Shown: positions 1-37,042 of the stretch, piece after piece | Layout of the letters: every line of letters begins with the position of its first letter | Numbering within the stretch: the stretch's first letter is position 1 | Assembly: GCA_018268515.1 (NCBI GenBank) | Contig: JAFDWK010000021.1 | Location: 1-37,042 of the forward strand | Length of the DNA stretch: 37,042 nucleotides | Source of the DNA: Actinomycetota bacterium | GTDB taxonomy: Bacteria > Actinomycetota > Actinomycetes > Actinomycetales > Microbacteriaceae | Direction of reading: 5' to 3' | Notes under the pieces: generated by a model | Database searches by the model: none | What the model was told of the DNA's origin: nothing | What the model saw: the letters and a program-made list of their open reading frames with translations, nothing else | Made by a program: the position numbers and the translations under genes

Positions 1-324
1 GCTACCCGAAGCCCCGGCTAAACAAGCGCAGCTCGCGAGCTTGCCGATCACGAAGCACCAGCCCGCGATGAAGCCCCACCACGGCCCCAGTTCGGCCCGG
101 CCATAGGCATAGGTGCCGCCCGACACCGGATGCACGGCCGCGAGCTGTGCCGACGAGGTGGCGTTGCAGAACGCCACGAACCCGGCGAGCACCAGCGAGA
201 TCATCAGGCCCGACCCGGCAGCTCCCAGGGCCGGGCCCCAGACCGTGAAGACGCCGGCGCCGATCATGGATCCGAGGCCGATCGCGACGGCATCGGCGAG
301 CGTCAGGCGGCGGGCGAGCGGCAT
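1..324 (-). CDS. APC-family amino acid permease, N-terminal part (truncated by the window edge)
   Basis: The reverse strand reads from ATG at 322-324 off the left edge, giving 108 codons of the N-terminus. The first membrane segment carries GLGSMIGAGVF (about residues 17-27), the classic TM1 motif of the amino acid-polyamine-organocation (APC) superfamily. Later come a hydrophobic stretch (LMISLVLAGFVAFCNA) and SGGTYAYGRAELGPWWGF, also typical of these permeases, in which the equivalent TM3 region helps form the substrate path. It should import an amino acid or related amine across the cytoplasmic membrane; the substrate cannot be read from this fragment. GGAGG lies only one base before the ATG, so the start is probable but not certain. 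The downstream neighbour is outside the window. Confidence 0.85.
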   Translation of the reverse strand, partial: MPLARRLTLADAVAIGLGSMIGAGVFTVWGPALGAAGSGLMISLVLAGFVAFCNATSSAQLAAVHPVSGGTYAYGRAELGPWWGFIAGWCFVIGKLASCACLAGASGS

Positions 325-390
325 GCCTCCATCATCCCGGAGCGCGAGGCCGGGGACGGGCCGCAGGATCCGGAGCCGGCCCCCCAGCGC

Positions 391-885
391 TCAGGAGCGG
401 GCCGCCGTGACCCGCTTCTTCTCCCGCACGTACACCTCGCGCCGCACACGTGCCACCACATCGCCGGCGCCATCGGTGATCTCCGTCTCGAACCACTCGA
501 GCACCTTCGCGCCGCCGGTGGCGCGCGACCTGATATCGGCGACCCGCTCCGCCGGCACGTGGAAGCGCGCCGTCAGTATGCCGCGGCCCGGCTTGAGGAA
601 CTCGATCTCGCCGCGGGTGTCCCACACGACGTAGTCGCGGCCGAGCTGATGCATCACCAGCATGAAGAAGTACGGGTCGGTCATGGCCTGCATGGACCCG
701 CCGAACGCGGTCTTCACGTAGTTGCGTGTGAACACGTTCACGTGCAGCTCGACGGTCGCCTGGGTCCAGTCGGCGCTGAAACCGCGCACTCTGATCCCGC
801 TGAAGAGGTTCGGGATCCACAGGCTCATGCCGACGGCGAGACGGCGGGGCGTGATGCGCATGCGCCAAGTCTTGTCGCCGACCAT
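391..885 (-). CDS. DUF4442 hotdog-fold protein (possible acyl-CoA thioesterase-like)
   Basis: The protein has 164 residues and matches the DUF4442 pattern from end to end: NYVKTAFGGSMQAMTDPYF (about 54-72), then LGRDYVVWDTRGEIEFLKPG and a closing antiparallel strand region (VVARVRREVYV). DUF4442 proteins adopt the hotdog fold of PaaI/YbgC-type thioesterases and are usually annotated as uncharacterised or thioesterase-like. The Asp and Gly-rich segment (GGSMQAMTD) falls where hotdog thioesterases bind the acyl-CoA. No signal peptide or membrane segment is seen, so a cytoplasmic protein is expected. It is transcribed away from the GntR operon, with 89 bp between the two starts. The physiological substrate is unknown. 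Confidence 0.85.
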   Translation of the reverse strand: MVGDKTWRMRITPRRLAVGMSLWIPNLFSGIRVRGFSADWTQATVELHVNVFTRNYVKTAFGGSMQAMTDPYFFMLVMHQLGRDYVVWDTRGEIEFLKPGRGILTARFHVPAERVADIRSRATGGAKVLEWFETEITDGAGDVVARVRREVYVREKKRVTAARS

Positions 886-974
886 CGCCGGCGCTGAATC
901 GACTGGATCCCTTCCACAATTGATCTAGTTGACATAGAATAAGTGCACAGAGGCGAAGAGAGCGAGGTACGGCG
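886..974. promoter_or_regulatory. Divergent control region of the DUF4442 gene and the GntR operon
   Basis: This AT-richer spacer between divergent starts contains TTGACA (929-934) followed directly by TAGAAT (935-940) and the palindrome GTGCAC (943-948), plus CAATTG at 917-922. TTGACA and TAGAAT resemble -35 and -10 elements but are too close together to act as one promoter, so they may belong to different or overlapping promoters. YtrA-type GntR repressors usually bind near their own promoter, so an operator here is expected. Which bases form it is inference. Confidence 0.35.
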
Positions 975-1340
975 ATGCTGATCCGGATCGATGCCGACAG
1001 CGCGCAGCCGCTGTTCGCCCAGATCGCGGCCTCCGTGCGCGCGGAGGTGCTCGCGGGGCGGCTGCGGCCCGGCGATCGGCTGCCCGCGGCGCGCGAGCTC
1101 TCGGCCGCGATCGACGTCAACGTGCACACCGTGCTGCGCGCCTATCAGGAGCTGCGGGACGAGGGGCTGGTCGACCTGCGCCGCGGACGGGGCGCCGTGC
1201 TCTCCGCCGCGGCGGCGCCGCTCGCCGACCTCGCCGAGGACATCACCGCGCTGGTGCGCCGGGGGGCCGCACTCGGCATCACCCCCGCGACGCTCGCCGC
1301 CCTGATCGCCGCACACGAACCAGAGAGGACCACCTCATGA
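975..1340 (+). CDS. GntR-family transcriptional regulator, YtrA subfamily
   Basis: This 121-residue protein has a winged helix-turn-helix at about 10-75 (PLFAQIAASVRAEVLAGRL, then LPAARELSAAIDVNVHTVLRAYQEL and GLVDLRRGRGAVL). It ends in a short helical tail of about 40 residues and lacks the large effector domain of FadR or HutC relatives. Short size plus a short tail defines the YtrA subfamily, whose members typically repress operons for membrane transport or envelope-stress proteins. Its stop overlaps the start of the next gene (ATGA at 1337-1340), so it is co-transcribed with the DUF1648 and CPBP membrane proteins and probably controls them. The ATG at 975 has GAGG eight bases upstream. 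Confidence 0.93.
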   Translation: MLIRIDADSAQPLFAQIAASVRAEVLAGRLRPGDRLPAARELSAAIDVNVHTVLRAYQELRDEGLVDLRRGRGAVLSAAAAPLADLAEDITALVRRGAALGITPATLAALIAAHEPERTTS

Positions 1341-2428
1341 ACGACCGTTCCGGTGCTGCCGCGCAGGATCTGACCGCGATCCCGGCCCGCGACCTGCGTC
1401 GCGCGCGCCTGATGGCTCTGATCCTCGGCGTCGTGGTGCCCCTGGTGCTGTCGGGTGTCGTGCTCGGGCTGGTCCTGGCCTGGCTGCCCGAGCTGCCCGC
1501 GCCCGCCGCGACCCACTGGGGTCCGTCCGGCGTCGACGGGTTCGGTCCGCCGGTCGTGTTCGCCTGGATGTCGGTGCTGCTCGGGTTCGTGCTGCCCGCG
1601 GTGCTGACGATCACGACCATCATCGGCGTACGCGATCACTGGGGCGGCGGCGCCCGGCTCCTCGTCGGGATGGCACTGGGTATCTCCGGGCTCAGCGCGG
1701 TCCTCACTCTGGGCGTCGTGGCCGCGCAACGCGGGCTCGCCGACGCGAAGCAGGCCGGCGACACCTTGGGGGTGATGCTGCTGTCCTTCGGCGCGTTCGT
1801 CGTGCTGATCGGGGTCGGCTGGCTGCTGCAGCCGCACATCCGTCCGGCCCCTGCGACGCCGCTGCGGCCCGCGCACGTGGATTCGATCGCCCGGGGAGAG
1901 CGGGTGGTGTGGCTCGCGACGGCGACACTGTCCCGGCCGGCGGTGATCCTCATCTCGCTGCTCATCGTGGTCGTGGTCGGCATCACCGCGTTCATGGCGA
2001 TCCGGTTCACCGACCGGCTGTGGGTGCCGGTGCTGACGCTGCTGCTCATCGGCGGCGCCTTCGCCTCGTCCGCCTCGTTCCGCGTGCGCGTCGGGCCGGA
2101 CGGCCTGCGGATCCGCTCCCTCGTCGGCTTCCCGCGGGTGCATGTGCCGCTCGACGAGATCGTCTCCGTGCGTGCGGTGGAGTGCAACCCGTTCGGGGAG
2201 TTCGGCGGGTTCGGCTGGCGGCTGGGCCTCGACGGGCGCACCGGTATCGTGCTGCGTCGCGGCCCCGCGATCGAGGTCGAGCGTCGCGACAAGCGCCCCC
2301 TGGTCGTCACGGTCGATGGCGCCGCGGTCGGCGCGGGCGTGCTGCAGGCGTACCTGGAGCGGGATGCGTCGCCACGAGACGTGGGACAGGATGGCGGAGC
2401 GCCCGGCGACGAGCGCACCGGACGATGA
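1337..2428 (+). CDS. DUF1648-domain integral membrane protein
   Basis: The 363-residue protein has an N-terminal membrane segment (about 26-50) followed by THWGPSGVDGFG, the hallmark P-x-HW-x-x-G-x-x-D/N signature of DUF1648. Further hydrophobic segments lie near 70-95, 107-130, 141-163 and two near 200-245. The C-terminal cytoplasmic part (about 245-345) is beta-rich and PH-like (SFRVRVGPDGLRIRSLVGFPRVHVPLDEIVSV), as is common in DUF1648 proteins paired with GntR regulators. Known relatives such as Bacillus SdpI use this fold in immunity to a toxic peptide, but no toxin gene is seen here. ATGA overlaps link it to the genes on both sides, so it sits in the middle of a three-gene operon. Confidence 0.85.
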   Translation: MNDRSGAAAQDLTAIPARDLRRARLMALILGVVVPLVLSGVVLGLVLAWLPELPAPAATHWGPSGVDGFGPPVVFAWMSVLLGFVLPAVLTITTIIGVRDHWGGGARLLVGMALGISGLSAVLTLGVVAAQRGLADAKQAGDTLGVMLLSFGAFVVLIGVGWLLQPHIRPAPATPLRPAHVDSIARGERVVWLATATLSRPAVILISLLIVVVVGITAFMAIRFTDRLWVPVLTLLLIGGAFASSASFRVRVGPDGLRIRSLVGFPRVHVPLDEIVSVRAVECNPFGEFGGFGWRLGLDGRTGIVLRRGPAIEVERRDKRPLVVTVDGAAVGAGVLQAYLERDASPRDVGQDGGAPGDERTGR

Positions 2429-2472
2429 GCGGGCGCGCCGCGGAGCCCGCGGCACGAGGAACGGAGCGGACG

Positions 2473-3567
2473 ATGAGCGAGCACGACGGCACGGCGACCA
2501 CGGCGACGGACGACGAGGCTCGCGCGCCGCAGGGCGCACCGGTGCGCATCGGATTCGGCGCGATCGTCGCGTACGTGCTGCTGGCGTGCGGGCTCGCCTG
2601 GCTGGTGGTGCTGCCGCTGTGGCTGGGCGATGGGCTGCGGGAGCCGTACGCTCTGCCGTTGCTGTCGGCGCTCATGTACACCCCCGCGGTCGCGGTGGTG
2701 GTCGTGCTGGCGGTGTTCCGGCCGATCCCGAAGGGGCGGCGGCTGCGGTTCCTCGGCATGTGGCCGCTGCGGCCCGCGAAGCGCGTCGTGTGGCTGATGG
2801 TGATCGGGTGGCTGGCGCCGCCGCTGCTCGTGGCGGTCTCGGTCGTGGTCGCCGCGTTGTGCGGCTGGCTGTCGATCGACCTGCTCGGGTTCTCCGGGTT
2901 CACCCACCTGCTCGCGGAGAAGGCGCCCGCGGGCACCCCGCTGCCGCCGGCGATCGTGCTGATCCTCGCCCAGGCGGTGAGCATCCCGTTCGCGGCGGCC
3001 ACGATCAACGCGCTCGCCGCGTTCGGCGAGGAACTGGGCTGGCGCGGCTTCCTCGTGCCGGCGCTGCGCCGCTACGGCACCTGGCCCGCGCTGGTGATCA
3101 GCGGTGCGATCTGGGGGTTGTGGCACGCGCCGATCATCCTGCTCGGCTACAACTTCGGCCGCACCGACATCTCCGGCGTGCTGCTCATGACCGGCGGGGG
3201 CATCGTGTGGGGCGTGCTGCTGGGATGGCTGCGACTGCGGTCCGCGTCGATGTGGCCCGCGGTGTTCGCGCACGGGGCGCTCAACGCCTCGGCGTCCATG
3301 TACCTGTGGTTCTTCGCCTGGGGAAGCACGGCGGATCCGGCGCTCGTGCTCCCGCTGGGCGTCGCGGGCTGGATCGTCGGCGCGGCCGTCATCCTCGTGC
3401 TGATCCTCACCCGGCAGTTCCGCCGGCAGCCGGAGCTGGCCCCCGACCGCCCGCGCACCCTGCCGTCGACCCTGCCTGAGGTCGCCGCGGAGGTCGGCAC
3501 GGGGCCAGGGACCGGTGACGGTGCGGGGCCGGACACGATGCCGGAGACCCCGCCGCCCCCGCGCTGA
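2473..3567 (+). CDS. CPBP-family intramembrane metalloprotease-like protein
   Basis: About eight membrane segments surround the CPBP (CAAX protease and bacteriocin-processing, ABI) motifs. These are FGEELGWRGFLVPAL (the EExxxR motif), then WGLWHAPIILLGYNF (second metal-ligand His) and AVFAHGALNAS (HxxxN). All putative zinc ligands and the catalytic Glu are present, so an active membrane glutamic or metallo-protease is plausible. The long Pro/Thr-rich C-terminus is likely cytoplasmic. The ATG at 2473 has GGAG seven bases upstream. An in-frame ATG at 2425 overlaps the previous stop by 4 nt (ATGA) and would add 16 residues of low-complexity sequence. Both starts imply coupling to the DUF1648 gene. 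The substrate is unknown. Confidence 0.88.
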   Translation: MSEHDGTATTATDDEARAPQGAPVRIGFGAIVAYVLLACGLAWLVVLPLWLGDGLREPYALPLLSALMYTPAVAVVVVLAVFRPIPKGRRLRFLGMWPLRPAKRVVWLMVIGWLAPPLLVAVSVVVAALCGWLSIDLLGFSGFTHLLAEKAPAGTPLPPAIVLILAQAVSIPFAAATINALAAFGEELGWRGFLVPALRRYGTWPALVISGAIWGLWHAPIILLGYNFGRTDISGVLLMTGGGIVWGVLLGWLRLRSASMWPAVFAHGALNASASMYLWFFAWGSTADPALVLPLGVAGWIVGAAVILVLILTRQFRRQPELAPDRPRTLPSTLPEVAAEVGTGPGTGDGAGPDTMPETPPPPR

Positions 3568-3625
3568 TCGGAGCGCCGGCCGCGACATCTCCGGCCCTTG
3601 AGCGCTGAGAGCCGGCGCGCCGCCC

Positions 3626-3704
3626 GGATCGGAACCGGATCCGGATCGGAATCGGATCGGATCCGGATCGGAATCGGATCGGATCCGGATCGGATCCGGA
3701 TCGG
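3626..3704. repeat. 11-bp GGATCGG minisatellite between the CPBP and methyltransferase genes
   Basis: A tandem array is built from 11-bp units. GGATCGGAACC (3626) is followed by a partial GGATCC (3637). Then come GGATCGGAATC (3643), GGATCGGATCC (3654), GGATCGGAATC (3665), GGATCGGATCC (3676), GGATCGGATCC (3687) and a partial GGATCGG (3698). The alternation of the AATC and ATCC forms makes an exact 22-bp higher-order repeat (3643-3664 and 3665-3686). The unit is not a multiple of three and no supported frame crosses it, so it is non-coding. It ends 37 bp before the methyltransferase start. Confidence 0.92.
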
Positions 3705-3729
3705 TCTTGATCGGCTCGTCCGCAGGCGC

Positions 3730-3735
3730 GAAGCT
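3730..3735 (+). promoter_or_regulatory. Candidate -10 element of a leaderless transcript (methyltransferase gene)
   Basis: GAAGCT is followed by exactly six bases and then the ATG at 3742. The spacing matches several other genes in this window, but only A2 and T6 of the TANNNT consensus are kept, so this is the weakest member of the set. Confidence 0.3.
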
Positions 3736-3741
3736 GGGCGC

Positions 3742-4410
3742 ATGGCCCAACCGAACCCGGCGAACTGGCGCGCCGCCGACGACTATCTCGCCGAGACCCT
3801 GGTCGGGCACGATCCCGCCCTCGAAGCGGCGCTCGGCGCGCAGCAGGAGGCGGGGATGCCCGCGATCGAGGTCGCGCCGGTCAGCGGCAAGCTGCTGAAC
3901 CTGCTGGTGCGGATCTCCGGCGCCCGCCGGGTGCTCGAGATCGGCACCCTGGGCGGCTACTCCACGATCTGGATGGCGCGGGCCGTGGGCGAGGCCGGTC
4001 GCGTCGTCACGATCGAGGCGGAGCCCGCCAACGGGGCGGTCGCACGGGCGAGCATCGATGCCGCGGGCGTGGGGGAGCGGGTCGAGATCCGCATCGGTCG
4101 GGCGGCCGAGGTGCTCCCGTCCCTGGAGGATGACGAGCCGTTCGACCTGGTGTTCATCGACGCCGACAAGGAGTCGAACACGCTCTATCTGGACTGGGCC
4201 GCACGCCTCGGGCACCCCGGATCCGTGGTCGTCGTCGACAACATCGGCAGGGACGGCGACATCATCGACCCGGCGTCGGGCGATTCCAAGGTGGTCGGCA
4301 CGCGGGAGGGCCTGGAGATGCTCGGGCGCGACCCCCGCTTCGACGCGACCGCGTTGCAGACGGTCGGCGCGAAGGGCTGGGACGGCGTGGCGATCGCCGT
4401 CGTGGTCTGA
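3742..4410 (+). CDS. O-methyltransferase, family 3 (SAM-dependent, CCoAOMT/COMT-like)
   Basis: The protein has 222 residues, the usual length of this family. SAM-binding motif I is RVLEIGTLGGYSTIWMA (about 55-71), the acidic strand-2 end is VVTIEAEP, and FDLVFIDADKESN (about 135-147) carries the Asp residues that bind the divalent metal and catechol-like oxygen in the cation-dependent group. VVVVDNIGRDGDI is the second metal-binding strand, and KGWDGVAIAVV closes the fold. It should methylate a hydroxyl on a small aromatic or similar acceptor in the cytoplasm; the acceptor is unknown. The start at 3742 is chosen because conserved sequence begins there and the upstream DNA is minisatellite. 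There is no clear Shine-Dalgarno sequence. Confidence 0.93.
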   Translation: MAQPNPANWRAADDYLAETLVGHDPALEAALGAQQEAGMPAIEVAPVSGKLLNLLVRISGARRVLEIGTLGGYSTIWMARAVGEAGRVVTIEAEPANGAVARASIDAAGVGERVEIRIGRAAEVLPSLEDDEPFDLVFIDADKESNTLYLDWAARLGHPGSVVVVDNIGRDGDIIDPASGDSKVVGTREGLEMLGRDPRFDATALQTVGAKGWDGVAIAVVV

Positions 4411-4497
4411 GCCTCCCACGACGACCGGAAGGCATCACGGAGCGCACGGCATCCGGACACACCCCGGTCGGGCGACCCCTCGCGCCGCGGATCGGGT

Positions 4498-4503
4498 CAC
4501 AAT
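4498..4503 (+). promoter_or_regulatory. Candidate -10 element of a leaderless transcript (PH-domain gene)
   Basis: CACAAT is followed by GGACGC and then the GTG start at 4510. The hexamer lies exactly six bases before the start codon, there is no Shine-Dalgarno sequence, and no good -35 is visible. Confidence 0.5.
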
Positions 4504-4509
4504 GGACGC

Positions 4510-5073
4510 GTGACGCAACCGGTGGGACTGAGCGGGCGGCCGATGACGCCGCCGCCCGGCGTGTCCGCCGAGGAGCGCCTGATCGCGCGCTTCCATCCGC
4601 ACGCACGGCACCTGTTCTGGTCGGCGCTGGTGCTCATCGTCGTCGCCGGAGCGACCGGGTTCTTCACCGACAACCTCCCGGCGCCGATCGCGGGCTGGGC
4701 GAAGGACTGGATGCTGTGGACCGCCGCGGGGGCGCTCGTGCTGCTGCTCGTGGTGGTCCCGTACGTGGTGTGGCTCTCGCGCCGGGTCACCATCACGACG
4801 CGCCGGGTGATCGTCCGCGACGGCATCGGGATCCGCCGCAGCACCGAGATGTCGCACGCCCGCGGATACACGATCTCGGTGCGCCGCGGCCCGCTGCAGC
4901 GCCTCGCGGGCGCCGGGACGGTGCTGCTCTCGAACGGCGTCGACGCGCCGCTGCGACTGCGTGACGTGCCGAACGTCGCGCTCGTGCAGGAGACTCTCAC
5001 CGACCAGATCGAGGTGGGACAGATCCTCGCCCACCGCGACGCGCAGGCCGCGCAGAACCCCTACACCGCCTGA
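4510..5073 (+). CDS. Bacterial PH (bPH2/YdbS-like) domain membrane protein
   Basis: The protein has 187 residues. A Pro-rich cytoplasmic start is followed by two membrane segments (about 36-54 and 71-91) and then a bacterial Pleckstrin-homology-like beta domain (VTITTRRVIVRDGIGIRRSTEMSHARGYTISVRRGPLQRLAGAGTVLLSNG split over about 95-150, closing with LVQETLTDQIEV). Proteins of this layout are widespread in Actinobacteria and usually sit immediately upstream of purK-purE, but their function is unknown. Here about 2.1 kb of extra DNA separates it from purK. GTG at 4510 is preferred because the nearby ATG at 4502 soon meets a stop codon. Confidence 0.88.
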   Translation: MTQPVGLSGRPMTPPPGVSAEERLIARFHPHARHLFWSALVLIVVAGATGFFTDNLPAPIAGWAKDWMLWTAAGALVLLLVVVPYVVWLSRRVTITTRRVIVRDGIGIRRSTEMSHARGYTISVRRGPLQRLAGAGTVLLSNGVDAPLRLRDVPNVALVQETLTDQIEVGQILAHRDAQAAQNPYTA

Positions 5074-5123
5074 CGCGCGCCCGCAGCGCCCAGGGACGTT
5101 CGCCCTTCGCAGCGCGGATTCGC

Positions 5124-6083
5124 TTACGGTAGGGCGTGGACCATCGGCACGACTCTGCTCGCATCTGCTCCGAGCAGGTCGGCGTCCGGTATGGGCACGT
5201 AGAGGGCGCTCCGGTAGGCGCGGGCGTCTCCGGTGAGGACCCATGCAGAGCCTCGCCGCACGCGCACCGGCGAGGCGAAGCGGATCCGGTCGCGCCTGTG
5301 CAGCCGTGTGAGGAGTTCGCGCACACTCCACTCGTGCATACATACAGCGGCACCTGCTCCGCGCACCGCATCAACGACGGAAAGATTCTGTACTGGCCTG
5401 TCTTCATCGAGCATCGGAGTCGTGTCCACGTCGAGGTGAAGAGACCTGGCCAAGGGCGCGAGTGTCTCGACGCTGCGCACGGTCGTCGCCGAGAGGACGC
5501 TACTCAGTTCGAATGCAGCGGCGATCGCGGTGAGCGCCTGTGCAACGTGGCGACCAGCGTCGGCAAGCGGGCGTGTCGCATCGGATCCGTCCCACTCCGT
5601 GCTGCTGACGGCTGCGGCACCACGGATCACGAGTGTGGCCCGATCGCGAGGCGACGCGAGGTGGGGATGGAGTGCAGCGAGACGGTGCGCCAGTATCAGG
5701 GCGAGGGCGCGTTCCCTTGCGTGGGTGAGGAGATGCAGCGCGGTCGTGGGTCGTACCCAGCGGAAGTCATCGATCTCGGAGTTCGGAGAAAAGGTTCCCG
5801 CCATCGCCTCCATCGACCAGTACCGTACGATCTTCTCGTGTCCCGCCCGATCGCGGTAGCGGATCGAGGGCAGTTCTTCGCCCAGCACGCCGTCGAGGCC
5901 GGTTTCCTCGCGCAGTTCGCGGTAGGCACACGCATGCGCGACCTCACCGGGATCAGCGCGTCCCTTGGGGATCGACCAGTCGCCACGCTTTCGGCGATGG
6001 ACCAATCCGAACTCGATCGTGCCACGTGCGCCGACGCGCCACGGCAGCGCACCTGACGTGGATGTGTGTGTCTGACCGGTCAT
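5124..6083 (-). CDS. NUDIX hydrolase fused to a degenerate histidine-phosphatase domain (MutT1-like)
   Basis: The 319-residue architecture matches mycobacterial MutT1, with an N-terminal NUDIX domain and a C-terminal histidine-phosphatase domain. The NUDIX box is complete at 41-63 (G41, E47, R55-E56, E59-E60, G62), so hydrolysis of 8-oxo-dGTP or diadenosine polyphosphates is plausible. In the phosphatase domain the RHG/RHA motif reads LVIRGAAAV, so the phospho-accepting His is Gly155, although R154, R203 (SATTVRSVETL) and H250 (VCMHE) remain. That half is probably inactive or only binds ligand. The ATG at 6083 has GGAG eight bases upstream and overlaps the stop of the ABC relic by 4 nt. In other actinobacteria such genes often lie beside ppk; here the gene is out of that context. 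Confidence 0.88.
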   Translation of the reverse strand: MTGQTHTSTSGALPWRVGARGTIEFGLVHRRKRGDWSIPKGRADPGEVAHACAYRELREETGLDGVLGEELPSIRYRDRAGHEKIVRYWSMEAMAGTFSPNSEIDDFRWVRPTTALHLLTHARERALALILAHRLAALHPHLASPRDRATLVIRGAAAVSSTEWDGSDATRPLADAGRHVAQALTAIAAAFELSSVLSATTVRSVETLAPLARSLHLDVDTTPMLDEDRPVQNLSVVDAVRGAGAAVCMHEWSVRELLTRLHRRDRIRFASPVRVRRGSAWVLTGDARAYRSALYVPIPDADLLGADASRVVPMVHALP

Positions 6084-6949
6084 CGGAGCAACTCCGTTTC
6101 GAGATTCCGTCCGCTCGAACGTCCGAGTGGAGAAAGCGTGGGGAGCGTATCGCTTGGCGCGAGTGCACGCCGGTCTCGCCGCGGGGGCTGCGCAACGAGG
6201 GACGTAACCCGGCTCTCGGAAGGAACGGTGTACGCCACTGTCGGCGCAGCGTCGGCTGGAGTTGGATTCACCACGGGCGTCGGGGTGCCGGTCAGGGCAG
6301 CGCGGGCAGTGTGCGCTGCACGTGCATGTTCCCGCTCCGCATCGTTCGGGTCGATGATATCCCCCTGCTGCAGTCGCTCGAGCGTCGCGTACAGCCCGTC
6401 TTCGCGGAGGAGTTCCTCGTGGGTGCCCTGCTCGATGATGAGTCCCATGATCGACGACTTCCCTGCGTCCGTGGGGCCGGTGATCGCGATCATCTGGCCG
6501 GGGGCGGCTCGCAGGTCGATGTCGAGCAGCGTCCGGTGTCCGGGCGCGTACTCGAAGTCCACGCTGCGCAGTTCCATCGCGCCTCTGGCGGGTCTGAGGT
6601 TCCGGGCGCCGTCGCGGCTGATGATGTCTGGCGCGGTGCCGAGCAACTCGCGCTCGTGACGGTGTTCGCTCGCATACGCCTGCATGATGCGCACGGATCC
6701 GAAGGTCTCGGAAACGGTCGATGGGATCTCGCTGTTCTTGGCTCTCGCCTGTCGTGATGCCGCCCTGATCCGTCGACGGTAGAAGAGGACGACGGCGAAC
6801 AGCCTCGGCGCGACGGCCAGCGAGATGAGAGCGAAGGCAGGGTCCACGAGGAAGCAGATTCCGGCGATGAACAACAGTAGAGCGCCGACGATGAGCGGCC
6901 GCAGATATGGCAGCAGGGCGGCACGAAACCACCAACATGTCTTGAACAA
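6080..6949 (-). pseudogene. ABC-exporter relic with internal in-frame deletions
   Basis: The 289-codon reading frame resembles a fused membrane/ATPase ABC exporter (MsbA/LmrA-like) with large parts missing. Residues 1-30 resemble the first membrane segment. They jump to a TM4-like region (LFIAGICFLVDPAFALISLAVAP) and the coupling-helix segment SVRIMQAYASEHRHERELLG, then straight to the ATPase start (MELRSVDFEYAPG). The Walker A motif survives as GPTDAGKSS with an unusual Asp. It is followed at once by LIIEQGTHEELL, which normally comes after the H-loop, so the Q-loop, signature, Walker B and H-loop are gone. A long Ala/Pro/Thr-rich tail follows. About 580 residues would be expected for a functional half-transporter. 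The frame is still open and overlaps the NUDIX start by 4 nt (ATGA), so some translation may persist for coupling. Confidence 0.75.
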
Positions 6950-7241
6950 GAAACTTCCCAGTGAGCTTCGCGCTCGAATTCACAGCGAGCCGATGCTCAC
7001 ATCCCCAGCGAGCATCACGCTCAAACAAGTCACCGAGCTTGCTCGGATTCCCCTGCGAGCTTCGACTCAGAAACGACCCCGATATCACACGAAAGTAGCG
7101 CAGACCCGAACAACGGGCAAAATCGCGATGCATGAGAGCGGTGGGAGACTGCGCTGGTGGAGTGACCTGAGGCAAGCGCTCAGAGGTGGCCGACGCGGGC
7201 ATGGCCGTGCGGAAGAATGGATCACGAGGAATGGAGATCCG
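6950..7241. other. Gene-free, AT-richer segment between the ABC relic and purK
   Basis: No convincing gene is present. The left part (6961-7068) holds the five-dyad array listed separately. The rest has an imperfect CTGAG/CTCAG inverted repeat near 7173-7189, and GGAG at 7233-7236 is the ribosome-binding site of purK. Base composition is visibly less GC-rich than the neighbouring operons, which fits inserted or decaying DNA. Confidence 0.6.
6961..7068. repeat. Array of five GAGC-n-GCTC dyads at about 23-bp spacing
   Basis: GAGC half-sites lie at 6963, 6987, 7010, 7035 and 7057, that is, 24, 23, 25 and 22 bp apart. Each is followed after 2-5 bases by GCTC (6972, 6995, 7019, 7041), or by ACTC at 7065 in the last unit. 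Four of the five units begin GCGAGC or CCGAGC, and the spacers between dyads are A/C-rich. Unit 4 (CCGAGC-TT-GCTCGG, 7033-7046) is a perfect 6-bp inverted repeat. The array ends 12 bp upstream of the ABC-relic start. Confidence 0.6.
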
Positions 7242-8366
7242 ATGGCGTTGCGTGTGGGTGTGATCGGCGGCGGCCAGCTGGCGCGGATGATGATCGCTCC
7301 GGCAGTCGAGCTGGGAATCGACATCCGGGTGCTGGCGGAGGACGAGGGTATGTCGGCGCAGCTGGCGGCGACCGCGGTGGGCGACTACCGCGACCTCGAG
7401 ACCGTGCGCCGGTTCGCGGCGGACGTCGACGTCATCACGTTCGATCATGAGCACGTGCCGCAGGAGGTGCTGCGCGCGCTCGTCGCCGACGGCGTGGCCG
7501 TGCACCCCGGACCCGACGCGCTGCGGTTCGCGCAGGACAAGCTGGACATGCGCGCCAGGCTGGCCGAGCTCGGTGCGCCGCAGCCCGACTGGGCGCGGGC
7601 CGCGGACGCGGCCGCGCTGCAGACGTTCCTGGACGCGCACGGCGGTCGCGGCGTGGTGAAGACCCCCCGCGGCGGCTACGACGGCAAGGGCGTGCGCGTC
7701 GTGGGCGCCGCCGAGGAGGCCGCGGACTGGTTCGCAGGCCTCGGCGACGGCGACGCGCTGCTCGTCGAGGAGCTCGTGCCGTTCGTGCGCGAACTCGCGC
7801 AGCAGGTCGCCCGGCGCCCGAACGGCGAGTCCGTGTCGTACCCCGTCGTGGAGACCGTGCAGAAGGGCGGCGTATGCGCGGAGGTCGTCGCCCCCGCGCC
7901 CGATGTCGACGCCGAGCACGTCGCCCAGGCCGCGCGGATCGGCCTCCAGATCGCCGAAGGGCTGGGCGTCACCGGCATGCTCGCAGTCGAATTGTTCCAG
8001 ACCGCCGACGGCCGGATCCTCGTCAACGAGCTCGCCATGCGCCCGCACAACAGCGGGCACTGGAGCCAGGACGGCGCCGTGACCGGGCAGTTCGAACAGC
8101 ACCTGCGCGCCGTCGCCGACCTGCCGCTGGGGAACACCGCCCCGCACGCGGACTGGTCGGTCATGATCAACATCCTCGGCGGTCCTGCGGATGCCGGCAT
8201 GCTCGATCGCGTCCCCGCAGCGCTCGCCGTGAGCCCGCACGCCAAGGTGCACACCTACGGCAAGGCGCCGCGGCCCGGTCGCAAGGTCGGGCACGTGAAC
8301 GCGAGCGGATCCGACCTCGACGCTGTGCTCGCCGAGGCCCGCGCCGCCGCGGGGGCGTTCGCCTGA
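7242..8366 (+). CDS. purK: 5-(carboxyamino)imidazole ribonucleotide synthase
   Basis: PurK is an ATP-grasp enzyme of purine biosynthesis. It carboxylates AIR with ATP and bicarbonate to N5-CAIR, the substrate of PurE encoded just downstream. The 374-residue protein starts with VGVIGGGQLARMM (pre-ATP-grasp nucleotide fold). It has VVKTPRGGYDGKGV (ATP-grasp lysine and glycine-rich loop, about 137-150), LLVEELVPF (the Glu that contacts adenine), and ELAMRPHNSGHWSQDGAVTGQFEQHLRA (split over about 263-290), the metal-binding and PurK-specific signature. The ATG at 7242 has GGAG five bases upstream and begins exactly at the conserved N-terminus. Confidence 0.98.
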   Translation: MALRVGVIGGGQLARMMIAPAVELGIDIRVLAEDEGMSAQLAATAVGDYRDLETVRRFAADVDVITFDHEHVPQEVLRALVADGVAVHPGPDALRFAQDKLDMRARLAELGAPQPDWARAADAAALQTFLDAHGGRGVVKTPRGGYDGKGVRVVGAAEEAADWFAGLGDGDALLVEELVPFVRELAQQVARRPNGESVSYPVVETVQKGGVCAEVVAPAPDVDAEHVAQAARIGLQIAEGLGVTGMLAVELFQTADGRILVNELAMRPHNSGHWSQDGAVTGQFEQHLRAVADLPLGNTAPHADWSVMINILGGPADAGMLDRVPAALAVSPHAKVHTYGKAPRPGRKVGHVNASGSDLDAVLAEARAAAGAFA

Positions 8367-8466
8367 GCCGAGTCTGCTCGCACGTTCTCGCGCGCCGGGG
8401 TCGCGCCGCCGCGCCGGAGCTCCGGACTCTGAGCTCCGCGGCCGGTGTCACAGCCAGTCCGTCTCC

Positions 8467-8491
8467 GGTCCCTGAGCCTGTCGAAGGGTCC
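8467..8491 (+). repeat. REP-like interspersed element (CCTGAGCCTGTCGAAGGG type)
   Basis: The core CCCTGAGCCTGTCGAAGGG is flanked by GGT and TCC, giving an imperfect stem (GG, CCCT paired with AGGG, CC) around GAGCCTGTCGA. The same core is a familiar high-copy intergenic repeat in Microbacteriaceae and other high-GC genomes. This identification is from recall of the motif; only one copy lies in this window. Confidence 0.65.
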
Positions 8492-8565
8492 GGAGGCCAA
8501 GGGCCCGGAGGTCGCGGTTCTGGGCCTGCAGCGCGCCGCAGCGGGCTTCTCCCAGCCGTCGCCCG

Positions 8566-8571
8566 TAGCCT
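8566..8571 (+). promoter_or_regulatory. Candidate -10 element of a leaderless purE transcript
   Basis: TAGCCT fits TANNNT and is followed by GTACGG and the GTG start at 8578, a six-base gap. No Shine-Dalgarno sequence precedes the GTG. Confidence 0.55.
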
Positions 8572-8577
8572 GTACGG

Positions 8578-9096
8578 GTGACGACTGGGACATTGCACTC
8601 CGCCGCCGCGCCCCTCGTCGGCGTCGTGATGGGATCCGACTCCGACTGGCGCGTGATGAGCGCCGCCTCCGAGGCGCTGACCGAGTTCGGCATCCCGCAC
8701 GAGGTCGAGGTCGTCTCCGCGCACCGCACGCCCGAGAAGCTGCATCGGTACGGCACCGAGGCGCGTGAGCGCGGGCTCAAGGTCATCATCGCCGGAGCCG
8801 GCGGTGCGGCCCATCTGCCGGGCATGCTGGCCTCCGTCACGGCGCTGCCCGTCGTCGGCGTCCCCGTCCCGCTCGCATACCTGGACGGCATGGACTCGCT
8901 GCTGTCGATCGTGCAGATGCCCGCGGGGATCCCGGTCGCCACCGTCTCGATCGGCGGGGCGCGCAACGCCGGCATCCTCGCCGCGCGCATCCTCGGCACG
9001 GGGGATCCGGCGCTCGCCGACCGGATCGAATCGTACGCCCGCGACCTCGAGGCGCAGGTCGAGGAGAAGAACCGGCGGCTGAAGGACAGCCTGTGA
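8578..9096 (+). CDS. purE: N5-carboxyaminoimidazole ribonucleotide mutase
   Basis: PurE moves the carboxyl group of N5-CAIR to carbon 4, giving CAIR, in de novo purine synthesis. The 172-residue protein has the class I signature [13 protein letters not shown] (about 15-27), where the Ser-Asp pair contacts the phosphate. It also has [13 protein letters not shown] (about 44-56, with the catalytic His) and [16 protein letters not shown], followed by LPVVGVPV. The start is GTG at 8578, with no ribosome-binding site but a well-placed -10 element. Its stop overlaps the start of the LCP gene (GTGA at 9093-9096), so the two are translated together. Confidence 0.98.
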
Positions 9097-10550
9097 CCCA
9101 GGTCCTGAGCCGGCCCGGCGGGGTCTCGAATTCGAGTGCGGGGCTGATCCGCACGAGGCCGATGCGGGATCCCGATTTCGGCTCGCCCGAGGTGATGACC
9201 CGTCGCGGCTGGTGGCTGGTCGTGCTCAACGTGCTGATCCCCGGATCCGCGCAGGTGCTCTCCGGCAACCGCCGGCTCGGCCGGATCGGCCTCGGCGCGA
9301 CGCTCGTGATGTGGGCCCTGATCGTGGCGGGGGTGCTCACGGCGCTGCTCTGGCACCAGGCGCTGCTGTGGCTCACCGTCGGCGGTGGCTGGGTGAGCTG
9401 GATCGTGCTCACGCTCATCCAGATCCTGTGCATCGCGTACGCCGTGCTCTGGGTGGTGCTCACGTTCGACACGCTGCGCCTCGTGCGGATGGTGCGCACC
9501 AAGAACTACGCGAAGATCGCGATCCCGCTCGTGGCGGTGCTGGTGCTGAGCCTGTGCGGATCGGGCGCCGCCTACGCCGCGAACGTCGTCGGATCCAGTC
9601 GCAGCGCGATCACCACGCTGTTCGGCGCCGGAGGACCGAGCGTGCCGCCCAGCGATGGCTACTACAACGTGCTGCTGCTCGGCGCGGACAGCGGCCTCGG
9701 CCGCGACTCCATGCGCTTCGACAGCATCTCCGTGGTGTCGGTGAACGCGACCACCGGCGCGATGACGATCTTCGGCATCCCGCGCGACATGCCGCATGTG
9801 CCGTTCGCGCCGGGCCCGATGCATGATCTGTACCCCGACGGGCTGCAGGCGCACGATGACGCGGAATGCGGCTGGGGGAGCGGCATCAACCAGCTCACCA
9901 ACGCCGTGGAGGTGTGCCACACCGGCCCCTCGCTGTACCCGGATGCGAAGAAGCAGGGATCCAGCCCCGCTGTCGAGGCCACCAAAGACGCGGCCGAGGG
10001 TGTGCTGGGCATCACCATCCCGTACTACGTGTTCCTCGACATGAACAGCTTCGCGGATCTGATCAACGCGCTCGGCGGCGTCGACATCAACGTCAAGGAG
10101 CGCCTGCCGGAGGGCAACGTCCCGGAGTGGGGCGGACCCGACAACGCCGAGCAATGGGCGACCGGGTGGATCGAGGCCGGTCAGCAGCACATGAACGGCG
10201 ACACCGCGCAGTGGTATGCGCGCTCCCGGTACACGACGAGCGACTTCGATCGGATGCGCCGCCAGCGCGAGCTGCAGGAGGCGATCCTGAAGCAGTTCAC
10301 CCCGCAGAACGTGCTCACGCACTTCTCCGAGGTCGCCAGTGCCTCGACGGATCTGGTCAGGACCGATCTGCCGCAGGACAAGCTGCCCGAGTTCTTCGAT
10401 CTCATGCTGAAGGCGAAGAAGCAGAAGGTGAACACGATCGAGCTGACCCCGGCGAGCGGCGTCGACGAGTTCGAGCCGGACTGGAACCAGATCCACGGGA
10501 TCGTCAAATCCGCCCTGCATCCGGAGCCGGAGCCGTCGCCGACCAACTGA
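9093..10550 (+). CDS. LytR-CpsA-Psr (LCP) family glycopolymer ligase
   Basis: LCP proteins transfer polyprenyl-pyrophosphate-linked glycopolymers to peptidoglycan on the outside of the membrane. This 485-residue protein has about four N-terminal membrane segments (roughly 40-165), the multi-pass layout common in Micrococcales, followed by the LCP domain (about 190-430). Key features are [20 protein letters not shown] (lipid-phosphate and metal-binding Asp/Arg), [25 protein letters not shown] and [23 protein letters not shown] with the conserved Arg cluster. The C-terminus is short and Pro/Glu-rich. GTG at 9093 overlaps the purE stop by 4 nt. Its position next to the glycan locus suggests that it anchors the rhamnose- or galactose-containing polymer; this is inference. 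Confidence 0.95.
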
Positions 10551-10573
10551 CGTCAGATCCGGGTCCGGGTTCT

Positions 10574-10599
10574 GCCCGGCTCCGGTCAGTGAGCCGGGC
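10574..10599. terminator. Strong hairpin between the convergent LCP and galE genes
   Basis: GCCCGGCTC (10574-10582) and GAGCCGGGC (10591-10599) form a perfect 9-bp stem with an 8-base loop, 24 bp after the LCP stop. No U-tract follows on either side. It is therefore a U-less hairpin that may terminate or protect transcripts from both directions. Confidence 0.65.
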
Positions 10600-10660
10600 C
10601 TACGCGCCTCAGAGGCTCGGGGCAGCGCGGGGCGCTGGCTGGAGGGAGGCGTGGGGCGCG

Positions 10661-10680
10661 AAGGGCCCGGTGGGCCCATC
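10661..10680. repeat. GGGCCC-GGT-GGGCCC hairpin downstream of galE
   Basis: Two self-complementary GGGCCC blocks separated by three bases lie within this interval, just beyond the galE stop. They could form a second short transcript-end stem for galE; no U-tract is seen. Confidence 0.35.
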
Positions 10681-10689
10681 CGTGCGGAC

Positions 10690-11739
10690 CTATGCCGTGC
10701 GGGCCTCTTCCGCGTGTGTCTCGTCGGCGTCGTAGCCCTGCGGGTTGCCGGACTGCCAGCGCCAGGAGTCCTCGGCCATCTCTGCGATGCCGCGCTGCGC
10801 CGTCCAACCGAGTTCTTCCTCGGCGCGCGTCGCATCCGCCCACGCCTGCGCGAGGTCGCCCTCGCGGCGGGGCAGCATCCGGTGCGGGATCGGCCGCCCG
10901 ACGGCCTTCTCGAACGCGGCGATGAGCGCCAGCACCGAGGTCGCACGGCCGGTGCCGAGGTTCCACGCGCGGACGCCGGTCTGGGCGCGCAGGTGCTCGA
11001 GTGCCGCGACATGCCCGTCGGCCAGGTCCAGCACGTGGATGTAGTCGCGCTCGCCGGTGCCATCCGCGGTCGGGTAGTCGTCGCCGAAGACGCCGACCTC
11101 GGCGAGACGCCCCACGGCCACCTGGGCGATGTAGGGCGCGAGGTTGTTCGGCACGCCACGCGGGTCCTCCCCGATGAGCCCGCTCTTGTGTGCACCGATC
11201 GGGTTGAAATAGCGCAGCAGCGCGATCCGCCAGCGGGGATCCGCCTGCGCGACGTCGGTGAGGATCCGTTCGATCATCACCTTGGTTTGGCCGTAGGGGT
11301 TGGTGGCGTTCAGCAGCCCACCGCCCTCGCGGTAGGGGGCGTGCTGGTGTTCGCCGTAGACGGTCGCGGAAGAGGAGAAGACCAGCGTGCGCACGTCGTG
11401 TCGCCGCATGACTGCGAGCAGGGCGAAGGTCGTGCCGAGGTTCACGGCGTAGTAGCGCAGAGGGTCGGCGACGCTCTCGCCAACCGCCTTCAGACCGGCG
11501 AAGTGGATCACGGCCTCCGGTCGCTCGGTCGCGAACACCGCGTCGAGGGCATCCTCGTCGGCCACGTCCAGCCGATGCAGGCGTGCGCTGCGACCCGCGA
11601 GGCGTGCGACGCGCTCGAGGGCGACCGGCGAGCTGTTCGCGAAATCGTCGACGACGATCACGTCGTCCCCGCGTTCGAGGAGGGCGAGGACGGTGTGGGA
11701 TCCGATGTATCCGGCCCCACCGGTGACGAGGACGCGCAC
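10690..11739 (-). CDS. galE: UDP-glucose 4-epimerase
   Basis: GalE interconverts UDP-glucose and UDP-galactose with tightly bound NAD. The 349-residue protein starts with RVLVTGGAGYIGSHT (Rossmann NAD loop). It has VIHFAGLKAVGES, FSSSATVYGEHQHAPYREGG (the Ser/Thr of the catalytic triad), NPYGQTKVMIERIL (catalytic Tyr-x-x-x-Lys), LRYFNPIGAHKSGLIGEDP and RDYIHVLDLADGHVAAL, all diagnostic of GalE. GTG at 11739 is chosen because AAGGAG lies five bases upstream and the Rossmann strand begins at once. It supplies UDP-galactose for Glf (32012-33154) and hence galactofuranose. It is transcribed divergently from the GT4 gene and may use TAGCAT at 11768-11773 as -10. Confidence 0.97.
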   Translation of the reverse strand: MRVLVTGGAGYIGSHTVLALLERGDDVIVVDDFANSSPVALERVARLAGRSARLHRLDVADEDALDAVFATERPEAVIHFAGLKAVGESVADPLRYYAVNLGTTFALLAVMRRHDVRTLVFSSSATVYGEHQHAPYREGGGLLNATNPYGQTKVMIERILTDVAQADPRWRIALLRYFNPIGAHKSGLIGEDPRGVPNNLAPYIAQVAVGRLAEVGVFGDDYPTADGTGERDYIHVLDLADGHVAALEHLRAQTGVRAWNLGTGRATSVLALIAAFEKAVGRPIPHRMLPRREGDLAQAWADATRAEEELGWTAQRGIAEMAEDSWRWQSGNPQGYDADETHAEEARTA

Positions 11740-11767
11740 GGGTGCTCCTTGGGTAGATGGTGCTTCG

Positions 11768-11773
11768 ATGCTA
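11768..11773 (-). promoter_or_regulatory. Candidate galE -10 element
   Basis: On the reverse strand TAGCAT (TANNNT) lies 28 bases before the GTG start, leaving room for a short leader with the AAGGAG ribosome-binding site. No clear -35 is seen. Confidence 0.35.
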
Positions 11774-11875
11774 CTTGTTCGCCGTTCCATAGCCCCGTGT
11801 CGCCTCGGGAGACCGCACACCACGCAAGGAACGCCCGCAGCGGAGCGCCTCAGGAGCGCCGTGCCGACCCCCGGA

Positions 11876-11881
11876 TAGAGT
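11876..11881 (+). promoter_or_regulatory. Candidate -10 element of a leaderless transcript (GT4 gene)
   Basis: TAGAGT fits TANNNT and is followed by CGGACC and the ATG at 11888, a six-base gap. No Shine-Dalgarno sequence is present. Confidence 0.55.
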
Positions 11882-11887
11882 CGGACC

Positions 11888-12961
11888 ATGGCTGTGCTGC
11901 GGGTTGTGCTGGATCAGGTGAACGACGTCGTCGACGCCGATCAGGCAGAGGCCGCCCGCTCGCTCGTCGCAGGGCTCGCCGCCACGGCGCCGCAGAAGTG
12001 CAGCATCGAGGCGATCGTCCCGAGCGGTGGGTCCGAGCCGGTCGTCGAGGGTGCGGACTCCGTGCACCGTCTGACGCTCGCGCGTCGCGAGCTTGCTGCG
12101 GCCTGGCAGCTCGGCGTGGTCAGCGGCGTCGGTGGCGGCATGATCCACGCGCCGTCGCTGTTCGCCCCCCTCGCGAAGCACGACAGGGCCAACGATTACG
12201 ACCAGACCGTCGTCACGGTGTGGGACCTGCGCGCGTGGAGCGCGCCGGAGCAACTGCCCCGGGCGAGCGTGCTGTGGCAGCGCGGCATGCTCAAGCGCGT
12301 GGCCAAGCATGCCGACGCCGTCGTCGTGCCGACGCACGCCATGGCCGAGCAACTGTCGGGGCTGGGCCGTTTCGGCGACCGCATCCGGGTGATCCCGGGG
12401 GCGGTCGCCGACGGCTTCGCCATTCCGCCCGACGCCGTGCCGCGCCGGATCGCGCTGGGGGCGGCCGGTCGGTACGTGGTGAGCACCGGCGTGGCCGCCG
12501 ATCTCGAGCCCGTGTTCGCCGCAGCCGTCGATGCGCGCGCCGACGCGTTCGTGCTCGATGCGCCGGACGGCGCCGCGCCGGGGATCGCCGCGGCGGCCGC
12601 CGCGGCCGGACTGATGGCCCCGCGGGTGCACGTCCTCGGCCGGCTGGACGCGCCCGATCGGGGCTCCCTCCTCGGCGGCGCGCTCGCGTTCGTCGCCGCG
12701 GATCCGACCCCGGCATGGCCCTGGCGGCTGATCGAGGCGCTCACCGCGGGGGTGCCGGTGGTCGCGGTCGACAACGGTGTGCACCGCGACGTGCTCGCCG
12801 ACGGCGGCCCGCTAGTGGCGCCGGATGGCTTCACCGATGCCGTGCGTGACGCAGCCGGGAACGGCGCCCGGCGGCTGTCGGTGCTCGCCGCGGATCGCTC
12901 GCGTGCATACTCGTGGAGCGGGTCCGCCGAGCGGGTCTGGGCGCTGCATGCGGAGCTGTGA
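11888..12961 (+). CDS. Glycosyltransferase, GT-B fold (GT4-like)
   Basis: The 357-residue protein has a GT-B layout. The N-terminal half contains IHAPSLFAPL and TVVTVWDLRAWSAPEQLP, the segment that in GT4 mannosyl- and rhamnosyltransferases reads TVHDL. It continues with KRVAKHADAVVVPTHAMAEQL (linker region) and IRVIPGAVADGF. The C-terminal half, normally with EGFGLP-like donor-binding sequence, reads TPAWPWRLIEALTAGVPVVAVDNGVHRDVLADGG, keeping the conserved Glu and the AGVPVVA loop. It should transfer a sugar from a nucleotide donor to a lipid- or glycan-linked acceptor at the inner face of the membrane. It is the first gene of the plus-strand glycan operon; donor and acceptor are not determinable from sequence alone. 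Confidence 0.88.
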   Translation: MAVLRVVLDQVNDVVDADQAEAARSLVAGLAATAPQKCSIEAIVPSGGSEPVVEGADSVHRLTLARRELAAAWQLGVVSGVGGGMIHAPSLFAPLAKHDRANDYDQTVVTVWDLRAWSAPEQLPRASVLWQRGMLKRVAKHADAVVVPTHAMAEQLSGLGRFGDRIRVIPGAVADGFAIPPDAVPRRIALGAAGRYVVSTGVAADLEPVFAAAVDARADAFVLDAPDGAAPGIAAAAAAAGLMAPRVHVLGRLDAPDRGSLLGGALAFVAADPTPAWPWRLIEALTAGVPVVAVDNGVHRDVLADGGPLVAPDGFTDAVRDAAGNGARRLSVLAADRSRAYSWSGSAERVWALHAEL

Positions 12962-12986
12962 GCGCAGAACCACAGGCGCTCTCGCC

Positions 12987-12992
12987 TAGACT
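12987..12992 (+). promoter_or_regulatory. Candidate -10 element for the first ABC-exporter operon
   Basis: TAGACT fits TANNNT, 39 bases before the GTG at 13032, leaving a leader of about 33 nt with the weak purine-rich AGAGAAAG before the start. Confidence 0.4.
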
Positions 12993-13031
12993 GATGACGC
13001 TCCGTCGACGCCCCGATCAGAGAAAGTCTTC

Positions 13032-13937
13032 GTGAACAGCAGATCCGACCTCTTCGCCGCCGTGCCACGGGCGGAGTTCGACAGCCCAGGGCGCAGCCAC
13101 GGGCTGCTCGACATCGTTCGCTGGCGGTACCTTCTTCAGCTTCTGGTCCGCACGGGTGTGACCACGCGGTACCGCAACTCGGTGCTGGGCTGGACCTGGT
13201 CCTATGTGCGGCCCGCCGCACAGTTCCTGGTGTTCTGGGTCGTGATGGGGATCTTCCTGCGGATGCAGGGCAGTACGCCCAACTACGTCGTGTACTTGTT
13301 CTCCGGCATGATCGTGATCAATCTCTTCTCCGAGGCGTTCAAGAACGCGACCACGTCGATCGTGGGCAACGCCGCGCTGATCCGCAAGGTGTTCCTGCCC
13401 CGTCAGCTGTTCGCCGTGTCATCGGTGATCGTCGCGCTGGTGCACGTGCTGCCGCAGGTCGCCCTCCTCGCCGTCGTCGTGCTGATCATCGGCTGGTTGG
13501 GACATGCTTCGCTCCTCGCAATCGGAGCGATGCTGGCAGCCGTGGTCATCATCAGCGTGTTCGCGCTGGGCCTGGGGCTCTTCTTCGGTGCGATCAACGT
13601 GCGGTTCCGCGATTCCGAGAACGTTGTCGAACTCCTGCTCCTGCTCGCGACCTGGGCGTCTCCGGTGCTCTACGTCTGGACCATGGTCGAGACCGCCGTC
13701 AACGATCTCGGCTGGCCGCACTGGATACTGAAGCTCTATCTGCTGAATCCGATCACCCAGGGTGTCGAGCTCTTCCACTACGCGTTCTGGCGACCGACGG
13801 TCGCGGACCCCATCATCCCCATTCCGCCAGGCCTCGGGTGGAACACGCTGTGGACGTTCCTCATCGCCGTCGCCACGGTCTTGATCGGGCAGATGGTATT
13901 CCGCCGTCTCGAGGGAAGGTTCGCACAGGATCTATGA
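13032..13937 (+). CDS. ABC-2 type polysaccharide exporter, membrane subunit (Wzm-like), first copy
   Basis: The 301-residue protein has the ABC-2 membrane-domain signature. An amphipathic N-terminal segment (DIVRWRYLLQLLVRTGVTTRYRNSVLGWTWSYVRPAAQFLVFW in pieces, about 27-70) with the RYRNSVLG motif leads into six membrane segments. IRKVFLPRQLFAVS is the KVxFPR-type cytoplasmic loop of Wzm/TagG proteins, and TWASPVLYVW with LNPITQGVELFHYAFW closes the family pattern. With its ATPase it should export a completed, lipid-linked glycan across the cytoplasmic membrane. Its stop overlaps the ATPase start by 4 nt (ATGA at 13934-13937). Confidence 0.93.
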   Translation: MNSRSDLFAAVPRAEFDSPGRSHGLLDIVRWRYLLQLLVRTGVTTRYRNSVLGWTWSYVRPAAQFLVFWVVMGIFLRMQGSTPNYVVYLFSGMIVINLFSEAFKNATTSIVGNAALIRKVFLPRQLFAVSSVIVALVHVLPQVALLAVVVLIIGWLGHASLLAIGAMLAAVVIISVFALGLGLFFGAINVRFRDSENVVELLLLLATWASPVLYVWTMVETAVNDLGWPHWILKLYLLNPITQGVELFHYAFWRPTVADPIIPIPPGLGWNTLWTFLIAVATVLIGQMVFRRLEGRFAQDL

Positions 13938-14674
13938 GCACCGCCGCCGCTCTCCGACCGAGCGTCATCATCGACGGGGTCCACAAGAGATTCACCCTCA
14001 ATCACGCGTTCTCCTTCAAGGACACCGTGGTGTCCTGGATCCGGCGTCGTAAGACGACCTCATCCTTCGAAGCGCTCAAGGGGCTGAGCCTGGTCATCAA
14101 CGAGGGGGAGTCCGTCGCGATCCTCGGCCTCAACGGCTCGGGCAAGTCGACGCTGCTCAAACTCATGTCGGGCGTGATGGAACCCGACAAGGGCGAGGTG
14201 CTCACGCGGGGCCGCGTGGCGGGTCTCATCGAGGTCGGCGCGGGCTTCCACCCGGAGCTGTCCGGACGCGAGAACGTGTTCCTGAACGCCGCGATCCTGG
14301 GAATGAAGCGCAAGGAGATCGAAGCGCGCTATGACGAGATCGTGGCGTTCAGCGAGATCGAGGAGTTCATCGATCAAGAGGTCAAGCACTACTCGTCGGG
14401 CATGTTCATGCGGCTGGCATTCTCGGTGGCGATCCATGTCGAAGTCGACATCCTGCTCGTGGACGAGATCCTCTCCGTCGGCGACGCACCCTTCCGGGAG
14501 AAGTGCCGGCTGAAGTTCGAGGAACTCATCGCCGCGGGCAAGACACTGGTCGTGGTCAGCCACGACGCGGAGATGGTGCGCGAACTCTGCACCCGGGGTG
14601 TGGTGCTGTCCCGCGGAACGATGGTGTTCGACGGCGATGTGGAGCAGGCGCTGACCCACCTGGAGCCAGCCTGA
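13934..14674 (+). CDS. ABC-2 type polysaccharide exporter, ATPase subunit (short Wzt-like), first copy
   Basis: The 246-residue ATPase has Walker A GLNGSGKS (65-72), the Wzt/TagH-type signature YSSGM (153-157), Walker B ILLVDE (173-178) and the H-loop His210. The N-terminal KRFTLNHAFSFKDTVVSWIRR insertion is typical of polysaccharide-export ATPases. LIEVGAGFHPELSGRENV is also characteristic of the family. It ends soon after the nucleotide-binding domain, so it lacks the C-terminal carbohydrate-binding domain found in O-antigen Wzt proteins that recognise a capped chain end. It powers the Wzm-like partner encoded immediately upstream, with an overlapping start. Confidence 0.94.
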   Translation: MSTAAALRPSVIIDGVHKRFTLNHAFSFKDTVVSWIRRRKTTSSFEALKGLSLVINEGESVAILGLNGSGKSTLLKLMSGVMEPDKGEVLTRGRVAGLIEVGAGFHPELSGRENVFLNAAILGMKRKEIEARYDEIVAFSEIEEFIDQEVKHYSSGMFMRLAFSVAIHVEVDILLVDEILSVGDAPFREKCRLKFEELIAAGKTLVVVSHDAEMVRELCTRGVVLSRGTMVFDGDVEQALTHLEPA

Positions 14675-14731
14675 GGCCGAGCACGCAGCGCTGGACGCCA
14701 CGGGTCGGGGAGGCCTTCAGCGAGGGGTCGC

Positions 14732-14737
14732 TAAGAT
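14732..14737 (+). promoter_or_regulatory. Candidate -10 element upstream of the large membrane-protein gene
   Basis: TAAGAT fits TANNNT. It would give a leader of about 70 nt before the ATG at 14816. No matching -35 at 16-18 bp is obvious. Confidence 0.35.
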
Positions 14738-14815
14738 CGTCCGGGGTCTGTGCCCCGTTTCTGCGGTGCGACCGTGCCTGCTCCGAGCCGTCCCGAAGAA
14801 AGAGGTAGTTCCCAG

Positions 14816-16738
14816 ATGACGTGGTTGGCCCTCGCCCTCGCCGTCGCCGTGCTGGCACTCGTGATCGTGCTCCCGGGCCTTCTGATCGCCTTCCTGCTGG
14901 GCTTCCGCGGGCTCTGGCTGCCGGGACTCTCGGTCGCCTCCGGAGTGTCCGTGCTCGCGATGGCGGCGACCGCGGCGCCGCTCGTCGGGCTGACCTGGGG
15001 GATCCTCCCCGTCGCCCTCATGACCGCGGTGGTCGCGGTCATCTGCGTCGGACTCCGGTTCCTGCTCTGGCGCGGGGAGAGGGGCGTCCGCGGCCCGCGG
15101 ACGAGCCGGGGAGCGGTGCTCGCCGTCGTCGGCGCCGTCCTGCTGATCCTCGTCCAGCTGCTGCTGATCATCCGCGTCCCGGATGCGATCTCGCAGACCT
15201 TCGACAACATCTTCCATCTCAACGCGATCCGTTTCGCGCTCGACACCGGCAGCGCCTCGCCGCTCACGCTCGGGCAGCTCACCAGCAGCCACTCGGGCGG
15301 GCTGCCGTTCTATCCCTCCGCGTGGCATGCGGCCGGATCCCTCGTGGTGACGCTCACGGGAGTCAGCATCCCCGTCGCCTCGAACGCCGCCACGATCTTC
15401 TTCGCTGCGGTGTGGCCGCTGTCGGCCGTGCTGCTGGTGCGGGCCCTGTTCGGCTCGAGGACCGCGCTCCTCGTCGGGGCGATGGCGGTCAGCGCGGCGC
15501 TCCCGTCGTTCCCGATCCTCCCGCTCGACTACGGCGTGCTCTTCCCGTTCATGATGTCGGTCACCGTGCTCGGCACGGCGCTGGCGCTGCTGCACACCGC
15601 CATCGAGACGACCGGACCCCGGCGCCGGGCGGCGCTCGTCGCGCTCGTCGGCATCGTCCCCGGCATCGTGATCAGTCACCCCGGCGGTTTCGTAGCCCTG
15701 CTCGCGTTCGGCACGGTCATGCTCGGCTGGTCGTTCATCCGGTACCTGCGCAGCGTCGGCTCGACCCGGGCGCGCCTCTGGGCCGCTGCCGGCGCGGCCG
15801 TCTATCTTCTCGTGGTCGCGGCCGCGTGGTACGTGCTGCGTCCGCCGGCCGCGGCGCGCACCTGGGTGCCCGATGAGACCGCCGGCCAGGCGATCGGCGA
15901 GGTGCTGACGGTGTCCGGCTGGCACGGCCCGATGAACTTCGTGGTCGCGGTGTTCCTCATCATCGGGCTGGTCGTCGCGTTCCGTCGTCGCACGCCGGCG
16001 CACATCACGGCGCTGTTGCTGTTCGGGCTCGCCGGGATCCTCTACGTCGCGGTCTCCGGGCTGCCCTATCCCTGGCTGCGCGACATGCTCACGGGGGCCT
16101 GGTACAACAACTCGCCGCGGCTGGCCGCGCTGCTGCCGATCGGCTGGATCCCGCTGGCCGCGCTCGGCGTGGACGCCGCGTGGACGCGCCTGGCCGGCTG
16201 GTCCGCGGCGCGCACGCCGCGGACCCTCGTCCGAACGCTCCTGGCCGTGGCCGCCGCCGTCGTGCTCGTGGTCGTGCCGCAGGTGACGGTCATGCGACAG
16301 GCGGTCGCGAGCGCGAACTTCGCCTTCACTCGCGGCGCCGATGCCCCGCTGATCTCCTCGGACGAGTGGAAGCTGTTGTCCCGGCTGCCCTCCGAGGTGC
16401 CGAAGGACGCCGTGATCATCGGCAACCCGTGGACGGGCACGGCGCTGGCCTATGCGCTCGCGGGCAGGACGGTCGTGCTCCCGCACACCCTGACCGACAT
16501 CACCCCGGAGATGACCGCGATCCTCGACGGCCTGAACAAGGCAGCGCCGGGCAGCAAGGCGTGTCGCGCGGTGGCAGACCTGAAGGTCACCTATGTTCTC
16601 GACTTCGGGGGGCGCGAGGTCAACAACGCGAACGTCGTGTACACCGGTCTGAAGAACCTGTCCCGCTCGCCGAATGTGACCCTCGTCGACTCCGAGGGCG
16701 ACGCGCGCCTGTACCGCGTCACCGGATGCAACGGCTGA
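14816..16738 (+). CDS. Large polytopic membrane protein (DUF6541-like; possible GT-C transferase)
   Basis: The 640-residue protein has a dozen or more hydrophobic segments, beginning at the first residues (TWLALALAVAVLALVIVLPGLLIAFLLG in pieces) and continuing to about residue 490. It ends in an extracytoplasmic domain of about 150 residues (SSDEWKLLSRLPSEVPKDAVIIGNPWTGTALAYALAG, then VTYVLDFGGREVNNANV). The TM1-TM2 loop includes TFDNIFHLNAIRFALDTG, and FYPSAWHAAG follows. Polytopic proteins with a late periplasmic domain in glycan clusters often belong to GT-C glycosyltransferases that use polyprenyl-phosphate sugars. That role is inference, since no defining DD or DE motif was identified with certainty. 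The ATG at 14816 has AGAGG about ten bases upstream. Confidence 0.8.
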   Translation: MTWLALALAVAVLALVIVLPGLLIAFLLGFRGLWLPGLSVASGVSVLAMAATAAPLVGLTWGILPVALMTAVVAVICVGLRFLLWRGERGVRGPRTSRGAVLAVVGAVLLILVQLLLIIRVPDAISQTFDNIFHLNAIRFALDTGSASPLTLGQLTSSHSGGLPFYPSAWHAAGSLVVTLTGVSIPVASNAATIFFAAVWPLSAVLLVRALFGSRTALLVGAMAVSAALPSFPILPLDYGVLFPFMMSVTVLGTALALLHTAIETTGPRRRAALVALVGIVPGIVISHPGGFVALLAFGTVMLGWSFIRYLRSVGSTRARLWAAAGAAVYLLVVAAAWYVLRPPAAARTWVPDETAGQAIGEVLTVSGWHGPMNFVVAVFLIIGLVVAFRRRTPAHITALLLFGLAGILYVAVSGLPYPWLRDMLTGAWYNNSPRLAALLPIGWIPLAALGVDAAWTRLAGWSAARTPRTLVRTLLAVAAAVVLVVVPQVTVMRQAVASANFAFTRGADAPLISSDEWKLLSRLPSEVPKDAVIIGNPWTGTALAYALAGRTVVLPHTLTDITPEMTAILDGLNKAAPGSKACRAVADLKVTYVLDFGGREVNNANVVYTGLKNLSRSPNVTLVDSEGDARLYRVTGCNG

Positions 16739-16757
16739 ACAGTCAGGAGGAGAAGCC

Positions 16758-17648
16758 ATGACGCTGGAGATCTTCTGCCCGTTCTGGGGCGACCCGGAGC
16801 TGCTCTTCGAGACGGTCGAGTCCGTGCGCGCGCAGCGCAACCCCGACTGGCGGCTCATCGTGATCGACGACTGCTATCCCGACGACACCGTCGCCGGGCG
16901 GTTCGCGGCGATCGAGGACGACCGCATCACGTACGTGCGCAACGAGAAGAACCTCGGCATCACGGAGAACTACCGAGAGGCGATCCGACGCGCGACGACG
17001 CCCTACATCGCGATCCTCGGATGCGACGACCTGCTGCACCCCGGATACGTCGATGCCGTCCTGCGCACGATCGCGGAGGTCCCGGCCGCCGATGTGATCC
17101 AGCCGGGCGTCGTCGTGATCGACGAGCACGGCACTGTGATCTCGCCGCTCGTCGACCGCGTCAAGCAGGGCCTGCTCGCGCCGAGCACGCACGGCGCGAC
17201 CGCCGTGCTGACCGGGCAGGACATGGCGACGAGCCTGATCCGCGGCGACTGGCTGTACTGGCCTTCTCTGACGTTCCGCACCGAGACGCTCAAGCGCATC
17301 GACTTCCGCGAGGGGCTGCCCATCATCCAGGACCTCGCCCTGCTCATGGACATCGCCTTCGACGGGGGGACGCTCGCCTACACGCACGAGGTGGTCTTCT
17401 CCTACCGGCGGCACGGATCCAGTGCCTCGCAGAAGACCCTGATGGACGGACGGCGCTTCCGCGACGAGCGCGCGTACTACCGCACGGCGCGCGGTCTCGC
17501 CGCGGCGAAGGGGTGGAAGCGCACGGCCCGGGTCGCGCGCGTGAGGATCATGTCGCGCCTGCACGCCGTGACCGAGCTGCCCGGCATCATCCGGCACGGC
17601 AACGGCGCTGCGCTAAAATCGACGCTGGCACACATCTTCGCGGGCTGA
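16758..17648 (+). CDS. Family 2 glycosyltransferase (GT-A fold)
   Basis: The 296-residue protein begins LEIFCPFWGDPELLFETVESV. The nucleotide-binding segment is WRLIVIDDCYPDD (about 31-43), and NLGITENYREAIRRATTPYIAILGCDDLLHPGYV carries the DxD-equivalent CDD that binds the metal and sugar nucleotide. A later DWLYWPSLTFRTETLKRIDF and the acceptor-side LPIIQDLALLMDIAF (aspartate as likely base) complete the GT2 pattern. No membrane segment is evident, so it probably works at the cytoplasmic face. GGAGGAG lies just before the ATG at 16758, 19 bp after the large membrane-protein gene. Sugar specificity is not readable. Confidence 0.92.
   Translation: MTLEIFCPFWGDPELLFETVESVRAQRNPDWRLIVIDDCYPDDTVAGRFAAIEDDRITYVRNEKNLGITENYREAIRRATTPYIAILGCDDLLHPGYVDAVLRTIAEVPAADVIQPGVVVIDEHGTVISPLVDRVKQGLLAPSTHGATAVLTGQDMATSLIRGDWLYWPSLTFRTETLKRIDFREGLPIIQDLALLMDIAFDGGTLAYTHEVVFSYRRHGSSASQKTLMDGRRFRDERAYYRTARGLAAAKGWKRTARVARVRIMSRLHAVTELPGIIRHGNGAALKSTLAHIFAG
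17614..17619 (+). promoter_or_regulatory. Candidate internal -10 element ahead of the epimerase gene
   Basis: TAAAAT is a strong -10-like hexamer inside the last codons of the GT2 gene, in otherwise GC-rich DNA, 85 bp before the epimerase ATG. It may allow the epimerase-acyltransferase pair to be transcribed separately. Confidence 0.35.
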
Positions 17649-17704
17649 GGCCTTCGCCGACGCGAACACCGCCGAGCACCGTCTGACCGCCGAGGAGAGC
17701 ACCG

Positions 17705-18841
17705 ATGTCGGAACACGTCTTGATCACCGGAGGGGCCGGCTTCATCGGAACCCGCCTGGCCGCGAGGTTCGTGGCCGACGGCCACACCGTCACGGTGCTG
17801 GACTCGCTCATCCCTCAGGTGCACGGGGACGACCCGGCCACGACGTCCCCTCTGCTGCGCTCGCTCGACGGTGTGGCCGAGGTGGTGACCGGCACGGTGA
17901 CCTCCAAGGACGATCTGCGGCGGGCGCTCGCCGGCGCAACGATCGTGATCCACCTCGCCGCCGAGACCGGCACTGGGCAGTCGATGTACGAGATCGACCG
18001 CTACGTCGACGCGAACGTCGGCGGCACCGCGAAGCTGCTGGACATCCTCACGAATGAGGAGAACGCGGTGCGCCGCCTGGTCATCGCGTCCTCACGCTCG
18101 ATCTATGGCGAGGGCGCCTACGAGACCGAGGACGGGCGTCGCGTCTACCCCGGACACCGCGCGGATGCGGACATGGCCGCCGGCGACTTCGACGTGCACG
18201 CGCGGGGTGAGGGCCCCCTGCAGCTGGTCCCCACGGACGAGACCGCCCTCGTGCATCCGTCTTCGGTGTACGGCATCACGAAGCAGATGCAGGAGTCGCT
18301 CATCATGACGGTGGCGCCCACGGTCGGCGTCGAGCCGGTCTCCGTGCGCTACCAGAACGTGTACGGGCCGGGGCAGTCGCTGAAGAACCCCTACACCGGG
18401 ATCCTCTCGATCTTCTCGACGCTGATCCGCCAGGGCAAGGACATCAACATCTTCGAGGACGGCGAGGAGAGCCGGGACTTCGTCTACATCGACGACGTCG
18501 TCGAGGCGACCTTCCTGGCCGCGACGGTGCCCGCCGCCGCCGGGGGGATCTTCAACGTCGGATCCGGGGTGGCGACCTCGGTGAACGAGGTCGTCGCGGC
18601 GCTCTTCGCGGCCTACGGCACGGAGGTGCCGACGCACATCTCCGGCAACTACCGTCTCGGCGACATCCGCCACAACGTGGCCGATACCACCGCGCTGCGC
18701 GAGGTGCTCGGCTTCACGCCGGCCGTCGCCTTCGCCGACGGGGTGAAGCGGTTCGCGGAGTGGGTGCTCACCGAGCCGATCGAGGCCGACGGCTATGAGC
18801 GCTCGCTCAAGGAGATGGCGGAGCGGAAGCTTCTGAAGTGA
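17705..18841 (+). CDS. NAD-dependent epimerase/dehydratase (extended SDR) acting on a nucleotide sugar
   Basis: The 378-residue extended short-chain dehydrogenase has [16 protein letters not shown] (NAD loop, about 4-19), IHLAAETGTGQSMYEIDRYVDANV and VIASSRSIYGEG (catalytic Ser region). HPSSVYGITKQMQE carries the Tyr-x-x-x-Lys, and RYQNVYGPGQSLKNPYTGI and SRDFVYIDDVVEAT follow. This is the pattern of nucleotide-sugar epimerases and dehydratases. Between the Ser and Tyr motifs it has an insertion of about 45 residues with no cysteines. Related enzymes, from recall, often carry CPxxG knuckles there. It is not a second GalE or RmlB, so it probably makes an additional sugar for the glycan. GGAGAG lies before the ATG, and the stop overlaps the acyltransferase region. 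Confidence 0.9.
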   Translation: MSEHVLITGGAGFIGTRLAARFVADGHTVTVLDSLIPQVHGDDPATTSPLLRSLDGVAEVVTGTVTSKDDLRRALAGATIVIHLAAETGTGQSMYEIDRYVDANVGGTAKLLDILTNEENAVRRLVIASSRSIYGEGAYETEDGRRVYPGHRADADMAAGDFDVHARGEGPLQLVPTDETALVHPSSVYGITKQMQESLIMTVAPTVGVEPVSVRYQNVYGPGQSLKNPYTGILSIFSTLIRQGKDINIFEDGEESRDFVYIDDVVEATFLAATVPAAAGGIFNVGSGVATSVNEVVAALFAAYGTEVPTHISGNYRLGDIRHNVADTTALREVLGFTPAVAFADGVKRFAEWVLTEPIEADGYERSLKEMAERKLLK

Positions 18842-18882
18842 GCCGGGGCGTCGCTTCGCGGGGCGCCTGGCTGACGGAGGCG

Positions 18883-20028
18883 ATGGAGTACCCGTATCGT
18901 CGCAACAGCCTGAACCTGTTCCGCCTCGTCCTGGCGTTCCTCGTGCTCGTCGCGCACGGCTACTACATCGTCGGCCGCCACGACAGCCCGGGATTCAACG
19001 GCGAGAACCTCGGCGGATGGGCCGTCATCGGGTTCTTCGTCATCAGCGGCTTCCTGATCACGCGGTCGCGCTTCCGCACGGATCCGGGGACGTTCCTGGT
19101 GCACCGGATCGGCAGGATCATGCCGGCGTTCATCGTCTGCCTGCTGCTCACTGCCGCGGTGTTCGCGCCGGTCGCCCTCTGGGTCACGCAGGGGTCGCTG
19201 AGCGGCTACCTGCACGACGGGCCGACGCCGCTGCAGTACGTCTGGAGCAACTTCTTCCTGCACATCGACACCTACCAGATCGGTCGGTCGCTCTCGACCG
19301 TTCCCTATCCGAACGCCTGGAACGGCTCGCTGTGGACCCTCTACTTCGAGTTCCTCTGCTACCTGGCGGTGTGGCTGCTGGGGGGCCTGGCGATCTATCG
19401 CCGCTCGGTCACGGCGGTCGCGGTCGTCTGGGCGGCATCGGTGGCCGTGCGCGGCGCCAACCTGATCGGTCTCACCGGTGGTCTGGACGGAGACTTCGAG
19501 CTGCTCGCGCGCCTGGCGCCCTATTTCCTCGGCGGCTCCCTCATCTACCTCATCATCGATCGGTGGGGACTGCGGCGGGTGCTGGGCATCGCCAGCATTC
19601 CGATCGCGGCACTGCTCATGGTGTTCGTGCCAGGACTGGGCGGGCCGCTTTCCGCGCCCTTCCTCGGGTACGCCCTGCTGTTCCTGTCCACGGTCGTCCC
19701 GCAGCCGGCGTGGGTCGCGCGCAACGACGTCTCCTACGGGTTCTACATCTACGCCTGGCCCGTCCAGCAGCTCGTCGTGGTGTTCGGCGGTGCGGGGCTG
19801 AACATCGCGCTGTACACGGTGATCTGCGCGATGATCACCTTCGGGTTCGCGGCGGCGAGCTGGTTCGGCGTCGAGCGGCACTTCATGCGCCTCGCCAGGA
19901 ACGCGACGTCGCCGAGGCCGGTGGTGGCGTCAGCGGTCGATCGCGCGGACGCGGCGGCGGGCGAGTTGCCACAGGCGCAGCAGCAGCAGCCGGGAGCGCA
20001 GCACGGCGCCGATCCCGCGCGGGCGTGA
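18883..20028 (+). CDS. Acyltransferase family 3 (OafA/YrhL-like) membrane protein
   Basis: The 381-residue integral membrane O-acyltransferase lacks a C-terminal SGNH domain. NLFRLVLAFLVLVAHGYYI holds the conserved His of the family (H25). GWAVIGFFVISGFLITRSRFR and FLVHRIGRIMPAFIVCLLL with the Arg motif follow, and about ten membrane segments are present. YGFYIYAWPVQQLVV is the typical late motif. It should move an acetyl or other acyl group onto a sugar of the glycan. The ATG at 18883 has GGAGG two bases upstream. An in-frame GTG at 18838 overlaps the epimerase stop (GTGA) and would add 15 residues. Its last 33 codons overlap the oppositely oriented glycosyltransferase gene. Confidence 0.9.
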   Translation: MEYPYRRNSLNLFRLVLAFLVLVAHGYYIVGRHDSPGFNGENLGGWAVIGFFVISGFLITRSRFRTDPGTFLVHRIGRIMPAFIVCLLLTAAVFAPVALWVTQGSLSGYLHDGPTPLQYVWSNFFLHIDTYQIGRSLSTVPYPNAWNGSLWTLYFEFLCYLAVWLLGGLAIYRRSVTAVAVVWAASVAVRGANLIGLTGGLDGDFELLARLAPYFLGGSLIYLIIDRWGLRRVLGIASIPIAALLMVFVPGLGGPLSAPFLGYALLFLSTVVPQPAWVARNDVSYGFYIYAWPVQQLVVVFGGAGLNIALYTVICAMITFGFAAASWFGVERHFMRLARNATSPRPVVASAVDRADAAAGELPQAQQQQPGAQHGADPARA

Positions 20029-20676
20029 GGTCGAGGCGTTGTCCTCGTGCACGCGGCGGTAGAGCGTCGGCTGCTCGAGGTGCGTCATTCGACGCGCGGC
20101 GTTCGCGACGGTCGCGATCCAGAGATCGTGCGACTCCGTGAGGCCCTCCGGGAACGGGAGCACCAGGTCGAGTGAATCGCGGCGGATCGCCATCGCACAG
20201 CCGAAGTAGGGGATGTCCCCGGCGAGGATCCCCAGCTCGTTGCGCAGCGGGCGCGTGCCGTCGGCCGCGCGGAGCAGCCACGGCCGACCGGTGAGTGGCG
20301 AGCGCAGCGCCTCCTCGGATCCGAGCAGCAGCAGGTTCGAGGCCGCGACGCCCCTGGCCGTGGCCGCTTCGACGAGCGCATCCCGCCTGCCCGGGATCCA
20401 CACGTCGTCCTGATCGCTCAGGAGCAGCACGTCACCGGTGGCGACGCCGAGCGCACGCTCGAAGGATCGCACGTAGCCGCGGTTCCGATCGTTGCGGACG
20501 AGCCGGATCCGGGGGTCGTCGTAGGTCTCGACGACCGCCACGGTGTCGTCCGGGCTCGCGTCGTCGACGATCACGATCTCGTCGTCGGGGCGGAGCTCGG
20601 ACAGGATGGAGTCCAACTGCTCCCGCAGGTAGGCGGAGCCGTTGTAGGTCGCCATGCACACGCTGGCTCGAGTCAT
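19930..20676 (-). CDS. Family 2 glycosyltransferase (DQDDxW type)
   Basis: The 248-residue GT-A enzyme begins SVCMATYNGSAYLREQLDSIL. EIVIVDDASPDDTVAVV holds the nucleotide-binding Asp residues, and NRGYVRSFERAL and LLLSDQDDVWIPGR (about 84-97) hold the metal-binding DQDD. PYFGCAMAIRRDSL and LTESHDLWIATVAN carry the likely catalytic-base region. The DQDDxW subgroup is common in rhamnan and capsule clusters and includes many rhamnosyl- and galactosyltransferases; specificity here is unknown. The ATG at 20676 follows the flippase stop by one base, with GGAGG inside the end of that gene, so it is the last gene of the minus-strand operon. Its 3' end overlaps the acyltransferase gene by 99 bp. Confidence 0.92.
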   Translation of the reverse strand: MTRASVCMATYNGSAYLREQLDSILSELRPDDEIVIVDDASPDDTVAVVETYDDPRIRLVRNDRNRGYVRSFERALGVATGDVLLLSDQDDVWIPGRRDALVEAATARGVAASNLLLLGSEEALRSPLTGRPWLLRAADGTRPLRNELGILAGDIPYFGCAMAIRRDSLDLVLPFPEGLTESHDLWIATVANAARRMTHLEQPTLYRRVHEDNASTSRPRGIGAVLRSRLLLLRLWQLARRRVRAIDR

Positions 20677-20677
20677 C

Positions 20678-21955
20678 TCAGACCTCCTCGGTCATCGGCC
20701 GCGGATTGGTGTGCGGGCGCGCCCTGAGCCGCAGCACCAGCGCCGCACACGCGGCGAGGTTTACCGTCTCGCCGAGCGCGAAGCCGGCCGCGACGCCCGC
20801 ACCCCCCCAGAACAGACCGAGCACGATCATCGCGATGAAGGCCGTGGCGGCACCGGCGACGCTCGCCAGCAGCACCTGACGGTCGCGGCGAGCCGGGACG
20901 AGGATGTTGCGGATCAGCGGAGTCGCCAGGGTGAGCCCGACGAAGGCGATCGCGTAGAACTGGAAGACCACGGGATCGCCGGCCTTGTCGGCGCCGAACA
21001 GGAGACCGCTCACGAACGGGCCGAGGATCGCGAGCACGACCCAGCCGATCGCGGCTACGGCCGCCATGATCGCGAAGGCGATCCGGTTGCGGCGCTGCCG
21101 GATGGCGGCCGTGGATTCGAGCACCCACCCCTGCAGGGCGTTGCCGACGGCAATGATCGCCATCAGTCCATAGCGATAGATCCGATCGCTCGAGGAGAAC
21201 GAGACGGTGGCGGCCGTGCCGATCACGATGCCCGCGATGGGCACCGGAGCGTTGGTCGACAGGCTCGTCATGGTCTCCACGCCCCAGGCCGCGCGCATGT
21301 CGGCGACGTCGTCCCGCAGTTGCTGCCCGCCCGGCCAGGCCGGCAGGATCCGGCGGAACACGCGCAGGTGGAACACGATGAGCCCTGCGACGAACGAGAG
21401 CGTCAGCAACGCGCCGTACCAGAACACGCTGCCGGTCGAGAGCACGACCGCGATGGCGAGCGCCGTGGCGATCGCCCGCGGCACCACTTCGTACCAGAAC
21501 ACCAGACCGGGTGCGGCGACGGCGACCGCATACCAGCTCAGGGTCATCGCGTTGAGCGCCGTGGCCACCGCGAAGACCGCCGCGGTCGCGGCCACCTGCG
21601 GGGCGATGGCCGCGGCGACCACACCGCCGATCATGCATACCACGACGACGGCGATGCCGCGGATGTAGAAGGATCGTGCGTACAACTGCTCGCGCTCGGC
21701 GACCGACTCCGCGGCGATCACCATGGGGGTGCCGAGCAGGTTCCACCCCACGAGCGCGACCGCGGCGGCGAACGCGCCCACACCCATCCCCACACCGAGG
21801 GCCGCCCAGTCGTCGCCCGTCGATGCGCGCGACATGATCGGCAGCGCGATGAGGGGGAGCACTGATGCGAGGAAGGGCAGCATCGAGAACCCGAGCAGGC
21901 GCTGCACGAGCCCGGGCGAGCCGGTGCGCTCCGGGGCGGGCGAACCCGCGGTCAC
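20678..21955 (-). CDS. Wzx/MATE-like oligosaccharide flippase
   Basis: The 425-residue integral membrane protein has about 12 hydrophobic segments and the general layout of the MVF/polysaccharide-transporter families. FSMLPFLASVLPLIALPIMSR opens the first helix with its Pro-rich motif. MTSLSTNAPVPIAGIVIGTAATVSFSSSDRIYRYGLMAI (in pieces) matches the start of the second half, where Wzx proteins read similarly. LFGADKAGDPVVFQFYAIAFVGLTLATPLIRNILVPARR is also typical. It probably flips a polyprenyl-diphosphate-linked repeat unit or sugar to the outer leaflet. The start is GTG at 21955, overlapping the upstream gene's stop by 4 nt (GTGA). It is an export route separate from the two ABC exporters nearby. 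Confidence 0.85.
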   Translation of the reverse strand: MTAGSPAPERTGSPGLVQRLLGFSMLPFLASVLPLIALPIMSRASTGDDWAALGVGMGVGAFAAAVALVGWNLLGTPMVIAAESVAEREQLYARSFYIRGIAVVVVCMIGGVVAAAIAPQVAATAAVFAVATALNAMTLSWYAVAVAAPGLVFWYEVVPRAIATALAIAVVLSTGSVFWYGALLTLSFVAGLIVFHLRVFRRILPAWPGGQQLRDDVADMRAAWGVETMTSLSTNAPVPIAGIVIGTAATVSFSSSDRIYRYGLMAIIAVGNALQGWVLESTAAIRQRRNRIAFAIMAAVAAIGWVVLAILGPFVSGLLFGADKAGDPVVFQFYAIAFVGLTLATPLIRNILVPARRDRQVLLASVAGAATAFIAMIVLGLFWGGAGVAAGFALGETVNLAACAALVLRLRARPHTNPRPMTEEV

Positions 21956-22923
21956 GGGTACTCCGTCCCGGGAGGGGCAGGATCCGCGACGCGCGGTGCC
22001 GCCCAGACGATACCGGCGGCCAGATCCATGAGCTCCTGGGGCATTCGTCCCATCCGCCCGCTGCGTCCGGCCCTGCGACCTTCGCGGAGCAGCCGCCGCA
22101 GGGACCTCCGCGGCTTCGCGAGCTGCAGCACGTTCACGAAATGCAGGTGATCCAGGATCGTGTCGCGCAGGATTCTGGCGCGGAACGTGCCGGCGTATTC
22201 GCGGTTCAGCACGATCCTGTTGCGCCGACGGTAGTAGTAGCGGAACGGGGTGCTCACGGTGACCTCGTCGGGGAGCAGTCCCGGGATGCCGAACCGACGT
22301 CCGAACAGGCGCCGCTCCAGCGCCGTGCCCAGACGGTGCCCCATCTTCAGGCCGGGGGCGGCGATGATCGGTCGTCCCGCCCGGGTGAGGCGGAACTCGT
22401 ACTCCGTGTCGACCAGGTCGATGAAGAAGTCCTCGCGGAAGCCGCCCAGCGACTCCCACACCTCGCGGGGGATGAGCATGCCGGACTGGATCACGTTCGC
22501 CGTTCCGTGCACCCCGGGGGCGATCTCCTCCCGCGCCTGCCGGACGTCGGCGAAGTATTCCGGCACCACGGCCCCGGGGGAGAGCGCCACAGAGGCCTGC
22601 GCGTGGGTCTCGTGCAGGCGCCGCACCGCATCCTCCGGTAGCGACGAGTCCTGATCCAGCGTCACGACGAACTCCGCGCCCCGTGCGAACGCCTCGGCGA
22701 CGCCCCGGTTCAGGGCCGCCCCGATACCGGCGTTGACATCCTGTCGCAGGACGTGTGCGCCCAGCTCGTGCAGTGCGCTCAGCGGGCCTGCGGCATCGGG
22801 ACCCGATCCGTCATCGACGACGACGAGCCCTGAGAGCTGCGCGAATGCGGCCCCCGCAGTGCGGACGACATCGTCGCCGGGGCGGAAACAGCTCATCACG
22901 CCCCAGATCACGGCCCCGGTCAT
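21952..22923 (-). CDS. Family 2 glycosyltransferase, rhamnosyltransferase-like
   Basis: The 323-residue protein starts VIWGVMSCFRPGDDVVRTA. LSGLVVVDDGSGPD (donor-binding Asp) and VNAGIGAALNRGVAEAFARGAEFVVTLDQDSSLPEDAV follow. The NAGIGAALNxG plus TLDQDS combination is the signature of the RfbF/GlfT1-like rhamnosyl- and galactofuranosyltransferase group. VIQSGMLIPREVWESLGGFREDFFIDLVDTEYEFRLTRAG carries the FIDxxDxE catalytic region. The C-terminal helices are basic (RRSLRRLLREGRRAGRSG) and probably touch the membrane. Given rhamnose and galactofuranose synthesis in the same locus, either donor is plausible. ATGA and GTGA overlaps tie it to the DUF2304 and flippase genes. Confidence 0.92.
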   Translation of the reverse strand: MTGAVIWGVMSCFRPGDDVVRTAGAAFAQLSGLVVVDDGSGPDAAGPLSALHELGAHVLRQDVNAGIGAALNRGVAEAFARGAEFVVTLDQDSSLPEDAVRRLHETHAQASVALSPGAVVPEYFADVRQAREEIAPGVHGTANVIQSGMLIPREVWESLGGFREDFFIDLVDTEYEFRLTRAGRPIIAAPGLKMGHRLGTALERRLFGRRFGIPGLLPDEVTVSTPFRYYYRRRNRIVLNREYAGTFRARILRDTILDHLHFVNVLQLAKPRRSLRRLLREGRRAGRSGRMGRMPQELMDLAAGIVWAAPRVADPAPPGTEYP

Positions 22924-23315
22924 CGATCCCCGGAGTCTCCGGCGTCCGGGCGCAGGCATTCTTCCAGCGCGCTCAGCCGGTTCCGCAGACCCTCGAGCTC
23001 GGCACGGGAGATGGCGGCTTCCTCGGCGGTGCGGCGGATCTCGTCCTCGGCCTGGGAGAGCTCCCAGGACAGGTGCAGGGCGACGCCGAGGAGCAGCACG
23101 ATCGCAACCGCGAACAGCATGTTGGCGGGCACTTGCACGCCGAACAGGGCGGTCGCCCAGAGCAGCAGGTTCGGGAAGACGCCCAGCACGAGAAGCGCCA
23201 GCGCGATGAGGATCCACATCACCGCGTACTTCTCGCGCATCCGGCGGGTGAGCAGCATCCACCCGACGATCGCGAGGATCACGACGGCGACGGTGATTCC
23301 GACGATGACGATCAC
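22920..23315 (-). CDS. DUF2304 small membrane protein
   Basis: The 131-residue protein has three membrane segments: about 1-20, then after LLTRRMREKYAVMW the stretch 30-50, and 62-85. A C-terminal amphipathic, likely coiled-coil tail follows (ELSQAEDEIRRTAEEAAISRAELEGLRNRLSALEE in pieces, about 88-122). The R-x-x-REKYAxxW motif after the first helix is the DUF2304 hallmark. DUF2304 genes typically lie directly after a polyprenyl-phosphate-sugar-synthase-like GT2, exactly as here, and probably form a membrane partner for it; no activity is known. The GTG at 23315 overlaps that GT2's stop by 4 nt and has GAGG upstream. Confidence 0.9.
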   Translation of the reverse strand: MIVIVGITVAVVILAIVGWMLLTRRMREKYAVMWILIALALLVLGVFPNLLLWATALFGVQVPANMLFAVAIVLLLGVALHLSWELSQAEDEIRRTAEEAAISRAELEGLRNRLSALEECLRPDAGDSGDR

Positions 23316-24055
23316 GCCGTGGCCTCCTCGGGCTCGGGGAAGGTCCGGCGCGGGCGTCGCAACATCGACAGCCCCAGGGCGAAGAGGGAGCGCAGCAGGT
23401 AGATCGACGATCCGATGGGGCCCTGGCTCGGGGTGCCGTGCGCGCGAGGGCGCATGGCCACCGGCACCTGGGTGACGGCGAGCCCCGCATGACAGGCGGC
23501 GACGAGCGAGTCGATCGTGTCGCCGAGGTATTCGGCGGGGTAGTAGCGCACGTACTGCTCGATCGCGCGCGGACCGGCGGCGCGGAAGCCGCTGGTCACA
23601 TCGGTGAGGCGCGTCTTGGCGACCCGGGACACCGTGCTCGCGAGGAATGTCATCGCCCACTGCCGGGGTCCGCGCACCTTGTAGTCGCCCACCTCTGCGA
23701 AGCGCGCGCCGATCGAGATGTCGGCCCGTTCGAGGCCCCCGAGCACCTTCGCGATATCGGCAGGGTTGTGCTGGCCGTCCGCATCGACCTGGATGGCGCG
23801 GGAATACCCATTGCGCCGTGCATAGGTGAACCCCGTGCGCATGGCTCCGCCGACGCCGAGGTTGAACGGCAGCGAGAGCACGGTCGCGCCCGCTTCCCGT
23901 GCGACATCCGCCGTGCCGTCCTCGGATCCGTCGTCGATGACGACCACGTCGTAGGCGCTGTCCGCGGCCTTGATCTCGTGGACCGTCGCGGCGACGTTGC
24001 GCTCCTCGTTCCACGCGGGGACGATGACGAGTACACGGTCCTGCGCAGAGATCAT
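23312..24055 (-). CDS. Polyprenyl-phosphate sugar synthase-like family 2 glycosyltransferase (DPM1/GtrB-like)
   Basis: The 247-residue enzyme has VLVIVPAWNEERNVAATVHEI (about 8-28), YDVVVIDDGSEDGTADVA with the DDGS donor motif, and LGVGGAMRTGFTYA. YSRAIQVDADGQHNPADI carries the catalytic DADGQH metal motif that marks the dolichol-phosphate-mannose-synthase group. DVTSGFRAAGPRAI and EYLGDTIDSLVAACHAG follow, and the tail has a short hydrophobic stretch. It should charge undecaprenyl-phosphate with a hexose for use outside the membrane. It heads a minus-strand operon GT2-DUF2304-GT2-flippase-GT2 with overlapping starts. On its strand TAGGAT (24065-24070) lies nine bases before the ATG, so the transcript has almost no leader. 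Confidence 0.93.
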   Translation of the reverse strand: MISAQDRVLVIVPAWNEERNVAATVHEIKAADSAYDVVVIDDGSEDGTADVAREAGATVLSLPFNLGVGGAMRTGFTYARRNGYSRAIQVDADGQHNPADIAKVLGGLERADISIGARFAEVGDYKVRGPRQWAMTFLASTVSRVAKTRLTDVTSGFRAAGPRAIEQYVRYYPAEYLGDTIDSLVAACHAGLAVTQVPVAMRPRAHGTPSQGPIGSSIYLLRSLFALGLSMLRRPRRTFPEPEEATA

Positions 24056-24064
24056 AGTGTCCCC

Positions 24065-24070
24065 ATCCTA
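24065..24070 (-). promoter_or_regulatory. Candidate -10 element of the minus-strand glycan operon
   Basis: On the reverse strand TAGGAT fits TANNNT, nine bases before the ATG at 24055. Transcription would begin only a few bases upstream of the start codon. Confidence 0.5.
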
Positions 24071-24081
24071 AGGGCTGCGGC

Positions 24082-26325
24082 TTACGGGATGTCCGCGCCG
24101 ATCGTGTACGCGGAGCGGAAGCCCGGGTCGAGCGTGAGGATCGACGGCAGCTGGCCGCCGCCCAGCGCGACGAGCGTGGCGTAGGAGAGCACGTGCCGCA
24201 GCGCGCCGTCCTGATACCGGTAGACCTCGCCCGCGCCCGCGAACTGGACGAAGTCGACGGACTCGGTCAGCAGCGGCGCGCCGATCGTGAAGTCGGCCTG
24301 GCTGCTCGCCGGGAGAGTCGCGATCGGCGGCACGGCCCCGTTGCCCAGGGCGAGGAGCGTGCTGAAGGCCCGCACCTGGTGCAGGGAGCCCCCGGTGAGG
24401 CGGTACACCTCGGGCTTGCCCCGGAACGACACGAAGGCTCCGTCGGGGAGGTACGGGGCGCCGATCCCGACCGCCTGAAGCGCCGCGTCGGACCAGGAGA
24501 CGATCTGCAGCGGCCGCGAGCCGTTGAGCGCCACCAGATCGGCGTAGCGGAGCACGTGCCGCGCGGATCCGCGATCCAGCGTGTAGACGGCCCCGTCGGA
24601 CCCCTGCACGAGGAGCGGCGCCGAGACGGCCGGCGAGCCCGCCGTCGCGGGGAAGGCGTCGCACTCGCCCTGCTGGAGCGGGGTGGGCGTGACGCCCCCG
24701 GTGTCGGCGCCGTTGACGGAGCGCAGCGAGGCGCCGTCGAGCACGCGCACGGTGCCGCCGCACGAGACGAACGGGGTCAGCCCCGTCGCGGTGCGCGTGC
24801 TGCGGGACAGCGCGGCATCGGTGACGACCGAGTACCGCCGCGCCCCGAAGTCCGCGGCGAGCCCGAAGCTCGGGATGTGGACGATGGTCCCGGTCGAGGT
24901 GGTGAGGTACACGTCGTTCTCGGACTGGGCCCGTACGAGCGAGTTCGGCGCGAACAGCGTGGCGCCCTCGGGCAGGCGATCGGACGAGGCCGGCTCCATC
25001 GTCGCGATGTAGGCGGGGCGGCCGCCGAACGCGTACGCGAGCGCCAGCGAATCCCAGACGTGGCGCTTCCCGCTGTCGGTCATCCGGTACACGTCTCCGC
25101 TGCCGTACGGCGTGAAGATATCGGACACCTCAGCCCCCGTGGTGAACGCGTCGGCGAGGGAGGCCGGGATGTTCACGAAGGAGCCGAACGCGTAGCCATA
25201 GGACGCGACCGCCGCCGCGGTGGGCAGCCGGTGCTTCGTCCCGTCGGTATCGAGCAGGTAGAGCGTTCCGGTGCGCGGGTCGTGCACGTAGCGCGTGACG
25301 TCCGGTCCAGTCTTGATCCCGTCGAGCAAGGAGGCGCTCACCCAGCGGAAGGATCCGAGTCGCGACGTCAGCGCGGCGAGGTCGAGCGAGCTGACCACGT
25401 GGTACTTGGTGCCGCTCATCACCAGGTAGACCTGGTTGCCGCCGTAGGCGACGGCCAGCGAGGCGTCGCTGCCGCCGGAGACCTGGGTGCTGCCGAACCA
25501 GTCGGTGAAGAAGTTGAAGAAGTTGCGGTTGCCGTACGCCGAGCAGCTGTTGCCGGTTCCGTAGCCGGCGGCGAGCGCGGCCGCGTTCGGCTGGTAGGGG
25601 GTGTAGTAGTACAGGGCGGAGGTCGCCGCGTTCTCGATGTAGACCGGGGACGACCCGCAGGCCTCGTTCGGGTTGTAGAGGATGTTCCAGGTGCGCCCGG
25701 GGGCGTACCAGGTGAAGTAGACGCCCTCGAGGTAGATCTTCATCTGCCGCGCGCCGCCGTACACCTGGGCGAAGAAGCCGGCGAAGCTGGGATCGCAGGG
25801 CGCGGTGTCGGGACAGGCCTGGCCCATCGCCGCAGCGTACTGGGCGCCGACCGGCCAGGTGTCCAGCACGAGGCCCTGCTCCTTCTGGAGCATCACGACC
25901 AGCACCTGGGGGTTGATCCCGCAGGACTGGGCGACCTTGGCGATGATCGTCGCGGCGGATTCGCCGCTGGAACCCGAGTAGCCGTTGCAGTAGCGGTCGG
26001 CGCTCTTGTTCGGAGTGGACTGCTGGAAGTCTTTGAGGCACACGTAGCCCGATCGGCAGGCGGACACCTTGCTCTGGAGGAACGTCTGGACCTGAGACGC
26101 GCTCATCGTCGAGGAGTTCGTGAACACCGCGTCGGAGATGATGTTGCCGGCGCGGAACTGCGAGAGGTCAGCGGCGGGCCGGACTCTGGCGTCGACGGCG
26201 GCCGGCGCGGCGGGGCGGGCAGAGGCCGATGCCGCGGGGGGCGTCAGGGCGAGCACGCTCGTCGCCACCACCGCCGCCGCGAGAAGGGCCAGGCCGCGTG
26301 TGAGACGGGTTCCAATCGGGCGCAC
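24082..26325 (-). CDS. Secreted protein with a Cys-rich KEQGL domain and about eight 55-residue repeats
   Basis: The 747-residue protein has a Sec signal peptide (RRGLALLAAAVVATSVLAL-like core, likely cut after ASA near 33-35). Its N-terminal domain (about 55-280) has eight cysteines (90, 96, 113, 135, 171, 177, 223, 261), GESAATIIAKVAQSCGINPQ and VLVVMLQKEQGLV (Glu149), AMGQACPDTAPCDPSF, GFFAQVYGGARQ and SAYGNRNFFNFFTDWFGST. INPQVLxxxLQKEQGL recalls lysozyme-like muramidases, with Glu149 as a possible acid, but this is inference. The rest is about eight repeats of pattern VYxxxxGxxHHVxS-xxLAxLG-(x)n-L-(x)n-TGA, suggesting a beta-propeller or beta-solenoid. There is no membrane anchor or sortase motif. 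GTG at 26325 lies six bases after a candidate -10 and is divergent from rfbA. Function unknown; a wall-glycan binding or remodelling role is a guess from context. Confidence 0.85.
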   Translation of the reverse strand: MRPIGTRLTRGLALLAAAVVATSVLALTPPAASASARPAAPAAVDARVRPAADLSQFRAGNIISDAVFTNSSTMSASQVQTFLQSKVSACRSGYVCLKDFQQSTPNKSADRYCNGYSGSSGESAATIIAKVAQSCGINPQVLVVMLQKEQGLVLDTWPVGAQYAAAMGQACPDTAPCDPSFAGFFAQVYGGARQMKIYLEGVYFTWYAPGRTWNILYNPNEACGSSPVYIENAATSALYYYTPYQPNAAALAAGYGTGNSCSAYGNRNFFNFFTDWFGSTQVSGGSDASLAVAYGGNQVYLVMSGTKYHVVSSLDLAALTSRLGSFRWVSASLLDGIKTGPDVTRYVHDPRTGTLYLLDTDGTKHRLPTAAAVASYGYAFGSFVNIPASLADAFTTGAEVSDIFTPYGSGDVYRMTDSGKRHVWDSLALAYAFGGRPAYIATMEPASSDRLPEGATLFAPNSLVRAQSENDVYLTTSTGTIVHIPSFGLAADFGARRYSVVTDAALSRSTRTATGLTPFVSCGGTVRVLDGASLRSVNGADTGGVTPTPLQQGECDAFPATAGSPAVSAPLLVQGSDGAVYTLDRGSARHVLRYADLVALNGSRPLQIVSWSDAALQAVGIGAPYLPDGAFVSFRGKPEVYRLTGGSLHQVRAFSTLLALGNGAVPPIATLPASSQADFTIGAPLLTESVDFVQFAGAGEVYRYQDGALRHVLSYATLVALGGGQLPSILTLDPGFRSAYTIGADIP

Positions 26326-26331
26326 CCGATT

Positions 26332-26337
26332 ATTCTG
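26332..26337 (-). promoter_or_regulatory. Candidate -10 element of a leaderless transcript (secreted repeat protein)
   Basis: On the reverse strand CAGAAT is followed by AATCGG and the GTG start at 26325, again a six-base gap. The dyad at 26338-26352 abuts it directly on the upstream side. Confidence 0.45.
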
Positions 26338-26361
26338 CCTGGATATTCCAGGATTCCTAGG
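26338..26361. promoter_or_regulatory. Dyad operator candidate between the secreted-protein gene and rfbA
   Basis: CCTGGA-TAT-TCCAGG (26338-26352) is a perfect 6-bp inverted repeat, immediately followed by a second, overlapping imperfect dyad that ends in CCTAGG (26356-26361). It lies against the -10 of the minus-strand gene in the divergent spacer, a typical place for a repressor site. Confidence 0.5.
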
Positions 26362-26422
26362 TTACGCCGCGCCTGCACGGGCCCCGGGAGGGGCCCGGTG
26401 TGCCTCGTCAGAGGGTCTGTGG

Positions 26423-26428
26423 CACGAT
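26423..26428 (+). promoter_or_regulatory. Candidate -10 element of a leaderless rfbA transcript
   Basis: CACGAT is followed by TGACGC and the GTG start at 26435, a six-base gap. No Shine-Dalgarno sequence is seen. Confidence 0.45.
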
Positions 26429-26434
26429 TGACGC

Positions 26435-28301
<1,867 letters not shown>

Positions 28302-28302
<1 letters not shown>

Positions 28303-29714
28303 TGGCCGTCGAGTTCGGCAAGCAGCTGCAGGTCGTGCAGACGCCCATCCCGGGCATGATCGTCCTCGAGCTGCCGGTGCACGGCGACGCACGCGGCTGG
28401 TTCAAGGAGAACTGGCAACGCGAGAAGATGACCGCGCTGGGGCTTGCGGACTTCGGCCCCGTGCAGAACAACATCTCGTTCAACGACGCCGTCGGCACGA
28501 CGCGGGGCATCCACGCGGAGCCGTGGGACAAGTGGGTCTCGGTCGCCACCGGACGGATCTTCGGCGCCTGGGTGGACCTCCGCGAAGGCGAGAGCTTCGG
28601 CACCGTGTTCACGACCGAACTGGATCCGTCCCGTGCGATCTTCGTGCCGCGCGGTGTCGGAAACTCGTACCAGACGCTCGAGCCCGACACGGCGTACACC
28701 TACCTCGTGAACGACCACTGGTCGCCGGACGCGAGCTACTCCTTCCTCAACCTCGCCGACGAGACGGCCGCGATCGCCTGGCCGATCCCGCTCGCTGACG
28801 TCGAGATCTCCGAGAAGGACAAGAACCATCCGCGCCTCGCGAACGTCACGCCCATCGCACCGCGCAAGACGCTCGTCATCGGCTCGAACGGACAGCTCGG
28901 CCTCGCCCTGCGCGCCGCGCTCGGAGACGCCGCGCACATCGAGTACGCGACCCGTGCCGATCTCGATCTAGCCGACCCCGACCTCGCGACCGCGCGTCGC
29001 TGGCGCGACTACGGAACGATCATCAACGCCGGCGCCAACACGGCCGTCGACCTCGCGGAGACCCCCGAGGGCCGCCGCGACGCGTGGATCGCGAACGCCG
29101 AGGGCCCCGCACGCCTCGCCCGCATCGCCGCCGAGAACGGCATCACGCTCGTGCACATCTCGAGCGACTACGTCTTCGACGGCACGTCCGACCGGCCGTA
29201 CCGGGAGGACGACGCACTCGCGCCGCTCGGCGTGTACGGGCAGTCCAAGGCCGCCGGCGACGTCGCCGCGGCGACCGCCCCGCGGCACTACATCCTGCGC
29301 ACCTCGTGGGTCATCGGCGAGGGCAAGAATTTCGTGCGCACGATGGCGTCGCTGGCCGAGCGCGGGATCGACCCGAAGGTCGTCGACGATCAGACCGGGC
29401 GCCTCACGTTCACGGACGACATCGCCCGCGCGATCGTGCACCTGCTGGCCTCTCAGGCGCCGTACGGCGTCTACAACGTCACCGGATCCGGTGAGCCGGC
29501 CACCTGGGCCGACATCGCCCGCGCCGTGTTCTCCGCGACCGGGCACGACCCGGCCCGGATAACCGGCGTGAGCACTGAGGAGTACTTCGCCGCGGCCGCC
29601 GCGCCCGTGGCGCCACGTCCGCAATGGAGCGTGCTGGACCTCGCCAAGCTGGAGGAGACGGGCTTCCGGACCCGCGACCACCTGGCCTGCCTGCAGGAGT
29701 ACGCCGCCCGCTGA
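28302..29714 (+). CDS. Fused dTDP-4-dehydrorhamnose 3,5-epimerase / dTDP-4-dehydrorhamnose reductase (RmlC-RmlD)
   Basis: One 470-residue polypeptide carries both last steps of dTDP-L-rhamnose synthesis. Residues about 10-185 are an RmlC cupin: DARGWFKENWQREKM, VQNNISFNDAVGTTRGIHAEPWDKWVSVATGRIFGAWVDLR (in pieces, with the active-site His) and FVPRGVGNSYQTLE. A short linker (VTPIAPRK) leads to RmlD: TLVIGSNGQLGLAL (NAD(P) loop, about 190-203), INAGANTAVDLAE, VHISSDYVFDGTSDRPYREDD and GVYGQSKAAGD (Tyr-x-x-x-Lys), then LRTSWVIGEGKNFV. Separate rfbC and rfbD genes are the common arrangement; the fusion is known in several actinobacteria. It overlaps rfbB by one base. Confidence 0.95.
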
Positions 29715-29775
29715 GCGATGGAACGCGCGATGGGGCGCAGATGAGCGGACGGATCGATTTCTCAGCCGCTACGGG

Positions 29776-29781
29776 TAAGCT
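29776..29781 (+). promoter_or_regulatory. Candidate -10 element for the SGNH acyltransferase gene
   Basis: TAAGCT fits TANNNT and would give a leader of about 95 nt before the ATG at 29880. Confidence 0.4.
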
Positions 29782-29837
29782 CGTAGTTTCGTGCCGCGCG
29801 GACCCGAACCGTGCGCTGGAGCAGGTCCGATTAGTAC

Positions 29838-29850
29838 CCCGATCATCGGG
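29838..29850 (+). promoter_or_regulatory. Leader dyad CCCGAT-C-ATCGGG
   Basis: A perfect 6-bp inverted repeat with a one-base centre lies in the presumed leader of the acyltransferase mRNA, 30 bp before the ATG and 15 bp before the GAGGAG ribosome-binding site. It could be a protein-binding site. Confidence 0.35.
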
Positions 29851-29879
29851 CTCCGCGAACGCATGAGGAGCTTGCCCGT

Positions 29880-33154
<3,275 letters not shown>

Positions 33155-33191
33155 GGCGCGGAGCCGACGCGGAGCGCCGCGGGGCCGTCGA

Positions 33192-33197
33192 TAGGAT
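33192..33197 (+). promoter_or_regulatory. Candidate -10 element of a leaderless transcript (second ABC exporter)
   Basis: TAGGAT fits TANNNT and is followed by CGCAGA and the GTG start at 33204, a six-base gap. No Shine-Dalgarno sequence is present, which favours leaderless initiation. Confidence 0.6.
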
Positions 33198-33203
33198 CGC
33201 AGA

Positions 33204-33998
33204 GTGACAGTGACCGACGTGCGCGGGGGAGGACTCTCCCGGCGCTACTTCCACTCGCTGTGGCTGCTGTCGGCGCGCGATCTACGCGTGCGCTACGCGA
33301 CGAGCGTGCTCGGCTACCTTTGGTCGGTGCTGGATCCGCTCGTGATGAGTGCGATCTACTGGTTCGTGTTCACACAGGTCTTCCATCGCGGGCAGGTGGG
33401 GGAGCAGCCGTACATCGTGTTCCTCATCACGGCGCTCCTGCCGTGGGTCTGGTTCAACACGTCGGTGGGGGAGTTCACCCGCGCGTTCAAGAAGGACGCC
33501 CGGCTCATCCGCTCGACGGCCATCCCGCGGTCGATCTGGGTGATCCGCGTCATCCTCACCAAGGGGATGGAGTTCGTCTTCGCGATCCCCGTGCTGGTCC
33601 TGTTCGCGGTGTTCGCCGGGGCGAAGCCGAACTGGTTGCTGCTGCTGTTCCCCGTGGCGATGGTCTGGCAGGCGGTGCTGCTGATCGGCCTTGGTCTGCT
33701 GATCGCGCCCCTCTGCGTGCTCTGGACCGACCTGGAGCGCACGACCGCTCTGATCCTGCGCGCGCTGTTCTACGTCTCACCGATCATCTACAGCTTCAAG
33801 GACCTGCCGCACCAGCTGCACCTCGTCGGCGCGCTGAACCCGCTGTCCGGCATCTTCACGCTGTACCGCGTCGGTCTGTTCCCCGGGCAGTGGCAGCCGG
33901 AGCCGGTCATCATCGGCGCCGTCGTGACGGTGCTGTTCCTCGGTCTCGGGCTGTTCACGTTCCGCTCGCTCGAACGCGACGTGCTGAAGGAGCTGTGA
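33204..33998 (+). CDS. ABC-2 type polysaccharide exporter, membrane subunit (Wzm-like), second copy
   Basis: The 264-residue membrane subunit has SLWLLSARDLRVRYATSVLGYLWSVLDPLVMSAIYWFVF in pieces (amphipathic start plus the RYxxSxLGxLWxxLxPL motif of Wzm/TagG). IRSTAIPRSIWVIRVILTKGMEF is the cytoplasmic loop, followed by RALFYVSPIIYSF and ALNPLSGIFTLYRVGLF. Six membrane segments are visible. It differs clearly in sequence from the first copy at 13032. In mycobacteria a Wzm/Wzt pair exports the lipid-linked galactan, and the position directly after glf suggests that role here; this is inference from context. Its stop overlaps the ATPase ATG by one base. Confidence 0.94.
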   Translation: MTVTDVRGGGLSRRYFHSLWLLSARDLRVRYATSVLGYLWSVLDPLVMSAIYWFVFTQVFHRGQVGEQPYIVFLITALLPWVWFNTSVGEFTRAFKKDARLIRSTAIPRSIWVIRVILTKGMEFVFAIPVLVLFAVFAGAKPNWLLLLFPVAMVWQAVLLIGLGLLIAPLCVLWTDLERTTALILRALFYVSPIIYSFKDLPHQLHLVGALNPLSGIFTLYRVGLFPGQWQPEPVIIGAVVTVLFLGLGLFTFRSLERDVLKEL

Positions 33999-34738
33999 TG
34001 ACCGAGCAGCATGCGGCGATCGAGGTCGACGGGCTCGGAGTGCGGTTCCGGTTGGGGCGGCGCGGACGGCGCAGCTTCAAGGACCTCTTCGCCGGCAAGA
34101 AGCGGCGCAACCGCCCCGGCGAGTTCTGGGCGCTGCGGGACGTGTCGTTCCGGGTGCGCCAGGGAGAGGCGATCGGCGTGGTCGGCCGCAACGGCCAGGG
34201 CAAATCGACGTTGCTGAAGCTCGTCGCCGGGGTGCTGCTCGCCGACGAGGGCCACGTGCGCGTGCACGGCGGTGTGGCTCCCCTGATCGAGCTCACCGGC
34301 GGCTTCGTCGGCGATCTGACCGTGCGGGAGAACGTGAAGCTCACTGCAGGCCTGCACGGCATGGGGCGGGCGGAGATCGCGGCGCGCTATGACGGGATCA
34401 TCGAGTTCGCCGAGCTGGAGAAGTTTCAGGAGACGCCCTACAAACACCTGTCCAACGGGATGAAGGTGCGCCTGGCGTTCTCCGTGGTGTCGCAGCTCGA
34501 GGAGCCGATCCTGCTGGTGGACGAGGTGCTCGCCGTCGGCGACAAGGCCTTCCGGGACAAGTGCTATCAGCGCATCGACGAGCTGCTCGCCGATGGCCGT
34601 ACCTTGTTCTTCGTCTCGCACAACGAGAAGGACCTGCGCCGCTTCTGCACCCGCGGGCTCTACCTGAACAAGGGCGGGCTCGTTCTGGATGCCTCGATCG
34701 AGGATGTGCTCGATCGTTACGACGCCGACAACAGCTGA
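33998..34738 (+). CDS. ABC-2 type polysaccharide exporter, ATPase subunit (short Wzt-like), second copy
   Basis: This 246-residue ATPase has exactly the same length as the first copy. It has Walker A GRNGQGKS (63-70), signature LSNGM (151-155), Walker B ILLVDE (171-176) and H-loop His208. GGVAPLIELTGGFVGDLTVRENV is the family-specific segment. It also lacks a C-terminal carbohydrate-binding domain. The paralogues diverge through the N-terminal region and around the Q-loop, so they probably serve different membrane partners and different glycans. ATP binding and hydrolysis at the inner face should drive export through the protein encoded just upstream (33204-33998). Confidence 0.95.
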   Translation: MTEQHAAIEVDGLGVRFRLGRRGRRSFKDLFAGKKRRNRPGEFWALRDVSFRVRQGEAIGVVGRNGQGKSTLLKLVAGVLLADEGHVRVHGGVAPLIELTGGFVGDLTVRENVKLTAGLHGMGRAEIAARYDGIIEFAELEKFQETPYKHLSNGMKVRLAFSVVSQLEEPILLVDEVLAVGDKAFRDKCYQRIDELLADGRTLFFVSHNEKDLRRFCTRGLYLNKGGLVLDASIEDVLDRYDADNS

Positions 34739-34814
34739 CCGGACGTCCTCGCCGGCGGGGGCTTCGGGCTGCGTACGGAGACGGACTCCGAACCTGAACC
34801 GGATCCGGTGAGCT

Positions 34815-35768
34815 TCACTTTTCGCGTGACTTGCCGATCATCCGTCCGAAGGCACGCCGCATGAACGCGCCGGGGGAGTTGGTGCGCACGTGGTGTTCGA
34901 CGTCGTCGAGCCGGGACGCCAGCTGCTGTTCGATGCGGTCCAGCCGATCCATGATGCGTCGCTCGGAGTCGTCCACGAGCTTGGCCATGAATAGAGGGGT
35001 GCCGAGGCCGGCGGTCTCCGCCTCGGCGCGCAGGGCACGGTCACGGACGACGCGATCGAACCTGATGTGCTCGGCACGGGCGGCGAACACACTGTTGGCG
35101 AGGGCGCCGGTGCCCTCCGGGCGCTGCCGCCATTGCGCCAGCGACGCTCCGGCGAGGTAGTCGATGTTCCCCATCGCGGCCAGGCGGAGATTGAACTCCC
35201 AGTCGCCGACGACATCCAGGGATTCATCGAATCCACCGAGGGCGCGCACCGCCTCGGCGCGCACCAGCATGCTGATCGGTACCACGCGGTTGGAAACCAG
35301 CAGATCTGTCAGACTCACCATGTCATGCGCGGGGACGAAAGGCCAGCGGGCGGTCTCCACGAACTCGTCCCCCTGTTCGCGCTCCTGAACGATCTCAGTC
35401 GGCACCGTCACCGCGAGCGAGGTGGGCGCGCTCACGAGGTGGGCGACCGTACGCGCCAGGAATTCCTCATGCCAGGTGTCGTCGTCGTCGTGGATCGCGA
35501 TGAACTCGCCGGCAGCTGCGGCTACGCCGACATTCGACGCGGTTTCCATACCCGGAGACGAAGGGAGATGGATCGCCCGCGCGCGGCCGGAGAGCCCGGC
35601 ACGGGAGGCCAGTGCGGCCTCGACCGCATCGACATCGCCGCCATCATTGACGACGATCGCCTCCCACGCAGGATAGGTCTGATCCATCACGTCATCGAGC
35701 GCTCGCGCGAGCATTCGGGTACGGTCTTTCGTGCGGATCACGATCGACACGAGCGGTTGCTCGGTCAA
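34815..35768 (-). CDS. Family 2 glycosyltransferase with C-terminal coiled coil
   Basis: The 317-residue protein begins PLVSIVIRTKDRTRMLARALDDV (about 5-27). WEAIVVNDGGDVDAVEAAL (donor-binding NDGG) and NVGVAAAAGEFIAIHDDDDTWHEEF (metal-binding DDDD/DTW) follow. VVPISMLVRAEAVRALGGFDESLDVVGDWEFNLRLAAMG holds the catalytic GDWEF region. The last 60 residues form a predicted coiled coil (ERRIMDRLDRIEQQLASRLDDVEHHV), an unusual extra that may mediate oligomers or a partner contact. The best start is TTG at 35768, with GGGAG seven bases upstream; no ATG or GTG fits the conserved N-terminus. It runs opposite to the exporter genes and downstream of the metallophosphoesterase gene. Confidence 0.88.
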   Translation of the reverse strand: MTEQPLVSIVIRTKDRTRMLARALDDVMDQTYPAWEAIVVNDGGDVDAVEAALASRAGLSGRARAIHLPSSPGMETASNVGVAAAAGEFIAIHDDDDTWHEEFLARTVAHLVSAPTSLAVTVPTEIVQEREQGDEFVETARWPFVPAHDMVSLTDLLVSNRVVPISMLVRAEAVRALGGFDESLDVVGDWEFNLRLAAMGNIDYLAGASLAQWRQRPEGTGALANSVFAARAEHIRFDRVVRDRALRAEAETAGLGTPLFMAKLVDDSERRIMDRLDRIEQQLASRLDDVEHHVRTNSPGAFMRRAFGRMIGKSREK

Positions 35769-35835
35769 CGGGAATCTCCCTTCGAAGCTGCAGAAGAACG
35801 TTGCACTGCGGAGTAGCTCGGAGCCTACAGGTAAG

Positions 35836-35853
35836 GCAGTGTGCTGCCTGCGA
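35836..35853 (-). terminator. Weak hairpin between the phosphoesterase and glycosyltransferase genes
   Basis: AGGCAG and CTGCCT form a 6-bp stem around TGTG just after the phosphoesterase stop. There is no U-tract, so it may only reduce read-through into the glycosyltransferase gene. Confidence 0.35.
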
Positions 35854-35869
35854 GCGACCCTGTCGGGAT

Positions 35870-36877
35870 TCAGCGCGTGATCGTGGTGGTCGCCGCGGTC
35901 TTGCCGGAGCCGCCATCGGGCTGCCGATACTCCAGGGTGAGCTTGTCGGTGAAGGCGGAGATCAGTACCGCACCCGCACCGGAGACGCACTTCTTGCTCG
36001 CGGCGTCACGCGTGCCAGGGCATTCCTTCACTCCGGCCGTACCGCCGGCACCGGCCACGGCATAGGTGAGTCCGTCGACGCGGAGTTCCTCCCAGAAGCC
36101 CTCATGGCCGCTGATCACCGCATTCGCGCCCCACGCCTTGTACTCCCAGCCCGATGCGGGGCGCATGGCGGTGTTGGGGTCGCTCGCGGAGGTGAAGGGA
36201 GGACGGTGCAGCACCACGATGTTCCAATACCCCGGCTCATCCTGGTGCGCACGGGTCAGCTGCTGCTGCAGCCAGGCCTTCTGCGCGGCCGATGCGTCCG
36301 GATCCACTTCGCTGTCGAGCATGAACACGTTGACCGTGCCGGCGTTGAGCTTGTACCAGCGCGGATCGTCGTTCATCGTAGCGAGGAATGGGAACGCGTG
36401 CAGGTACGCATCCAGTCCGGCGCCGGGGTTCGAGTAGTCCTTGTCGCCGGGGACCGGATAGAACCGGCCACCGTCGGCGCCGCCGAGGAGCGGTGTGTAG
36501 TAGTCGTTCACGGATTGCTGGTACGGAACGCAGTTGTCGGTGGACTGCGTGTTGTCGCCCGCGGTCGCGAGCATGCTGATCGGCCATTTCGCGATCATGT
36601 CGGCCACCTTGCGCTCGCCGTCGTCGCAGCTGCCGTAGTCGGTGACCAGCGCGAGGGTCGTGGTCAGGGCGCTGTCCGTGGTCACGGTCGGGACGGGAAC
36701 ACCGGCGTCGACGGCGACGGTCGCCGGCCGGTCATCGCGCTGGGTGGTCGAGGTCGCGGTGCAGCCGACCAGCACCCCCGTACCGAGCACGGCGACGACG
36801 GCGACGAGCGACCAGCGCGTCAGGGGCGTTCTGCGCAGGTGCTCCGGGGCGGGCAGGGCAGGGCTGCGTCGGCGCAC
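35870..36877 (-). CDS. Metallophosphoesterase-fold lipoprotein with atypical metal motifs
   Basis: The 335-residue protein begins with a basic n-region, a hydrophobic core and the lipobox LVGC (Cys39), so it should be a lipoprotein on the outer face of the membrane. The body resembles purple acid phosphatase-like metallophosphoesterases: VTDYG (Asp80), AGDN (Asp108), PGDKDY (144-148), VVLHRPPF (His224) and ISGHEGF (His258). The canonical GNHD and GHxH motifs are altered to GDKD and GHEG, so two or three ligand positions differ and activity is uncertain. GTG at 36877 is preferred (AAGGAA upstream, correct signal length). A longer in-frame start at 36988 would translate the 21-bp repeats as VRSPLDS heptads. 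Substrate unknown. Confidence 0.85.
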   Translation of the reverse strand: MRRRSPALPAPEHLRRTPLTRWSLVAVVAVLGTGVLVGCTATSTTQRDDRPATVAVDAGVPVPTVTTDSALTTTLALVTDYGSCDDGERKVADMIAKWPISMLATAGDNTQSTDNCVPYQQSVNDYYTPLLGGADGGRFYPVPGDKDYSNPGAGLDAYLHAFPFLATMNDDPRWYKLNAGTVNVFMLDSEVDPDASAAQKAWLQQQLTRAHQDEPGYWNIVVLHRPPFTSASDPNTAMRPASGWEYKAWGANAVISGHEGFWEELRVDGLTYAVAGAGGTAGVKECPGTRDAASKKCVSGAGAVLISAFTDKLTLEYRQPDGGSGKTAATTTITR

Positions 36878-36887
36878 AGGGATTCCT

Positions 36888-36992
36888 TCCAAAGGGGATC
36901 TCACGCTATCCAAAGGGGATCTCACGCTATCCAAAGGGGATCTCACGCTATCCAAAGGGGAGTTCACGCTATCCAGAGGGCATCTCACGCTA
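36888..36992. repeat. Five tandem 21-bp units upstream of the phosphoesterase gene
   Basis: The unit is TCCAAAGGGG followed by ATCTCACGCTA. Copies start at 36888, 36909, 36930, 36951 and 36972. The first three are identical, the fourth has GTTC for TCTC-type changes after GGGGA, and the fifth has AGAGGGC in place of AAAGGGG. On the reverse strand each unit carries TAGCGT, a TANNNT hexamer. The array ends ten bases before the GTG start, next to the ribosome-binding site. The period equals two turns of B-DNA, so all units face the same side. Confidence 0.92.
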
Positions 36993-37042
36993 TCATGCGG
37001 ACCCGCCGCGTCCCTGCGTCCCGAATTTCATTCTGAGGTGCA

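Follow-up and report, generated by a model that had tools for sequence, protein, structure and literature searches.

The gene and its glycan locus

The gene described here lies on the minus strand of the window, a 37,042-nucleotide stretch of DNA from a member of the Microbacteriaceae, where an open reading frame runs from a GTG start at 26325 to a stop at 24082 and encodes 747 amino acids. The GC content of its third codon positions is 0.94 and the ORF is therefore regarded as a real gene. The 19-residue segments of highest hydrophobicity begin at residues 8-12, resembling a signal peptide, and a signal peptide-like N-terminus was assigned to residues about 1-34 (26224..26325, minus strand), with a presumed cleavage site. 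An earlier note on this DNA had claimed an exported protein of 747 residues, which the ORF and its signal-like start bear out.

Two regions follow this N-terminus. The first (the N-domain, residues 53-284; 25474..26169, minus strand) is an unnamed domain, predicted to be lysozyme-like from alignments, a structural model, Foldseek and hhalign. It holds exactly eight cysteines (residues 90, 96, 113, 135, 171, 177, 223 and 261), the motif INPQVLVVMLQKEQGLV beginning at residue 137 and the motif YGNRNFFNFFTDWFG beginning at residue 264. Residue 149, the proposed catalytic residue, is a glutamate (E149; codon at 25879..25881, minus strand); all of these features are found where the note had placed them. 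The motif TxxLYxYTP spans T235-P243 (25597..25623, minus strand). The second region is made of repeats and has two additional cysteines, 522 and 555.

Domain matches on both sides of the gene agree with the claim that it sits within a glycan locus and is divergent from rfbA. Its divergent neighbour is an rfbA-like NTP_transferase gene (26435-27304, plus strand), which together with an rfbB-like dehydratase/epimerase gene (GDP_Man_Dehyd/Epimerase) covers 26435..28302, and genes for an SGNH acyltransferase, UDP-galactopyranose mutase (glf), an ABC2 permease and an ABC ATPase lie further along the same strand (29880..34738). The other flank (9093..24055, mixed strands) has GT2 enzymes, epimerases, an acyltransferase and a glycosyltransferase among its genes. 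It includes a LytR-CpsA-Psr protein (9093-10550, plus strand), a second ABC2 permease (13032-13937, plus strand), a full-length match (E 1e-158) to DUF6541, which is a family name without a function (14750-16738, plus strand), and a GT2 gene (23312-24055, minus strand). In other bacteria, LytR-CpsA-Psr proteins attach polymers to murein.

Spread and conservation of the N-domain

Searches of Pfam, NCBIfam and PHROGs gave nothing significant for the N-domain (53-284), as anticipated by the earlier note, and among the papers listed in searches of the open-licence PMC literature none names it in its title or abstract opening. We know of no activity for any member of the family.

A single copy of the gene is present in its own genome. 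A draw of 296 genomes from the same class gave matches in 17 at a threshold of E 0.001, of which 14 belong to the Microbacteriaceae and one is a true N-domain relative from outside that family (G255, L012). Two candidate relatives were rejected, one being EccB (L018) and the other a short match at the N-terminus (L019). Within the family, a 24-row domain profile (A1) with a cut-off of 1e-10 found the N-domain in 185 of 199 genomes and 78 of 85 genera, including several genomes of only 1.1-1.4 Mb; some of the 14 genomes without a match are incomplete. Presence in 185/199 genomes is the pattern of a core gene, not an accessory one. The domain also occurs in other actinobacterial classes: either of two profiles matched the same 14 of 396 genomes drawn from the phylum, and eight of these, with sizes of 1.8-2.1 Mb, share only the phylum with the window. 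Furthermore, ten non-redundant members from IMG/VR contigs were used in the analysis, and further searches returned the same IMG/VR members again or none. Annotated phage records had no tblastn match to the full protein, the L044 domain or the L053 domain, and annotated plasmid records had none to the first two of these queries.

An alignment of 42 sequences was built from the 24 of A1, the ten IMG/VR members and eight from other actinobacterial groups. Nine residues are invariant in all 42 (E149, G168, D173, G183, Q187, T235, Y241, T242 and P243) and two are nearly so, Q150 in 40 and Y239 in 41. The cysteines lie outside this invariant core and most are missing from distant members. E149 is domain residue 97 and is placed by the predicted model at the end of a helix formed by domain residues 87-98.

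Fold prediction and profile comparison

The model of the window N-domain, built with 13 sequences, has a mean pLDDT of 76 and a pTM of 0.82. When it was compared with the PDB using Foldseek, rank 1 went to an unrelated viral capping enzyme at a probability of 0.06, several rows being this enzyme, while the highest probability, 0.60, belonged to the autolysins 4pi7 and 6fxo; many autolysins, goose-type lysozymes, lytic transglycosylases and a GH23-type chitinase were among the other rows. A clearer picture came from L063, a phage-type member whose domain was modelled with AlphaFold (pLDDT 81, pTM 0.79) and for which ranks 1-23 of the 50 PDB matches listed are lysozyme-fold murein glycosidases or g-type lysozymes by title (rank 22 is titled as a g-type lysozyme plus its inhibitor) and unrelated rows are mixed in from rank 24 on. 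LytB was matched at a probability of 0.97-0.98 (E 0.07-0.11). In BFVD the same model had as rank 1 a protein named endo-beta-N-acetylglucosaminidase (probability 1.00, E 0.023), followed by lower rows with SLT and GEWL-like names and unnamed rows between them. For GH73 folds the best E-values were 0.074 (PDB) and 0.023 (BFVD), at probabilities of up to 0.98 and 1.00. No match in the three Foldseek searches reached E 0.001 and query TM-scores did not exceed 0.46. The E-values are weak, and the case for the fold is made by the agreement of two models and two libraries: the lysozyme-fold neighbours expected from the earlier note were found, at 0.97-0.98 with L063 and 0.60 with the window model, but none of them at E 0.001.

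The PDB was also searched with profiles. With profile A2, goose-type lysozyme led the ranking at E 0.3, followed by MltC at 0.7, both on the glutamate helix and with glutamate falling on glutamate. With A3, MltC (E 0.062) ranked below two ABC sugar-/substrate-binding proteins at 7e-4, which were judged to be chance products of a thin profile, being split stretches of about 5 + 16 bits. The full protein and profile A1 gave chance matches only against the PDB, and Pfam matches to DcuC (5 of the 24 A1 members, E 0.018 at best and below the cut-off) were likewise set aside as chance.

The N-domain alignments were also compared by hhalign with 29 SLT domains and 12 GH73 domains, as single comparisons and not database searches, and with input alignments (A1, A3, A4, A6 and A10) that overlap in membership. 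Against SLT, the diverse alignments gave E-values of 5.2e-5 (A3, probability 67), 1.6e-3 (A4, 16), 8.8e-4 (A6, 23) and 1.3e-3 (A10, 19), and the 24 rows of A1 gave 0.033 (1.5); against GH73 the values ranged from 6e-4 to 0.049. Controls stayed at 0.33-0.77 for EccB and 0.18-0.78 for reversed alignments (0.39-0.78 against SLT). The glutamate of the N-domain falls on the SLT glutamate in the A6 alignment. At E 1 the Pfam SLT model detected none of the 24 A1 members, none of the eight A2 members and one of six A3 members (0.19), and the curated Pfam score was not reached by the N-domain for either SLT (PF01464) or GH73 (PF01832). The likeness to muramidases and lytic transglycosylases read from the sequence by the earlier note, E149 being the probable catalytic position, is supported by the A2 search of the PDB, hhalign, Foldseek and residue invariance, less strongly so by the A3 search of the PDB and by the window model, and the muramidase assignment can be called well supported, albeit not proven.

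Repeats with a possible link to EccB

The C-terminal region was divided manually into eight units. The score of each unit, obtained with an HMM built from the other units, was compared with those of 1000 shuffles of itself, the fifth unit being kept out of all repeat HMMs. Seven of the eight units, about 56 residues long, outscore all 1000 shuffles. These are repeat 1 (residues 289-344; 25294..25461), repeat 2 (345-401; 25123..25293), repeat 3 (402-458; 24952..25122), repeat 4 (462-517; 24775..24942), repeat 6 (571-626; 24448..24615), repeat 7 (630-686; 24268..24438) and repeat 8 (691-746; 24088..24255), all on the minus strand. The divergent fifth unit (about 519-568; 24622..24771, minus strand), which contains the two additional cysteines, did not rise above its shuffles, 57 of 1000 being as good. 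Of the roughly eight degenerate 55-residue repeats previously described, seven are accordingly well supported but the fifth is doubtful.

A relationship to EccB is suggested by three lines of evidence. Pfam and NCBIfam matches to EccB at residues 349-401, within repeat 2, are sub-threshold (PF05108 at 18.1 bits against a cut-off of 27; TIGR03919 at 15.9 against 154), and the search of the class genomes drew in EccB (L018) through residues 351-402 at E 3.7e-4. In addition, an HMM built from seven repeats of the window protein was applied to 15 EccB loci, with a single ORF per locus picked by its score to this same HMM; by length, 12 of the 15 are the EccB frame and those of L107, L111 and L119 are not. 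Near the EccB C-terminus it scored 19.5 bits in L109 and 24.6 bits in L108, and near the R1 position 12.4 (L109), 8.1 (L108), 9.5 (L110) and 7.4 (L114) bits, where the best shuffle reached 9.2 bits (3000 shuffles, 1980 scored). The repeats are thus clear in two of the 12 EccB proteins and marginal in two more, with nothing convincing in the eight others, which include the EccB of the window's own genome. Searched against the PDB, the repeat profile reported a lectin-like chain (E 0.031), short stretches of designed Pizza proteins (E of at least 0.12) and no EccB structure, so that the EccB link is carried by Pfam/NCBIfam, the class search and the repeat HMM.

The R domains of EccB1 consist of four-stranded sheets with two helices and resemble PlyCB, the protein that fastens a phage lysin to the wall, and an anchoring role is suggested for the R domains and for EccB (PMC4769845). 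Given the R-domain matches in some EccB proteins and the likeness of these domains to PlyCB, the beta-propeller put forward in the earlier note is unsupported and, judged from these matches, unlikely.

Domain partners of the relatives

The N-domain is the only part common to the whole set of relatives. Partners were sought with Pfam in nine of these proteins, three of which have none over the cut-off. In two proteins from viral contigs the N-domain is followed by NLPC_P60 (L052) or Peptidase_M15_4 (L063), and in a member from another actinobacterial group (L044) it is preceded by a CC_PcsB coiled coil (27.9 bits against a cut-off of 27). Elsewhere it is followed by LGFP (L003) or CW_binding_2 (L020), or, in L002, SLH comes after the same repeats as in the window protein. 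No Pfam partner was found in L015, Big_13 was below the cut-off in L040, and L008 has FG-GAP-like repeats after the N-domain, as judged by eye. Six copies have little behind the N-domain, namely L021-L024 and L029, with open frames of 313-429 amino acids, and L025, in which it sits inside a longer open frame; a lipobox-like start was seen by eye or by pattern in five of the six, L023 being the one without.

CC_PcsB, NlpC/P60 and M15 are usual partners of murein hydrolases, and as far as sequence goes the set of partners (NlpC/P60, M15, PcsB, LGFP, CW_binding_2 and SLH) would fit such an enzyme. A PcsB-type coiled coil is usually followed by a catalytic domain, and in one actinobacterial family with small genomes three proteins (L044, L046 and L047; Pfam for L044) carry the N-domain after such a coil. 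On one IMG/VR contig (L053, 5351-5938), the ORF directly after a single-domain member matches SLT below the threshold (E 0.0065), and two lysozyme-like genes may stand in tandem there.

Association with glycan loci

Twenty-two loci of relatives (L002, L003 and L064-L083) were compared with 20 hand-picked control stretches from the same genomes, using 20 window proteins as tblastn queries at 1e-10; a PurK-like protein and an O-methyltransferase were among the queries and no locus was counted on those, and the L025 locus was left out. At least two glycan-gene matches were present in 16 of the 17 multi-domain loci (L002, L003 and L064-L077), and the remaining one, a CW_binding_2 paralogue (L078), had no match to the glycan genes of the window. 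Four of the five single-domain loci had no match and the fifth (L083) had one weak ABC ATPase match (31%). Among the controls, 2/20 were matched, one by an ABC ATPase at 25% and one by two acyltransferase matches. The co-occurrence with glycan loci expected from the earlier note consequently holds for 16/17 multi-domain loci, but not for most single-domain loci, L078 or viral-contig members, and a tie between the domain family as a whole and glycan loci is not supported.

Several other features recur around the relatives. A LytR-CpsA-Psr gene lies nearby in 10 of the 22 loci and a PurK-like gene in eight, the spans concerned being 6825-10550 in the window and those at L064-L068, L070, L073, L074, L076 and L077; these neighbours may point to one conserved place in the chromosome at which glycan loci vary. 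DUF6541 recurs in eight of the 22. Some relatives have a repeated GTCACA-like string at their start codon (L004-L008 and L010; L067, L068 and L072), with the exact form GTCACA-N3-GTCACA at L007, L008 and L012 and no such box at the window gene. The exact form occurs three times in 40 stretches (1.58 Mb, both strands), each time at an N-domain gene, half of the stretches having been chosen for carrying that gene. The string could be a leaderless promoter or an MtrA-type box.

A proposed murein cutter for glycan export

The signal-like start, the family with its invariant residues and domain partners, the locus association and a fold likeness of weak E-value are computed properties of the gene and its relatives. 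The enzymatic activity, the substrate, the wall binding and the role in export are what we infer: the protein would be an unnamed lysozyme-like glycosidase, a wall-tethered murein cutter serving the glycan export locus, a reading to which we assign a probability of roughly 0.6. Its parts differ in strength, in that a lysozyme-like fold of the N-domain is very probable, a live enzyme is quite probable and murein as the substrate is probable. In this mechanism the N-domain (53-284), a predicted glycosidase, would cleave the glycan chains of the peptidoglycan, whether as a muramidase, a glucosaminidase or a lytic transglycosylase. E149 at its helix end would serve as the acid, D173, Q187, T235 and the YxYTP tyrosines would sit near the cleft, and disulphides presumed from the eight cysteines would stabilise the domain outside the cell. 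The EccB/PlyCB-type repeats would hold the predicted enzyme on the wall. The ABC2/ABC exporter, rml-like, glf and LytR-CpsA-Psr neighbours suggest that murein would be opened or trimmed at those places where the locus polymer leaves the cell and is attached.

Such a fold could instead belong to a glycosidase that acts on the locus polymer, trimming or releasing its chains, and not on murein, as the rml, glf, ABC exporter and GT genes near 16/17 multi-domain loci and the chitinases in the fold list of the window model would allow; however, the same invariant residues are retained in single-domain copies, with four of five loci lacking glycan matches and the fifth having a weak one, as well as in proteins from viral contigs that carry an NlpC/P60 or M15 domain next to the N-domain, and we consider such a substrate unlikely. 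It is also improbable that a dead lysozyme fold acts as a non-enzymatic wall binder or scaffold, anchoring the export machine in the manner proposed for EccB. The repeats do match R domains of some EccB proteins, for which anchoring is suggested (PMC4769845), but E149 and eight further residues, which one would expect to change in a dead fold, are invariant in 42/42, and the domain is fused to other catalytic domains in viral contigs. A lysin directed at other bacteria, or an endolysin domain domesticated from phage, placed in the locus as variable surface-locus content, would explain the endolysin-like architecture of viral-contig relatives but is very improbable given the core pattern of 185/199 family genomes, several of them of 1.1-1.4 Mb.

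With murein cutting for glycan export preferred, a broader proposal can be made tentatively, and we hold it to be somewhat less likely to be right than wrong. The N-domain would define a new family of glycoside hydrolases within the lysozyme superfamily (QxE, GxxxxD, GFxxQ, TxxLYxYTP), a core murein enzyme of the Microbacteriaceae shared with phage endolysins, and its multi-domain form would be a dedicated wall-opening factor of the glycan export locus with a wall-binding module swapped between species. Type B peptidoglycan is known as a trait of the Microbacteriaceae. For Microbacterium it is noted in the literature (PMC11319209). If the proposal is true, almost all members of a large family from the environment and from plants have a wall enzyme without a name in the libraries searched, phage lysins of the same kind have been overlooked, and modules of EccB-type, LGFP, CW_binding_2 and SLH are exchanged behind one catalytic domain. 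Murein cutting would furthermore be connected, in a way open to testing, with the export and attachment of glycan, and the occurrence of EccB-type repeats in a setting other than type VII secretion would favour wall binding by EccB domains.

Comparison with known systems

The window protein shares features with several named systems. Its repeats may be akin to the R1/R4 domains of EccB (PF05108), which resemble PlyCB, as suggested by the repeat HMM matches in some EccB proteins, but it lacks the EccB core and has up to eight tandem units behind an enzyme-like domain. Wall proteins with LGFP or CW_binding_2 modules are comparable in that these modules stand behind the same N-domain in relatives, whereas EccB-type repeats occupy that position in the window protein.

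Hallmark motifs of GH23 are ES, GLMQ and AYNAG. As in GH23/SLT, goose-type lysozyme and MltC, a predicted helix of the N-domain ends in an invariant glutamate after an INPxVI-like stretch, profile matches put glutamate on glutamate, and these proteins are among its fold neighbours; unlike GH23/SLT, it is without ES (Q150 in 40/42), GLMQ and AYNAG and has GxxxxD, GFxxQ and TxxLYxYTP. The GH73 glucosaminidases LytB, AtlE and FlgJ gave the best Foldseek probabilities, but the profile match is weak (hhalign E 6e-4 to 0.049) and there is no match to Pfam PF01832. A precedent for a lysozyme-like enzyme that is an orphan by sequence is the Enc34 endolysin/PHA02564, likened here by description: it is a murein enzyme tied to GH73/GH23 by a glutamate, a tyrosine, an aromatic residue and its fold, and its core helices are permuted with the glutamate helix last (PMC8943055), whereas in the N-domain the glutamate comes first, as in GH23 and GH73. 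By the features tested, the N-domain is predicted to lie outside both GH23 and GH73; it has no name in Pfam, NCBIfam or PHROGs as searched and would constitute an unnamed branch of the known lysozyme-like superfamily.
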